From positions 1 to 49,560 of the IMG/VR virus record IMGVR_UViG_3300006793_000053: a DNA stretch of 49,560 bases; one strand, given 5' to 3'. Shown here piece after piece: positions 1 to 49,560 of this stretch. This DNA is from a virus. The notes under the pieces are model-generated. The model did no database searches and was not told where the DNA came from. It was given only the letters and a program-made list of their open reading frames with translations. The position numbers and the translations under genes were made by a program. The stretch's first letter is position 1; each line of letters opens with the position of its first letter.

Positions 1-67
1 CAGTTTTACTATTAGCGGTTGTATTTTGTGACATTTGTGTACTCGAGTTTTTACTTTCTATACTAAT

Positions 68-123
68 ATTATAGCATTTATCTGCTGATCTGTCACGGAA
101 AATAGTGCTGTAAGTGCTTGATT
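68..123 (-). promoter_or_regulatory. Promoter cassette, copy 1 of 5
   Basis: Read on the minus strand this has -35 GTGACA (91-96), a 17-nt spacer and -10 TATAAT (68-73). It is preceded by the 13-nt element AATCAAGCACTTA (111-123), which recurs at four other sites in the window. It lies just past the HNH gene stop and points to a gene beyond the left edge. The boxes and the repeated element are seen directly; promoter activity is inferred. Confidence 0.7.
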
Positions 124-135
124 CGAAAAAGTTTT

Positions 136-579
136 CTAAACATACTGATTCTTAGGAGTCATTGTGTCCTCGTTGAGTACTGTCTTGATGGCATGACAGT
201 CTAAACAAAGAGTCTGCAGATTATCATCGTCATTATTCCCATGATCACCATCTATATGATCTACTGTTAATAGAGTACGTATTAGTCGATTTTTTATCTT
301 AAGATCTTCTATTCGCTGTACACGGCTATCAGTTAGTGGAGTATAACCACAATGTTCACAGTGAGTTTTACGTTGGTGGCTATATACTTTTTTAGTAGTA
401 GCCAGTCCTCCATATTGTGCTAGATTTTTTTGGTGATTCCTGCACAGATGCTCACTTCCAGGGCCTTGATAGGCTGTGAGAAAATTCTCACAGCCATCAA
501 TACTACATCGTGTTTTTCTGGCCTTTCTTAGTGCAACACCTTCTTTGAGAAGGTCTTTGTTTGGGTCACGTAAAGTCAT
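136..579 (-). CDS. HNH endonuclease
   Basis: A 147-aa protein with a C-terminal HNH (His-Me finger) nuclease domain. The zinc pair CEHC lies near residue 75, the catalytic stretch TVDHIDGDH near 105-113, and LCLDC-H near 123-128, with an Asn-rich segment between. The N-terminal half carries another Cys/His cluster (CSIDGC and CRNH) that may bind zinc or DNA. The domain is small and stand-alone as in phage homing-type or packaging-associated HNH enzymes; which role applies here is unknown. The start overlaps the stop of the upstream gene by one base (TAATG), so the two are translationally coupled. No intron or split gene is visible next to it, so a homing role is only a possibility. Confidence 0.85.
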   Translation of the reverse strand: MTLRDPNKDLLKEGVALRKARKTRCSIDGCENFLTAYQGPGSEHLCRNHQKNLAQYGGLATTKKVYSHQRKTHCEHCGYTPLTDSRVQRIEDLKIKNRLIRTLLTVDHIDGDHGNNDDDNLQTLCLDCHAIKTVLNEDTMTPKNQYV

Positions 580-1910
580 TAACCTAACTCCTTCTTTTTA
601 AAGTCATACTGAAATTTACCAGTGAAGATTGGCAACTCTTTTGAAAATCCTGCTTTAGCAATTGCTTGACAAATCCAAGTAGGAGCAACCTCTGTTTGAT
701 TGCATCGCTCGTTATATGCACTCTTAACCTGTGCATACTGTCTTCTATACCAACTCTTGTACGCTGTTGTAATCATCTTAGACTTTTTAGATGTATGTTT
801 TCTCCAAGTATTCTCAGTAACGGCACCCAAATACTTTCCAAATTCACGCACATAATCATCGTCTACAGTAATTCCCTGTACGTCACATGCACGAAAAATG
901 TGTGCCATGTTGTCAATTTCCAGAGGTTCTATAGGCTTGTCTGAAAGAAACATATTGTGATACTGAAAAACCCGACGTAGCACACTACTCTTCCACTTAT
1001 TAACATCGCGCCCTGTTGCAGGAAATATTTCTGAAGGACGGGATACTGCGCCCGGCTCATCTGTATCTCCAAACTTTTCATGTGTAAAGAAACAGTTGAA
1101 TTCTTCTAAAGCACTCTGAATTTCTTCGAAACGCACACTCCATGGATCTTTATCTCCGTTATTGCGTACAGACCAGACGTGTTGCATATACAAATCAATC
1201 TTGTCCAAGGGCTTAGTCATAGTGTCATCGTGAACGCCAATAAAACGTTTTCGCAATTTAGAAATGTCACGGCCTGGGTAAATGGCTACTGGTATCTCAA
1301 GTTCCATTGCTTCTTTTAAACTCATACCAAACGCAAACATAGCGACAGAGATCAACGCTAATGTCGTATGCTGGCCGTCCCAAATAGCAAACAAACCCTT
1401 GCGTCGATACTGAGTCTCAGCATCTGGATCTATGTCATAAGGGTACAAGCGAACAATGTTAACAAAGAAAGGATCAAATTTGCCAACAATATCTAGTATC
1501 CAGTCAGAATCAACTACACGCTGGATTGATGCATTAATGAGCATGTTCTTGAGTTTAACACGCTCTTTCTTATTAGCAGACATTTGCACCATGTCTGCAT
1601 ATATATCAGCAAATTCTTTATACTGTGGGTTACGATTGCGGAATTCCTCGCCTAGTTCTTTAAGAAAGTCTGGCAGGTCTGGATCTTTCTCAATGATAGC
1701 ATCAATAAAACGTTCAACTAGTTCTACAATTGTATCTTCAGTAGTATTGAATTTTTCATTGAACTTTTTAGCGTAACTCCAATCGGAATGGTAAGCAGAG
1801 TTAGTAGGAGAAAGATGAGAAAGATCTTCGATATTCTCAGGTCGGGATTGCCCGACAACTTCTTGTTTTAGATGTGCTGATTGCACACCACGAAGGTGTA
1901 AAATAGTCAT
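579..1910 (-). CDS. ParB/DGQHR-like phage protein
   Basis: A 443-aa protein. Around residues 177-187 it has WDGQHTTLALI, the core motif of the DGQHR branch of the ParB/sulfiredoxin-like fold (seen in DndB-type proteins and ParB-like nucleases). An alpha/beta region follows and the C-terminus is helical. The family points to nucleotide- or DNA-dependent work, but the exact function is unknown. A sigma70-like promoter lies 110-140 nt upstream, and the leader between promoter and start holds a perfect 26-nt palindrome. The downstream HNH gene overlaps its stop. In phages such proteins can be regulators or nucleases; autoregulation through the palindrome is inference. Confidence 0.6.
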   Translation of the reverse strand: MTILHLRGVQSAHLKQEVVGQSRPENIEDLSHLSPTNSAYHSDWSYAKKFNEKFNTTEDTIVELVERFIDAIIEKDPDLPDFLKELGEEFRNRNPQYKEFADIYADMVQMSANKKERVKLKNMLINASIQRVVDSDWILDIVGKFDPFFVNIVRLYPYDIDPDAETQYRRKGLFAIWDGQHTTLALISVAMFAFGMSLKEAMELEIPVAIYPGRDISKLRKRFIGVHDDTMTKPLDKIDLYMQHVWSVRNNGDKDPWSVRFEEIQSALEEFNCFFTHEKFGDTDEPGAVSRPSEIFPATGRDVNKWKSSVLRRVFQYHNMFLSDKPIEPLEIDNMAHIFRACDVQGITVDDDYVREFGKYLGAVTENTWRKHTSKKSKMITTAYKSWYRRQYAQVKSAYNERCNQTEVAPTWICQAIAKAGFSKELPIFTGKFQYDFKKKELG

Positions 1911-1964
1911 ATTGTTTTCCTTGTTCCGGTTAATAGAACGATTAAAGTAAGCTCTAATACGAGC

Positions 1965-1990
1965 GTAACGCTCGTTTAAACGAGCGTTAC
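1965..1990. repeat. Perfect 26-nt palindrome in a leader
   Basis: Positions 1965-1990 read identically on both strands (13-bp arms GTAACGCTCGTTT with no loop). The site lies between a predicted promoter (2023-2051) and the start at 1910. A second inverted repeat, TAGTAAG/CTTACTA at 1992-1998 and 2009-2015, abuts it. No U-tract follows on either strand, so a simple terminator is unlikely. An operator for a dimeric regulator, or an mRNA hairpin, fits better. Confidence 0.7.
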
Positions 1991-2022
1991 TTAGTAAGAC
2001 ATTATTGCCTTACTATCTAAAT

Positions 2023-2051
2023 AGTGTACTAAAAATTGTACAAATTGTCAA
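2023..2051 (-). promoter_or_regulatory. Sigma70-like promoter for the DGQHR gene
   Basis: Minus strand: -35 TTGACA (2046-2051, perfect), 17-nt spacer, -10 TACACT (2023-2028, 4 of 6). It sits immediately after the terminator of the MoxR unit and before the palindromic leader of the 579-1910 gene. Confidence 0.5.
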
Positions 2052-2068
2052 TCTTTTTTTAATATTTT

Positions 2069-2122
2069 TTAATAATTAAAAGTCCCCCCGGAGTTTATCC
2101 AGTATTGCACTGGCTCCGGGGG
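2069..2122 (-). terminator. Rho-independent terminator after the MoxR gene
   Basis: A 9-bp GC stem (CCCCCGGAG 2085-2093 with CTCCGGGGG 2114-2122) is extended by an inner 5-bp stem (2099-2103 with 2109-2113). On the minus strand it is followed by ACTTTTAATTATT. It starts 15 nt after the MoxR stop codon. Confidence 0.8.
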
Positions 2123-2137
2123 TTCCCAAGTACTCTG

Positions 2138-3253
2138 TCAGCCTTCCATCGCCGAGATTACATACTTGCCGAAGCGTTTATGAAACTCGTCAAACGACTT
2201 GAGTTTGCCCGGCACCAGCGGAAGGTTATAGTTAGTGAGTGCCATCTTAGCACCCATCACCGTAACTTCTGTAAGAAAGTTATCCATCATAAAGCGGAAG
2301 AAGTTATCGCACATTTCGTGCCATTCTTTGCTCGGGTTAGCCTTTTTCGATTTATTAAAGGAATCCCGTAATTCGTAGCACATTGCGACAGTCAGCGAGT
2401 ACATTGCTGATACTTCTTTGACATCCAGTTTCTTAACACTACCGTTAAGAATGTCAGTCGGATTAGGCAGTTTGCCGGAGTGTTTGCGATGGGCGTTAAA
2501 CTTAATAGCCATGCCCTCGCCTACTGTACCAGCAACCAAATCAGTCACTTCGCCCTCAGACATTTCAACGTCATCTTCTTGATCGTTGAGTAACTCGCTC
2601 ACAAACGTCCACGAGCGCGGAGTAGCAAAGGATCTCTCGTTAGAACCAGAATCGAAACTGTAGAGATCGTTCTTAGCGAACGTTAGATAACCTAAAACAT
2701 CCGGATGAATCTGTCGCTCAACTGCCCATTCCTGCCAAGTGTCAAAGTCGGCAGTCACTTCAATATGTACGAAGCGGTTAGCCAACGGGGCAGGCATACG
2801 GTATGTCACACCGCGGTCAGTTTCACGGTTACCAGCCGCCACAATAACGACATTATCAGGCAGTTCGTAAGTACCAATTCTGCGATTAAGCACCAACTGG
2901 TAAGCGGCGGCCTGTGTCGCCATCGGAGCAGAGTTCATTTCGTCCAAAAACAAAATAATAGTTTCAAACTCCTTGGCAAGTTCTTGTGACGGCAAATCAA
3001 CTGGTGGCGCCCAAGACATATTGTTTTCAGTCTGGTTGTAGTATGGAATACCGCGTAAATCGGTCGGTTCCATTAGAGCCAGTCGTAAATCAATCATGTA
3101 ACCGTTGACTTCACCAGCCAACTGATTAACCAGATCTGACTTACCGACTCCGGGAGGTCCCCAAAGGAAGACAGGTCGCTTACGAAGCATCGCGCGTCTA
3201 ATAGCCTTCTTGGCTTCCTTCAGGGTGTTAGTTCTGTTTTCTTGAGTGCTCAT
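2138..3253 (-). CDS. MoxR-type AAA+ ATPase
   Basis: A 371-aa AAA+ ATPase. Walker A is GPPGVGKS (residues 32-39), Walker B is ILFLDEMN (about 100-107), the sensor-1 segment VVAAGN lies near 135, and an arginine-finger-like stretch PLANRF follows. The spacing matches the MoxR/RavA branch, whose members remodel partner complexes, often with a VWA-domain protein. No VWA gene lies in this window, so the partner is unknown. The gene follows a 118-aa gene by 20 nt under the same cassette promoter and ends at a strong terminator, forming a two-gene unit. ATPase assignment is firm; biological role is open. Confidence 0.85.
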   Translation of the reverse strand: MSTQENRTNTLKEAKKAIRRAMLRKRPVFLWGPPGVGKSDLVNQLAGEVNGYMIDLRLALMEPTDLRGIPYYNQTENNMSWAPPVDLPSQELAKEFETIILFLDEMNSAPMATQAAAYQLVLNRRIGTYELPDNVVIVAAGNRETDRGVTYRMPAPLANRFVHIEVTADFDTWQEWAVERQIHPDVLGYLTFAKNDLYSFDSGSNERSFATPRSWTFVSELLNDQEDDVEMSEGEVTDLVAGTVGEGMAIKFNAHRKHSGKLPNPTDILNGSVKKLDVKEVSAMYSLTVAMCYELRDSFNKSKKANPSKEWHEMCDNFFRFMMDNFLTEVTVMGAKMALTNYNLPLVPGKLKSFDEFHKRFGKYVISAMEG

Positions 3254-3273
3254 TGTACTTGGGTCTCCTTAAA

Positions 3274-3630
3274 TTATCGAAGGTACTTCGGGCCATGCTC
3301 TGTGATAACGCTCTCACCACAGTCATCGCTAAAAATGTTACCACGTACACCGTTTTTGACAGGCGCTTTCCACGAGCCTTTTAAAATGTCACCGTTTTGC
3401 ATATTAACAAAACTGTGAACACACTGGCCATCACGGAATATTTCTTTTCCGTCATTATCATAACCGCGGCTTCGCTTGATAACTTTCGCATACTTGCTAC
3501 CGAAATGAACCTGAATATAATCTGACGGAGAATGAGTAAAGCCGGCCCGCTCAAAATATTCGTCCTGCAGTTTTTGGACCACATCCATATATTTGTAAAG
3601 TTGGTCCTTCATTTCTCTAACTGGTTTCAT
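3274..3630 (-). CDS. Hypothetical protein, first gene of the MoxR unit
   Basis: A 118-aa protein that I do not recognise by function. It has a helical N-terminus (residues 1-30) and then a beta-rich half with DGKEIFRDGQCVHSFVN and a C-terminal GSWKAPVKNGVRGNIF segment like a small beta-barrel domain. It is read first from the promoter cassette at 3668-3722 and is followed closely by the MoxR ATPase, so a shared role is plausible. No signal peptide or membrane segment is visible. Confidence 0.7.
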   Translation of the reverse strand: MKPVREMKDQLYKYMDVVQKLQDEYFERAGFTHSPSDYIQVHFGSKYAKVIKRSRGYDNDGKEIFRDGQCVHSFVNMQNGDILKGSWKAPVKNGVRGNIFSDDCGESVITEHGPKYLR

Positions 3631-3667
3631 ATCTTGCGTTCCTTTGTTTCTTTAGTGTATATAATAT

Positions 3668-3722
3668 ATTATACAGACTTTTATTGAAATGTCTAGAAAT
3701 TGGCACGTCTAAGTTATTGATT
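3668..3722 (-). promoter_or_regulatory. Promoter cassette, copy 2 of 5
   Basis: Minus strand: element AATCAATAACTTA (3710-3722), -35 TAGACA (3690-3695), 16-nt spacer, -10 TATAAT (3668-3673), then the shared downstream stretch AATATATTATATACACTAAAG before the 3274-3630 gene. Four related copies occur elsewhere. Confidence 0.75.
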
Positions 3723-3795
3723 TATAAAGGATTTTAAAAATATATTGAAATATATTGAAATATAAGGGTTTTTTAACGATAAAGTATAAAAGATT

Positions 3796-3816
3796 CGGGG
3801 GGCATTGCGCCCCCCG
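3796..3816 (-). terminator. Rho-independent terminator after the wHTH gene
   Basis: An 8-bp stem CGGGGGGC (3796-3803) / GCCCCCCG (3809-3816) with loop ATTGC. On the minus strand it is followed by AATCTTTTATACTTT. It lies 28 nt after the stop of the 3845-4090 gene. Confidence 0.8.
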
Positions 3817-3844
3817 TTATTCCTTTGCAATCAGTGAGTACTGA

Positions 3845-4090
3845 TTACTGACCGGCTAGTGCGCGGTAGCCTGCGGCTACTACTGCTCGAGAAGGAGTAC
3901 CCAATCGATACTTGTTCACGACGCGACCTTTTGTGTCGGAATGTGCGTTCAAGTAAATTGCGTGACCTTTGAATCGAAGATTCTGAATCGTCGCACCAGG
4001 GTTACCTACACTATAGCGCGATGCGATCTGCGCTGAAGAGAGTTCCTGTCCATCTTGAAGAGCGTTAAGTACTTTTTCAGTCTTAGTCAT
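3845..4090 (-). CDS. Small winged-helix DNA-binding protein
   Basis: An 81-aa protein with a predicted helix-turn-helix: KVLNALQDGQELSSAQIASR (residues 6-25), then a recognition-helix stretch NPGATIQNLRFKGHAIYLN and a wing ending YRLGTPSRAVVAAGYRAL. Similar short proteins recur in marine T4-like phages. DNA binding is inferred from the fold pattern; targets are unknown. Two possible promoters lie upstream and a clear terminator downstream, so it can be expressed alone. The start is preceded by AAGGAAATG, a weak Shine-Dalgarno. Confidence 0.7.
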   Translation of the reverse strand: MTKTEKVLNALQDGQELSSAQIASRYSVGNPGATIQNLRFKGHAIYLNAHSDTKGRVVNKYRLGTPSRAVVAAGYRALAGQ

Positions 4091-4187
4091 TTTACATTTC
4101 CTTAGGCGTTATGCCATTATCAAGTTTAGCAGTATGGGACTGCTGACCCCTTCGTGATAATCACGAAATTCTTTAACAATGTATACT

Positions 4188-4216
4188 ACTCTACACTACC
4201 ATTGGGTTTTTGTCAA
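4188..4216 (-). promoter_or_regulatory. Possible proximal promoter of the wHTH gene
   Basis: Minus strand: -35 TTGACA (4211-4216), 17-nt spacer, -10 TAGAGT (4188-4193, 4 of 6). It lies about 100 nt upstream of the start at 4090. An inverted repeat, TCGTGAT/ATCACGA (4153-4165), lies in the leader. Confidence 0.4.
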
Positions 4217-4263
4217 CCCTTTTTACTAACTTTTTTGTAAGTTTTTCAACTTGTTTTCTAACT

Positions 4264-4292
4264 ATGATACACTCATACTCTATATTTGTCAA
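4264..4292 (-). promoter_or_regulatory. Sigma70-like promoter, distal, wHTH gene
   Basis: Minus strand: -35 TTGACA (4287-4292), 17-nt spacer, -10 TATCAT (4264-4269). The -35 overlaps the last codons of the 4289-4528 gene, as at several other promoters in this genome. Confidence 0.6.
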
Positions 4293-4528
4293 GTATTTTG
4301 GTCCATTATTTTTACATCGGCGAATGGTACTAGAAAAACCCAACCTTTTTCATGGTCTTTGACTTCGTACACTTGGGTTTCCCTATCTATTGCTCTAATG
4401 TACCCTACTCTGGTCAGAGTTTTTTCTCCTACTACTGGCAAGTCGATTGTAGAGAATGAACCACCTGGCCGGCCGAATTCGTCTATAGGAAGCAATTTCT
4501 TATACGTGCATTTAGGATCGTTATTCAT
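4289..4528 (-). CDS. Hypothetical protein
   Basis: A 79-aa unrecognised protein, mostly beta-rich (SFSTIDLPVVGEKTLTRVGY, then QVYEVKDHEKGWVFLVPFAD), which suggests a small SH3-like barrel. It starts next to the stop of a two-membrane-segment gene in a run of small genes that begins at the cassette promoter near 7071. Its 3' end overlaps a promoter for the next gene. Confidence 0.55.
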   Translation of the reverse strand: MNNDPKCTYKKLLPIDEFGRPGGSFSTIDLPVVGEKTLTRVGYIRAIDRETQVYEVKDHEKGWVFLVPFADVKIMDQNT

Positions 4529-4699
4529 TTAGTCTAAATTCCCTGTGATTAATAACACTATCAATAAGATAGCTATACCGCTTATCCAAGCAAAGGATTG
4601 AAACAATCCTGTAAAAAAATCTGACGGATGGTTCGACAAGTAGTGAATATTAACGCCAATACTTAGCAGTGGAACCAAAAATAAAAGCCAATAAAACAT
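4529..4699 (-). CDS. Small membrane protein
   Basis: A 56-aa protein with two hydrophobic helices (about residues 2-17 and 34-53). The open frame extends further upstream to 4756, but that would overlap the 98-aa gene by over 50 nt. The ATG at 4699 directly follows that gene's stop (TAGTATG) and gives a protein beginning in the first helix, so it is preferred. Function is unknown; small two-helix phage membrane proteins can be holin-like or superinfection proteins, without evidence here. Confidence 0.5.
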   Translation of the reverse strand: MFYWLLFLVPLLSIGVNIHYLSNHPSDFFTGLFQSFAWISGIAILLIVLLITGNLD

Positions 4700-4700
4700 A

Positions 4701-4997
4701 CTACACTTCCAAGTTAGTATTAGGCACGGTCCAAGAGCCATATTGACCACAGTCAACTAACACTCTTGATCTCTTCACTTCCTTAATATACCCTGCCATC
4801 TTAGGCGGTACTTTGCCTCTGTGAGTCTTGCGTCCAGTTCTTACTACGACCTTGTCGCCTATCTTTAGTGACTTCATAATACCACTACCTTTCCGTCTAC
4901 GGTGCATCATGATAGTCTGTTGGGCTGATTCAAGTTCTTTTAGGGTCATTTCTTCAAAGTCTATATTCATAAACTTTTTATAAGTGTTGCTCATCAT
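4701..4997 (-). CDS. Hypothetical protein with SH3/KOW-like C-terminus
   Basis: A 98-aa protein. Residues 1-40 are helical. Residues 43-98 (KIGDKVVVRTGRKTHRGKVP, then AGYIKEVKRSRVLVDCGQYG) have the rhythm of a basic SH3-like or KOW barrel, as in nucleic-acid-binding or ribosome-associated proteins. This is pattern reading only. It sits in the same co-directional run of small genes. Confidence 0.55.
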   Translation of the reverse strand: MMSNTYKKFMNIDFEEMTLKELESAQQTIMMHRRRKGSGIMKSLKIGDKVVVRTGRKTHRGKVPPKMAGYIKEVKRSRVLVDCGQYGSWTVPNTNLEV

Positions 4998-5003
4998 AAT
5001 TAA

Positions 5004-5192
5004 TTACCAAGCGTCGTTTTTCCAAGTGTAATAGTTAAGCCTTAATTTGGCTACTTCCCCATCAAAGTTTTCCGTCAAATATTTGGTAAACTTCTTTGGA
5101 GTCATTTCAGGACAGTCGTCCGCAATCCAGATACGATCTACTTCAAAGTAAAGATCAACGTCTGACATTTTTTTGGGGTCAATTTTATTCAT
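5004..5192 (-). CDS. Hypothetical protein
   Basis: A 62-aa acidic, helical protein with a Trp-rich C-terminus (YYTWKNDAW). It is unrecognised. It starts 10 nt after the coiled-coil gene's stop and is 6 nt from the next gene, in one transcription unit. Confidence 0.5.
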   Translation of the reverse strand: MNKIDPKKMSDVDLYFEVDRIWIADDCPEMTPKKFTKYLTENFDGEVAKLRLNYYTWKNDAW

Positions 5193-5202
5193 AATTTTTC
5201 TG

Positions 5203-5493
5203 CTAACGTTTTTTAACTGGGCCGCCTTTCATAATTCCAGATTTCATAAATTTACCGATCCAGGTACCAATTAGCGCACCTAAGCCAATGGAAACTGCAA
5301 CCCCAACTCCATTTTCGACGGCTTTTTGCCGTTCTAATTCGGCTTTTTGCCGTTCTAATTCGGCTTTTTGCCGTTCTAATTGTTGGAAACGTAATTGCTC
5401 CAAATACGATCTTTCTTGTTCTAGTTTCAACAATTGTTGTTTTTGAATTTCCAACTGTTGTTTTTGAATTTCTTGTTCAATATCGTTACTCAT
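5203..5493 (-). CDS. Coiled-coil membrane-anchored small protein
   Basis: A 96-aa protein. The start at 5493 is chosen because GGAGGAGAACATG gives a strong Shine-Dalgarno; it overlaps the upstream gene by 8 nt. Residues 1-60 form a Gln/Glu-rich coiled coil with repeats EIQKQQL and ELERQKA. Residues about 66-84 are a Gly-rich hydrophobic segment (GVAVSIGLGALIGTWIGKFM), then a basic tail. The layout suggests a membrane-tethered oligomer; function is unknown. Confidence 0.6.
   Translation of the reverse strand: MSNDIEQEIQKQQLEIQKQQLLKLEQERSYLEQLRFQQLERQKAELERQKAELERQKAVENGVGVAVSIGLGALIGTWIGKFMKSGIMKGGPVKKR
5320..5382 (-). repeat. Three tandem 21-nt repeats inside a coding region
   Basis: Three near-identical 21-nt units (5320-5340, 5341-5361, 5362-5382; the last differs at its final base) each encode the heptad ELERQKA of the coiled coil. 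The seven-codon length keeps frame, so copy number can change without breaking the gene. A second repeat pair encoding EIQKQQL lies at about 5441-5480. Confidence 0.85.
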
Positions 5494-5914
5494 GTTCTCC
5501 TCCAGGTCCTCGTCCATATCCACCAAAATATTGTGGCCTGCGTCTGGCAGTTTCAAACGTGCCAACGGTGATTGCAATTGCTCCAAGTAATGCTACATGA
5601 GCAACGGTACTAATACCAAATGCGGTCCAACTGCCCGTGATAATACCAAACACAATACACCACAACCATGCTAACAATTGCATAATCGTATGCCGTGTAC
5701 GCAGGTCTGGAATTTGACTTAGTGGATTTTTATTATGATTCATTACCACATTCCAACAATCATATACCCATTCCCTCATTGATCTCACCTTTTTGAATAT
5801 CACTTTGATAGGATAATAAGCGTCAATATCATCTCGGTATTCAATTGCATCAAAGACGTTATGAAACTTTTTTGATATCTTTCTGTCTCTGAAATATGCG
5901 GTAACTCTATACAT
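5486..5914 (-). CDS. Two-helix membrane protein, hypothetical
   Basis: A 142-aa protein. The ATG at 5914 overlaps the previous stop (TAATG) and is preferred over the one two codons upstream. The basic soluble N-terminus (residues 1-75) starts MYRVTAYFRDRKISKKF. Two hydrophobic helices follow at about 78-98 and 101-121, then a Gly/Arg-rich tail (FGGYGRGPGGEHE). Unrecognised. Confidence 0.55.
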   Translation of the reverse strand: MYRVTAYFRDRKISKKFHNVFDAIEYRDDIDAYYPIKVIFKKVRSMREWVYDCWNVVMNHNKNPLSQIPDLRTRHTIMQLLAWLWCIVFGIITGSWTAFGISTVAHVALLGAIAITVGTFETARRRPQYFGGYGRGPGGEHE

Positions 5915-6270
5915 TAGCAAAAGTTTCCTCTTGATTTATGACCACCAGCACTGAGTGGGGTACCTGCCCGATCTAGGGCATAGTGGTAACATGGATGCAC
6001 CTGCTGAATTTCTTGGCCGTGCATACGCAATTCGATCTCGGGTATCATGGCAAGAATGTAATCGAGAATACGCTCATAACCGGTGTAGGAGCAATCTTCG
6101 GGGTTCTCAAAATGTTCTCCGTTCATTGCCTCAATTGCATACTTTGGATCTCCCATCACCTTCTCAATTGACTTGAGCAGATTGTAAGGGTGACCATCTT
6201 CAGTCTCAAGGTCAATAATCCAATCAGGGCCACTGTCACCAAATCGTTTTGGGTAGGGTGTCATAGTCAT
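5914..6270 (-). CDS. Hypothetical protein
   Basis: A 118-aa protein starting MTMTPYPKRFGDSGPDWIID. The ATG at 6270 overlaps the upstream stop (TAATG), so it is chosen over a longer form from 6300. It is acidic and mixed alpha/beta, with a C-terminal HPCYHYALDRAGTPLSAGGH segment. The repeated His/Cys residues could bind a metal, but I recognise no family. Confidence 0.55.
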   Translation of the reverse strand: MTMTPYPKRFGDSGPDWIIDLETEDGHPYNLLKSIEKVMGDPKYAIEAMNGEHFENPEDCSYTGYERILDYILAMIPEIELRMHGQEIQQVHPCYHYALDRAGTPLSAGGHKSRGNFC

Positions 6271-6488
6271 TATTTTAATACTCCGGAGATATGTGGCCAT
6301 TCGCTCAGTTTACGCATAAATTTAGCAAACTCATTCGGATCTTCTGACCGAGTATCTACCCACTGATTCCAGAGAAACGCATCCCAGAAGGCAGGAACTT
6401 GAGGACAGTCCTGACTCATAAGGTGTTTGAACTCGGCCTGACTCATTGGAACCTTATATTCTTTCGCCATGTAAGATTTATTAATCAT
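6270..6488 (-). CDS. Hypothetical protein
   Basis: A 72-aa, Trp/Phe-rich, helical protein with a QAEFKHLM segment and a central FWDAFLWNQWVDTRSEDPNE stretch. It overlaps neighbours by TAATG at both ends, so it is translationally coupled with the gene driven by cassette copy 3. Function unknown. Confidence 0.55.
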   Translation of the reverse strand: MINKSYMAKEYKVPMSQAEFKHLMSQDCPQVPAFWDAFLWNQWVDTRSEDPNEFAKFMRKLSEWPHISGVLK

Positions 6489-7036
6489 TACGCTGTCAAC
6501 TCCTGAAGCATATTATACGCTTCTTGTCGTGAAAGACTCATGTTACGATGGTCCTTCTTAGTGATACAAAACAAGGCCCATAACTGCTTCTTGGTTGCCT
6601 CGCCTTCGAGATTGGTCCACTTCTTCGTAGACTTCTTTTTAGCCTTAGGCTTAGAGCCTTTCGCAGTCTTAGCCGGCTCGTATACATATGGCTGATCCCA
6701 CTTGCCGAGATTGATGTCCACATACCAACCAACATCAAAGTAGTCCGTCATAATGTCGGAGTTATCGTGGTTACCGGTGTTGAGCAGTTTTTTGGCTTTG
6801 AGCAAAAACTCCTTGGCTTTACCAGTCCAATTATTTTCAATCCAGTATACATTAACCTGTCGGTTATAGTCATCAGCATTGCTGGATTTATTGAAATCAA
6901 TGGCACCGGACTTAATAGTGAGCACTACAGATCTGTGATCGCGTACGGATAACGATCCTTTTAGTCCATACTCTTTCAGCAATTTCTTCATCTCTGGTTG
7001 GACTGCCTTTTTCATTTCTTGACTGTAGTATGCCAT
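6488..7036 (-). CDS. Conserved phage protein of unknown function
   Basis: A 182-aa protein of a type widespread in phages. The N-terminus has MKKLLKEYGLKGSLSVRDH and VVLTIKSGAIDF. The core GNHDNSDIMTDYFDVGWYVD (about 90-109) is highly characteristic. A Lys-rich linker (residues 125-142) joins a C-terminal helical segment (TKKQLWALFCITKKDHRN) like those in accessory DNA-binding proteins. No biochemical role is known to me. It is first in a run of genes read from the cassette promoter at 7071-7125, with AAAGGA as Shine-Dalgarno. Confidence 0.75.
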   Translation of the reverse strand: MAYYSQEMKKAVQPEMKKLLKEYGLKGSLSVRDHRSVVLTIKSGAIDFNKSSNADDYNRQVNVYWIENNWTGKAKEFLLKAKKLLNTGNHDNSDIMTDYFDVGWYVDINLGKWDQPYVYEPAKTAKGSKPKAKKKSTKKWTNLEGEATKKQLWALFCITKKDHRNMSLSRQEAYNMLQELTA

Positions 7037-7070
7037 TTCTTTTCCTTTGTTTCTTTAGCGTATATAATAT

Positions 7071-7125
7071 ATTATACAGTATTTGGCAGAAATGTCACGA
7101 AAAAAGTTGCTCTAAGTGCTTGATT
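7071..7125 (-). promoter_or_regulatory. Promoter cassette, copy 3 of 5
   Basis: Minus strand: element AATCAAGCACTTA (7113-7125), T-run, -35 GTGACA (7093-7098), 16-nt spacer, -10 TATAAT (7071-7076), then ATATTATATACGCTAAAG and the gene start at 7036. This is the closest match to copies 2 and 5. Confidence 0.8.
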
Positions 7126-7181
7126 TATAAGGAGTTTTAAAATATAGGTGTATTTTTAGCCAAATATGCCCAAAATCAGCA

Positions 7182-8300
7182 TTAATCCTCACGCTTTCCG
7201 GTGCCATAATCAATGACTACCGGAAATCTCGGGACACCGTCATTACTTAATTCAAAGAATCTGCAGGTCGCCCAATCTGGCTTTTTCTTAGATTCGAGCA
7301 ATTCTCTCAATTGATTCTGCGAACCTCTAACGCCACTGCTAAAGGTTCTGCCATCTGGCAATTTCAGCGTAAACTTTTTAGCATAGCCGGTCCAGGACCC
7401 TTGTCCTTCCTCAACTGCTACGACATCAAATTCTTCAGTAATGAATTCCTTTCGCTTCAGTAATCCGTTACTTCGTTTACATTCGTATTTGACATTCTGT
7501 CGGATCATTTGGCCTTCATACCCTGCCTCTGTATATTTGCCATACATTTCATTAATCTTGGCAGTGTCCTTACATTTGGTAGTCTTTACTAAAACAACGC
7601 CTGGCCCTTCAACATTGTCTACGAGCCATTTTGCTCGGTCGGTAAAAATCATATTCTCATTGTCACGATCAAACATGTCATAGATATGATACTCAACCAA
7701 CTCAGCACTCTCAGCAATTTCCTCTGGGCGGCATTTTAGTTTCCTGACCAAACTGGTGATCTTCTGAAAGTCTGCTTTCAGTTTATGATTGTAAAGTTCA
7801 CCATCCAGGACAATGTTTGGATTGGCTTTGATTATATGCTTTAAACTTTCCCAGATATGCGGGCAACTATTAATAGCCTTGCCGGCTCGAGTATGCATAC
7901 CGTTCTTATCAACAATACATCGAATGCCATCTAACTTTGGTTGGGTGTACCCGCTATCAACTGGCTTCTTTGTGAAGTCGTGTGCTAACATAGGCTTAAA
8001 CAACTCGTAACTATCAACGTCTTTTTTCTTGGCAAAGTATTCTTTGTCTGCCTTTTTGGTCCATTGTGCCTGCGCTTCAAACTCGGCCTGTCCCTTAGCC
8101 GTCGTTGCGTTTACTTTGCCAACGTTTTTAGCCACGCACATATTCCATCCACTAGTGACCTTTTCGCCGTCGACTAGTCCACTTACACTTCGAATGCCGG
8201 CGACATTTTCATTGTCAAATCCGACTTCCACAGTCCAAATACGGAGTTTGCCTTTACTGTCGCGTTTATATAACGGCTTTAGGCTTTTAACATTCTTCAT
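7182..8300 (-). CDS. ATP-dependent DNA ligase
   Basis: Seals nicks in DNA through an enzyme-AMP intermediate. The 372-aa protein has motif I KLDGIR with the adenylated Lys at residue 122, motif III-like IYDMFDRD, motif IV YEGQMIRQ and motif V LLKRKEF. A C-terminal OB domain follows with GYAKKFTLKLPDGRTFSSGV. The first ~90 residues are an accessory domain found in similar phage ligases. It serves replication and repair alongside the polymerase, clamp and flap exonuclease in this window. Its start overlaps the upstream gene's stop by 4 nt. Confidence 0.93.
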   Translation of the reverse strand: MKNVKSLKPLYKRDSKGKLRIWTVEVGFDNENVAGIRSVSGLVDGEKVTSGWNMCVAKNVGKVNATTAKGQAEFEAQAQWTKKADKEYFAKKKDVDSYELFKPMLAHDFTKKPVDSGYTQPKLDGIRCIVDKNGMHTRAGKAINSCPHIWESLKHIIKANPNIVLDGELYNHKLKADFQKITSLVRKLKCRPEEIAESAELVEYHIYDMFDRDNENMIFTDRAKWLVDNVEGPGVVLVKTTKCKDTAKINEMYGKYTEAGYEGQMIRQNVKYECKRSNGLLKRKEFITEEFDVVAVEEGQGSWTGYAKKFTLKLPDGRTFSSGVRGSQNQLRELLESKKKPDWATCRFFELSNDGVPRFPVVIDYGTGKRED

Positions 8301-8788
8301 GCCACTGCCCCGTATATCTGTTCATAGGATTTTTTACTACCATCCTTATAAACATACATGGCAGTACCATGCTCTGTTCCCCCGTTACCATCGAACACCT
8401 TGGTGTGAACAACACCAGTGATGTCAGCGTCGGCGTTTTCGTTCCAAGACCAATCTCGAGGAATATTCATCGTCGCTTGAAACCCGTCCTCGGTTTCGAT
8501 TATTTTCCACGGATGTTCCCACTCCTCGCCAACGGGCTCAAAATCATCAAGGAGTTCCCAAGTGACCACATACTCCTCAAACGCTTCATTGGCGGTAGTT
8601 ACCGCTTTTTCTACACGTCCAAGAATACCACCTGGCTGGGTAGCCATAATGGCGTCATTGGGAGACAAGTGTTCGACAAGATAAATCTCGCCACCCTTGT
8701 TTTTCCAACGTTGGGGGCATTCACCCTCACCGTCCCAAGCATGGGCGCCATAATTTTCGAGAATCTGTGTATAAATTGCGAGTTTCAT
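8297..8788 (-). CDS. Conserved phage protein of unknown function
   Basis: A 163-aa protein beginning MKLAIYTQILENYGAHAWDG, followed by GECPQRWKNKGG, an N-terminus recurrent in many phage genomes without known function. The middle is acidic. The C-terminus reads HTKVFDGNGGTEHGTAMYVY. It is the first gene after cassette copy 4 and overlaps the ligase gene (ATGA), so it may be co-regulated with DNA replication. Confidence 0.7.
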   Translation of the reverse strand: MKLAIYTQILENYGAHAWDGEGECPQRWKNKGGEIYLVEHLSPNDAIMATQPGGILGRVEKAVTTANEAFEEYVVTWELLDDFEPVGEEWEHPWKIIETEDGFQATMNIPRDWSWNENADADITGVVHTKVFDGNGGTEHGTAMYVYKDGSKKSYEQIYGAVA

Positions 8789-8819
8789 ATTTCTACCTGT
8801 TTCTTTAACCTGTATACAT

Positions 8820-8875
8820 ATTATGGCATAAAGCCGCAGAAATGTACAGAAAAAAAGCGCTCTAAGTTATTGATT
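8820..8875 (-). promoter_or_regulatory. Promoter cassette, copy 4 of 5
   Basis: Minus strand: element AATCAATAACTTA (8863-8875), T-run, -35 TGTACA (8843-8848), 17-nt spacer, -10 CATAAT (8820-8825). It drives the 8788 gene and the DNA ligase. The boxes are weaker than in other copies but the upstream element is intact. Confidence 0.7.
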
Positions 8876-8896
8876 TTAAAGGGAAAATAAAAACTT

Positions 8897-9316
8897 TTAA
8901 GAATTCAATGAAATTTTCATTGATTCTACTACTTTCGCAAGGGATTGTCCGCTTAGATAGAACATTGTGGCCAATTTTTCATCAAAGATTGAGATCTTCA
9001 TTGCTTTCTGCAATTTACCCAATTTATTAGAGTGTATGAAATATGGGCTTGGAAGGTAATGGTCTAAGTCTAGATACAGATGCAGTTTTCCTTGATAATC
9101 ATCTATGTCTAAATCAAACATATACTCTTTTAATTGCAACTCTTTTGTAATAGTTAGATAACCGGGTTTAGTGAGTCTCAACCCTTGGGTAGTTTCTTCT
9201 CTAATATTAAACCACCAAAAGTCGAGATATTTTTTTCTATTTACTTCGTTATCTTCAATATTCAACAAGTTAAAAAATTTTAATGTATAATCAATTTTAG
9301 TTATTTTGTTATTCAC
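8897..9316 (-). CDS. Hypothetical protein
   Basis: A 139-aa protein of alternating hydrophobic and charged residues (KIDYTLKFFNLLNIEDNEVN; YLTITKELQLKEYMFDLDID). It is unrecognised. It overlaps the next upstream gene by 8 nt, and the two form a pair read from the box at 9642. AT-rich codon use is like the neighbours. Confidence 0.5.
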   Translation of the reverse strand: MNNKITKIDYTLKFFNLLNIEDNEVNRKKYLDFWWFNIREETTQGLRLTKPGYLTITKELQLKEYMFDLDIDDYQGKLHLYLDLDHYLPSPYFIHSNKLGKLQKAMKISIFDEKLATMFYLSGQSLAKVVESMKISLNS

Positions 9317-9602
9317 TTGGCTTTACTTTTTTGCCTTTGGACAATAAGAAAACTTCAAACTTGTCTGTTTTAAATTGGGAATTTAATTTTTTGGCTAAGT
9401 TGTGTGCGTGACCTGGATTTCCGAATGCCATCCGTTTATACTTTGGTCCAGGGTAATTAACCAATAAATTGCTTGTTTTAAGATTGATTGGCTGACCATT
9501 ATAAAACACTGTCCAAATTCCTTCTACTTCTAATATTTGGTCTGATTTATATGTGTCTTTGTTAATGTGTTCAAGTAGAACAGTAGGTTTTGGCCTGCTC
9601 AT
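9309..9602 (-). CDS. Hypothetical protein
   Basis: A 97-aa basic protein with a central YKRMAFGNPGHAHNLAKKLN segment and a C-terminal KFEVFLLSKGKKVK. It resembles small phage proteins carrying a turn-rich, possibly nucleic-acid-binding surface, but no family is recognised. It is first in its unit after a TATAAATA-like box. Confidence 0.5.
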   Translation of the reverse strand: MSRPKPTVLLEHINKDTYKSDQILEVEGIWTVFYNGQPINLKTSNLLVNYPGPKYKRMAFGNPGHAHNLAKKLNSQFKTDKFEVFLLSKGKKVKPSE

Positions 9603-9641
9603 AATTAATCTGAATCTCCATAATATAATATGTATACATTA

Positions 9642-9649
9642 TATTTATC
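9642..9649 (-). promoter_or_regulatory. Late-promoter-like box GATAAATA
   Basis: The minus strand reads GATAAATA, 40 nt upstream of the start at 9602. It is one mismatch from the T4 late consensus TATAAATA. TATAAT overlaps the same region, so it could also be sigma70-type. Confidence 0.4.
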
Positions 9650-9666
9650 ACAGATTAATTAATTTT

Positions 9667-9909
9667 TTACTTGAAGTCTCCAGCGTCAAACCTAACATCT
9701 ATTACATTGTCCGCAAGTTTTTCTTGTTGCAGTCTGATAATTTCTTCTTGGCAAGAAGCAATGTGTGTTAAAAGAACAGCCAAACAATGCTCTAAATCTT
9801 GACAGTGTTGTTTACCTATTCTTAACTCACTTTGCCCGCTATGGCGAATGCCTGCTATCTGTTGTAGCAAGTTTTCAATAGGTCTTAAATTAAGTTGAGT
9901 GCTTGGCAT
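9667..9909 (-). CDS. Small helical phage protein
   Basis: An 80-aa largely helical protein (IENLLQQIAGIRHSGQSELR; HCLAVLLTHIASCQEEIIRL) ending in a beta strand DVRFDAGDFK. It probably forms a coiled coil or helical bundle. It overlaps the upstream gene by 20 nt. Not recognised by function. Confidence 0.55.
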   Translation of the reverse strand: MPSTQLNLRPIENLLQQIAGIRHSGQSELRIGKQHCQDLEHCLAVLLTHIASCQEEIIRLQQEKLADNVIDVRFDAGDFK

Positions 9910-10381
9910 ACTTTAGTGCTTCCTTAGCATCCTCGGCAGTTTTGTAAGGGCCTTTATAACCATATCGATCCAACGTAATAAGTTTGGGACATGAGGCAGT
10001 AGTCCATCCAATCTTAGTAAAATTAATAATGTAATGTCCCGCGCAAAACCAACACTTGCTATCTTCTCTTTTATTAAACATAGGAAGTTTTCGGTTAAGG
10101 TCATATATTACATTAAACGCCTTTTTGGAATTAATTGGATATCCGTGTACCTCTTTTTGAGTATATGTAGCCGCAACATCACTTGCTTGATGCTTAATAA
10201 AACGGATCGGATATTTGTCTAATAATGTTTTCTTAGAATTAAACGCAATTTTTCGGCCGTGGTCAGTAACAACATAATGAGAATCTCCAATTCTATTAAG
10301 TAGTCCTACGCTTTCGCCGTTTCGCGATAAAATCCAAAATCTGTCCTTAACTAATGGTTTTGCTAGTGTGTCTTCAGTCAT
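9890..10381 (-). CDS. Conserved T4-like phage protein, unknown function
   Basis: A 163-aa protein starting MTEDTLAKPLVKDRFWILSR. The ATG at 10381 overlaps the DUF805 stop by 8 nt and is preferred over a hydrophobic extension to 10438. Motifs typical of a family found in marine T4-like phages are HGYPINSKKAFNVIYDL, CWFCAGHYI and CPKLITLDRYGYKGP. The Cys residues (CWFC and C-P) may bind zinc. Function unknown. Confidence 0.65.
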   Translation of the reverse strand: MTEDTLAKPLVKDRFWILSRNGESVGLLNRIGDSHYVVTDHGRKIAFNSKKTLLDKYPIRFIKHQASDVAATYTQKEVHGYPINSKKAFNVIYDLNRKLPMFNKREDSKCWFCAGHYIINFTKIGWTTASCPKLITLDRYGYKGPYKTAEDAKEALKYAKHST

Positions 10382-10700
10382 TGTGTTCTTCCTTTGTTGG
10401 TACGCATCCAATAACAATATAATAGATAAAATTAACAAGCGGAATGAATACCAAAATAAATGCCCATTGGCTCCATCCTGCGTCTCGGTTGCGTCTTGCT
10501 AATGTTGCAATTGACGGAATAAAAACCCCCAATATTAGTATAACATAAAACGGGCCTGTCGCGACCGTAGGAAACAACATCAAATCGAGAATGGTTACAA
10601 TAATTGAAGCAATAATAACAAATAAAAACAATCCCCAATATTCCTCTCTATTCGCTCTTCCAGTAAAGTCTGCGTATTTTTTAAGTGCTGTGAATAACAT
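10374..10700 (-). CDS. DUF805 membrane protein
   Basis: A 108-aa integral membrane protein of the DUF805 family. It has the N-terminal signature KYADFTGRANREEYW, hydrophobic segments at about 22-42, 50-66 and 76-97, and the internal RRNRDAGWSQW stretch typical of the family (usually RRxHDxGxSxW). DUF805 proteins are common in bacteria with no firm function. A phage copy may alter the host membrane. It is the second gene after the promoter at 11011-11039. Confidence 0.85.
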   Translation of the reverse strand: MLFTALKKYADFTGRANREEYWGLFLFVIIASIIVTILDLMLFPTVATGPFYVILILGVFIPSIATLARRNRDAGWSQWAFILVFIPLVNFIYYIVIGCVPTKEEHND

Positions 10701-10701
10701 A

Positions 10702-10977
10702 TTATCTCCCTATGTCCTTAATACAATCCTTACTAATAACTTGATAAGCACCTTTGTTATAAGCAGGAGCAATTGTGTGTTGTGTGGTTTTCATCGAATC
10801 TCTCTTAGGTGCCATTGCAACGCGAGAATTCAAAGAGGGCCAGTTATTGCTTCGCGTTTCATAGGAAGGAATAGTTAGGACTTTTGACGGTCCAATTTTT
10901 GTTCGCTTTCTACCAGCCACTGCTTGTCTACGCTTCTTACGCGCGGCCTTCACTTGTCTTTCTTGGTATGTGCTCAT
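10702..10977 (-). CDS. Basic conserved phage protein
   Basis: A 91-aa very basic protein. The N-terminus VKAARKKRRQAVAGRKRTK suggests nucleic-acid binding. The middle has VLTIPSYETRS and the C-terminus APAYNKGAYQVIS-IKDIGR, a tail recurrent in marine phage proteins of unknown function. It is read from a near-consensus sigma70 promoter 34 nt upstream; no clear Shine-Dalgarno is present. Confidence 0.6.
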   Translation of the reverse strand: MSTYQERQVKAARKKRRQAVAGRKRTKIGPSKVLTIPSYETRSNNWPSLNSRVAMAPKRDSMKTTQHTIAPAYNKGAYQVISKDCIKDIGR

Positions 10978-11010
10978 GTTTTAATACTATTAAATATTAG
11001 ATACATTACT

Positions 11011-11039
11011 AGTATAAATGAAATATAGAAGATTGTCAA
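11011..11039 (-). promoter_or_regulatory. Sigma70-like promoter
   Basis: Minus strand: -35 TTGACA (11034-11039), 17-nt spacer, -10 TATACT (11011-11016). It lies in the short gap between the 11064-11336 gene and the 10977 start. Confidence 0.7.
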
Positions 11040-11063
11040 GATAAACGGGTTATCTTTTTCTTT

Positions 11064-11336
11064 TTAATCTTTCTTTTTATTTGAGGGGATTCTATGATCT
11101 TCATCTAGATGGCCAATATCTGCTTTAAGCACATCTCTATACTCGTCCCAGTATTTCTTGTGTGCTTCTTTATGGATTACTTTAGCAAGTTCTGCTTGGC
11201 GATCACGATACTCGCCCTGCTCAAGCCAGTACTCCTTGTCCGTGTATCCTGATTTATTAACCTTTGCCATGAACTCTCTTTGCTTCTTAATAAGTTCTTC
11301 GATTGCTTTTTGCTTTTCTGTTTTCTTCTTCGGCAT
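11064..11336 (-). CDS. Charged helical hypothetical protein
   Basis: A 90-aa protein, almost wholly helical and highly charged (EKQKAIEELIKKQREFMAKV; HKEAHKKYWDEYRDVLKADI), with Lys-rich ends. A coiled-coil or DNA-associated role is possible. It overlaps the stop of the flap exonuclease gene by one base (TAATG), indicating translational coupling to it. Confidence 0.55.
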   Translation of the reverse strand: MPKKKTEKQKAIEELIKKQREFMAKVNKSGYTDKEYWLEQGEYRDRQAELAKVIHKEAHKKYWDEYRDVLKADIGHLDEDHRIPSNKKKD

Positions 11337-12301
11337 TATGGATAACTTGCATTTAGTAAATCGCCAAACTTTTGAGATTCATCTCCTAGTTTTTGAAGAT
11401 TGTGTTTACCGCAAAATTTCAAAAAGTGTACACCAACACTACTATTTTTCTTAGACTCTATCTCTCCAATAGTCTCGTCTATTACGCCACGAATCTCTTC
11501 GGGCTGTGCTGTAAGATCAACTAGTGTGCGATTACGCTCATAGTCGTCTTTTACACGGTGTTCTTCTTCGTTATGATCTACCCAACGTTGAAGCATCATA
11601 TTGTTCCAAACATAACCTTTGTTATGTCTGTCCTCAAACGCCTCACGTAATACTGTTTTACGAACACGCGGATAAGCAGTGAAAACGTTATCGCTTGGAT
11701 CACCTCGCATACATTTTTCAAACAATAACCATTCTGGATTAGGTATCTCTTTAGGCTCTTTAGTTTTCTTATCAATTACCATATTGCCTTTTTTATCAAA
11801 GATGCCTTCTATAGTAATTAACTGATCGCTAATGCCGTTATATTGTTTAACATTAGTGCCTAACAGTTGATAAAAGTCGCTGTCACTACTAATAATGAAG
11901 TGTTCGTCGTTTGGATGTCCTTGTATAAAACCAGCAATAAGATCATCCGCCTCAAGCACTGGATTTTGTATTACAGTACAGTTAGTTTTGTTTCGTAGGA
12001 ATGTAGTAAAATCTTCGTACACTTCCCAAAATAGTTTATCTTCTTCCTGCTCTCTTTCAGTGAGTGCTTGTCGTGCTACTGCTCTATTCTTTTTGTATGG
12101 CTCATAAAAGGATTTACGCCAACTTCTACCTTCCAAACAAAATATAACGTGATCAGTGTCAAACTCTCTCCATACTTTGGCAACTGATGCTAGGGTTACG
12201 TGGATAGCAAGACCTAATTTGGTATCGGTGTCGACGCTTTTAGCGACAACATGTCTTGCTCTAAAAAACATATTAGCGGTGTCTATTAATAGATATTTCA
12301 T
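11336..12301 (-). CDS. rnh: T4 RNase H-like 5'-3' flap exonuclease
   Basis: Removes RNA primers and flaps behind the replication fork. The 321-aa protein fits the T4 RNase H/FEN family (T4 enzyme about 305 aa). Metal-binding acidic motifs occur in order: LLIDTANMFFRARH at residues 4-17, FCLEG near 54, EADDLIAGF near 118-126, SSDSDFYQL near 139-147 and GDPSDNVF near 205. The basic helical arch region KSFYEPYKKNR is present. Partners in the window are the polymerase, clamp and ligase. Confidence 0.9.
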   Translation of the reverse strand: MKYLLIDTANMFFRARHVVAKSVDTDTKLGLAIHVTLASVAKVWREFDTDHVIFCLEGRSWRKSFYEPYKKNRAVARQALTEREQEEDKLFWEVYEDFTTFLRNKTNCTVIQNPVLEADDLIAGFIQGHPNDEHFIISSDSDFYQLLGTNVKQYNGISDQLITIEGIFDKKGNMVIDKKTKEPKEIPNPEWLLFEKCMRGDPSDNVFTAYPRVRKTVLREAFEDRHNKGYVWNNMMLQRWVDHNEEEHRVKDDYERNRTLVDLTAQPEEIRGVIDETIGEIESKKNSSVGVHFLKFCGKHNLQKLGDESQKFGDLLNASYP

Positions 12302-12311
12302 CTAATTTTTT

Positions 12312-12473
12312 TTAACCTTCTGCTTTTGCCATTGCTCTAGACCAATAGCGATTGATAATTTCTTCGATATCCTTTTCTGTAAACGAACTAGGAAGATCAT
12401 AGCCCTTAACTATTAGCCAGATGGTGTTGGCTAATTCTTTATCTAATTTTTTGTCTAAATTACTAGACGACAT
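12312..12473 (-). CDS. Small hypothetical protein (53 aa)
   Basis: A short frame of 53 codons beginning MSSSNLDKKLDKELANTIWL and ending SRAMAKAEG, helical throughout. It fills the gap between the flap exonuclease start and the terminator at 12501-12540, in the same orientation. Residues INRYWSRAM near the end look like an amphipathic helix. Support is position, start/stop fit and codon use only. Confidence 0.5.
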   Translation of the reverse strand: MSSSNLDKKLDKELANTIWLIVKGYDLPSSFTEKDIEEIINRYWSRAMAKAEG

Positions 12474-12500
12474 ATATAATTTGATTCCTGTAATTTAAAA

Positions 12501-12540
12501 GAAAGTAGGACGACTATCTTTGAATAGTCGCCCACCTTCT
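12501..12540 (-). terminator. Rho-independent terminator
   Basis: A 7-bp stem CGACTAT (12511-12517) / ATAGTCG (12524-12530) extends through imperfect pairing of the flanks. On the minus strand it is followed by TTTCTTTTAAATT. It lies just after the stop of the 12555-12788 membrane gene. Confidence 0.75.
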
Positions 12541-12554
12541 AAAAGTAAGCGATA

Positions 12555-12788
12555 TTACTTTTTCGTAAATAGCCAATAAAGAACCCAAATCGCTACTAAG
12601 CCAACAAGTCCGTTGCTACCTAGTGAATTTACAAGTCCGATAATGTTACCTACAACATCGCCTGGCAAAAATGCTACACCAGGACCAAAAATAACTTGTA
12701 GAACTACTGCTAGTGAAACTAGAGCAACACCTACTTCAGTTAATTTTCTTACCCAGCCTAATGCCGTTTCAACGATATTTCCAGCCAT
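12555..12788 (-). CDS. Small two-helix membrane protein
   Basis: A 77-aa protein with hydrophobic segments at about residues 16-36 (VTEVG-like, VALVSLAVVLQVIFGPGVAF) and 56-74 (GLVGLVAIWVLYWLF), and a basic TKK end. Its size and topology would allow a holin-like role, but no lysis genes are adjacent. It has its own sigma70 promoter, a strong AAAGGAGG Shine-Dalgarno and a terminator, so it is a monocistronic, probably highly expressed, gene. Confidence 0.6.
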   Translation of the reverse strand: MAGNIVETALGWVRKLTEVGVALVSLAVVLQVIFGPGVAFLPGDVVGNIIGLVNSLGSNGLVGLVAIWVLYWLFTKK

Positions 12789-12835
12789 ATCTAACCTCCT
12801 TTGGTTGTTATGATATAATTAATTATATCTCTTTC

Positions 12836-12864
12836 AGCATAACATATTACACTATCTGTGTCAA
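12836..12864 (-). promoter_or_regulatory. Sigma70-like promoter
   Basis: Minus strand: -35 TTGACA (12859-12864), 17-nt spacer, -10 TATGCT (12836-12841). The -35 lies inside the 3' end of the upstream SGNH-like gene. Confidence 0.65.
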
Positions 12865-13446
12865 GCGATTTAGTAGTATTCTAGTCCATCTTTTATGCCC
12901 ATTTACGCCAAAATACTCAGTTCCTGGGTTAAAATCAATATTCTGCGCTTTTAACTGAGAAACCATAGTACCATTAGGGTTATATGGATCGATGAACGAG
13001 TCTCCAAAATCGTATTGATTTTGTGGTGTAATATTTAGATGCTCTTGTGTATTAAACATAATATGAATAACTTTCATATTTGTTAGTTTTTCATGTAAAT
13101 CTATTACATCTCGGTGTGTGCCTGTGTTCCATTTCTCAAAACCAATTATTGCTACTGTATCCTCAGGGCGAGGTTTTCTTATAAGGTAGTCTAATGCGTG
13201 GAACATAATAGTTTGATTGTCCCACTCTGGTTTAGAGATTAAAAAAGTTCCTATCTGCATTACAGGAGAAATTCCTGCCCAAAAAGCATTGGCTTTATTG
13301 TCGGGATGGGGTTCGTCCCTTAGAGCAAGTTGCATAGGATCGTCGTCTGCTCTGAGATAGTCATTTACGCATTTAGCACCGCTAGTGTGAGATCCGCCAA
13401 CGCATATAATAGAATTTATTAGGTTATTAGTTGATTTGCGAAACAT
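12847..13446 (-). CDS. SGNH/GDSL-like hydrolase family protein
   Basis: A 199-aa protein. The N-terminal strand-loop IICVGGSHTSGA (residues 13-24) resembles the GDS/GxSxxxG nucleophile block of SGNH hydrolases. The C-terminal GVNGHKRWTRIL (about 180-191) resembles their catalytic His block (GH-x-W). The usual DxxH Asp is replaced by an Asn-Gly context, so activity is uncertain. SGNH-like proteins recur in T4-like phages with unclear substrates. A TATAAATA box lies 6 nt before its ATG. Confidence 0.45.
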   Translation of the reverse strand: MFRKSTNNLINSIICVGGSHTSGAKCVNDYLRADDDPMQLALRDEPHPDNKANAFWAGISPVMQIGTFLISKPEWDNQTIMFHALDYLIRKPRPEDTVAIIGFEKWNTGTHRDVIDLHEKLTNMKVIHIMFNTQEHLNITPQNQYDFGDSFIDPYNPNGTMVSQLKAQNIDFNPGTEYFGVNGHKRWTRILLNRLTQIV

Positions 13447-13451
13447 TAATT

Positions 13452-13832
13452 CTATTTATATTCGCGCTTGCCGCCTTCGATATCCCGCATTTGTATGTTA
13501 ACGTTACTGCCTACTACGTCTTCGTCGTATGTTTCCATAGCAATTTGCCTACATAAGTCTTGAAACCATTGATCTACTATTTCTTCGTCTGTATCACCTA
13601 CTAAACCGTGTCGTCGCAACATTCCTACAAACGGTTCATTCCAATCTAATTCAAATGCACCATTGCGTGGGTTTTCACTGTCAATCTCTACATCAACAAT
13701 AGTAAACCACGGCTCGCCTTTCTTTGTTGCTTTTTGTTTAGGTGTTAACCTTTTCTTAGTTTCTTTTAATGGTTCCGATGCTATTTCGGTTTCACTACCA
13801 AACATATCTTTTATTTTATCAAATACACTCAT
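13452..13832 (-). CDS. Conserved T4-like phage protein, unknown function
   Basis: A 126-aa protein starting MSVFDKIKDMFGSETEIASE. The ATG at 13832 overlaps the QueE stop (TAATG). The signature block NPRNGAFELDWNEPFV and EEIVDQWFQDLCRQIAMETY is shared by proteins of many marine myoviruses. The N-terminal 40 residues are linker-like and basic. Function unknown. It is the last gene of the queE run before the SGNH-like gene. Confidence 0.65.
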   Translation of the reverse strand: MSVFDKIKDMFGSETEIASEPLKETKKRLTPKQKATKKGEPWFTIVDVEIDSENPRNGAFELDWNEPFVGMLRRHGLVGDTDEEIVDQWFQDLCRQIAMETYDEDVVGSNVNIQMRDIEGGKREYK

Positions 13833-14704
13833 TATGTTCCCCATGCGTTACCAAACAGATCTGAATGTAGCCTTGGGCTATATCTCATACCATGTTTCAT
13901 AACTGCTTCTGCTACTGTGATAGCATTTCCTTTATAATCTTCATATAATCCACCAACTGGCATACAATAAACAGGACACTCTACGCCTGCCTCTTTATAT
14001 ACTGCTACCGCCTTTTCTACTTCTATCATACTTTCTTCACTATCAATAACAAACTTAAAATACATATCAGATCCAGGCACGTTGAAGTATTGTGCCGCTA
14101 CCTCAGATTTAATAGCATCTTCCCATTGTTCGCCGCTAGGAGATAGTTTAGGCGAACAAGACCATGTAAAGAAAGGTCTATTGGATTTTTGCCATTGTAA
14201 CCAAGAGGTGTAGTTTCCCATATATTCGGCAAACTCGCCTTTTAAACTTTTGGTAGTGTTAGTCTCAAATGTAACATTTTTTAAATCTTGCATACGCTCG
14301 TGTGCAAACAAAGCGGGATATATCTTTTGCCACATCATAGGCTCACCACCCGTAATAACCAAATGTATGTCTTGCCCATTTGGCATCATCCAACTACCAT
14401 TAGGAGTTATCTTTAATAAGTTATCTACCAATCCATCTAAATCTATATCAGTTGCTAGATGTTTAAATCGTGTATCCCAACTTGCGTAACTATCACAACC
14501 TGTGCTTACTAGTGGTAAATCATCAAAGTGTGTATACTTAGAAGCATCTACATTAAGACGCTCTTCGCTTAGTTCACCACGTGGCATACCAAATCCTTGA
14601 CATTTTAAGTTACAACCAAATAAACGTAAGAATACAGACGGCACGCCTGTAAACTTACCCTCACCTTGTAAACTATAAAATATTTCAGTGTATCGTATTT
14701 TCAT
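13832..14704 (-). CDS. queE: QueE: 7-carboxy-7-deazaguanine synthase
   Basis: Radical SAM enzyme that contracts 6-carboxytetrahydropterin to 7-carboxy-7-deazaguanine (CDG). The 290-aa protein has the QueE start FYSLQGEGKFTGVPSVFLRL, Cys31 and Cys35 in GCNLKC, the TGGEP SAM motif at 117-121 and a QueE-like C-terminus. The third cluster Cys is displaced: instead of CxxC, an insert of over 30 residues precedes GCDSYASW (Cys70), giving an expanded cluster loop known from divergent QueE. It overlaps the 115-aa gene start by 4 nt and is the end point of the folE-queD-queE run. It needs a reductant; a ferredoxin gene lies at 21988-22329. Confidence 0.9.
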   Translation of the reverse strand: MKIRYTEIFYSLQGEGKFTGVPSVFLRLFGCNLKCQGFGMPRGELSEERLNVDASKYTHFDDLPLVSTGCDSYASWDTRFKHLATDIDLDGLVDNLLKITPNGSWMMPNGQDIHLVITGGEPMMWQKIYPALFAHERMQDLKNVTFETNTTKSLKGEFAEYMGNYTSWLQWQKSNRPFFTWSCSPKLSPSGEQWEDAIKSEVAAQYFNVPGSDMYFKFVIDSEESMIEVEKAVAVYKEAGVECPVYCMPVGGLYEDYKGNAITVAEAVMKHGMRYSPRLHSDLFGNAWGT

Positions 14705-15048
14705 TGTTTCTTTTTCTTTTCTTTATCTGGAGTGGATTTTTTCCAAGCATCTCCAAATAATTCATTTAATGGTGTTGCTTGGTGTTCTTCTCTACTCATA
14801 CCCCAACTAGGTCCTTTTAAAAATCTTTGCCATTGCATTCTAATCTTATCTTCTTCTTCCCTCCACTCTTTCTTTTCTTGTTCTAACTGTTTAGGAAGAC
14901 TATCTACTATTTTAACAGATTCTACTAAATTGTCAACTACTTCTACAATGTTTGGGTGCCTAAACCAACTATAAAACCAGTGTTTTTCAACTAGTTTTTT
15001 GAGACTATCGTTTATTAATTCTTTCGTTTTATCTATATCATCTTGCAT
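14701..15048 (-). CDS. Coiled-coil hypothetical protein in the queE run
   Basis: A 115-aa charged helical protein with a long acidic-basic coiled coil (QLEQEKKEWREEEDKIRMQW) and a C-terminal Lys tract (KKSTPDKEKKKKQ). It overlaps both neighbours: by 11 nt with the amidinotransferase stop and by 4 nt with the queE start. It could be a subunit or scaffold for the modification enzymes; this rests on position only. Confidence 0.55.
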   Translation of the reverse strand: MQDDIDKTKELINDSLKKLVEKHWFYSWFRHPNIVEVVDNLVESVKIVDSLPKQLEQEKKEWREEEDKIRMQWQRFLKGPSWGMSREEHQATPLNELFGDAWKKSTPDKEKKKKQ

Positions 15049-16228
15049 AACTCTCTATGCCTCCCTCTCTGTGTATGTCCAATGTTAGGCAATGCAACCC
15101 GCCGTCCCAAAAGAACCTGTGTCTAAATGGAGTTACAATAGGTTCTACGTTGTGCTTTTTAAACCACTTAAATAGTTCTTCATTTTCAGTTAAGCATAGT
15201 ACAGTCTCAGGATTAACCATTAGTACGTTAACATCCCATACTGTTTCTTCACAAAAGCCTACCCATTCGCTAAACCACTTGTCTACGTAGTCAATAAGTT
15301 CGTCGTTGTGTTCCTCACCAGGTATCCACCACTTGCCTTGAACTTTATCTTTAATTTCTAAAAATGGAGACATGTTAGACCACTGCGTGTCTGGCAAGTA
15401 AAAGACATCCCAGTTTGGAAAATACTTTTTAAATTGCAATGCTTCTCCATTAGATACAAATGCGCCGGGTTTTATAGGTGCGTATATACCATCCGAATGC
15501 CCGTCGTTAAAAGCAGTTATGATATTATAACTGTCTTTAAACTCGTTTCTAAACCATTTATATGTTGTGTTGGGCAATCCATCTAATATAATAGTATCAC
15601 CTAGTTTAACAATGTTAGGCCCTTGGTTCCAAAAATCAAATCTTGTAGTGTTATCGACGCCGTAATCATTAATAACATTGCCTTTATACGATTCTATTTC
15701 CTCATATAAAGTCTCAAAAAATAATACGTTTGCCCTGCCTGGTCCTGCTATTTTATTATCAGTTAAACAACTTAAATCTCGTTGCCTTAAAATATAGAAA
15801 TTGTCATTAACAACAACCTGTTCATCTCTCGGAAACAACGGTGGTTTAGTTAGGAAACCTGGATTTTCATATATGTCGTAGTCTTGTAAGTATTTTTTAA
15901 CTCCGTCGTTGTCCTGCAACTGTGGCATGTCTTGTAACACTCTGTTGACGTCAACTTCTAAATTACGGTCAACAGCATCACCACCAACCTTGTAAATATT
16001 ATATACTTGATCAAAGTCAAACACACGCGGGCGTTTTACGGTCACGCCATAACTTTCTAATACTTCTTTAATGTTCTCTAAATCTTCTATAGTCTCTTCA
16101 GTGATTTGTCGTAGAACATTTTTTACTTTTGTATTATCAACGTAGTCAAAGAACTCCGGACGATAGCAATCGCCTAGCCAACATTCTTTAAGTGGCTGGA
16201 ATCCTGTGTTACAATTGATTACACCCAT
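15038..16228 (-). CDS. Amidinotransferase (AGAT/StrB family)
   Basis: The family transfers an amidino group from arginine to an amine through a covalent Cys intermediate, in creatine, streptomycin or cyanotoxin pathways. The 396-aa protein (family about 340-420) has QGPNIVKLGDTIIL near 202-215, the catalytic His block NDGHSDGIYAP (His244, Asp246) and the C-terminal Cys block GGLHCLTLDIHREG (Cys380). RDEQVVVNDNFYILR near 134-148 fits the family's N-terminal pseudo-repeat. It overlaps queD by 10 nt and lies three genes from queE. The acceptor is unknown; a 7-deazaguanine-linked amine is an attractive but unproven candidate. Confidence 0.85.
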   Translation of the reverse strand: MGVINCNTGFQPLKECWLGDCYRPEFFDYVDNTKVKNVLRQITEETIEDLENIKEVLESYGVTVKRPRVFDFDQVYNIYKVGGDAVDRNLEVDVNRVLQDMPQLQDNDGVKKYLQDYDIYENPGFLTKPPLFPRDEQVVVNDNFYILRQRDLSCLTDNKIAGPGRANVLFFETLYEEIESYKGNVINDYGVDNTTRFDFWNQGPNIVKLGDTIILDGLPNTTYKWFRNEFKDSYNIITAFNDGHSDGIYAPIKPGAFVSNGEALQFKKYFPNWDVFYLPDTQWSNMSPFLEIKDKVQGKWWIPGEEHNDELIDYVDKWFSEWVGFCEETVWDVNVLMVNPETVLCLTENEELFKWFKKHNVEPIVTPFRHRFFWDGGLHCLTLDIHREGGIESYAR

Positions 16229-16695
16229 CCAGTAAACCCTGCTTCAGGGTTATGATAGGTTGAACTGTTCTTGTCATTTTCTCTTGCTTCCACGCTAATA
16301 ACCCATGCTCTGCCGCCTGTTCTTTCACGCAACCATCCATCAGCATAATTGCAGATACGCATAGCAGTGCCTTCCATACCTGGTCCTTCCTCTTGTACAA
16401 TCAACTTACATACACCTGCGTTGTGTAGCATTTGGAATGTTTCCATATATGGATCATCGTGATCAATGACAAACGTATGATCGTAGTTTTCTTCTAACCA
16501 TCTTTTCAGTTCTTTTAAATCGCTGTAGTCTACAAGAAACCCTTCCTTTGTCATAGTGTGTGCGCCAAATGTAAAATGGAAACTACGACTATAGCCGTGT
16601 ATCATAGCGCAGTTTCCATCATGCTTATGCTGTCTATGGGCACATGGAAAGTTGTAAAATGTTTTTGTAGATGTGAATTCGGGTAACCCGCTCAT
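16219..16695 (-). CDS. queD: QueD: 6-carboxytetrahydropterin synthase
   Basis: Converts the FolE product dihydroneopterin triphosphate to 6-carboxy-5,6,7,8-tetrahydropterin, the second step of 7-deazaguanine synthesis. The 158-aa T-fold protein carries CAHRQHKHDGNCAMIHGYSR (residues 18-37): zinc ligands His20 and His33, and the catalytic Cys29. The usual second His of HGH is Tyr35, as in an HGYSRSF subfamily seen in other bacteria and phages. VDYSDLKELKRWLEENYDH matches the dimer-interface helix, and C-terminal EARENDKNSSTY is family-like. It overlaps the amidinotransferase gene. Confidence 0.85.
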   Translation of the reverse strand: MSGLPEFTSTKTFYNFPCAHRQHKHDGNCAMIHGYSRSFHFTFGAHTMTKEGFLVDYSDLKELKRWLEENYDHTFVIDHDDPYMETFQMLHNAGVCKLIVQEEGPGMEGTAMRICNYADGWLRERTGGRAWVISVEARENDKNSSTYHNPEAGFTGWV

Positions 16696-16706
16696 TTATT
16701 TTCTCC

Positions 16707-17258
16707 TTAGTTGCAAATTTCTCTGTTATATAAATCTATTACTGCTTCGTTTGTTTGTGGATTTAGTACCCATCCACCATGCTTATTCATTATATCTCCG
16801 TAATTGACTTTTGGATGTCCTAATATACCAATACAGTGTCCTATTTCGTGTGCTAAAGTATTATATAAAGCACCACATTTGTTTAAATCATTATACATTA
16901 ACGGATTTAAATAAATGTTGCAGTATTGCATCTGTCCATTATGTGTCTTCCATTCCGAGTATGCACAATGATCATTATTGTAGGCAAATCCAGCAAATCT
17001 TATCTGTCCAAGTTTACCATAATTAAAAGTTAAACCGGCACCTTTCCATATAGCACCAGCATTTCGCCATTCTATATTATCGACACTGATGTTAATATTT
17101 TTACTTGGCCATTTTGCACCATACAAACTATTAACATCAACGCATTTAGACACTCCAATTGTAGAAGAACCGCTACACCCTGCTAACAATGCTATAGCGA
17201 ATCCTAGTATTTTAAATAAATTTTTTCTTACCATAAAGAAAGGGGCAGGGCAAGCCAT
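16707..17258 (-). CDS. Metzincin-type metalloprotease lipoprotein
   Basis: A 183-aa secreted or membrane-anchored zinc protease. A hydrophobic N-terminus ends in the lipobox LLAGC (Cys at about residue 28). The zinc motif HEIGHCIGILGH (HExxHxxGxxH, about residues 137-148) is followed by a Met-turn-like YGDIMN, which defines the metzincin fold. Two starts are possible, 17258 (AAGGGG just upstream) or 17234 (MVRKNLFKILG, a cleaner signal peptide). It sits between yhhQ and queD in the deazaguanine run, with no obvious functional link. A lipidated metzincin is unusual in phages; envelope digestion or superinfection exclusion could fit. Confidence 0.8.
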   Translation of the reverse strand: MACPAPFFMVRKNLFKILGFAIALLAGCSGSSTIGVSKCVDVNSLYGAKWPSKNINISVDNIEWRNAGAIWKGAGLTFNYGKLGQIRFAGFAYNNDHCAYSEWKTHNGQMQYCNIYLNPLMYNDLNKCGALYNTLAHEIGHCIGILGHPKVNYGDIMNKHGGWVLNPQTNEAVIDLYNREICN

Positions 17259-17271
17259 ACCCCTTATCCAT

Positions 17272-17892
17272 CTAAGCCTTTACTTTGCCTTGTAAGTATT
17301 TTAATAAAACACCATACGCTGGTAAGAATACAACTAATCCAACGACAATCTTAGTTAACGTTTGGTTAAACGCCACTGCTGATAGCCAATCTGCTGGGTA
17401 GAACGCTGTATAAAAGAATGAATATGTATCAATAATGTTTGCCGCAACTGTTGAGATTGCAGGTGCCGCCCACCACATATCTGTGTACTTGTCGCGAATA
17501 TGTTGAAATACATATACATCTAACGTAGTGCCAACGCCATAGGCAACACCACTTGCTAAACCAATTCTCAATGCTTTTTCCATTGGAGCACCGCCAAGTG
17601 CGATAACTGCAATACTAGCAATAATAGCAGGAATAACTGCCATTGCAACTACTGCTCTACCGGTTTGCTTACCTAACATACGAACTGTTAAGTCTGTAGC
17701 AATAACTACTAACGGAAACGTAAACGCGGCCGCCGCTAGTGGAAACTCACCAAAGAACGGTAAAGCCGCCCCTGGGAATAAGTTAAATTTGAATTGTACC
17801 AAGTAGTTACTGATAGCAATTACAATGGTGTGCATAATCACTAGATTACGTACTAGTGTTTTGTCAACACCTTCTAAATATTTTGATAACAT
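17272..17892 (-). CDS. yhhQ: YhhQ/QueT-like 7-deazaguanine precursor transporter
   Basis: VUT-family inner-membrane transporter; E. coli YhhQ imports preQ0/preQ1. The 206-aa length fits. Recognisable blocks are ISNYLVQFKFN (about 27-37), FTFPLVVIATDLTVRMLG (58-75), TTLDVYVFQHI (121-131), WWAAPAISTVAANIIDTYSF (139-158) and FLPAYGVLLKYL near the C-terminus, with six hydrophobic segments. The Shine-Dalgarno AGGAGG precedes the start. It lies between a phosphoribosyltransferase and the metzincin, in the folE-queD-queE run, and supplies a salvage route that could bypass the missing QueC. Confidence 0.88.
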   Translation of the reverse strand: MLSKYLEGVDKTLVRNLVIMHTIVIAISNYLVQFKFNLFPGAALPFFGEFPLAAAAFTFPLVVIATDLTVRMLGKQTGRAVVAMAVIPAIIASIAVIALGGAPMEKALRIGLASGVAYGVGTTLDVYVFQHIRDKYTDMWWAAPAISTVAANIIDTYSFFYTAFYPADWLSAVAFNQTLTKIVVGLVVFLPAYGVLLKYLQGKVKA

Positions 17893-17927
17893 CTATTTCC
17901 TCCTTAATTGAATAACTAATGTTCTCA

Positions 17928-18470
17928 TTACCAATTCTTATCACTCCACCAATTTTCCCATGGGAAAACTATCCATGAAGGCGATTCTGTCTTATTAATA
18001 ATAAGAGAAGAATAAGATATATTCTTAAAACTACTGCCTTCATTATTAACTAGTGAAGAAAATCGAACATTGGAACCCCACACGCTTTTCCATGGCACTC
18101 TGCCAGGAATTCCTGCGTTTTCCCAATCTTGTTTTATCCAGTTAAACGTTGCTCCGGAATCATTAATATCATCAACAATAAGAATATTGCGAGGATCGAT
18201 GATTTCTTCGTAGGTAAAACTGGAACTGTCTATGCCGACGGCATCTGTCGCCATTTGCATGTTTGTTTCTGGGTCGCCTCCATCTCTTAATCTTACATCC
18301 AATGTATACATGTTTGTTTTAAGATAGTGGCTTAACATTGTAGCAGGAGTTAGTCCTCCCCTTGTGATGCCCACAATGTAATCAGGACGCCAATTACTGT
18401 CATAAATTTGTTGTACTAAATCTAATACTTGTGACTTTATGTCTTGGGTATTTAGATGTATCATTTTCAT
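17928..18470 (-). CDS. Purine-type phosphoribosyltransferase
   Basis: A 180-aa type I PRTase. IVGITRGGLTPATMLSHYL (about 33-51) is the hood and PP-loop region. NILIVDDINDSGATF (about 94-108) is the PRPP-binding signature. The C-terminal WIVFPWENWW resembles the WVxFPWE end of xanthine-guanine/hypoxanthine PRTases. It would join a purine base with PRPP to give a nucleotide. In context it may recycle guanine released by the DpdA-like base exchange, or load a deazapurine base; this is inference. It is the second gene after the folE promoter. Confidence 0.8.
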   Translation of the reverse strand: MKMIHLNTQDIKSQVLDLVQQIYDSNWRPDYIVGITRGGLTPATMLSHYLKTNMYTLDVRLRDGGDPETNMQMATDAVGIDSSSFTYEEIIDPRNILIVDDINDSGATFNWIKQDWENAGIPGRVPWKSVWGSNVRFSSLVNNEGSSFKNISYSSLIINKTESPSWIVFPWENWWSDKNW

Positions 18471-18490
18471 ATGGTATTTAACCTTTTTCG

Positions 18491-19177
18491 CTACCGCGGC
18501 GCAAATTCTTGCTGTAGTTTAATGTTATCAAAGAATTCTTTCTTTGTGCTTGCATCGTCCTTAAATGAGCCACGCAATACAGTAGTTTGTGTTAAACTAG
18601 AATGTGCCATTATGCCACGATTCTCACAGCACCCGTGTGTTGCTTGTATATAAACTCCTACATTTGTAGACCCAGTTGCTTTCTGTATTTCATTAGCAAT
18701 AACATTGTTAAGTTCTTCTTGCAGTGTTCCGCGTCTAGCACACCATTGTGCGATGCGTGTATACTTGCTCAGTCCGATTAGTTTATCTGCGGCAATAATA
18801 CCAATATACGCAACACCTGCTACTGGTTGGTGATGATGTGAGCACATACTTTTTAATTCGCTTCTTACAACAAGCATGCCTTCATAACCTTCTTCTAAAT
18901 GGTTAGGAAACGCTGTTGCGTTAGGCATAGGATCATAACGCCCGCTCATAAGTTCGTTTACGTACATCTTTGCTAAACGCCTAGGTGTGTCTTGGGAGTT
19001 AGGATCGTTATGCCTATCAATAAGTAGACAATCTATTACTTCTTCGAACTTCTCTGTAAGTTCTAAAACAAGTAATTCCTTGTCACTTTCGTTCATATAC
19101 TGAGAAATATTATCGCCTGCCCAAAAACGTCCGTTATCTTCAAATATTCTATTTCTAATTGCTCTACTAATGCTCAT
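18491..19177 (-). CDS. folE: GTP cyclohydrolase I (FolE)
   Basis: Opens GTP to dihydroneopterin triphosphate, the first step of 7-deazaguanine (and folate) synthesis. The 228-aa length is normal. Zinc-binding Cys112 and His115 lie in MCSHHHQPVAG, with the second Cys in ATHGCCENRG (183/184). GIIAADKLIGLSKYTRIAQW and CARRGTLQEEL are strongly conserved family blocks, as is DTPRRLAKMY. It is the first gene after a perfect TTGACA-17-TATAAT promoter and has an AAGGAG Shine-Dalgarno. With QueD and QueE downstream it very likely feeds deazaguanine. Confidence 0.95.
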   Translation of the reverse strand: MSISRAIRNRIFEDNGRFWAGDNISQYMNESDKELLVLELTEKFEEVIDCLLIDRHNDPNSQDTPRRLAKMYVNELMSGRYDPMPNATAFPNHLEEGYEGMLVVRSELKSMCSHHHQPVAGVAYIGIIAADKLIGLSKYTRIAQWCARRGTLQEELNNVIANEIQKATGSTNVGVYIQATHGCCENRGIMAHSSLTQTTVLRGSFKDDASTKKEFFDNIKLQQEFAPR

Positions 19178-19199
19178 ACTTTCTCCTTATTATTATTAT

Positions 19200-19228
19200 A
19201 TTATAAAGGTTATTTAGACAAATGTCAA
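19200..19228 (-). promoter_or_regulatory. Consensus sigma70 promoter of the folE-queE run
   Basis: Minus strand: -35 TTGACA (19223-19228), 17-nt spacer, -10 TATAAT (19200-19205). Both boxes match the consensus exactly. It sits between the glycosyltransferase stop and folE, and probably drives folE through queE (and beyond to 13452). Confidence 0.85.
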
Positions 19229-19238
19229 ATATAATTGA

Positions 19239-20318
19239 TTAAATGGCATTTTTTCTGATCAAATTATGAATCATAATATTAGCATTCAGATAATCTTTCT
19301 TTAAAATTTCTACCTGTTCTTTTAATTCATTTTTCTTAATTATGTCATATCTTGCCATTAAGTCTTCAATGAAGTTCATTAGTTCATCTTTGTGCTTGCG
19401 GTAATTTTCTTCTCCATCAGTCCACACACTAGGATACTTGAATATATCCAAGTACATTTCTTTATAACTTGCTCTGTCAGGAACAATAGGTATTGCTCCT
19501 GCCAAACAGCCTTCCATCATGCTAATACCTAAGTTTTCATGTAGACTGCAACTAAAAACAGCCATTGCTTTTCCCATAACTGCGTAATAATCTTCTTTGC
19601 TTAGATTCATCTTTTGTGTTATGTATACCGTAATCTCTTGGTGATTGCTTATATCCTCCACAATAAATGGTTGTTTATCCTCATTGTATCGATGCGGCCA
19701 CATAATCACAAAGTCTTTGCTAGTATTGTAATATGGCTCTAATTGTGTAATTATAGGGTTATGTGGTTGTCCACTTCTTATTGCTTTTGTCGATCTATGA
19801 TTTAAATTAAGATTACGTAAAAACATTTCTCTATGGAAATTAGTAGCATAATAGTTATAATCCAATGCGTGATACCACGCTTGCTCTTGGACATTACACC
19901 ACGGCTTTGACATTTTAAGACCTAAAATATCAGTCGGATCGTATGCGCCTGCATGCCATATTCCGTGTATTTCTACAGGTATGTCAAGCAGTTCGCTCAT
20001 ATACTTGATGGGCGTTACAATAAAGTTCCATGCGTCAGTGATTAAAAATTTATCGCCGGCTTTGATTTCACCGCGACTAAACATTTCACTTACTCGCGCA
20101 GTTTGGCTTGCCTTGTATTGGTTAGTTTTTCCAAAATCAAGGAACGCACCGCTTGTGGTTTTATCTTCTAAAGTAACTCCATCAATGTTCTTGACTACGT
20201 AATCAGCACCGGTGCGCTGAATTTCTTCTTCAAGAAGTAGTGGAATATTGTCATACCATTGTTTAGTATATCGTTGGTCGATAGGTTCTATGGGTATAAT
20301 GTAAATTGTATTTGTCAT
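19239..20318 (-). CDS. GT-B-type glycosyltransferase
   Basis: A 359-aa protein whose C-terminal half carries SLHENLGISMMEGCLAGAIP followed by IVPDRASYKEMY. This is the EX7E donor-binding pattern of GT4-like GT-B glycosyltransferases. An N-terminal Rossmann-like half holds AGDKFLITDAWNF and VEIHGIWHAGAYDP. Sugar donor and acceptor are unknown. Modified-base glycosylation, as in T4, or virion/host surface glycosylation are both possible. It lies between the folE promoter and a DKH-motif gene, which it overlaps by 4 nt. Confidence 0.7.
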   Translation of the reverse strand: MTNTIYIIPIEPIDQRYTKQWYDNIPLLLEEEIQRTGADYVVKNIDGVTLEDKTTSGAFLDFGKTNQYKASQTARVSEMFSRGEIKAGDKFLITDAWNFIVTPIKYMSELLDIPVEIHGIWHAGAYDPTDILGLKMSKPWCNVQEQAWYHALDYNYYATNFHREMFLRNLNLNHRSTKAIRSGQPHNPIITQLEPYYNTSKDFVIMWPHRYNEDKQPFIVEDISNHQEITVYITQKMNLSKEDYYAVMGKAMAVFSCSLHENLGISMMEGCLAGAIPIVPDRASYKEMYLDIFKYPSVWTDGEENYRKHKDELMNFIEDLMARYDIIKKNELKEQVEILKKDYLNANIMIHNLIRKNAI

Positions 20319-20857
20319 GCCTTAAACCATTCTGGTTGTTGTCGGTTCTTGTTCCACGTAGCAAACGCGGCTTTTTCTCCCATATAAAAATTTCTATATG
20401 ATTGTATTATATCGTCACACTTATATTGCTCTGGCATACATAATGGAAGTTGAGTAAGTGGGCCATCAGGAATACCCGCAGGTGGTGTTTCTAAATAATC
20501 AAACAACTCCCAAGACTTATGCATCTTTTTATACCTATACAAATATTCTAATAACATCTCATGCCATAGTTTAAAATGCCATTTGTAGTTTTCCTTTGTT
20601 TCCATTGTCCACAACGTACAAGGATGTTTGGCGTGTGCTACTTTGTATAGTGTTTTTTCTTTTACTCGATCTGCTAATTTAAAATACTTTACCATACGTT
20701 TGCCAGAAACAGACGGCCGTAACTCTTCAGTTCCTTCTAAAATACGGTGTGCAGTCGATAACATCTGACCGCTCTCAACTGGCATTTTTACAGCATGTTT
20801 ATCACATTGCATCTCTGCAATTTCTCGTTGTGTTTCAGCAACACCAAACATATTCAT
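20315..20857 (-). CDS. Conserved phage protein (DKHxVKMxxE family)
   Basis: A 180-aa protein with the N-terminal signature CDKHAVKMPVESGQMLSTAHR (about residues 18-38). Aromatic-rich helical blocks follow (HPCTLWTMETKENYKWHFKL; LEYLYRYKKMHKSWEL), as does PPAGIPDGPLTQLPLCMPEQ. The family recurs in marine T4-like phages without a firm function. The conserved Asp-Lys-His and His-Pro-Cys could form an active site. It overlaps neighbours by 4 nt at both ends. Confidence 0.65.
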   Translation of the reverse strand: MNMFGVAETQREIAEMQCDKHAVKMPVESGQMLSTAHRILEGTEELRPSVSGKRMVKYFKLADRVKEKTLYKVAHAKHPCTLWTMETKENYKWHFKLWHEMLLEYLYRYKKMHKSWELFDYLETPPAGIPDGPLTQLPLCMPEQYKCDDIIQSYRNFYMGEKAAFATWNKNRQQPEWFKA

Positions 20858-21309
20858 TGATATAAACGCTCTATGTCTTGTTCCTCACACAGGTCACCAT
20901 ATTGTATTTCTATAATACTTAATTCCTTATTAGAAGGATTAATTAATTGATGCCATTCGCCTACTGGTATGTGTAAGTACTCGTGTTTACGTAATACGAT
21001 AGTCCAACAATCATGTTCTATTAACTCTTCTCTCCTAAGAAGGTCTCCACGAGAGCAAGACTCTTGATAGTCGGTCGACAGAATCACGCGAGCAATGCCC
21101 TCATTTACAAGCCAAAATTCACTTCTATGTTTGTGACGTTGGAAACTTAAACAGGTATTAGGCTTTACAACTAACTCTTTAACTTTAGTATTTTTAAAGT
21201 TAGCAATAATGTCGTAAAACCCCCAAACTCGTTCAACTGTGGTTCCCCACCGGCCTACCTTACCTTCTGCGATCATATCTTTGACCGTTTCGATCGGAAC
21301 GATGGTCAT
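20854..21309 (-). CDS. Cupin, mannose-6-phosphate isomerase-like
   Basis: A 151-aa single-domain cupin like the C-terminal isomerase domain of ManC. Motif 1 is LSFQRHKHRSEFWLVNEGIA, and motif 2 is HIPVGEWHQLIN followed by IIEIQYGDLCEEQDI-R. Metal ligands would be the two His and Glu of motif 1 and the His of motif 2. The start at 21309 is preferred over a longer frame from 21447, because AAGGA lies just upstream and the longer form would overlap the preceding gene almost fully. A nucleotide-sugar or sugar-phosphate role would fit the adjacent glycosyltransferase. Confidence 0.75.
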   Translation of the reverse strand: MTIVPIETVKDMIAEGKVGRWGTTVERVWGFYDIIANFKNTKVKELVVKPNTCLSFQRHKHRSEFWLVNEGIARVILSTDYQESCSRGDLLRREELIEHDCWTIVLRKHEYLHIPVGEWHQLINPSNKELSIIEIQYGDLCEEQDIERLYQ

Positions 21310-21511
21310 TTCCTTTTTTATGATACCTAGGCTTAAAATGCGGATATCCTGGCCAATATCTTGCCTTTCCGGATTCTTTCCATCGAAGGAAATCACTGTA
21401 AGGACTCTTTTCCTTATACAAATGTGCCTCATCAAAGACACGCCCAAATTGACGACAGAAGTCGCGATACTCGTCCAAATCTTTAAAGATTTGTTTAACT
21501 GCTGGTTTCAT
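21260..21511 (-). CDS. Small conserved phage protein
   Basis: An 83-aa protein starting MKPAVKQIFKDLDEYRDFCR, with FGRVFDEAHLYKEKSPYSDF and a very basic C-terminus (NDHRSDRNGQRYDRRR). Similar short proteins occur in marine T4-like phages, with unknown role. Its last 50 nt overlap the cupin start in another frame, so the basic tail may be less constrained than the N-terminal part. Confidence 0.55.
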   Translation of the reverse strand: MKPAVKQIFKDLDEYRDFCRQFGRVFDEAHLYKEKSPYSDFLRWKESGKARYWPGYPHFKPRYHKKGNDHRSDRNGQRYDRRR

Positions 21512-21535
21512 AACAGCACCTTTATTTTTATTATA

Positions 21536-21985
21536 TTAGTTAATGTTATCATAAGCGATGATAGGGTAGACGCAATTGCATCCATTTTCGTCATCTTCGC
21601 TTACATCTATTTGAACTTCTCTACCTTTATAACGCTCATTGATTGCTAAGTAGAGATCGTCCGCTATCATTTCACAGGACTTGTAGTCTAATTGTAAAGT
21701 GCCTGTGGAATAAAGATTTTCTAACCATCGTTTAAATTGAATAAATTCAATATCACGATCGTCATGAAACACTTCAATAGCAACTTTGAAGTGGAATGTG
21801 TGTCTATGCGGGTATCCTAAAAACGATACGTCATACTCATCACCCGTTGCTAATGCCGGATCTTCCAATGCGGCGGGATACTTGTGTATTCCTTCTTTGG
21901 TAAACTTTACCCAAATCATTTTAGGCATCTGTTGTAGTTTTTCTCGTAATAGAGCCTTGTGGTGTTCTTCTACGTTAAAGTCCAT
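21536..21985 (-). CDS. Possible T-fold (QueD/PTPS-like) phage protein
   Basis: A 149-aa protein. PHRHTFHFKVAIEVFHDDRD (about residues 59-78) has the His-rich strand pattern of the T-fold, followed by EFIQFKRWLENLYSTG (79-94), similar in position to the QueD interface helix. LDYKSCEMIADDLYLAINER and VEVSEDDENG-like strands follow. Catalytic Cys and full zinc ligands of QueD are not evident, so it may be a non-enzymatic relative. It precedes a cluster with cupin and glycosyltransferase genes and follows the ferredoxin gene. Confidence 0.5.
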   Translation of the reverse strand: MDFNVEEHHKALLREKLQQMPKMIWVKFTKEGIHKYPAALEDPALATGDEYDVSFLGYPHRHTFHFKVAIEVFHDDRDIEFIQFKRWLENLYSTGTLQLDYKSCEMIADDLYLAINERYKGREVQIDVSEDDENGCNCVYPIIAYDNIN

Positions 21986-21987
21986 TT

Positions 21988-22329
21988 TTATTCCTTAAAT
22001 GGTTGTGTTGATATAAGATGTTCTTTGTCTGTTTTGTCACGCCAGTCATCGCTTCCTGGCATTGGACCTTTTGTTTTTGTAATGTTAGGCCACTCTAATG
22101 AATATTTTCTATTAAACTCTAGAAAGTCAATAGAGCCTGTTTGTTTATAATCATTGTCAGGATCAATGGCACCGATTGGGCATTCTGGTTCACAGACACC
22201 GCAATCGATGCACTCATCCGGATGTATGACTAATGTATTCTCTCCTTCGTAAAAGCAATCAACTGGGCAAACTTCTACACAATCAGTTAGTTTGCACTTG
22301 ACACACTTTTCATTTACAATGTAAGTCAT
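21988..22329 (-). CDS. fdxA: 7Fe ferredoxin (FdxA type)
   Basis: A soluble electron carrier. In the 113-aa protein, residues 1-58 match bacterial FdxA-type ferredoxins: [17 protein letters not shown] (3Fe-4S plus 4Fe-4S ligands) and [16 protein letters not shown]. The C-terminal half (residues 60-113) is the usual FdxA tail, which wraps the core. A promoter with exact -35/-10 boxes lies upstream, and the ATG begins only 9 nt after the -10, without a Shine-Dalgarno. In this genome it could reduce the radical SAM enzymes QueE and the 39763-40893 protein. Carriage by a phage is uncommon. Confidence 0.92.
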
Positions 22330-22338
22330 AATATAAAC

Positions 22339-22367
22339 ATTATACTATGACCATTTGATTGTGTCAA
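22339..22367 (-). promoter_or_regulatory. Consensus sigma70 promoter of the ferredoxin unit
   Basis: Minus strand: -35 TTGACA (22362-22367), 17-nt spacer, -10 TATAAT (22339-22344). The -10 ends 9 nt before the fdxA ATG, so the predicted leader is about 2-4 nt. The -35 overlaps the end of the upstream 87-aa gene. Confidence 0.85.
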
Positions 22368-22608
22368 GCAAAGAGTCATGATTTTTAAGGTAGCGTATTT
22401 TAATTTCATCGTTTGATATACCGTCCCAAACAAAATCTTCGCCATATATTAAACCAAGTTGTCCTAAGTGATTGCATATCATCGCAATTGCTTCTACTGT
22501 GCGATAGTTAGCATTTAAAGCACCGCCTTCTACGCTATTTCCGTTTGATTCTCCGATCCATCTATCTCGGCGGGTTATTTTATTTACTTTAAACTTCCCT
22601 AGTTCCAT
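22345..22608 (-). CDS. Hypothetical protein
   Basis: An 87-aa protein. The N-terminus is basic (KFKVNKITRRDRWIGE). The middle AMICNHLGQLGLIYGEDFVW and the C-terminal DEIKIRYLKNHDSLLDTIKW are amphipathic. Not recognised. It lies between clpP and fdxA in the same direction, and its last codons carry the fdxA -35. Confidence 0.5.
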   Translation of the reverse strand: MELGKFKVNKITRRDRWIGESNGNSVEGGALNANYRTVEAIAMICNHLGQLGLIYGEDFVWDGISNDEIKIRYLKNHDSLLDTIKWS

Positions 22609-22635
22609 AATTATTTTTACACTTATGTTACAATC

Positions 22636-23280
22636 TTAATAAACGGACCTAATCTCGTCAGCAATGCCATATTCCACTGCTTCTTCGGCATTTAGCCACA
22701 CATCTTGTGGTGGAAGTAATACTTCACGAATCTTCTTTTCAGAAAGTCCAGTACATTTTTTATAGTGCGTAATCATACGATCTGTTGACATTTCGAACTC
22801 ACGTACAACTGCAAATAGTTCGTGTTCCTTACCACGTGATCCCCAACTATATTGGTGTGATAGAATAGAAGTATTAGGAGTAATAATTCTGTGTCCTTTT
22901 TGCCCTGCCATAAATGTAAGCACACCACATGATGCAATCATTCCTAACCCTACAGTTCTGACAGGAATAGCAGATCCTTTCATAACATCAATAAGAGCAA
23001 AAGCCGCATGTACTGCGCCGCCTGGGCTGTTAATCATAAGTGTTAAATGCTTTGGTCGCTGTTTCTTTGGTAGCATGTTTTTCTCGAGAATAAAGCGAAT
23101 TGCTACCGCACATGATTCCTCGTTAAATCCAGTCATAAACATATGTATATTGTTGTCATATAGTGGGTCACCTGATAATGGTTGACCTCTTGATCCAACT
23201 GGCGGTCCTGCTGGGCCACTCTTGTCTTCGTTAACTTCTTCTTGTGTTTGTACTGTTGCTTTTGCTTTTTTGGCTGCCAT
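22636..23280 (-). CDS. clpP: ClpP-like serine protease
   Basis: Proteolytic core of an AAA+ protease. The 214-aa protein keeps the ClpP fold blocks and triad: oxyanion loop NSPGGAV (84-90), Ser117 in MIASCGVLTF, His142 in ILSHQYSWGSRG and Asp193 in PQDVWLNAEEAVEYGIADEI. The first ~35 residues are a Lys/Gly-rich extension. A ClpA-type unfoldase with an IGF loop is encoded at 44646-46955, so a full machine may be phage-made. It lies directly downstream of the DpdA-like gene. Confidence 0.92.
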   Translation of the reverse strand: MAAKKAKATVQTQEEVNEDKSGPAGPPVGSRGQPLSGDPLYDNNIHMFMTGFNEESCAVAIRFILEKNMLPKKQRPKHLTLMINSPGGAVHAAFALIDVMKGSAIPVRTVGLGMIASCGVLTFMAGQKGHRIITPNTSILSHQYSWGSRGKEHELFAVVREFEMSTDRMITHYKKCTGLSEKKIREVLLPPQDVWLNAEEAVEYGIADEIRSVY

Positions 23281-23291
23281 TCTATTGCTCC

Positions 23292-24779
23292 TTAATCGAA
23301 TAGTTCGTTAAACGCTTTATTTGCGCTGTATTTTTCTTTTACAACAGGTTGCTCCATTCCCATAGGTTCTATACCCATCTCGTCTGCCATTGCTTCAGAG
23401 GTATGTGTGCCTTGTATTCTTGCAAACCATTTGCTGTATTTTTCAATTTCTGCTATAGCATTGTTATAATCTTTATGTTTAAATACGTCATTTACGACAT
23501 CAGTAAACGTTGCTCCATTAGGAGCAACAAGTGCGGACGGATAAATTCCACTGTCGTAACACTCATTTGCTTTTTGTGTTGCTAGTATATGCATGTAGAC
23601 ATTATGTCCCATTTGTAGTGCATAACTAAAACTATCCCAACTCGTTCTCCCCTCCTTTCCTATTTTATTTAAATCACCAGGACCATACGGACAAACATCT
23701 TTCATTTCAAGTAGTTCACTAATCACACTTGGTTCCCATTTAGCATCTGGATAATGTATGTTGTAGTCAAAAATTCTCGTATCCGTTGAATATTTTTTAT
23801 CATCAATAGCCTTGATCATTTTATAAGTCCAATTACCTTTACGTAAATGTTCTGTATGTATACTAGTATATATCGTTCCGTAAGCAGTTGCTAAAAAAGG
23901 CGATGCACAATCATACGACAATGTGATATTAGGATTCACTGTTTCTCGTAAATTACGTTGGAAGCAAGTTAATACAATACTCCATAATAGTTCGCCAGTT
24001 CCTAAGTAATGCATCCATTCTGTTTTTTCTAATAGGCCATCCTCTCTCATTCTAATTAAACGCCGCAATGCTATTTCAACATCGCGTTTGTTAATAGAAC
24101 TTAATGCCCAACCTTCAAAGTCTGCCTTTTCTCCAGTGCTATATGGCTTTACTGCGTCATACCATTCCTCACATTGAGCCCAATTATTACCTTGTAATAC
24201 GTTAAGAAACTTTGTAGCACCTGGCTCTCTTGCTTGGGAAAAGAACTCATTGTTAATAAGAGTTCCTTGTAGACACTTTTGCCAAGTATCAATACCATGT
24301 TTATCAGCATGAGCAACACTAAAAGTAGGTAAATCTAATACCATAGAGTAATCAAATGTGCCTTCTAAAAATCGCAAAACTGTTTCACGAAGTTTATCAG
24401 TCTTTTGATCTACGCCATACGGTTCTAACCATTGTCCTTCCCAAACTCCTTTAGAGATTTGGAAACCACCACTGTCACCAACGAGAACATTGTTTGGAAA
24501 TGAGTCTCTGTTTCTTACCATATCTTCCTTAGGAACGAACTTTTCCAGATCCATATTAGCATGTCCTGCGGAATATAGTGCCCACGGATACTTAAAGTAT
24601 CCTTCATCCATATTAAGAAAGTTTAGTCCTTCGATGCCGTTGGTAAACCTAGACGGAATTCTATCAGTAGGAACAAATTCCTCATATCTTTGTTTCCCTA
24701 TGTATGCGGAATAGAAAGAACTAATCGCTGGCAAGTATGTTGCGTAATCTTTCTGCGTATCCCTAAAATCAGATCTCAT
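23292..24779 (-). CDS. dpdA: DpdA-like DNA guanine transglycosylase
   Basis: A TGT-superfamily protein of 495 aa that would swap guanine in DNA for a 7-deazaguanine base. TGT hallmarks are GDSGGFQ with Asp102, the substrate loop DLPTFS (149-154), LNVLQGNN (192-199), WALSSIN (224-230), LGTGELL (259-265) and the putative nucleophile Asp290 in LSYDCASP. The zinc-site CxCxxCxxxH of bacterial Tgt is not evident, and the sequence is far from host tRNA enzymes, as expected of DpdA. It neighbours clpP and the sliding clamp (TAATG-type overlap), while folE, queD, queE and yhhQ lie 4-11 kb downstream. DNA rather than tRNA specificity is inferred from context. Confidence 0.85.
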   Translation of the reverse strand: MRSDFRDTQKDYATYLPAISSFYSAYIGKQRYEEFVPTDRIPSRFTNGIEGLNFLNMDEGYFKYPWALYSAGHANMDLEKFVPKEDMVRNRDSFPNNVLVGDSGGFQISKGVWEGQWLEPYGVDQKTDKLRETVLRFLEGTFDYSMVLDLPTFSVAHADKHGIDTWQKCLQGTLINNEFFSQAREPGATKFLNVLQGNNWAQCEEWYDAVKPYSTGEKADFEGWALSSINKRDVEIALRRLIRMREDGLLEKTEWMHYLGTGELLWSIVLTCFQRNLRETVNPNITLSYDCASPFLATAYGTIYTSIHTEHLRKGNWTYKMIKAIDDKKYSTDTRIFDYNIHYPDAKWEPSVISELLEMKDVCPYGPGDLNKIGKEGRTSWDSFSYALQMGHNVYMHILATQKANECYDSGIYPSALVAPNGATFTDVVNDVFKHKDYNNAIAEIEKYSKWFARIQGTHTSEAMADEMGIEPMGMEQPVVKEKYSANKAFNELFD

Positions 24780-25510
24780 TACTTACTCTGTGCTGGAAGA
24801 ATGTATCTGTATTTTGCTAATCCGCTATCTACGGTAATCTGCATTGCGCCTTTGTCGCTTAGAGACATGACTTTGTCACCAGTTAGGTTCAGTATTTTTT
24901 GTACAAACTGAACTGGCCATGACCAACTGCCTTTAAGTGCAGTGCCTACGCTAGACTCAAATGTAAATTGTCCTGCGTGTGTGCTGTGGTCACCAAATTC
25001 AAATACCAAGTTTTTGCTATCAGTTTTAACAGTAAACACATCTTCTTCTGAGTTTACTTGTGCTTGCCAAGCAAACTTTTGAATAGAATGTACAGATGGT
25101 TCAAACTCAATATCCCATTCTGATAATTTGAACTTAGCACTTTTTAGTTTGTTTTCAATGATTTCAGCGTTCATAAATCTGTAATCGTTCTGAAAATCTC
25201 CTTCCTTATTCTCAAAATGAATGCCTGTCGGTACTACGACTCCGTTACGTTCTTGCTGATTGATCTCCAATTTTGCTTCTTCTTTGTAAGCGGGAATCTT
25301 TAGCAGGGTATCTAGTTTATTTAGATTAGGCATACCGAACGTTCCGATAAATTCAGCAATAGGATCATGTGTATCAGCAACCATAACAACTGCTCTACCT
25401 TCCTCCATGGATTCAATCATAGTGCCTTCTTCAGTACCAGATACTTTTACAATATCTAAGAAACCTAAAGAATGCGTGTGACTAATAATGTCTGTTAAAA
25501 TGTCTTTCAT
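24779..25510 (-). CDS. 45: Sliding clamp (gp45-like)
   Basis: A 243-aa processivity factor of the T4 gp45 type (T4 about 228 aa). Two repeated beta-alpha-beta halves are visible: residues 1-120 with VVMVADTHDPIAEFIGTFGM and PNLNKLDTLLKIP, and 121-243 with WPVQFVQKILNLTGDKVMSL and a C-terminal ITVDSGLAKYRYILPAQSK. It tethers the polymerase and, in T4, activates late transcription. It starts after a consensus promoter with a TTAGGAG Shine-Dalgarno and overlaps the DpdA-like start by one base. Confidence 0.85.
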   Translation of the reverse strand: MKDILTDIISHTHSLGFLDIVKVSGTEEGTMIESMEEGRAVVMVADTHDPIAEFIGTFGMPNLNKLDTLLKIPAYKEEAKLEINQQERNGVVVPTGIHFENKEGDFQNDYRFMNAEIIENKLKSAKFKLSEWDIEFEPSVHSIQKFAWQAQVNSEEDVFTVKTDSKNLVFEFGDHSTHAGQFTFESSVGTALKGSWSWPVQFVQKILNLTGDKVMSLSDKGAMQITVDSGLAKYRYILPAQSK

Positions 25511-25533
25511 ATATTACTCCTAAGTAATTGATT

Positions 25534-25562
25534 ATTATATAATATTTTGTGTATTTTGTCAA
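25534..25562 (-). promoter_or_regulatory. Consensus sigma70 promoter of clamp and dpdA
   Basis: Minus strand: -35 TTGACA (25557-25562), 17-nt spacer, -10 TATAAT (25534-25539). The -35 covers the methyltransferase stop. It probably drives clamp, dpdA and clpP together. Confidence 0.85.
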
Positions 25563-26470
25563 GGCAACGGCTCTTGAGAAACATTTCTAAGGTATCCAAG
25601 ACTTGGAGTGTCCTTAATACCTTGTGGTAGTTCGCCAGGTTTTTGTATGACTGCCCAACTAGTTCTAAATTGGTAATGGCCATCTGATACTAAATCAAAC
25701 CCATTTTTATTTGCCAATCCTTCTAATAGTTCTTTAGTCATATAGCAATAATAGTTACTCTCAAATTGTTCTGCTATTTTTGCTTGCAAACAATCTGCGT
25801 AACTGATAAACGCTATTCCGCCAGGCAACAGTAAGTTGTAAATGCTGGCAAAGTACTTGTCTATCATATCGTAGGGCAGGTATTCGAAGTAGTTCCAACT
25901 AAAAACAAATGAAAATGTTTCCTGTGGTAATTGGCCAAAATTAGCATCTTCGTACTGATATACTCTAACTCTTCTTTTATAAACTTCTTGAAATTGAGCA
26001 GTCACTTCTTCAACAACATCTAAATCCTTACTTGCAATGAAAAAAGGATCCATGCCAGTCATATTTTTAGTCCATATATCACTACGCGGAGTTATTTCCA
26101 AACCAGGAAATTGAAAATTAATTTGCTTTTTAATGTTAGTTAAAACTAATGATTTTAATTCATCGTCCCAATGATTATCGTCTATTTTCTTTAATTTTCC
26201 ATATTTTTTCACTTCATAATTATCATAACTGCGAGAAAGATTCTTTGGTTGAACATTCGAATAAAACTCTTGTTGTAGTTTTTCGTTTCCTGCATCAAGT
26301 TCTTGTTCTAATTCTATAATACTGTTTTCAAAAAGATCAAAAACATTAGTATCTAAATCAATCTTACTCTTCTTAAGAAATTGTTTAATATCTTTGTAGT
26401 TTTTTCTAATATCATCTGTATTGATGTTATCGAGCAACGCTTTTTCTTTAATATAATCTTTTAGTTTCAT
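25559..26470 (-). CDS. SAM-dependent methyltransferase-like protein
   Basis: A 303-aa protein. The C-terminal two thirds resemble a class I methyltransferase: a motif-IV-like FVFSWNYFEYLPYDMIDKYF, then LLLPGGIAFISYADCL (the post-IV strand) and a late ELLEGLANKNGFDLV. The glycine-rich motif I is poorly preserved (EITPRSDIWTKNMTGMDPFF region), so activity is uncertain. The N-terminal ~100 residues form a coiled coil. It overlaps the DNA polymerase stop by 4 nt. Target (sugar, lipid, protein or base) is unknown. Confidence 0.6.
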   Translation of the reverse strand: MKLKDYIKEKALLDNINTDDIRKNYKDIKQFLKKSKIDLDTNVFDLFENSIIELEQELDAGNEKLQQEFYSNVQPKNLSRSYDNYEVKKYGKLKKIDDNHWDDELKSLVLTNIKKQINFQFPGLEITPRSDIWTKNMTGMDPFFIASKDLDVVEEVTAQFQEVYKRRVRVYQYEDANFGQLPQETFSFVFSWNYFEYLPYDMIDKYFASIYNLLLPGGIAFISYADCLQAKIAEQFESNYYCYMTKELLEGLANKNGFDLVSDGHYQFRTSWAVIQKPGELPQGIKDTPSLGYLRNVSQEPLP

Positions 26471-29121
26471 AATTCAAATAAATCATCAAACGTGCTTCTG
26501 GAGGTGCCCTGCCGCAAATCCCAGTTAAGAACATTCAATAAATTTCCTACTTTTTTGTCAATAATTGCTTCTTCCATTGCTGTGTGATCAAACGGAAGAT
26601 CTTTGAACCACTGTGGTAGCCGTTGCTCATCAATAGGATATGCAACGCTTGTCATATTTAACGGATTGTTTCTAAGTTTGCAAACAATTGTCTTTTGACC
26701 GTCCATAATCTGCATACTGTACTTGTCGCCGTTCATAACTCGTAATGTATTCCAGTTCATTGCCGCCCTAACGTGCCCGGGCATGTTTGCCTTGCCTTGT
26801 CGTTCTTCTTTTTTTGTGTACATTGTTAAATTATTCACACGCTTCGGAGTACCTTTATCCCAGCCAGGCTTGTCGGCAAATTCATATTTAAACTCTTTAA
26901 TTTTAGCAATCACTTCTGATTCCTGCACTCCTGTAAGCACATCAAGCAATAATATATTTAGAAAATCTTGCATAAACACTGGAGTATCTGATCTCTTAAG
27001 ATCCATACCCATTGCTTTTACCTTACCAGGGCCATCTTGGTCTGTGCGTTTGCCTTCTAAATCATATATAAGTGCCGCGTAACGTTTTTTAGTAATATAC
27101 AATCCGCTACTTGCAACAATTTCCCTGCCGCATACAATAATCTCACCTAATTCATTGTTACAATTAAATGTTTGGTTCATAAACGCAGGAAAACTTTTGT
27201 TAACCTCATCTGCTACTTTGTCGTACAACTCGATAACCGCTTCTTTATCCCATGGGATATTTCCATTGTCTATATCTTCTTTGAGAACATTATAAGCAGA
27301 AAAATAACAAGAGTCAGTATCGCCATATATTATAGAGTCTCCTTCGTAGTCGTACTGGCCTGTTATAATTTTATTAATATAACTCGCCATATGCTTAGTA
27401 ATAGTTCTACCAGATAGCGTAGTGCTTTGCCCTAGTCTCTTATCAGAGAACCTACAGTAAGGATTAAGTAACGCACCATATAAACTGTTTAGATTAATTT
27501 TCTTAACAAGTTGCCTTTTATCCCAAAAAGCAATCTCTTCTGGAGTCTTTGCTTCTCTTAGTTTGCTTTGCATGACTTTACGTTCTGCATACCACTTCTC
27601 CAGTAATCCTGGAATAATACCTTTCTTGTCGTTTCTAAACAATGTTCCGTTTGCTGTGAGGATAATCTTATTATCGCTATTAAATACCATCTTGTGGACA
27701 TCAAAAGCAGTCATTACTTCTATTTTACCATCTTCCCAGTCGACTGTAATCTCTACATTCTTTTCCCGACCCATTACTGCTTCGTACTCAAACGATCCAA
27801 ATAGTCCTTCCCAACTGTCAGCGTGAGATTTACCATTATCTATAATAGTTTTAATATGGTTTAATGTCATTGTAGGACGTAGTTGTCCAATAATAGTTTC
27901 GGGACTCATATTAAGTGCTCTTAAAGCAGACGGATACAGAGAGTTAATATCTACAGATCCGATCCATTTATGTAGTCCTTTGCGAGGTTTAGCAACCCAA
28001 GCACCTGCCGCTGATGTTGCTTTTTCACTATCTCTGTCTGGCTTATTAGGAACAATAAGTCCTTGGGCGTGGGCGTCATTAATAATAGCCTGTTCTGTTA
28101 ACGCAACTGCTCCCATTGTTGTAGGAAGAAGCACTGTGTTTTCATGTGCCAACACATTAGCGAGGTCAATAAACTTTAGTTTCTCATCCATACGCACAAT
28201 AAGCATAACGTCTTGCCTGTTGTATTCAATAAACTTCTCAAAGTCTCTGTTATACAATTGGTCAAGTGTGCCTTCGTATGGAATTTTTCTGTCGTTTAGT
28301 TCATATTCGGATACAGTATCAAGCGAATACGAATGCATTTCATGATATGTATACTTGCGATATAGTTCTAAATAATCTAAATGTACTCTGCCATGTAATT
28401 GATATCCTTCCTGCTTACCTCCAAACTTCTCATATTCGTATTTTTTAGGATGCAAGTTCCATAAGCAATACCGTCGAGTGTCATCTCTGCTTAACACCTT
28501 AGTAGTTCTATTAATTAAGTATGGTAAGTCATACCCTTCACTGTTCCAACCAGTGATAATATCAGAGTCTTGTATAAGATCAAGAAATGTTTCAAGTAAT
28601 TTCTTTTCATCTTTATAGTCAAAGATGAAAGTGTTATCAAAGTTTTTACCAATACTGTTGCCAATATCTTCGGGCATACCTTTAGGACGTAACGCAAGTG
28701 TTATTAATTGTTCCAATTGAGACAAATAAACAGTAATAGCAGTAACAGGCGCAGTAGGATCGCTTGGCTCACTAAATCCTTTTTCCGGATCAAAGTCTGC
28801 CTCGATGTCAACATAACAAATATTTAACTGAGGGGATTCCGCTCCAATGTAGTTTTCAGAAAGACATCTAAATATTGGATTAATATCACTCTCATAAACC
28901 TTATTACCGCGGTTTATTTTAAGTTCTCTAGAGAACTCTTTTTTGCTTTTAGTGTGAAATCGACTTACAGGAAAGCCGTGTATAGTTTGAAATTTGCCGC
29001 GGGGGTCATCGAAATAAAAAACATATTCTACTGGAAATTCTTTATAGATGCGTTGCCCGTCGACTCGCTCAGCGACATGTATTTTGTCATGATCTCTGTC
29101 TAGGTAAGCGTCTACATACAT
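26467..29121 (-). CDS. 43: Family B DNA polymerase (gp43-like)
   Basis: Replicative polymerase of 884 aa (T4 gp43 is 898). The exonuclease site includes VDIEADF (about 104-110) and a later GWNSEGYDLPYL. Polymerase motif A is DINSLYPSAL (391-400), motif B is KINLNSLYG (541-549) and motif C is YGDTDS (599-604). The end, STFDDLFEL, resembles the clamp-binding tail of gp43. A promoter with exact -10 lies only 7 nt before the ATG and no Shine-Dalgarno is present, so the message looks leaderless. Possible effects of deazaguanine-modified template on its evolution are unknown. Confidence 0.96.
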   Translation of the reverse strand: MYVDAYLDRDHDKIHVAERVDGQRIYKEFPVEYVFYFDDPRGKFQTIHGFPVSRFHTKSKKEFSRELKINRGNKVYESDINPIFRCLSENYIGAESPQLNICYVDIEADFDPEKGFSEPSDPTAPVTAITVYLSQLEQLITLALRPKGMPEDIGNSIGKNFDNTFIFDYKDEKKLLETFLDLIQDSDIITGWNSEGYDLPYLINRTTKVLSRDDTRRYCLWNLHPKKYEYEKFGGKQEGYQLHGRVHLDYLELYRKYTYHEMHSYSLDTVSEYELNDRKIPYEGTLDQLYNRDFEKFIEYNRQDVMLIVRMDEKLKFIDLANVLAHENTVLLPTTMGAVALTEQAIINDAHAQGLIVPNKPDRDSEKATSAAGAWVAKPRKGLHKWIGSVDINSLYPSALRALNMSPETIIGQLRPTMTLNHIKTIIDNGKSHADSWEGLFGSFEYEAVMGREKNVEITVDWEDGKIEVMTAFDVHKMVFNSDNKIILTANGTLFRNDKKGIIPGLLEKWYAERKVMQSKLREAKTPEEIAFWDKRQLVKKINLNSLYGALLNPYCRFSDKRLGQSTTLSGRTITKHMASYINKIITGQYDYEGDSIIYGDTDSCYFSAYNVLKEDIDNGNIPWDKEAVIELYDKVADEVNKSFPAFMNQTFNCNNELGEIIVCGREIVASSGLYITKKRYAALIYDLEGKRTDQDGPGKVKAMGMDLKRSDTPVFMQDFLNILLLDVLTGVQESEVIAKIKEFKYEFADKPGWDKGTPKRVNNLTMYTKKEERQGKANMPGHVRAAMNWNTLRVMNGDKYSMQIMDGQKTIVCKLRNNPLNMTSVAYPIDEQRLPQWFKDLPFDHTAMEEAIIDKKVGNLLNVLNWDLRQGTSRSTFDDLFEL

Positions 29122-29128
29122 ATAATAT

Positions 29129-29157
29129 ATTATAACAGAAAACTTGTAATTTTACAA
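29129..29157 (-). promoter_or_regulatory. Sigma70-like promoter of DNA polymerase
   Basis: Minus strand: -35 TTGTAA (29152-29157, 4 of 6), 17-nt spacer, -10 TATAAT (29129-29134). The -10 ends 7 nt before the ATG at 29121. Confidence 0.6.
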
Positions 29158-30264
29158 GTATTTTAACTTTCCTTCTACTATTTCTTTTGCAACAATATTT
29201 GTGGGTTTATTTTGTATTTTACTTTGAGACAGTAAGTCGTATACTTTTGTGCTAATGTTCTCAAGTTTTTCTTTTACAAGTGGATGATCCCATTCAGTTT
29301 TGAGACTGGCCGTTATATCATGTGATATATTATATGAAGAACATACTTGTACTATTCCTCCACAGTTTGCCAAATAATCAGGAACATATAATATTTTGCG
29401 ATCTTTTAATATTTGTGATGCATCGCCGAGTAACTGATTGTTTGCTCCGCCGCATATTATTTTTGCTCTTGTCTCGCTCGCAAATTGTTCAGTGATCATA
29501 CCGCCTGTAGCACAAGGAGCATATATATCAACTGGAAGTTGGTTAATTTCTTCTATACTATCACACCATTGTAGACGAGACGGACTCATGCCATCAAATT
29601 TCAATTTATTGAAACGCTCTTTTGCTTTATCATAGTTCTGCTTGTCAATGTCGTACGCATAAACTGTAAGGCTAGGTTGCATTGATGTTAAAAAGTGCGC
29701 TAAACGACTTCCTACCTTTCCTAAACCAATTATTGCTACAGATCGGTTCAATAATGCAAATGTGCTTGTGGCGTTCTTGCGGCCAGCGTAGTAGTTAAAT
29801 GCTCCAGTTATTGAATTATACACTCCATAAGCAGTTGCCCATCCTGAGTCTTTACCGCGGTAACCTAACGCATATTGGGTATGCTTATGTAACTCTAACA
29901 AGTCATCTTGCGTAGTTCCTATGTCGCCAGCAGTATAGTAAATGCCGTTTAAACGATCCAATGCTTCAGCAAATGATTTCCAAAACTCTGGACTTCTTTT
30001 ACCTGCTCTTGAATTAATGGTGGTTTTTCCGCCACCATAATGTAATCCTGCAAGTGTATTTTTATATGTCATTTGCCTCGATAAACGCAACGCATCGTAG
30101 CGTTGTTCATCAAAGTCTTTATATTCCATATAACGGCAACCGCCGATAGCAGGACCTAACTGTGTGCTGTGAATGGCTATACATGCATCTAATCCGGTAG
30201 TGGAGTCAGTAGCACGTACTACTCGTTCATATCCGCCAATTGCGTAGTCAGTTAATTTAATCAC
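29152..30264 (-). CDS. Leu/Val/Phe-type amino-acid dehydrogenase
   Basis: NAD-dependent oxidative deaminase of the Glu/Leu/Phe/Val dehydrogenase superfamily, 370 aa (Leu dehydrogenase about 365). The catalytic region is LGPAIGGCR (37-44), MTYKNTLAGLHYGGGK with Lys68 and Lys80, and AGDIGTT with Asp114. The Rossmann motif is GLGKVG (180-185), followed by the CATGG/CGGANNQL family blocks. The reaction would be amino acid + NAD to 2-oxo acid + NH3, or the reverse. The gene sits between DsbA-like and polymerase genes. It is a rare cargo for a phage; substrate specificity cannot be read here. Confidence 0.92.
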   Translation of the reverse strand: MIKLTDYAIGGYERVVRATDSTTGLDACIAIHSTQLGPAIGGCRYMEYKDFDEQRYDALRLSRQMTYKNTLAGLHYGGGKTTINSRAGKRSPEFWKSFAEALDRLNGIYYTAGDIGTTQDDLLELHKHTQYALGYRGKDSGWATAYGVYNSITGAFNYYAGRKNATSTFALLNRSVAIIGLGKVGSRLAHFLTSMQPSLTVYAYDIDKQNYDKAKERFNKLKFDGMSPSRLQWCDSIEEINQLPVDIYAPCATGGMITEQFASETRAKIICGGANNQLLGDASQILKDRKILYVPDYLANCGGIVQVCSSYNISHDITASLKTEWDHPLVKEKLENISTKVYDLLSQSKIQNKPTNIVAKEIVEGKLKYL

Positions 30265-30285
30265 TAGATAACCCTAGGGTTACGT

Positions 30286-30546
30286 TTAGAGTGTTTTACC
30301 AACCGACTCTAAGATGCCTTCTAATTCACCAATATCAGTAAGTTGTTCTTGCCAGTTAGATTTATATGCTGTACGAATCGCTTTGTTTAATACAGCTGGC
30401 TTTACGCTCATTTCTTCTGCGATTGCTTTTACTGTATCTCTCAAGCCTTCTTTAAGATCGTCTACCTCTTGCAGTACGCGAGTCCCCTCGTTGACTAGTT
30501 GTGATAAACGTGCTTTTTCTTCGGGTGTGTAAACTCCTCCTGCCAT
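30286..30546 (-). CDS. dsbA: DsbA-like dsDNA-binding late transcription protein
   Basis: An 86-aa helical protein. QLVNEGTRVLQEVDDLKEGL (14-33) followed by a second helix AIAEEMSVKPAVLNKAIRTA (41-60) gives the pattern of T4 DsbA-type proteins found in marine T4-like phages. T4 DsbA binds dsDNA and helps late transcription. Here it follows the Lys-rich 53-aa gene by one base and precedes the dehydrogenase. Assignment rests on length and helical pattern, so moderate. Confidence 0.55.
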   Translation of the reverse strand: MAGGVYTPEEKARLSQLVNEGTRVLQEVDDLKEGLRDTVKAIAEEMSVKPAVLNKAIRTAYKSNWQEQLTDIGELEGILESVGKTL

Positions 30547-30547
30547 T

Positions 30548-30709
30548 TTATGCCTCCGCCTTTTTGGTTGTTTTCTTTGCAGTCTTTTTTGCTACTTTCT
30601 TAGTAGTTTTTTCTTTTGCTGGTTTGGTTTCTTTTAATAAACTAGCAATTGATTTTTCAATTTTAGCAAGCCGTTCATGGACTGCCATCATTTCTCTTTT
30701 AAGATTCAT
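30548..30709 (-). CDS. Lys-rich histone-H1-like small protein (53 aa)
   Basis: A 53-aa protein with an amphipathic helix (MAVHERLAKIEKSIASLL, residues 8-25) and a tail of repeated KK-T/A units (residues 29-50), like histone-H1 or HU-type tails. DNA binding by the tail is likely. It starts within the last 11 nt of the MORN-like gene and ends one base before the DsbA-like start, so the three are translationally linked. It could compact or organise phage DNA during packaging or replication. Confidence 0.6.
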   Translation of the reverse strand: MNLKREMMAVHERLAKIEKSIASLLKETKPAKEKTTKKVAKKTAKKTTKKAEA

Positions 30710-31433
30710 CGAGTTTTTCCTTTTTTATTATGTGACTAATACCTTTTACATCTATGTATATTCCGCTTGTAAGTTCTAAGTTTTTATTATCACCACTAAA
30801 CCTACCTATTTCCTTCTCACCGCTTGGAAAATGTTTGGTTCCTTCTTCAAATAATCCATTAGTAAATTCACCGTCTAATAGAGTCTCTCTAGTCAATTCG
30901 TCAAACATAATCATTTTTCCAAATCCGTTAATAACATCGTTTTCGAATTGTCCCTCGTATATTGTTCCGTCTAACATTTCATATACGTATACACCGTTTT
31001 TTGGCTCTCGTTCTGCTGGATGTACTTCTATCCATCCATCTTCTTGGTGGAAAATTGAAATTATGTCGTTTGCGTCTATTGTAAAAAACCATTCAGCATT
31101 GCTTCCTATCTCAGTAGACATGATCGCGTGGGAAAAATTATTTTGTAGTATTTCGGTTATATTCTTAGTAACGCCACTTACAATATATTGAGTCCGGCCA
31201 TCTTTTGCTAGTATTTTTGAATTATTTAAATGTATTTCTCTTACTCCAAGAGTTTTTTGATCAGAACAGGAAATACTTACGTAGCTTTTATCGTCACCGT
31301 CGATTTGCAAACCCTTATAACAAAGTGTTTCTTCGTCATCTTGTAAAACTCCATAGTCTATAATTTTACCATTGAGTTTAATCTTATACCAAGTATTAGA
31401 GTTGGGTTCTTGTTGTAATTTTATTTTTAACAT
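30699..31433 (-). CDS. MORN-repeat-like protein
   Basis: A 244-aa protein. Residues 140-210 carry MORN-like repeats: GVYVYEMLDGTIYEGQFEND, then GFGKMIMFDELTRETLLDGE, then FTNGLFEEGTKHFPSGEKEI. The N-terminal half (residues 1-120) is a beta-rich domain starting MLKIKLQQEPNSNTWYKIKL. MORN repeats mediate protein or lipid binding; in phages they occur in virion-associated proteins. Its neighbour (31433-31738) looks like a carbohydrate-binding beta-sandwich. Confidence 0.6.
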   Translation of the reverse strand: MLKIKLQQEPNSNTWYKIKLNGKIIDYGVLQDDEETLCYKGLQIDGDDKSYVSISCSDQKTLGVREIHLNNSKILAKDGRTQYIVSGVTKNITEILQNNFSHAIMSTEIGSNAEWFFTIDANDIISIFHQEDGWIEVHPAEREPKNGVYVYEMLDGTIYEGQFENDVINGFGKMIMFDELTRETLLDGEFTNGLFEEGTKHFPSGEKEIGRFSGDNKNLELTSGIYIDVKGISHIIKKEKLDES

Positions 31434-31738
31434 TATATTTCAAACACCGCCTCGTAGTAAATATCATCAGATGACTTAAACGGTATATGAACATCATTTG
31501 CTGTAATAGCGTGTAATTGTATTTCTGCTAGAGCCACTTTAATATTTTCTATAACTAGATTGTGTTTTCCCTGCTCTAAGTTCACCTGAATCTTCTCGTC
31601 TAAATAATTTCCATCTTGTTTTTTAGGCGTTACAGCTCTTTCACTAATAAGCAGACCGTCTAACCAGATACGAACAACTGGGGGTTTAAAATCCCATTCG
31701 CTATCGATATAAAAGTGTAGTTCTGTAAGTTCTGACAT
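31433..31738 (-). CDS. Beta-sandwich, possibly carbohydrate-binding
   Basis: A 101-aa all-beta protein: LHFYIDSEWDFKPPVVRIWL, DGLLISERAVTPKKQDGNYL, then EQGKHNLVIENIKVALAEIQ. The pattern resembles calcium-dependent carbohydrate-binding jelly rolls (CBM36/60-like), which is a structural guess. Similar patterns recur in the 33555-35016 genes. The ATG lies 11 nt after the -10 of a consensus promoter without a Shine-Dalgarno. Confidence 0.5.
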   Translation of the reverse strand: MSELTELHFYIDSEWDFKPPVVRIWLDGLLISERAVTPKKQDGNYLDEKIQVNLEQGKHNLVIENIKVALAEIQLHAITANDVHIPFKSSDDIYYEAVFEI

Positions 31739-31749
31739 ATAATGTATAT

Positions 31750-31778
31750 ATTATATATTCAAATTTGTTTTTTGTCAA
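31750..31778 (-). promoter_or_regulatory. Consensus sigma70 promoter
   Basis: Minus strand: -35 TTGACA (31773-31778), 17-nt spacer, -10 TATAAT (31750-31755). The predicted leader to the 31738 ATG is about 4-5 nt. It probably drives the 31738-30286 run and the dehydrogenase. Confidence 0.8.
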
Positions 31779-31781
31779 TGG

Positions 31782-32399
31782 TTATCTGGCATTTAATGCG
31801 GGAATGGCAATCTTTTCGATCCATGCGTCTCTGTCCATATCATGACTGCCTGGAGTGCCTAAACTATCAAAATCTACAGCATCAACAATACGATCTGCGT
31901 TTATGTTTGAGACGCTTTTTAGGGCTCTGCCTTTTAGCGTTGCTCGCATAATAGGATCTTGTGCTGGATCTTCGTCCCATATTGGATTGTCCGGATCTAT
32001 AGTAAGTCTTACAATAGATATTGGTGTTTGTTTATGGTCAAAACGCATCTTACTTGCCCAGTTAATAGCATCTTCTGGATTGTCAAATGCAAATACGCCA
32101 GCATCTTCGTTATAACGTGAACCGCCTGGACCTTTTACCCAGTTACTTGGATGGAACTGCTCTAAACCTTTCTTTTTAATGTTGTCTACATTCTTTGTGA
32201 AAGTAACGTGAAAAAGAAAGTCTGGTAAATCTGATAATCCTTCGTAAATATCTTTAACATACTCGGTATAAGATAGACTAGGCTGATAACCAATCTTATA
32301 TTTGTTTCCGCCTTTATGCTTCTTAGTGCCACTGTTATGGTTTTTAAGCAAAGAAGAACCTACGACTTGACTCATTTTCATATTAGTATTTATACTCAT
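31782..32399 (-). CDS. Possible ADP-ribosyltransferase-fold protein
   Basis: A 205-aa protein. [20 protein letters not shown] (residues 62-81) matches the H-x-T strand and KxGL start of ART-fold proteins (KptA, DarT, toxins). [20 protein letters not shown] (98-117) is like the second block, and [19 protein letters not shown] follows. Catalytic residues beyond the first His are unclear, so it may be a KptA-like or DarT-like relative or a structural fold only. The region is divergent to guaC. A TATAAATA box falls inside the first codons, so the real start may be at 32381 or 32375. Confidence 0.45.
32387..32394 (-). promoter_or_regulatory. Late-promoter-like box TATAAATA
   Basis: Exact TATAAATA on the minus strand, placed 6 nt before the internal ATG at 32381. 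If used, the message would be leaderless and the protein six residues shorter than the longest frame. Confidence 0.4.
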
Positions 32400-32406
32400 A
32401 ATACTA

Positions 32407-32435
32407 TTGACTTATTTTACGATAGCATATATAAT
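32407..32435 (+). promoter_or_regulatory. Sigma70-like promoter of guaC
   Basis: Plus strand: -35 TTGACT (32407-32412), 17-nt spacer, -10 TATAAT (32430-32435). The guaC ATG begins 7 nt later (32443), about where transcription would start. Confidence 0.8.
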
Positions 32436-32442
32436 ATATGTT

Positions 32443-33558
32443 ATGAGAATTGAAACAGATGTTAAGTTAGATTTTAAAGATGTGCTTATTCGTCCCAAGC
32501 GTTCAACGCTAGGATCCCGCAAAGAAGTAAGTTTAAACAGAGAGTTTAGATACAGAAACAGTGATTGGAGGTATAGTACTATTCCAATTATGGCATCCAA
32601 TATGGATGGCGTTGGTACGTTTACTATGGCCGACAAACTTACAGAGTTAAACTTGTTTACGTGTCTTGTAAAAACTTATAATACAAAAGAACTTATTGAT
32701 TACTTTAAAGACGCACATTATAAAAAACTTAATACTGTAGCGATGAGTATTGGAATTACGGATAGTGATTTTGAAAAGTGGCGTGAAGTTAAAAAAAATA
32801 CAGAAGTGCGTTATGTGTGCATTGACGTAGCAAACGGATATTCAGAACGCTTTAGTGAGTTTGTAAAGAAGTTTCGAGATGAATATCCACGCACAACAAT
32901 TATTGCCGGCAACGTAGTGACCGGAGAAATGGCAGAGGAGTTAATATTAAATGGTGCGGATATCGTTAAAGTTGGAATCGGTCCTGGTAGCGTATGTACT
33001 ACTAGGCTCCAAACTGGGGTTGGCTATCCTCAGTTGTCTGCTGTTATTGAATGTGCAGACGCGGCTCATGGGCTTGTTGGGCATATTATTGCTGATGGGG
33101 GATGTACTAACCCTGGTGATATTGCGAAGGCGTTCGCAGGAGGTGCTGACTTTGTGATGCTTGGTGGTATGCTTGCTGGACACGATGAAGGAGAAGGCAA
33201 TATTATTACCAAGCAATACGCAACGAATGAACTCTCTAGTAAGAGCAGGCTGGTAGGCAGTCAATTGTTCGTCACAGAAGAAAAAAAGTTTGTACAGTTT
33301 TATGGTATGAGTAGCACTGCCGCTAATAAAAAACACTTTGGTGGATTAAAAGAATACAGATCTTCTGAAGGAAGGGAAGTACTAGTTCCGTATCGTGGTG
33401 CGGTTGCTAATACAATTCAAGATATTTTAGGTGGAGTGAGAAGTACATGTACTTACGCTGGTGCTAACAAACTTAAACAGTTATCTAAATGTACCACCTT
33501 TGTACGTTGCACACAAACACATAACGGAATATACGAAAAGAATACTATTGGCAATTAA
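32443..33558 (+). CDS. guaC: GMP reductase (GuaC)
   Basis: Reduces GMP to IMP and ammonia with NADPH. The 371-aa protein starts [20 protein letters not shown], nearly identical to the E. coli GuaC start, which fixes the ATG at 32443 rather than the upstream [27 protein letters not shown] and the catalytic loop [12 protein letters not shown] with Cys185 are present. About 20 extra residues ([20 protein letters not shown]) lie in the region that follows [12 protein letters not shown]. It is the only plus-strand gene in the window. Its 3' end overlaps the convergent gene by 4 nt and there is no terminator, so antisense RNA is expected. Leaderless by promoter position. Confidence 0.94.
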
Positions 33559-34421
33559 GCAAGATCATTGCCAAAAATATTATCTGTGATCCACCCATAG
33601 AGTGGAGTTTTAAATGCTAGTTCCCATATTCCGTTTTGGCTTAAACAAGAACTATTCGGTATGTGATGAATTAGTTTGCTTTTATGAATGTGTTCCGACA
33701 CATTTTCTATTAATACATTATCAACGCCGTTGTATGTAAATTTAGGAATGTAAACCTCACCTTCTACAAAAAGATTTTTATTGTTTGCATGTTTGGCTAT
33801 AAAATAAAGATTATCAGTAGTATCATAATATAACTTATTACCTTTAATAACATAACCATCATCAGTTATTAAGCAACCGTTGAATTCAGTATATTCTTCT
33901 GTCTTGTTATTAAACACTTTTGGGTTGTTGCCCACTACTTTGTCATGTCTGTAATTTAAAAGTCTATAGTTTTTATTACTATTGTTAACCTCATGCGGGA
34001 ATATATCTACAGAGAAATTGTCATTGTTTAATTGTTCAAAGATATAATTGATATTTTGCGTACAATCTAAATATGTATGCCCTCTACGATGTATTAAATC
34101 ACAGATGTCCACTTCACATAAACTAACATGATCTATATCAATACCAAATGGTCCCTCATCATAATCACATGAGTGATCAGCACCAAGATGTTCGATAACC
34201 AAAGTATATTCATTCTCTATGGTATCTTCTATATCAACAGTTGACTTAAAATGATAACCTTTTTCCGGAATTCCAGTTTGAACATCATGTTCGATAAGAG
34301 TGTTATACATCATATCGCCATTTGGTATATTACCGTAGCGATCAATGATGTAAAATTTCCAGGTTGGAATTTTTTTAGAAGTGCAATTGTAAGTTACACC
34401 AATTGACAATGTGAATGGCAT
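33555..34421 (-). CDS. Large beta-rich hypothetical protein
   Basis: A 288-aa, Asn/Asp/Tyr-rich protein, mostly beta. The N-terminal half ([39 protein letters not shown]) looks like the beta-sandwich in the 34423-35016 neighbour. The C-terminal half ends with [19 protein letters not shown] and [18 protein letters not shown], similar to the neighbour's YSIEFKCPFYLWLLEELLQ end. A virion attachment role is plausible. It converges on guaC. Confidence 0.5.
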
Positions 34422-34422
34422 G

Positions 34423-35016
34423 TTATTGTAAAAGTTCTTCTAAAAGCCAAAGATAAAACGGACATTTAAATTCAATACTATAATTACTTTTATGAACATT
34501 TAAATATGTAGTAGACGAAGTCCATATACATTTTCCGTCTATTACAGCAATCTCATTCATCATATCATTATTTCTAAGATATTCTATAAATCCGTCTGTT
34601 TCTATTTCAGATTCAGGACATATTTCTGCTACTGTTACACCGTTATCCCACAATACAGATTCAATTGAAATTTCATCAATTTCAATGTCGACAATATAAA
34701 AACCATAATCTTCCTTGCCGCCAGTAAAACGATTAGTTTTAAGTAGATCCCAAACATCTTGCATATCAGACTCGTATATAACTTTTATAGTATGGATGTC
34801 TTCCTTATCATCGTCTACTTCGATGTCATATTCTTTAATGGATATCTTTTTTCCGTCTTGCCAGACTGTTGTGTGATTTGAAGGATTGTCTAATTCAACG
34901 TTTTCTTCTAATACCGTGTCGTTTAGCATTATAGTGCAACGCGGAAATGGTAATTTTCCGTTTAAATCGTCAGTTAGTTTGAAGTATATTTTAAGTGGGA
35001 TTGTTTCTAAACTCAT
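34423..35016 (-). CDS. Beta-rich protein, paralogue of its neighbours
   Basis: A 197-aa, acidic, beta-strand-rich protein: PLKIYFKLTDDLNGKLPFPR, CTIMLNDTVLEENVELD, then YDIEVDDDKEDIHTIKVIYE and DIEIDEISIESVLWDNGVTV. A Ca-binding jelly roll is suggested by the Asp-rich loops. The C-terminal KCPFYLWLLEELLQ resembles the end of the next protein. It is preceded by a CATAAATA late-like box, as expected for a virion gene. Confidence 0.5.
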   Translation of the reverse strand: MSLETIPLKIYFKLTDDLNGKLPFPRCTIMLNDTVLEENVELDNPSNHTTVWQDGKKISIKEYDIEVDDDKEDIHTIKVIYESDMQDVWDLLKTNRFTGGKEDYGFYIVDIEIDEISIESVLWDNGVTVAEICPESEIETDGFIEYLRNNDMMNEIAVIDGKCIWTSSTTYLNVHKSNYSIEFKCPFYLWLLEELLQ

Positions 35017-35037
35017 TGTATTATACGTGCTATTGAT

Positions 35038-35045
35038 TATTTATG
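35038..35045 (-). promoter_or_regulatory. Late-promoter-like box CATAAATA
   Basis: The minus strand reads CATAAATA, 22 nt before the ATG at 35016. It is one mismatch from TATAAATA, and no -35 box is obvious. It lies just after the terminator at 35068-35100. Confidence 0.5.
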
Positions 35046-35067
35046 AGTATACGGATACTTACTCAAA

Positions 35068-35100
35068 AAAAAAGACATAGCTTGTGACTATGTCTTTTTT
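35068..35100 (-). terminator. Strong symmetrical terminator
   Basis: A 13-bp stem AAAAAAGACATAG (35068-35080) / CTATGTCTTTTTT (35088-35100) with a 7-nt loop and A/T runs on both flanks. It works for the 35119-35661 gene on the minus strand; by symmetry it could also stop plus-strand transcripts. Confidence 0.85.
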
Positions 35101-35118
35101 GTGGTGTAAAATTATTAA

Positions 35119-35661
35119 TTATTCACCAATGCCTAGACCATCATACCATTCGTTAAAGTTGCCTGCGTATGCAAGAACAACAACACTACCTAGTTTTACT
35201 AGTCCGCCATCTTCCCATGGATTTGCTGTGTAATATTGCTGTGAACCACCGCCAATATTCAAATCTGTAGTAACAGTTCCGGAACTCGTAATTGTGCCGT
35301 CAGCAATGTTAGCTGCCGCATCTGCTGTTAAAGGATTATATATTGTAACAGCATGACTTAAAAAATTATTAGTTTCATCATGTGAAACGTCGTCAACAAT
35401 AATATTGTCAAGTTCTCCGTCCGGATTTAAATTCTCATCTTCGCCGCCAGAGTGGCAAATTTCAAATTTATATGTGTGTGGTCCTGAACCAGCACTGTCG
35501 TCATTAATTGATGTTATTGCTACAGATAATGGATTTGAATCAGGTTGTACTTCATTTACACCCAACTCGCCTTGGATAAGAACGTCATCTTTGTATACTT
35601 TGATGGCGTAATCTTCTGTAGAGGATTCATATTTTTTAAAATTAAAAGCAATCGTGCTCAT
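35119..35661 (-). CDS. Virion structural-type beta protein
   Basis: A 180-aa, Gly/Ser/Thr/Asp-rich, beta protein (AIKVYKDDVLIQGELGVNEV; NPLSVAITSINDDSAGSGPH; ADGTITSSGTVTTDLNIGGG) with a Trp/Tyr-rich end FNEWYDGLGIGE. Composition fits a phage decoration or fibre protein. It has a GATAAATA late-like box and its own terminator, so it is a monocistronic late gene, perhaps abundant. Confidence 0.6.
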   Translation of the reverse strand: MSTIAFNFKKYESSTEDYAIKVYKDDVLIQGELGVNEVQPDSNPLSVAITSINDDSAGSGPHTYKFEICHSGGEDENLNPDGELDNIIVDDVSHDETNNFLSHAVTIYNPLTADAAANIADGTITSSGTVTTDLNIGGGSQQYYTANPWEDGGLVKLGSVVVLAYAGNFNEWYDGLGIGE

Positions 35662-35718
35662 GATTATTTTCCTATTGTTTTCGCGAAAACCAATTCTGAG
35701 TAAACTGGCTATAAGTAA

Positions 35719-35726
35719 TATTTATC
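35719..35726 (-). promoter_or_regulatory. Late-promoter-like box GATAAATA
   Basis: The minus strand reads GATAAATA, 58 nt before the ATG at 35661, overlapping the glycosyltransferase stop. No -35 is obvious. Confidence 0.5.
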
Positions 35727-36388
35727 TAAATCTTAGATAATAATGTATGGTCGCCATTGAAATGCCAAAAACCAGTGTGTTGCAGATCTATAGACTTATC
35801 TACCCACACTTTAAGTCCTGCGTGTTGAACACTTCTGCAAAAACTATAGTCTTCTGTTAAATATTGACCTGTTTTGTCCACAGTACAGTTAAAAAAGTCG
35901 TATTGGAAGTCTGTTTCGTCGCCTAATCCAATGTCATCATGATACTTAGTAGCACCTGCTTCAATGAGTTTCTCAAATACTTCGCGTTTAATAAGCATAA
36001 AGCCTGTGCCGGCACTGTCTGCTTCTACTAAATCTTCTCTACGCTCACCATCCTTTTTAATATTTACTACATACTTGGGTGGAATAATCTTTTGAGGATA
36101 TACACCACACGCGACATCAACATCGTGTGTTACTAACTTAACCACATCCTCTGGTGTCCAACCAATGTCTGCGTCTACAAACATTAGATGACTGCCGTTA
36201 CCCATAAGAAATTTAGCGGCGCAACTATTACGCCCACGATTAATATTGCTTTCATTGCTTAGTGTGTCTATTTGGAATGCTAATTTATTCTGCATACCAA
36301 ACACGGTCCATTTAATATAACTTTGGAAGCATGACTCGCTTATTTGACCACCATAACAAGGCGTACAAAAGTGTATATTGATATTCAT
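35726..36388 (-). CDS. GT-A-type glycosyltransferase
   Basis: A 220-aa protein of the GT-A fold. MNINIHFCTPCYGGQISESC is the nucleotide-binding start. FVDADIGWTPEDV (about 70-82) contains the DXD metal motif. AGTGFMLIKREVFEKLIEAG is the acceptor loop, and EDYSFCRSVQHAGLKVWVDK with QHTGFW carries the ED/His end typical of this type. It would transfer a sugar to a phage or host acceptor; donor is unknown. No start overlap; preceded by about 50 nt of sequence with no clear promoter. Confidence 0.75.
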   Translation of the reverse strand: MNINIHFCTPCYGGQISESCFQSYIKWTVFGMQNKLAFQIDTLSNESNINRGRNSCAAKFLMGNGSHLMFVDADIGWTPEDVVKLVTHDVDVACGVYPQKIIPPKYVVNIKKDGERREDLVEADSAGTGFMLIKREVFEKLIEAGATKYHDDIGLGDETDFQYDFFNCTVDKTGQYLTEDYSFCRSVQHAGLKVWVDKSIDLQHTGFWHFNGDHTLLSKI

Positions 36389-36440
36389 ATTACGTATAAT
36401 TCTACATTAATGGTATGCTGTACTCATATAACGTGTACGT

Positions 36441-36713
36441 TCATTTTAGTGTTATTTCTACAACGAGATCCTTGTCGCCTTTAATTATTCTATGATGGCG
36501 ATTTTTCGGTATTACATAAAGATTACCGTGCTCTAACACAACAGGAAGTTGATTGTCTAACTGTAACTTCCAGTTAGATCCTTGTAATACACGAACTTCG
36601 CGTTCTTCACGATCACGATGCCAGCATAGTTCTTCGCTGTCTGTGTCGTGTTTGAAAGTTCTGTGTATTGTGTACGGATTTGTATATTTTTGATTGTATG
36701 GTTTTACCACCAC
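36441..36713 (-). CDS. Small cupin-fold protein
   Basis: A 90-aa cupin-like protein conserved in marine T4-like phages. WHRDREEREVRVLQGSNWKL (about 31-50) and LEHGNLYVIPKNRHHRIIKG (about 60-79) match the two cupin motifs, with His and Glu/Arg replacing some metal ligands. LVVEITLK is the closing strand. The start overlaps the 461-aa gene by 10 nt. It may be a sugar-binding or structural accessory; no enzyme activity is clear. Confidence 0.6.
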   Translation of the reverse strand: MVVKPYNQKYTNPYTIHRTFKHDTDSEELCWHRDREEREVRVLQGSNWKLQLDNQLPVVLEHGNLYVIPKNRHHRIIKGDKDLVVEITLK

Positions 36714-38089
36714 TGTCCACCTTTAATACCTAGTGACTTATATCTTGGTAGTCTGCAACTCCAATAACTTGCTGTAGTTTTGTCGTTGCGATTTTTGCAA
36801 TCATGTCTTGCTACAAAGTTACGAACGCGGTCAGGGTCGTCTGTTTTCACACTCATGCCTTTTGCACCAAAAGAAACTTTTTTAATATTGCCAGTCTTTG
36901 GATTTCTAACGTATACATAAAACTTTTTAGAACCGCCTCTTTTTGGCTTATTAAGTTCTACATTTTTACCGCGATAATCTGCTTCACTTAGTGATTTGTT
37001 CTTTTCATAACAATCACAATGTTTGCACTCTGGCCCACATTTACATTCTGTAACAGGCACACCGCAACATTCTGTTGAACACATTTCAACTGCTTCTTGA
37101 ACAGACTCCATAGCATTACCTGCTTCTAGTTCTGCTCTCCAGTTTTCTTCAAACTCTTTGGCGGCGGCTTTACGATCTTGTACGCTAAACGCATAACCAA
37201 ATTCTTGTGCGTAACTTTTGGCCGCGGCAGTTGCCCAGTACAACCATAACTTAGCGGCAAGTTCGGAATCATATACACCTTTCCTCCACTTGCGTGTTAA
37301 GTTCTTCATGATTGATTCCTTTTGAGGATATAAAGAGCCGGTGTTGTCTGCGTAAAGGACTAGTTCGCGAACTGCGTCTTCATCTTCGACCGATTCGCGA
37401 GTATATCTTGTTTTAATATCTTTTGGAACTTCTGATTCAAAACGAGGCATTCTCCATAATACGCCGCGAGTTGCTTTTCCCTCATCATCAAATGTTATAC
37501 CATGTTTTTGCTTAAAGGTTTTAAACAATGCACCATATTTTTTAAGGTGATCTGGATTAACCCTAGGAATTGGGTTGGCTAGTAGAAAGGTCCAATGATT
37601 TTTACGTGCAGTTTCATGTATAATAGGAGCTACACTGACTCCTTCGTATGTGTGAAAAAATTCAAGAAATTCTTTTAACATTCCGGCTACCTTTGTTTCT
37701 TCCGGAGTGTATGTGGGTGCAAATAACTTATGTTGACGTTTTGCATCTGCCGCATCTAACTGCGGTGATCTAATAAACTTGCCAGAGCGGTTTTTAAGAA
37801 GATCATCTTCATCTTCATCTTCTTCTGCGATTTCAATAGGAACATCTAACGAAAAAGTTTCACCTTCTACAACAATACATTGGCCAATGTCGGTCTCTAA
37901 TAGTTCTTGATCTTGCCAATCAAGTTCAATTTTGCCTTCATTATATAACTGTCTTACTTGGCTGTAAAACTCTGTAAATGCTTTTGACCCGGGGCGAAAC
38001 AAACATTCCGTAAATGGAATACCGCGTTCGATATGTTCTTGTATTGTTTTACTTACTGTGGAATGTAGTGAAAATTCTTTTATTCGCAT
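36704..38089 (-). CDS. Large conserved phage protein, Cys-rich middle
   Basis: A 461-aa multi-part protein. The N-terminus MRIKEFSLHSTVSKTIQEHI is common to phage head/tail-associated genes, and an acidic linker EEDEDEDD follows near 90. Residues 280-330 are a helical region. A Cys cluster (CSTECCGVPVTECKCGPECK, then HCDCY) near residues 348-372 is probably metal-binding. The C-terminal ~70 residues (FYVYVRNPKTGNIKKVSFGA, then ARHDCKNRNDKTTASYWSCR) form a domain recurrent in phage proteins. Function unknown. It is preceded by a CATAAATA late-like box. Confidence 0.65.
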   Translation of the reverse strand: MRIKEFSLHSTVSKTIQEHIERGIPFTECLFRPGSKAFTEFYSQVRQLYNEGKIELDWQDQELLETDIGQCIVVEGETFSLDVPIEIAEEDEDEDDLLKNRSGKFIRSPQLDAADAKRQHKLFAPTYTPEETKVAGMLKEFLEFFHTYEGVSVAPIIHETARKNHWTFLLANPIPRVNPDHLKKYGALFKTFKQKHGITFDDEGKATRGVLWRMPRFESEVPKDIKTRYTRESVEDEDAVRELVLYADNTGSLYPQKESIMKNLTRKWRKGVYDSELAAKLWLYWATAAAKSYAQEFGYAFSVQDRKAAAKEFEENWRAELEAGNAMESVQEAVEMCSTECCGVPVTECKCGPECKHCDCYEKNKSLSEADYRGKNVELNKPKRGGSKKFYVYVRNPKTGNIKKVSFGAKGMSVKTDDPDRVRNFVARHDCKNRNDKTTASYWSCRLPRYKSLGIKGGQWW

Positions 38090-38107
38090 GGCATAAATCC
38101 TTTTATG

Positions 38108-38115
38108 TATTTATG
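38108..38115 (-). promoter_or_regulatory. Late-promoter-like box CATAAATA
   Basis: The minus strand reads CATAAATA, 19 nt before the ATG at 38089, followed by an AAAGGA Shine-Dalgarno. One mismatch from the T4 late consensus. Confidence 0.5.
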
Positions 38116-38129
38116 CTTCTATATAAATT

Positions 38130-39017
38130 TTAAAAGATAATATCACCACTGGTACATTTGATTCTGTTAACTGTTGTCTCTTTAGCACCGTTGAATTTCC
38201 CCACTCCGTGCGACTTAACGTATGCGGTAATAGTCATCTTATCGCCGACATCAGGTAATGTTAGGGTGTGATAACCTGCAAAGAACTTTACAATGTTTCC
38301 GTTCTCGTCCTTGGTTGTAATCATATATGAATCATGTTTGGATAGATATCGTTTAGAAATAACACTAAGATTAAACGAGCATCGTTTGCCTACAGTGCCA
38401 ACATATTCACTAGTTTCAGACAACTTTCGTTCATATGCGGCTTGTTTATTCCATGTCACATTAGAGAAGTATGTTTTTGGTAGCGCGGCAACTAATCCCA
38501 ACTCCGTGCTGTCCATTGTCTTAGTGCTAATTAGTTTATACACCTTTTCATCAAACTCACTGAGAGTTCCCGCTATATGTTTAAATAACAACCCTTGGAA
38601 ATGATTGACCATTGCTTCTGCCAGCGCACTATCTTCTTCTTTGATATGTTTGCTTTTATCATCACCTTTAAGAATATCAAACAAAGAAAAAATTATATGA
38701 TCTCTGTTTGCCAGTGTTAGTACAGCTTCGGTGACATGAACTGGTACGCCGTTGTCATCAGTCACTACTTGACTATGATCTAAATTTACGTATGACATAT
38801 ATGCGTCATTACTCTTAATATGGCTCATACCGTTTTTACGATATGCGGCACACGATAACTCAATACAAAGTCTGGTGTCTAAGAATCGCTTTTTACTTCG
38901 AAGATCCTTGTAAATTTTATAAGCCACTACTGGATTTTTAGTGCTTGATCCTTTAATTCTTTGGTTCATTTTAGTGACGTCCGCTCTTTGGTAAACACTA
39001 TACTCTCCTCGGGACAC
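38130..39017 (-). CDS. Hypothetical protein with OB-like C-terminus
   Basis: A 295-aa protein. The N-terminal ~80 residues are basic and helical. A central acidic helical part follows (KHIKEEDSALAEAMVNHFQG). The C-terminal ~90 residues (HDSYMITTKDENGNIVKFFA, then LTLPDVGDKMTITAYVKSHG) have the strand rhythm of an OB-fold, suggesting nucleic-acid binding. It overlaps the 75-aa gene by 20 nt. Not recognised by family. Confidence 0.5.
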   Translation of the reverse strand: MSRGEYSVYQRADVTKMNQRIKGSSTKNPVVAYKIYKDLRSKKRFLDTRLCIELSCAAYRKNGMSHIKSNDAYMSYVNLDHSQVVTDDNGVPVHVTEAVLTLANRDHIIFSLFDILKGDDKSKHIKEEDSALAEAMVNHFQGLLFKHIAGTLSEFDEKVYKLISTKTMDSTELGLVAALPKTYFSNVTWNKQAAYERKLSETSEYVGTVGKRCSFNLSVISKRYLSKHDSYMITTKDENGNIVKFFAGYHTLTLPDVGDKMTITAYVKSHGVGKFNGAKETTVNRIKCTSGDIIF

Positions 39018-39225
39018 CGTAACGGCCGTCTAATGTAAAAATGTATCTCCGCCCATTTACACCATAAGAGGCAGTCATACGAATTGGTGTATCGAATCCA
39101 GAGGTTTCTTTTTGGGTGTTAAAAATATGAAGGGCGTCCATTAAAGAATCCTCATATACTTTGGTCTCTCGAGGACTGCCAGCGATGTTGCGATACTGTA
39201 TTGTCCAATAATCTTTCTTATTCAT
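38998..39225 (-). CDS. Hypothetical protein
   Basis: A 75-aa mixed protein (DYWTIQYRNIAGSPRETKVY; YGVNGRRYIFTLDGRYGV) with a beta-hairpin-like end. It starts 11 nt after the stop of the 48-aa gene. Shares a 20-nt overlap with the OB-like gene; no family recognised. Confidence 0.5.
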   Translation of the reverse strand: MNKKDYWTIQYRNIAGSPRETKVYEDSLMDALHIFNTQKETSGFDTPIRMTASYGVNGRRYIFTLDGRYGVPRRV

Positions 39226-39236
39226 TATTATGCTCC

Positions 39237-39383
39237 TTAAAGTGATTTGATAAGTTCATTAACTTCGTCTTGAATAAATGGTTCGGCTTCAACAGCCCAC
39301 AAAACAAAGTTAATCTTGTCATGAGATACTTCTTCGTTACATGCCTCAATTAACTTCTTTGCTAATTCTTCTACCTTAACCAT
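39237..39383 (-). CDS. Small acidic helical protein (48 aa)
   Basis: 48 codons, beginning MVKVEELAKKLIEACNEEV and ending DEVNELIKSL; helical and acidic. It overlaps the upstream 87-aa gene by 8 nt and fills an otherwise empty stretch, in the same direction. Confidence 0.5.
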   Translation of the reverse strand: MVKVEELAKKLIEACNEEVSHDKINFVLWAVEAEPFIQDEVNELIKSL

Positions 39384-39639
39384 TTAAGTCATACTCCCAG
39401 TTCTTTTTAGTATACCATTTCTCTACTACAGGCAATCCGAATTCGTCTTCGTCTACGGAAATGTAAACGACAGTCTTTTTGACATTGGCGTAGCGGTATC
39501 CATCGTCTACCCAAACCTTATGGGCAAACTCTTTACAAAAGTCAAAGTCGTCGTCGTTGACGGAGTATTCGAAATAGTTGCCTTCTTCCTTTTCAATGAA
39601 GCAACCAATTGGATCTTTGGTAAATTTGTAGTATGCCAT
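39376..39639 (-). CDS. Hypothetical acidic protein
   Basis: An 87-aa acidic, aromatic-rich protein (YKFTKDPIGCFIEKEEGNYF; VYISVDEDEFGLPVVEKWYT). First gene after promoter cassette copy 5, so it may be an early gene. Function unknown. Confidence 0.55.
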   Translation of the reverse strand: MAYYKFTKDPIGCFIEKEEGNYFEYSVNDDDFDFCKEFAHKVWVDDGYRYANVKKTVVYISVDEDEFGLPVVEKWYTKKNWEYDLNG

Positions 39640-39671
39640 TTATCTTCCCTATTTCTTTAGCGTATATATAC

Positions 39672-39726
39672 ATTATACAGTATTTGACTAAAAAGTCACG
39701 AAAAAAAGTAACGTAAGTGTTTGATT
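39672..39726 (-). promoter_or_regulatory. Promoter cassette, copy 5 of 5
   Basis: Minus strand: element AATCAAACACTTA (39714-39726), T-run, -35 GTGACT (39694-39699), 16-nt spacer, -10 TATAAT (39672-39677), then GTATATATACGCTAAAG as in copy 3. It drives 39639 and the small genes downstream. Confidence 0.75.
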
Positions 39727-39762
39727 TTAAAGGAAAATAAAAAATTTAATAAATTTTAATGC

Positions 39763-40893
39763 TTATTTTTGTAAATATTGTAAATATTTGAATATATCTG
39801 TGCGATCTTTGAAGACCTTAGGTATAGAATTAATTATTTCAGTAAATTCTTGATAGCAGGGATGTAGTTTTGATAAAATATTTTTTTCTGTATATTCTGC
39901 ATCGGACCAGTGAGAGGGTTTTCTTAAAGGTATAAAATATACATTATCTATACCAATATCGCCTAAAAATAACTTTAAAATTTTAGGTATTTCTCGAAAG
40001 TTGTCTTTTTGCAATACGAACGCGCCCATGACTGCGGGTCTATTAGGAAGTTGCATTAACCAATTTATATTGCTTAAAAGTTGATTCCAACTACTTCCAG
40101 TTCTTAATCGTTCATGTGTTTCCTTAGTTCCTGCATCAATGCTGATCTTAATATTGACAATAGAATCTTTTATTTTTAATGTGGGAATAATCGACTTCAT
40201 CATTAGTCCATTGGTTTTGAAACTATATCGATGCTCCGAGTTATATTCTAATTTGTCAATGCAATTTTTTACTGATTGACTGAAAAATGCATCACCACTT
40301 GCTCCAAATTCAATTTGTGCAGGCTTTTTATAATTGTTAATTAATTGTACTACTTTTTTATCAAGTTCTTTTATATCATTAAAATTTCTAGCAATAGTCT
40401 TGTATCTCTTTGCAACATTGTACACTGATTCTTTTCCGTGTTTCTGTATAGCTTTATATATAAGATCAGTATTGCTAAATTTGTCACTATTAAATAGTAC
40501 GTTGCCTACAGTTTTTGTATAGTTTGATAATGGGTATAAACGGCAACTAGGGCATTCTAAATTACAACTATCATCATAACCGACCACTATTTTAATTTCT
40601 TCTGGTTTTGTACCATCTACACCTTTCATTAACGTTTTATCATAGGTTTTGTCAAACCCGCAAAGAAGGTTACCACTAAGTGGAATCTTAACACAATGCT
40701 CAAATGTTTTAGAAATAGTGGTTGAATGTATAACTTTTTTAGCCAATTCAAGTTGATGAACTTCTTCAAACGAATCTATATCTAAGATGTTGCCTACGAC
40801 TTTAGGTAGATATTCGGAACAACCACAAAGATATATATCTCCGTTGGTTTCAATCTCAATAATTTGTTTTGGTATTAAGCAACATCCTGTCAT
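39763..40893 (-). CDS. Radical SAM protein with N-terminal SPASM-like region
   Basis: A 376-aa enzyme. The radical SAM cluster CNLECPSC (Cys110, 114, 117) is preceded by VVGYDDS and followed by KISIDAGTKETHERLRTGSS, a SAM/substrate barrel pattern. The first ~85 residues (CC at 4-5, ETNGDIYLCGC at 15-25, VVGNILDID then Cys67 and Cys78) resemble an auxiliary-cluster SPASM-like domain, which normally lies after the barrel. The order therefore looks permuted. Substrate unknown; peptide or sugar modification is possible. The phage ferredoxin could supply electrons. Confidence 0.8.
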   Translation of the reverse strand: MTGCCLIPKQIIEIETNGDIYLCGCSEYLPKVVGNILDIDSFEEVHQLELAKKVIHSTTISKTFEHCVKIPLSGNLLCGFDKTYDKTLMKGVDGTKPEEIKIVVGYDDSCNLECPSCRLYPLSNYTKTVGNVLFNSDKFSNTDLIYKAIQKHGKESVYNVAKRYKTIARNFNDIKELDKKVVQLINNYKKPAQIEFGASGDAFFSQSVKNCIDKLEYNSEHRYSFKTNGLMMKSIIPTLKIKDSIVNIKISIDAGTKETHERLRTGSSWNQLLSNINWLMQLPNRPAVMGAFVLQKDNFREIPKILKLFLGDIGIDNVYFIPLRKPSHWSDAEYTEKNILSKLHPCYQEFTEIINSIPKVFKDRTDIFKYLQYLQK

Positions 40894-40915
40894 AATTCGA
40901 TTTTCTCATAAAAGA

Positions 40916-40933
40916 AGAGCCCCTAGGGGCTCT
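40916..40933 (-). terminator. Rho-independent terminator
   Basis: Perfect 18-nt palindrome AGAGCCCCTAGGGGCTCT followed on the minus strand by TCTTTTATG. It lies 27 nt after the stop of the 38-aa membrane gene and 23 nt upstream of the radical SAM start. Confidence 0.75.
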
Positions 40934-40959
40934 CCATTATGAATTTTGTTAAATTCTGC

Positions 40960-41076
40960 TTATTTTTCTGAGCCTTCGCCTACGAAAGGAATGAGTTCCC
41001 ACAAACCTTGTGATTCGCCCCATAATGCGATGGCAATGACAGCTACTACGCCAATTATTAAATATTTCTTATTCAT
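40960..41076 (-). CDS. Single-helix membrane peptide (38 aa)
   Basis: 38 codons starting MNKKYLIIGVVAVIAIALWG, followed by GESQGLWELIPFVGEGSEK: a basic start, one hydrophobic helix and an acidic tail. AGGAGATAACAATG gives a strong Shine-Dalgarno. It overlaps the nucleotidyltransferase stop by 8 nt and is followed by a clear terminator. Function unknown. Confidence 0.65.
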   Translation of the reverse strand: MNKKYLIIGVVAVIAIALWGESQGLWELIPFVGEGSEK

Positions 41077-41956
41077 TGTTATCTCCTAATTTATTTCTCA
41101 TAATGTTTAAAACATTATCTGAGTAGTTACCGAACAAATCCGTAATAAATGCTTTTTGTTGATCGTTACTTAACGTAGGAAATCGTTGACGAATTTCAGT
41201 GGCGCTTGTTGCTGGCTCACCTAATACATTAAATTTGGTTGTTGGTACAGTAGTCACATAACTATGATGTTCTAGTGACCTTGCGTTATCCCACCCATTC
41301 CATTTTTGCATATGCGCTGGTTGACCATCTTTCTTAAGATTTGGACCTTTTGTGGGGAAATTGAATCTTGGATCTTCTGCCATGTCTTTTTCACTTACTA
41401 CGTATAACACAACAGTATTTTTCATATCATACTTGTTTGTAATTTCTTCTGCAACATATGGTTGTCTTGTTTGAATTACAGCATTAGGATTAATGCCTGT
41501 TAGTTTCATCATCTCTAGTTTCTCGGCAAAAGAAAACGGAGATTTGTTGGGTTCTGTTTTACCGCTAGTGGCAATATAAACGTCGGCAATGCCGCCATAT
41601 TGCTGTTTTAGGGTATTATAAACTCCGGCATGTCCTTTGTGGAAAGGATGGAATCTGCCTGGATAAACCACAACTAATTTTTCGTTTGTTGCTTCTGTTA
41701 GACTTGCTTGTATTTCAAAGTCTTGTAAGTTAATTTGTTCTACTATGAGGTCAATTTGTTCGTCTGTGAGATCTTCTGATAACGCAATCTCTACAACACT
41801 ACCCTCAGGTGTGTCATATTCAACCAAGTCAATATAATCATTTTCGTTGTCGGATTCGGTAATTACTGAATCAGTATGCGTTGCTACTACTGAGGCAAAC
41901 TCAGCAATAGACTTATTGTTTAGATCGTTTGATATTAGACGAATAAAGTTACTCAT
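41069..41956 (-). CDS. Cytidylyltransferase-like nucleotidyltransferase
   Basis: A 295-aa protein. Residues ~95-260 are a cytidylyltransferase-type Rossmann domain: VVYPGRFHPFHKGH (97-109, with HxxH-type HKGH), a long middle, KYDMKNTVVLYVVSEKDM and TSATEIRQRFP, equivalent to the ISSTxIR motif. Such enzymes join NTPs to a nicotinamide mononucleotide, sugar or pantetheine phosphate. The N-terminal ~90 acidic residues are extra. Similar domains are common in T4-like marine phages. Substrate unknown. Confidence 0.7.
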   Translation of the reverse strand: MSNFIRLISNDLNNKSIAEFASVVATHTDSVITESDNENDYIDLVEYDTPEGSVVEIALSEDLTDEQIDLIVEQINLQDFEIQASLTEATNEKLVVVYPGRFHPFHKGHAGVYNTLKQQYGGIADVYIATSGKTEPNKSPFSFAEKLEMMKLTGINPNAVIQTRQPYVAEEITNKYDMKNTVVLYVVSEKDMAEDPRFNFPTKGPNLKKDGQPAHMQKWNGWDNARSLEHHSYVTTVPTTKFNVLGEPATSATEIRQRFPTLSNDQQKAFITDLFGNYSDNVLNIMRNKLGDNNE

Positions 41957-42525
41957 TAGAAATTATATAATATTTTAGTAACAGAGCCTTCGGTCATACC
42001 AGTAACAACAGCTCTTACCCAGATAAAGTTTCCTGTAAAGTTATATCCTGTTGTGGATGTCTCAGCGGTGGCATACGTGGCAGTTGTGCCAGTAATATCA
42101 AACCAATCACTTACAGTAGGTTCTTTTACCAACGTTCCTTGTATTTTTACTGTTCCTACAAAGGCATTTAGTGTATATGCCGCTGTATGTAGGCCGTCAG
42201 TGTATCCATAGTATCCGTCTGCTTTTTGTTTTGTTCCAGTAGTTCCTTGGTAGTCTACCACAATAGTTGCGCCTTCTACTTCAGTTGTTACATCTTCTAG
42301 CACGGTCATTGTTGTTGCTGTAGATGTTCCACTTACGGTGTAAGTTCCATCATTACTTCCGCTACCTGTTATAACAACAATATCACCATCAGTGAAGTCA
42401 CTGAAAGCAATAATGCCCGTATCGCTTGTTACTAGTGTTTTATTAACAGCGTTAAATGCAACCACTGCGCCTGTCTTATTAGCAACATGTGATGTATTAG
42501 GAAGAAGTGTTAAACTGTTTGACAT
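41956..42525 (-). CDS. Virion structural-type protein
   Basis: A 189-aa, Thr/Gly/Val-rich beta protein (VAFNAVNKTLVTSDTGIIAF; GDIVVITGSGSNDGTYTVSG; GYYGYTDGLHTAAYTLNAFV) ending FTGNFIWVRAVVTGMTEGSV, typical of marine phage head or tail decoration proteins. It follows a 54-aa gene by one base and overlaps the nucleotidyltransferase start by one. A GATAAATA late-like box lies upstream. Confidence 0.7.
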   Translation of the reverse strand: MSNSLTLLPNTSHVANKTGAVVAFNAVNKTLVTSDTGIIAFSDFTDGDIVVITGSGSNDGTYTVSGTSTATTMTVLEDVTTEVEGATIVVDYQGTTGTKQKADGYYGYTDGLHTAAYTLNAFVGTVKIQGTLVKEPTVSDWFDITGTTATYATAETSTTGYNFTGNFIWVRAVVTGMTEGSVTKILYNF

Positions 42526-42526
42526 A

Positions 42527-42691
42527 TTATTCTCTTATTATTTCTATTAGTTTTCCGGCGCCAACTAGTTCTGCTACGATCGCTTCTAATCCACTTAAAA
42601 CTTCATCGTTCATTATAGGATCAATTTGAGCATCATCTTTGAGCAATTCGCTAACTTTGATGACAACCATGTCTTCGTTGATTTTGGCCAT
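42527..42691 (-). CDS. Small conserved phage protein (54 aa)
   Basis: 54 codons from MAKINEDMVVIKVSELLKDD to VGAGKLIEIIRE. A small helical protein of a type seen before structural genes in marine T4-like phages. GGAGAACAAAAATG provides the Shine-Dalgarno. The gene ends one base before the 41956-42525 start, indicating coupling. Confidence 0.65.
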   Translation of the reverse strand: MAKINEDMVVIKVSELLKDDAQIDPIMNDEVLSGLEAIVAELVGAGKLIEIIRE

Positions 42692-42715
42692 TTTTGTTCT
42701 CCGACTTGTATATTA

Positions 42716-42723
42716 TATTTATC
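42716..42723 (-). promoter_or_regulatory. Late-promoter-like box GATAAATA
   Basis: The minus strand reads GATAAATA, 25 nt before the ATG at 42691, followed by TAATATAC. It precedes a structural-type gene pair. Confidence 0.55.
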
Positions 42724-42732
42724 GTTAATATA

Positions 42733-43452
42733 CTATAAATCGGACTCGAGAACATACCTGACAACACGCTTTGGGCACTTGGTTAAAAACATATTGCACA
42801 TTGTTAAGGTGGATTCGTCCTCAACATATAAAAAACCTTGATCTAAGTATAACCCTGGTGATTTAAAATACTTTTCAGTCTTTCTAGAGAACTTTACAGC
42901 ATTGCCTTGTGCGTTACCCCATTCATACAATTGCTTTGGTATTGAATGTGATGTGGAATAGTTATTAATAATTACCTTGTATTTGTATCTGTTATGCGGC
43001 AAATTGCTAACAACCATTACATTTTTTCCTTCTAATAACGCAGGAATGCATTTTTCATTAGGACGAGATACACTAAGCAATGCATTTGGAAATGCTTCTT
43101 CTATTCTAGTATGTGATTCTAAATCGTTTGAGTATATACTTACTCGAGGATCTTGTATACGAATAAAAAGGTCCTTTGACAATCTTGCATCTCCAGTTAA
43201 ATTTGCAAACTTTAATATATCTTCTTTATTTTCGTAGTATGATTCAACAAACCGGCTATATAAAGCACGTTTCCATCCTACCTCTTTAAGATCCTGTACG
43301 TTTGCCTCTATCTCTGATTCATTATAATAGTGACGTAATACATGTATGCCTGGAATAATAAAGATAGACTTGTATAGGTATTTGTTATACCATAATTGGT
43401 AAGATTGTTCTATTTTTACAGAACCATTTATATTTTTATTGATGCTTCTCAT
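42733..43452 (-). CDS. Hypothetical protein
   Basis: A 239-aa protein beginning MRSINKNINGSVKIEQSYQL. Basic, mixed alpha/beta, with LSKDLFIRIQDPRVSIYSND and PNALLSVSRPNEKCIPALLE in the middle and an aromatic C-terminus. I do not recognise a family. It follows the PP-loop gene by 10 nt and ends before the late-like box. Confidence 0.5.
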   Translation of the reverse strand: MRSINKNINGSVKIEQSYQLWYNKYLYKSIFIIPGIHVLRHYYNESEIEANVQDLKEVGWKRALYSRFVESYYENKEDILKFANLTGDARLSKDLFIRIQDPRVSIYSNDLESHTRIEEAFPNALLSVSRPNEKCIPALLEGKNVMVVSNLPHNRYKYKVIINNYSTSHSIPKQLYEWGNAQGNAVKFSRKTEKYFKSPGLYLDQGFLYVEDESTLTMCNMFLTKCPKRVVRYVLESDL

Positions 43453-43462
43453 TATAATTTAT

Positions 43463-44641
43463 CTACAATGTTCTATCACTATCAACTGTTATTCTACTAC
43501 TATCTGCAGATATATCAGCAATTTTATAAAATTTACTATAGCAACCCGTTAGTCCACTCATTACAGAATTATTAATAAAGTGACGGCCGCCTAATTGTCT
43601 TTCTACTTCCTTTATACTAGCAAACCACTGCTTTTTAGTTTCTTTAGTTTTTGCAGAATCAAAAACCCATTTTAAAGTTTCAGATGCAATAGGATTTGAT
43701 GGTTTTTTGATTTGCCAAACGTTTTTATTCCACATGGGATATATAACAGGTATAATCAGTCTTTCTTGAATCTCTCTGTTGTAGGAAGCTAAATGATTTA
43801 TATTCGTTAACTCGTGTAGTCTGTTTGTTTCTTTTAAAGATTTATATATCATATGTGCTTGCTTTATCACTATCTCTGGCATATTGGGGCTCCAATAAAA
43901 GAAATCACAATTTTCATACCTATGAAGAAAGCCTATTAATGAATCAATAAATGCAACATAAATGCTATGGTCGTCTCTTAAAAGTCTAGGCTTGTCTACA
44001 CCAAATACAAATCCTCGTTTTTTGCCTTTCCATTCGGATTCATCATCGAACATAACGGTATTAGGCTGATCCCGCCCGCCGAGCGTGTAAGCGGTCTCCC
44101 CTATGCCTTGCCATTTTTCCCACATCCAATCAGGGTCTTTATAAGATGCTACCACTGAATCAGTGTAATCAAACTTTGTAATTTTAAATTTGTGTGTCTT
44201 CTGTAATTCCTTAATCACTGGCATCGCATTATGCAACGTTTCACGGCTATAATATCCTGGCTCTCTGTCAAATCTTAATTTTTTAATAACTTCCTCTTCT
44301 GCTTTGAAAGCACCGTATATAAGAATCTCGTCGATCTTAATATTATTATTGATAAATGCTTGTAGAACTGTATGACTATCAGCACCACCGCTATAACATA
44401 ACACTAAATGGTCATACTGTTCGCGTAATTGCAATGCTCTTTGTTTATATAGTTCTAAAATAGAAACTGGTGGCTCGTCTTGCCAACGGGCTTTACTAAA
44501 CATGTCTTCGTGATAATCCCAATGTAAATGGTGATCCCCAGGTATACTATTAAGTTCCAAACAAGCTTCAAGTTTACTTTTAAAGTGATTACTGCCAACC
44601 TTATAAAATCCTTTATGGTTATATCTATATTCTTTTTTCAT
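43463..44641 (-). CDS. PP-loop ATP pyrophosphatase family protein
   Basis: A 392-aa protein with the N-type PP-loop LVLCYSGGADSHTVLQAF (about residues 80-97, SGGxDS). The family adenylates a carboxyl or thio-acceptor and includes QueC, GuaA, AsnB and tRNA thiolases. Further blocks are FDYTDSVVASYKDPDWMWEK and FYWSPNMPEIVIKQAHMIYK. It lacks the QueC C-terminal CxxCxxC zinc motif and is far longer than QueC (~230 aa), so QueC identity is unlikely. Substrate unknown; it lies beside the ClpA gene. Confidence 0.75.
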   Translation of the reverse strand: MKKEYRYNHKGFYKVGSNHFKSKLEACLELNSIPGDHHLHWDYHEDMFSKARWQDEPPVSILELYKQRALQLREQYDHLVLCYSGGADSHTVLQAFINNNIKIDEILIYGAFKAEEEVIKKLRFDREPGYYSRETLHNAMPVIKELQKTHKFKITKFDYTDSVVASYKDPDWMWEKWQGIGETAYTLGGRDQPNTVMFDDESEWKGKKRGFVFGVDKPRLLRDDHSIYVAFIDSLIGFLHRYENCDFFYWSPNMPEIVIKQAHMIYKSLKETNRLHELTNINHLASYNREIQERLIIPVIYPMWNKNVWQIKKPSNPIASETLKWVFDSAKTKETKKQWFASIKEVERQLGGRHFINNSVMSGLTGCYSKFYKIADISADSSRITVDSDRTL

Positions 44642-44645
44642 TTTC

Positions 44646-46955
44646 TCAGTCAGTTGATTCAGGCTTAAATTGATCTAATACAATAACACCTTCATTATTT
44701 ACAACTTCGTCTGGTAACGTTTGTTGTTCTTTTTCACCGCTAATGTCAAATTTAACATTTTCTTCATCGTCTAAATCTACTTCTATAATAGCATTTCTTA
44801 TGTTATCAAAAAGTATCTTTTGTGCCAACGGAGTTTTAATCTTGTCATTAATAACTCTACTCAGTGGCCTGGCACCCATCTTTGGATTCCAGCCTTTATC
44901 TAACAAATACTCTTTCATAGTTTGTGTTGGTTTAACTAAAATATTCTTTTCCAGCAGTAATGTATTTAACTCTCCTATGAACTTGTCGACAATTAATAGC
45001 ATATCGTCTTTATCTAACTTATTAAATTTAATAATAGCATCGAGTCTGTTTCTAAATTCCGGAGGGAAGAATGTTTCGATTGCTTTGTCATCCTCGCCTT
45101 CTTTTTCTAAAGTGCCAAAACCAATACTATTACGTTCCATATCAGCCGCACCTAAGTTTGACGTCATAACAAGAATGATATTACGCATATCAACACGTTT
45201 GCCATTACTACCACTCAAATAACCATTATCCATTATTTGTAACATAACATTAGCAACATCTGGATGCGCTTTTTCAATTTCGTCTAGTAGCAATACTGCG
45301 TGTGGATCTTTCTCAACATCGTTTAGCAGTTTACCACCAGCCATTTCGGAATCCTCAAAGCCAACATATCCAGGAGGAGCACCAATAAGTTTAGCAACTG
45401 TATGCTTTTCTTGATACTCACTCATGTCATAACGCAACAGTTTTACATTTAATAAGTGTGATAATTGTTTACATAATTCTGTTTTACCAACACCAGTAGG
45501 CCCAGTAAATAAAAACGAAGCAGTTGGCTTATTTAAATCTTTAAGTCCTGCTTTAGCGATGTAGACTTTCTCACATAACTTATCAACAGCATTGTCTTGT
45601 CCGAAAATAACGTCTTTAAGGTTGCCTTTAAGATTCACAACGTTCTCAGTTTTTTCAGAACGAAGTTGATCAATAGGCATACGAGCAATTTTACTTACTT
45701 GTTGTAGAATATCTTCTTTAGTAATAACAGTATCTTTACTACCACTCACTCTGCGTTTCGCGCAAGCAGTATCAATAAGATCAATAGCCTTGTCTGGTAG
45801 TTTTTTATCCGTGATAAACTTAATACTCTTATCAACTGCTGTCTCTATTGCCTCGTTGTGTATTTCAAGACTATGGAATTTTTCATAATACTTTTTAATA
45901 CCTTGTAAAATATCCACAGCATCGTCGCGTGATGGTTCATCAATAACTAGTCTAAAGAATCTACGCATCAACGCTCTATCTTTCTCAAAACTTTTTCTAA
46001 AGTCTTCCCAAGTTGTGCTCGCAATAACTTTAATTGCTCCGCGTGATAACGCAGGTTTTATCATATTGCTAAAATCAACACCACCTTGGCTGCCGGTCTG
46101 ACCAGCACCACTCATCATGTGTGCCTCATCAATGAACAATATTGCGTTATTTACTTTTTCCAGTGCGTGTAAAATATGTTTAATCTTTTCTTCAAAGTCA
46201 CCTCTATACTTACTGCCAGCAAGTAATGAGCCAATCTCTAAACTAAAAATAGTATTTCCGAGTAGGTTTTGCGGAACATCTTCGTGCTGTATGCGATATG
46301 CTAATCCTTCTACAACTGCTGTTTTACCAACACCTGCATCGCCTACCATAATAACATTGTTCTTTGTTTTTCGAGCAAGTGTTTCAGCAATATCGTTGAT
46401 CTCTGACTGCCTTCCGATAACCGGATCAATCTTTTCTTCATCGACCAGGTTGTTTAAATTAGTGCAATACTCTTCAAGTATCTGTAACGCTCTGTCTTGT
46501 ATACCTTGGTTATCATTCGGACCGCAATAAGTTTTGTTATAAAATTCAATAAGATCCTCAGGCAGAACTCCGTATTTCCTCATAATCCATGAAGCATAAG
46601 AACTATGTTCGTTAGTAATACTGACGTATAGATCTATTGTTTGGAACTTTTGTCTGCCGCTAAACAATACTTGTGTAAATGCTCTACTAAAAATTCTTTC
46701 TAGTGCGTGTGTTTTCTTTGGACGCACTTCTGTTACATCTACAATATCCTCAAAACGAGATTCAAGTATACTTTCAAGTTCGTTAACTAAATTATTGTAA
46801 TCAACGCCAAACTCTTCTAGCATTGTTTTAAAGTTTTTTGTTCTTAATAATGATAACAGTAGATGTTCAGTTGCAACAAACTTATGATTGTAGTCTAACG
46901 CAATTTCCATTGCTTCTTCTACTATTGCTTCTATCTCAGGGTTTTGATCAAACAT
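44646..46955 (-). CDS. clpA: ClpA-type AAA+ unfoldase
   Basis: A 769-aa double-AAA protein. The Clp-N domain occupies 1-145. AAA1 has Walker A GDAGVGKTAV (205-213) and Walker B ILFIDEAHM (272-278). The pore loop SKYRGDFEEK is at 248-257. There is no ClpB-like middle domain between 400 and 430. AAA2 has GPTGVGKTEL (485-493), the pore loop GYVG (529-532) and LLLDEIEKAH (555-564). The loop NSIGFGTLE (609-617) has IGF, the ClpP-docking tripeptide of ClpA/ClpX. Thus it can form a ClpAP protease with the phage ClpP. It overlaps the deformylase gene by 8 nt. Confidence 0.93.
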   Translation of the reverse strand: MFDQNPEIEAIVEEAMEIALDYNHKFVATEHLLLSLLRTKNFKTMLEEFGVDYNNLVNELESILESRFEDIVDVTEVRPKKTHALERIFSRAFTQVLFSGRQKFQTIDLYVSITNEHSSYASWIMRKYGVLPEDLIEFYNKTYCGPNDNQGIQDRALQILEEYCTNLNNLVDEEKIDPVIGRQSEINDIAETLARKTKNNVIMVGDAGVGKTAVVEGLAYRIQHEDVPQNLLGNTIFSLEIGSLLAGSKYRGDFEEKIKHILHALEKVNNAILFIDEAHMMSGAGQTGSQGGVDFSNMIKPALSRGAIKVIASTTWEDFRKSFEKDRALMRRFFRLVIDEPSRDDAVDILQGIKKYYEKFHSLEIHNEAIETAVDKSIKFITDKKLPDKAIDLIDTACAKRRVSGSKDTVITKEDILQQVSKIARMPIDQLRSEKTENVVNLKGNLKDVIFGQDNAVDKLCEKVYIAKAGLKDLNKPTASFLFTGPTGVGKTELCKQLSHLLNVKLLRYDMSEYQEKHTVAKLIGAPPGYVGFEDSEMAGGKLLNDVEKDPHAVLLLDEIEKAHPDVANVMLQIMDNGYLSGSNGKRVDMRNIILVMTSNLGAADMERNSIGFGTLEKEGEDDKAIETFFPPEFRNRLDAIIKFNKLDKDDMLLIVDKFIGELNTLLLEKNILVKPTQTMKEYLLDKGWNPKMGARPLSRVINDKIKTPLAQKILFDNIRNAIIEVDLDDEENVKFDISGEKEQQTLPDEVVNNEGVIVLDQFKPESTD

Positions 46956-47400
46956 TGTTTTCTCTCTCGTGAAAAGTTATACCATCTAGATGGTCTAGTT
47001 CATGCATAAAGCATCTTGCAGACAATCCTTGTAAATCCATTCTTTTTTCGTTGCCTAAATAATCATAAAATTTTACTTTAATAGAATTAGGACGATTTAC
47101 TTCTATTATTTCTCCTGGAAAACTTAAACATCCTTCTTGTCCTAGTTCGCATTCATTGCTTTCTTCTTCTATGGATGGATTAAAACAATACATAAATCCA
47201 TCCTTTAAATCTTCGCCATACATAACAAACAATCGCTTGCTTACACCTACTTGAGGCGCGGCTAGACCAATGCCTTTGTTTTCAACCATAAAAGAAATCA
47301 TATCCACTGCCAACTTTTGTAGTTGGAATGGCTTATTAAATTTTACTTCTTTAGCTTTATTCCGTAGAACTCTTTTAGTAAGTTTAAGTTTTCGCTCCAT
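46948..47400 (-). CDS. def: Peptide deformylase
   Basis: Removes the N-terminal formyl group from nascent proteins. The 150-aa protein has all three motifs: GIGLAAPQVG (43-52), EGCLSFP with Cys91 (89-95) and HELDHLDG with the metal residues His133, Glu134 and His137. Phage copies are known in marine myoviruses and are usually compact and active. It lies between dnaJ and clpA, overlapping clpA by 8 nt, suggesting a linked protein-processing module. Confidence 0.93.
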   Translation of the reverse strand: MERKLKLTKRVLRNKAKEVKFNKPFQLQKLAVDMISFMVENKGIGLAAPQVGVSKRLFVMYGEDLKDGFMYCFNPSIEEESNECELGQEGCLSFPGEIIEVNRPNSIKVKFYDYLGNEKRMDLQGLSARCFMHELDHLDGITFHERENNV

Positions 47401-47408
47401 AATAATAT

Positions 47409-48278
47409 TTAGTTTATATTTTTTAGTATGTCTTGTATTAGATTCTGTTGTTCTGTTGTCAAGTTTGTTGGTATGCTTATTTTTAATTCTACTAATAAAT
47501 CTCCGTAGACGTTACTGTCCATAATGGGCATACCTTGTCCTCGTAAAACCATTTTTTGCCCGGGTTGAGTGCCATTAGGTATTTTAACTTTTAGTTCTTT
47601 TTCTGTTAATGTTTTAATAATTTTCTCTGTGCCAAGCATTGCTTCAAAGCAGGTTAGGTTTATAACTGTAAATAAATTTTGTCCGCTTCTTTCATAGTGC
47701 GGATCGTTTATTACATCAATGGCTATTAACAAATCACCAGCAGGTGCTCCATTTGCCGCGTTATCTCCTAACCCGCGCATACGCATTGTTTGCCCTGCTA
47801 TGACACCTTTTGGTATTTGAACGTCTAACGTTTTCGTTTCACTGCCGGCGGTATACTTTACTCTCTTATTACTGCCTTCATATGCTTCTCGTAATGACAC
47901 GTTTATTTTTATGTGAATATTTCTATTACGAGTTTGCTGGCGGCGTTGTCTAAAAGGACTCTCTCCGCTTCCAAACATTTCGCCAAATATATCTTCTACA
48001 TTAAACGGGTATTCAGCATCACCTGTAGACCATACATGTGGGCCATGGCCAAAGTTATGAGCGTGTGGTGCTCCATACTTTCGTAAATGATCATACTCTG
48101 TTCGCTTATCGCTTGATAGCACATCGTTTGCTTCGTTTATTTCTTTAAACTTGTCAGCATTACCCCCTTTATCTGGGTGGTTTTGTTGTGCTAACTTACG
48201 ATATGCTTTTTTAATCGTGGAGGCATCCGCATCTTCACTAACGCCAAGTATGTTATAGTAGTCTTTATTTGGATCCAT
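47409..48278 (-). CDS. dnaJ: DnaJ/CbpA-type Hsp40 co-chaperone
   Basis: A 289-aa type II J-protein. The J domain is at 1-70 with the HPD triad (His34-Pro-Asp36) that triggers Hsp70 ATPase. A Gly-poor linker, then the C-terminal substrate domain (IHIKINVSLREAYEGSNKRV; VQIPKGVIAGQTMRMRGLGD; VKIPNGTQPGQKMVLRGQGM). The Cys-rich zinc domain of DnaJ is missing, as in CbpA. Acts with host DnaK to fold or remodel proteins; phages can recruit host chaperones this way. A promoter -10 lies only 10 nt before the ATG, with no Shine-Dalgarno. Confidence 0.93.
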   Translation of the reverse strand: MDPNKDYYNILGVSEDADASTIKKAYRKLAQQNHPDKGGNADKFKEINEANDVLSSDKRTEYDHLRKYGAPHAHNFGHGPHVWSTGDAEYPFNVEDIFGEMFGSGESPFRQRRQQTRNRNIHIKINVSLREAYEGSNKRVKYTAGSETKTLDVQIPKGVIAGQTMRMRGLGDNAANGAPAGDLLIAIDVINDPHYERSGQNLFTVINLTCFEAMLGTEKIIKTLTEKELKVKIPNGTQPGQKMVLRGQGMPIMDSNVYGDLLVELKISIPTNLTTEQQNLIQDILKNIN

Positions 48279-48288
48279 ATACTACATA

Positions 48289-48317
48289 ATTATAGCATAA
48301 AGTAAAGGAAAAGTCTA
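48289..48317 (-). promoter_or_regulatory. Sigma70-like promoter of dnaJ-def-clpA
   Basis: Minus strand: -35 TAGACT (48312-48317), 17-nt spacer, -10 TATAAT (48289-48294). The predicted leader is about 3-4 nt. The dnaJ, def and clpA genes follow without a gap, so it probably drives the proteostasis genes. Confidence 0.65.
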
Positions 48318-48379
48318 TTTTTTAACTATACAATGTATCAATTGGAACCCAGGCAGTTCCTGAGTTAGCATATGTTTTA

Positions 48380-49018
48380 TTATGTGTTAGCCACACTTAC
48401 GAAACTTGGATCGGCAGGATGATCTGGAGCAGTAGGCCAAGAGTCAGCGTGACTACCTAGTTCTGTCCAAGATACTTTATCTACCGTTGTGTTTGTCGTG
48501 GCATTAGGTGAACCCCATGCCTCAGTTTCACTGTTGTATGTCTTGCGTGTGTATGTTACTGGATGTGCCCGATATGCTTTGATAGCATCAAGATCAGCCA
48601 ATGCATTGATTTCTGTTTCTTTATCATTAGCAGTTGTTCGTAGTGCTGTGCGATATGTTGCCCAATCAGTAGGAACTGCTGTACCGCCGTCTGCTTCACG
48701 AATACTCATCCAGTCAGACAATGCCAAACGACCTGAAGCGATAGCATTGACTTCTTGTACCATGCTTGCTTTGAGACTTGCTGTAGACTTTGCAGTTGTA
48801 GCATATGTGCCGACTGCTTCTGCACCAGATGTATTCCAAGTTAGTTCGCCCGTGCTGTAGTATCTTTGATCTACTGATGTAATGCTTGCGGGTTTAATAC
48901 CAATGGCAGCCAAATCTGACTTTGACCATTGTGTGAAAATATTTCTTGGATGCTGAACGCCATCCTTTGTAATGCCCCTAGGGGTCTTTATTAGTCCAAT
49001 TCCATCAACGTACCACAT
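48380..49018 (-). CDS. Tail-fibre-associated protein
   Basis: A 212-aa protein beginning MWYVDGIGLIKTPRGITKDG. The middle is helical, and WMSIREADGGTAVPTDWATY (about 103-122) with RTALRTTANDKETEINALAD is the pattern of tail-fibre assembly or accessory proteins (A/DW-R-E-G-x-P-x-W-YR). The C-terminus has KVSWTELGSHADSWPTAPDH. A TATAAATA late box lies 52 nt upstream and GGAGAG is a Shine-Dalgarno. An out-of-frame peptide after its stop is described in the findings. Confidence 0.7.
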   Translation of the reverse strand: MWYVDGIGLIKTPRGITKDGVQHPRNIFTQWSKSDLAAIGIKPASITSVDQRYYSTGELTWNTSGAEAVGTYATTAKSTASLKASMVQEVNAIASGRLALSDWMSIREADGGTAVPTDWATYRTALRTTANDKETEINALADLDAIKAYRAHPVTYTRKTYNSETEAWGSPNATTNTTVDKVSWTELGSHADSWPTAPDHPADPSFVSVANT

Positions 49019-49069
49019 TTTTTACTCTCCTATGTTGTACCATGTTGCCATGATGTTATTTGTTGTTAC

Positions 49070-49077
49070 TATTTATA
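49070..49077 (-). promoter_or_regulatory. Late-promoter-like box TATAAATA
   Basis: Exact TATAAATA on the minus strand, 52 nt before the ATG at 49018, ahead of a tail gene and just past the stop of the fibre gene. This is the best late-promoter match in the window. Confidence 0.6.
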
Positions 49078-49081
49078 CGTT

Positions 49082-49560
49082 TTATCTGGCGTTGGCATAC
49101 TTGAATGGTGATTCGGCAATGGCTAAATACACTAATGTTTCTGAAGAACCATTACCTCCACCGCCAGAATGTCTTAATTTAAATCCGTTTGACACAAAAT
49201 CAACTTCAGCGCCAGTGTATTCAGACGCAGTATTGTTAGCAAAAATCTTTCCATCAACCACGTTGTATGGATTCATTTTATTATCTTGAATTTGCCAGTT
49301 TTCTGATGCACTTGCAGATTTCCAAAGAATAAAAGCAGGACGAAACCCGGTGTAGACAAACGTGCCATCTGTTGATCCATTACCTGTGTACGATCCAATC
49401 TTGCTGTAGCCTTCTACGGAGTGGAACGCATAACAGATAAAGTTATCACCACTTGAGTTGTTTTCAGCATTGGGATATACGGGAATCACTGAAGATGTTG
49501 GCACACCTTCGGCAGAATTTCCAAAAGCGTTAGTTAAATTCAAAAATACATAATCATTAC
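49082..49560 (-). CDS. Tail fibre protein, C-terminal part (5' end outside)
   Basis: The frame stays open to the window edge and so is partial at its N-terminus; the visible part is about 159 codons. It contains ICYAFHSVEGYSKIGSYTGN, GSTDGTFVYTGFRPAFILWK, then SNGFKLRHSGGGGNGSSETL and ends VYLAIAESPFKYANAR. This is the distal beta-rich knob of marine phage tail-fibre proteins, probably involved in host recognition. The Gly/Ser-rich loop before the last strand is typical of adhesion tips. Confidence 0.75.
   Translation of the reverse strand, partial: NDYVFLNLTNAFGNSAEGVPTSSVIPVYPNAENNSSGDNFICYAFHSVEGYSKIGSYTGNGSTDGTFVYTGFRPAFILWKSASASENWQIQDNKMNPYNVVDGKIFANNTASEYTGAEVDFVSNGFKLRHSGGGGNGSSETLVYLAIAESPFKYANAR

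Follow-up and report, generated by a model that had tools for sequence, protein, structure and literature searches.

The 49,560-nucleotide stretch analysed here (the window; positions 1 to 49,560 of IMG/VR record IMGVR_UViG_3300006793_000053) comes from a virus of bacteria and probably encodes a phage 7-deazaguanine DNA modification system in which a clamp-tethered transglycosylase inserts a base derived from 7-carboxy-7-deazaguanine (CDG), perhaps glycosylated. Deazaguanine in phage DNA is already known. In the route we propose, FolE, QueD and QueE would convert GTP to CDG, a 149-aa protein would divert CDG into another branch without QueC, and a DpdA-like enzyme with the TGT fold would put the base so made into DNA in exchange for guanine. 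This enzyme would be docked on the phage sliding clamp by its C-terminal peptide, which is of the polymerase type and follows a disordered linker, and exchange would therefore take place on freshly replicated DNA or right behind it. A co-travelling glycosyltransferase may then glycosylate the inserted base, with the chances about even, and a phosphoribosyltransferase may recycle the released guanine. The docking tail, if true, would give a direct and testable answer to how a base-exchange enzyme finds and modifies phage DNA, by placing modification behind the fork, and the QueC-less branch together with the glycosyltransferase could bring a sugar-bearing guanine analogue into phage DNA chemistry. 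We found no prior account of the clamp tail or the QueC-less branch in the open-access literature searched.

The exchange enzyme is a 495-aa protein encoded at 23292 to 24779 on the minus strand, as are all window genes discussed here, and the genes described earlier lie at the positions given for them. The protein had no Pfam or NCBIfam match and none in a PDB sequence search; PHROG returned a single weak match, between the tail region and a family of unknown function, and a DpdA-family profile search of the PDB gave two chance-level matches and no lead. Its predicted structure supports the earlier assignment as a DpdA-like TGT-fold protein: Foldseek paired the AlphaFold model (pLDDT 90.1) with 11 structures at E up to 0.001, every one a TGT, and the best VIA Z was 20.5. 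The TGT-type barrel is accompanied by the DSGG-Q motif and a second aspartate, and D102 (DSGGFQ) and D290 (YDCASP) are invariant across 56 aligned sequences. An hhalign comparison of the window family with six bacterial TGTs gave 92.6%, with D290 aligned to the Asp of FDCVMP, and one with two DpdA2-type proteins gave 94.4% over the catalytic part. As expected of a phage DpdA, this TGT homologue is encoded beside deazaguanine synthesis genes, and relatives occur in at least 594 IMG/VR stretches.

The fold and the two catalytic aspartates are shared with tRNA-guanine transglycosylase (PF01702), but the window protein differs in matching no sequence model of that enzyme, in lacking its CxCxxC zinc motif (present in 5 of the 6 extracted bacterial TGTs) and in having an extra linker and tail. 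None of the 56 family members matched PF01702 at E up to 0.1, the tRNA TGT model had no match in the 12 virus records searched, and the six tested bacterial genomes with a DpdA relative each also carry an ordinary TGT (508 to 527 bits). We therefore rejected a tRNA-TGT identity for the protein, and its predicted separation from that family holds. These observations, together with the clamp-type tail and the failure to find QueC in the window system, also make it very improbable that the system boosts queuosine in host tRNA, with the TGT-like protein and its precursors acting on tRNA, even though FolE, QueD, QueE and a precursor transporter have a place in queuosine synthesis too. We infer instead that DNA is the substrate.

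Immediately upstream of dpdA, and overlapping it by one base, lies a gene for a 243-aa protein (24779 to 25510) that was not recognized by sequence: an hhalign profile comparison with gp45 gave no match, and a PDB profile search returned ribosomal proteins and no lead. Its predicted fold is that of PCNA/gp45 (AF2 pLDDT 94.6; Foldseek to PCNA, E 2.6e-11; VIA Z 18.5 over 224 aligned positions), which bears out its reading as a sliding clamp. Of 89 viral loci, 86 have the clamp gene ahead of dpdA, as do 204 of 207 loci in a wider set; the loci retained are those most similar to the window and include related genomes that are not independent. The survey sets overlap, with some contigs retrieved by more than one scan, and the scans retained the best 80 of 594, 595 and 408 relatives. 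The gap between the two genes ranges from -4 to 1379 bases and is within 100 in 49 of the 89 loci. The proposal that clamp, dpdA and clpP share a promoter is plausible though short of proof, because a perfect sigma-70-type consensus (25534 to 25562) lies 23 bases ahead of the start of the clamp gene, another perfect one (22339 to 22367) follows only after clpP, and terminator-like sites in this stretch, of which one falls within dpdA, are no more frequent than chance predicts (2 observed, 2.3 expected).

The predicted nearness of base exchange to replication was grounded in synteny and the promoter, and is strengthened by the C-terminus of the DpdA-like protein. After a predicted disordered linker (residues 458-485, 23325 to 23408, pLDDT below 50), the protein ends in KAFNELFD (residues 488-495, 23295 to 23318; predicted helix 486-494), and the phage's own family B DNA polymerase (gp43-like, 26467 to 29121; PDB phmmer match to RB69-type polymerase, E 1.6e-62) ends in STFDDLFEL. 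The motif occurs in 151 of 182 distinct viral DpdA relatives, compared with 8.6 expected from shuffling, and in 167 of 178 polymerase ORFs, while only 1 of 32 bacterial relatives has it (0.7 expected). A similar tail recurs in the separate DpdA2 family, where it resembles that of each phage's own polymerase: TTLDELFE and PSLDDLFE in ACP17, QSLEELFG and SSLESLFG in X1, ASLDSFFD and STLDDFFS in BUCT-ZZ01, and NSLDDLFG and SSLEDLFGW in Ps15 (DpdA2 first, polymerase second). Vibrio 2.275.O, whose DpdA belongs to the window family, pairs NNNDLFGW with NNTDLFDW. The tail of the Phosso DpdA is ambiguous.

A hydrophobic/acidic peptide at the C-terminus after a flexible linker is the sequence form of a T4-type clamp client, and tails of this type attach T4 gp43 and gp55 to the clamp. 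DpdA therefore probably binds the clamp through its tail, and modification probably accompanies DNA synthesis, since the peptide is of the same kind that docks polymerase on the clamp. The tail could instead be a relic or bind another partner, with DpdA acting anywhere on DNA and the clamp adjacency reflecting a conserved replication block. This is unlikely, given that the phage's own polymerase carries the same kind of peptide, matched between clades, that the motif is absent from bacterial relatives beyond chance, and that, among proteins lacking the usual site, some terminate in NPELFGE, NPSLFE or NFTNLFDE; in its favor are the 31 of 182 viral tails that miss the strict motif, the nt-1-type DpdA2 proteins without a tail and the 37 of 86 loci in which the clamp gene is 177 to 1379 bases away. 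Not every DpdA needs the tail, because, besides these 31, the DpdA2 proteins of nt-1, KVP40 and 1.081.O have none and those of pf16 and three further loci (L247, L249 and L250) have a degraded one at most.

The T4 clamp clients include gp43, gp55, gp33 and alpha-glucosyltransferase, and PMC2988020 describes a hydrophobic/acidic C-terminal peptide that gp55 carries on a flexible linker. The window protein shares such a peptide with these clients, but none of them exchanges a base, and the end of T4 alpha-glucosyltransferase, judged by eye, has no such peptide. According to PMC13216743, alpha-glucosyltransferase co-purifies with gp45, and gp45 binding is not the main determinant of its share of glucosylation; that result weighs against the clamp-tether reading.

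The genes for CDG synthesis were predicted correctly, and profile matches (Pfam, NCBIfam, PHROG) support FolE, QueD, QueE and a YhhQ-type transporter, so the route to CDG holds. FolE (GTP cyclohydrolase I, 18491 to 19177) matches Pfam GTP_cyclohydroI at E 1.3e-40, and QueD (16219 to 16695) matches PTPS at 1.2e-20. QueD keeps the catalytic Cys and Asp-His, but its zinc motif is not complete as had been claimed: the zinc ligands are partly lost, with HGY in place of HGH, as in 12 of 14 aligned phage QueD sequences. QueE, the radical SAM CDG synthase (13832 to 14704), was identified by phrog_2076 (5.3e-52); NCBIfam matches were partial and below cut-off, a Pfam search gave none, and PADLOC on the window returned one weak viperin-type match, to QueE, that led nowhere. 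The YhhQ/VUT-type transporter (17272 to 17892; Vut_1, 5.8e-21) scores 89.2 bits against the queuosine precursor transporter TIGR00697 (cut-off 50.95). The putative guanine-recycling phosphoribosyltransferase (17928 to 18470; Pfam 2.4e-12) is present in 47 of 89 viral loci. A perfect sigma-70-type consensus at 19200 to 19228 precedes the genes from folE through queD to queE.

No QueC was found, and the window has a 149-aa protein (phrog_17812, 21536 to 21985) that is weakly QueD-like: 2 of 28 family members match PTPS, with a weak best E of 0.023, and hhalign with QueD gave 35.5% over 40 columns, compared with 0.1% for a control with the clamp family. QueC was over the cut-off in none of nine tested named genomes with this protein (nine of the named genomes among 26 records matching it) and in all eight tested named genomes without it; a QueC match in X1 (16.2 bits, below cut-off) was scored as none, PhiXhv-12, with QueC, a divergent glycosyltransferase and no 149-aa protein, is one of the eight, and T4, which has neither, and contigs other than named genomes lie outside both groups. 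Best QueC matches reached 156 to 183 bits in 7 of the 8 positive phages; that of Ps15, which has an annotated QueC, scored 30.8. A QueC hidden in unseen parts of these genomes is unlikely: 25 contigs over 100 kb with the 149-aa protein, which may be fragments, gave one match over the cut-off (24.7 bits, 74 positions) and three below it (17.7 to 20.9 bits). From the best 80 rows of a longer list of 149-aa scan matches, 75 loci remained after five re-found ones were omitted, and all 30 with more than 9 kb on both sides contained dpdA. We infer a step for this protein in the deazaguanine pathway, acting on CDG.

Downstream of the 149-aa gene lie genes for a cupin/mannose-6-phosphate isomerase-like protein (20854 to 21447; PF01050, 2.5e-24), a possible source of sugar, and a 359-aa GT-B type glycosyltransferase (19239 to 20318), the consensus at 22339 preceding a ferredoxin gene and these three. 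The window glycosyltransferase by itself has a weak GT1/GT4-type match under the cut-off (E 0.03) and a PDB match to 8xsg (E 0.0028); the domain assignment holds at the family level, with 22 of 39 members matching Glycos_transf_1 at E up to 0.1 and the BUCT-ZZ01 member above two Pfam cut-offs. The gene lies next to dpdA, or a few genes away, in loci of two DpdA families and in eight bacterial ones, and, among 76 of the best 80 rows of a longer list (four re-found loci omitted), dpdA was present in 27 of the 29 loci with more than 9 kb on both sides, or 28 with DpdA2 included. One locus (L257) has the polymerase, clamp, 149-aa protein, folE and queE, and no dpdA was found in it. In Phosso the glycosyltransferase lies about 170 kb from dpdA, and among 34 clamp-less bacterial loci it was found in just 8. 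It has no clamp-type tail itself; BUCT-ZZ01, L217 and L235 have a second glycosyltransferase that carries one.

With QueC not found and the 149-aa protein and glycosyltransferase present, none of which the earlier account had noted, CDG-derived or novel bases are likelier than the dADG, dPreQ0 or dG+ also named there. The CDG carboxylate would be an unusual sugar acceptor, and dCDG and dDG are real phage bases; DpdL, in work by Cui et al. in 2023, is reportedly a CDG decarboxylase. A modification without sugar is a serious contender, somewhat short of an even chance: the 149-aa protein would be a CDG decarboxylase or have another role, the DNA would carry dCDG or dDG, and the glycosyltransferase would have another target, the clamp-tethered core being common to both readings. 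It gains from four genomes that have the 149-aa protein and no QueC, and in which tblastn found no glycosyltransferase, namely phiST (queD, queE, folE), Ahp1 (queE, folE), RHph_I1_18 (QueD, folE) and Bakedbeans (folE), and it is opposed by the linkage of the glycosyltransferase to dpdA in both DpdA families, the eight bacterial loci and 28 of the 29 full-flank loci. Pterin glycosyltransferases also exist, and FolE and QueD-like proteins make pterins, so the glycosyltransferase might act in a cofactor route unrelated to DNA; we regard this as quite improbable, since no FolE match turned up within the available stretch of the eight bacterial loci that carry both dpdA and the glycosyltransferase. 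Near the 149-aa gene in Ahp1, RHph_I1_18 and phiST lies a possible third TGT-like family, with a weak hhalign match to the window family (32%) and none to DpdA2 or TGT.

The DpdA2 systems of Vibrio phages nt-1 and KVP40 share with the window a T4-type phage background, FolE, QueD, QueE and a TGT-like DNA transglycosylase, but they have QueC and lack the 149-aa protein, the glycosyltransferase and the clamp-type tail. Jumbo phage PA5oct has the same DpdA family, in the order clamp, dpdA, glycosyltransferase, 149-aa protein, QueE. Deazaguanine synthesis and incorporation are noted for PA5oct in PMC7824862, which in the portion consulted mentions neither a tail nor a link to the clamp nor the glycosyltransferase. 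Culturable phages carry the same genes, among them BUCT-ZZ01 on Synechococcus PCC 7942, PA5oct and Paride on Pseudomonas aeruginosa PAO1, and Phosso on Sinorhizobium. A tentative generalization, which we hold at somewhat less than even, is that many viral genomes make a glycosylated 7-deazaguanine through the QueC-less branch, by way of the 149-aa protein and the glycosyltransferase, and install it at the fork by clamp-tethered transglycosylases; in the clade of the window, a guanidino group may be added by an amidinotransferase.

The amidinotransferase (Arg:Gly/inosamine-phosphate type, 15038 to 16228) was recognized by PDB profile matches to HsvA (1.5e-28), Arg:Gly amidinotransferase (2.3e-23) and inosamine-phosphate amidinotransferase (1.5e-21), and it was rejected as a general part of the system, being found in 6 of 89 viral loci. 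In Campylobacter phage CP220, a relative of this enzyme sits amid radical SAM and sugar-transferase genes.

On the minus strand of the window, the genes from DNA polymerase to QueE form one stretch (13832-29121) with smaller genes interspersed, in the order DNA polymerase, methyltransferase-like protein, sliding clamp, DpdA-like protein, ClpP, ferredoxin, 149-aa protein, cupin, glycosyltransferase (GT), FolE, phosphoribosyltransferase, YhhQ-type transporter, QueD, amidinotransferase, and QueE. The source record is a 49,560-base viral fragment. Among named phages, large ones such as Atu_ph07, Phosso, and GAP32 have the polymerases nearest to its own, at 44-48% identity. The whole analysis is computational.

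The 495-aa DpdA-like protein (23292-24779, minus strand) was not recognized by any sequence model tried. AlphaFold, supplied with an alignment of 56 sequences, returned a confident model (pLDDT 90.1, pTM 0.88), and all 11 Foldseek matches to it at E ≤ 0.001 were tRNA-guanine transglycosylases (TGTs); VIA-align superimposed it on 2ash with Z 20.5 over 304 aligned residues (rmsd 4.4). Asp102 and Asp290, which the original prediction had singled out, are both invariant in the alignment, and hhalign places D290 on the aspartate of the TGT motif FDCVMP. The bacterial DpdA-like relatives are not the housekeeping enzyme, because an ordinary TGT is also encoded in all 6 of the bacterial genomes tested that carry one. 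Some genes near the 149-aa gene (L323:8459-9331, L321:12071-13339, and L320:10822-11601) share LDNSGFE- and WDTSS-like strings, less clearly in phiST, and are possibly a third TGT-like family.

Upstream of dpdA lies a 243-aa protein (24779-25510, minus strand) matching phrog_12062, a PHROG annotated without function. It has no sequence or profile match to gp45; its AlphaFold model (pLDDT 94.6) fits PCNA along its full length in structure comparison. In 86 of the 89 viral loci recovered by two scans, this clamp gene is found upstream of dpdA, a count that, like the other counts below, covers the most window-like loci and related genomes and is uncorrected for kinship. The 2 genes overlap by exactly 1 base in 24 viral loci and lie within 100 bases of each other in 49, with 177 to 1379 bases in the remainder. 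The 3 exceptions are 2 incomplete loci and L029, where the start called for dpdA overlaps the clamp gene. In a wider set of dpdA genes preceded by more than 900 bases, including loci from the 149-aa and GT scans, the clamp precedes dpdA in 204 of 207. Bacterial or archaeal assemblies contributed 39 loci, of which 5 have the clamp, 32 lack it, and 2 are too short. Companions in the 89 viral loci, many of which stop short of these genes, are the 149-aa protein (77), GT (66), FolE (48), phosphoribosyltransferase (47), QueE (32), and QueD (11).

Residues 458-485 of the DpdA-like protein are predicted by AlphaFold to be disordered and 486-494 to be helical. The protein ends in KAFNELFD and the window polymerase in STFDDLFEL; in T4, gp43 ends in SLDFLFG and gp55 in SLDFLYEAND. 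According to PMC2988020 (also PMC7892883), the hydrophobic, acidic C-termini of T4 gp43, gp55, and gp33 are highly similar, clamp-binding, and interchangeable, that of gp55 sitting on a divergent, possibly unstructured linker. The DpdA-like tail would, by this resemblance, bind the clamp. The motif [FY]xx[LF][FY] occurs in 151 of 182 tails of distinct complete viral DpdAs, where shuffled tails predict 8.6, in 1 of 32 tails of bacterial relatives (0.7 expected), and within the last 18 residues of 167 of 178 polymerase ORFs. Variant ends such as NPELFGE or NPSLFE are among the 31 viral tails without the strict motif. In DpdA2, a separate phage family, the tails of ACP17, X1, BUCT-ZZ01, and Ps15 each resemble that of the phage's own polymerase, and those of L240 and L244 end in TLDNFFGV; a degraded form at most is seen in pf16, L247, L249, and L250, and none in nt-1, KVP40, and 1.081.O. 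Modification levels given in PMC12028318 are 0.1% for nt-1 and 15% dPreQ1 for phage 6E351A; no connection of these levels with the tail is drawn here. A 191-aa family (L303:8759-9334), with 4 members in the tail scan, also ends in a clamp-type tail and, judged by eye, is possibly a nuclease.

The 359-aa GT (19239-20318, minus strand) co-occurs with dpdA. It adjoins dpdA or sits a few genes away in PA5oct, ACP17, X1, and BUCT-ZZ01; in Phosso the distance is about 170 kb. In a reverse scan of GT loci with more than 9 kb on either side, dpdA was present in 27 of 29 (28 with DpdA2 counted), and all 29 held at least one of dpdA, queE, queD, and folE. The GT also occurs in 8 of 34 bacterial loci without a clamp. 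L113 and L119 have the order VUT-like transporter, GT, dpdA, the transporter being assigned from a Pfam Vut_1 match of 24.9 bits, under the cut-off, in L113 and by eye in L119.

A second GT ends in SLEDFFND, TNLFEGL, and LSLFEGL in BUCT-ZZ01, L217, and L235, respectively (L142:6665-8008, L217:18989-20320, and L235:15554-16891). These clamp-type tails are absent from the 4 bacterial relatives found. The pattern hints that glycosylation takes place at the clamp and hence on DNA. A precedent for a DNA glycosyltransferase that binds the clamp is T4 alpha-GT, for which PMC13216743 states that the clamp is not the main determinant of the enzyme's share of modification. PMC12783734 argues that DNA bases bearing a carboxyl group gain a versatile handle for additional chemistry. 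In the present system, both the sugar and its acceptor are putative. GT adjoins dpdA in the alphaproteobacterial loci L113, L119, L120, L121, and L125, and a second GT is present in L119-L121 and L125. By eye, L113 and L119 also contain an unassigned gene of 585-610 aa and a recombinase-like gene. The deazaguanine cluster of Stenotrophomonas phage Ps15 includes an annotated myo-inositol-1-phosphate synthase (L144:3520-4770).

The 149-aa protein (21536-21985, minus strand) weakly resembles QueD in sequence and profile comparison, with four histidines (H34, H60, H62, H74) invariant and ED at the C-terminus. The 9 named carriers checked for QueC (PA5oct, Phosso, BUCT-ZZ01, ACP17, X1, phiST, RHph_I1_18, Bakedbeans, and Ahp1) have none above cut-off. 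QueC above cut-off is found in nt-1, KVP40, 1.081.O, pf16, 2.275.O, Ps15 (only 30.8 bits), CP220, and PhiXhv-12, all of which lack the 149-aa protein. Across 25 contigs longer than 100 kb with the 149-aa protein, a single marginal, partial QueC match was found, in 1 contig. All 30 loci of the 149-aa protein with more than 9 kb on either side contain dpdA. Since it partners both the window's DpdA family and DpdA2, the branch without QueC is marked by the 149-aa protein and not by one kind of transglycosylase; the protein would carry out a step in that branch. Cui et al. 2023 reportedly described dCDG, dDG, DpdA3, and DpdL, and may already cover part of this story. In Vibrio phage Bakedbeans (L322:7242-8393), the 149-aa domain follows a fused stretch of about 250 N-terminal residues with no assigned function.

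PMC6884629 already describes phage DpdA and DpdA2 as well as protection from restriction, and PMC7824862 notes a deazaguanine system in PA5oct. No description of a clamp-tethered DpdA or of glycosylated deazaguanine was found in the open-access PMC literature searched.

The minus strand carries four perfect matches to TTGACA-17-TATAAT. One precedes clamp-dpdA-clpP, one the run of ferredoxin, 149-aa, cupin, and GT genes, and one folE through queE; the fourth is at 31750. With at most 1 mismatch there are 9 sites versus 0.95 expected, and none of 100 shuffles reached 9; under a looser consensus, the count in the clamp-dpdA stretch (18 sites versus 17.2 expected) does not differ from chance.

Several further genes lie within or near the cluster. 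In the phage group of the window's QueD (16219-16695), HGY replaces HGH in 12 of 14 aligned members, with the catalytic Cys and Asp-His retained. The amidinotransferase between queD and queE (15038-16228) is rare (6 of 89 viral loci), and its closest PDB matches are HsvA, Arg:Gly, and inosamine-phosphate amidinotransferases. An IMPDH/GMP reductase-domain gene and a Glu/Leu/Phe/Val-dehydrogenase gene nearby (32407-33558 and 29152-30264) raise the question of a role in purine and nitrogen supply. A 115-aa protein adjoining queE (14701-15048) has no match in Pfam and contains the clamp-tail-like string PLNELFGDAW, located internally and not at the C-terminus.
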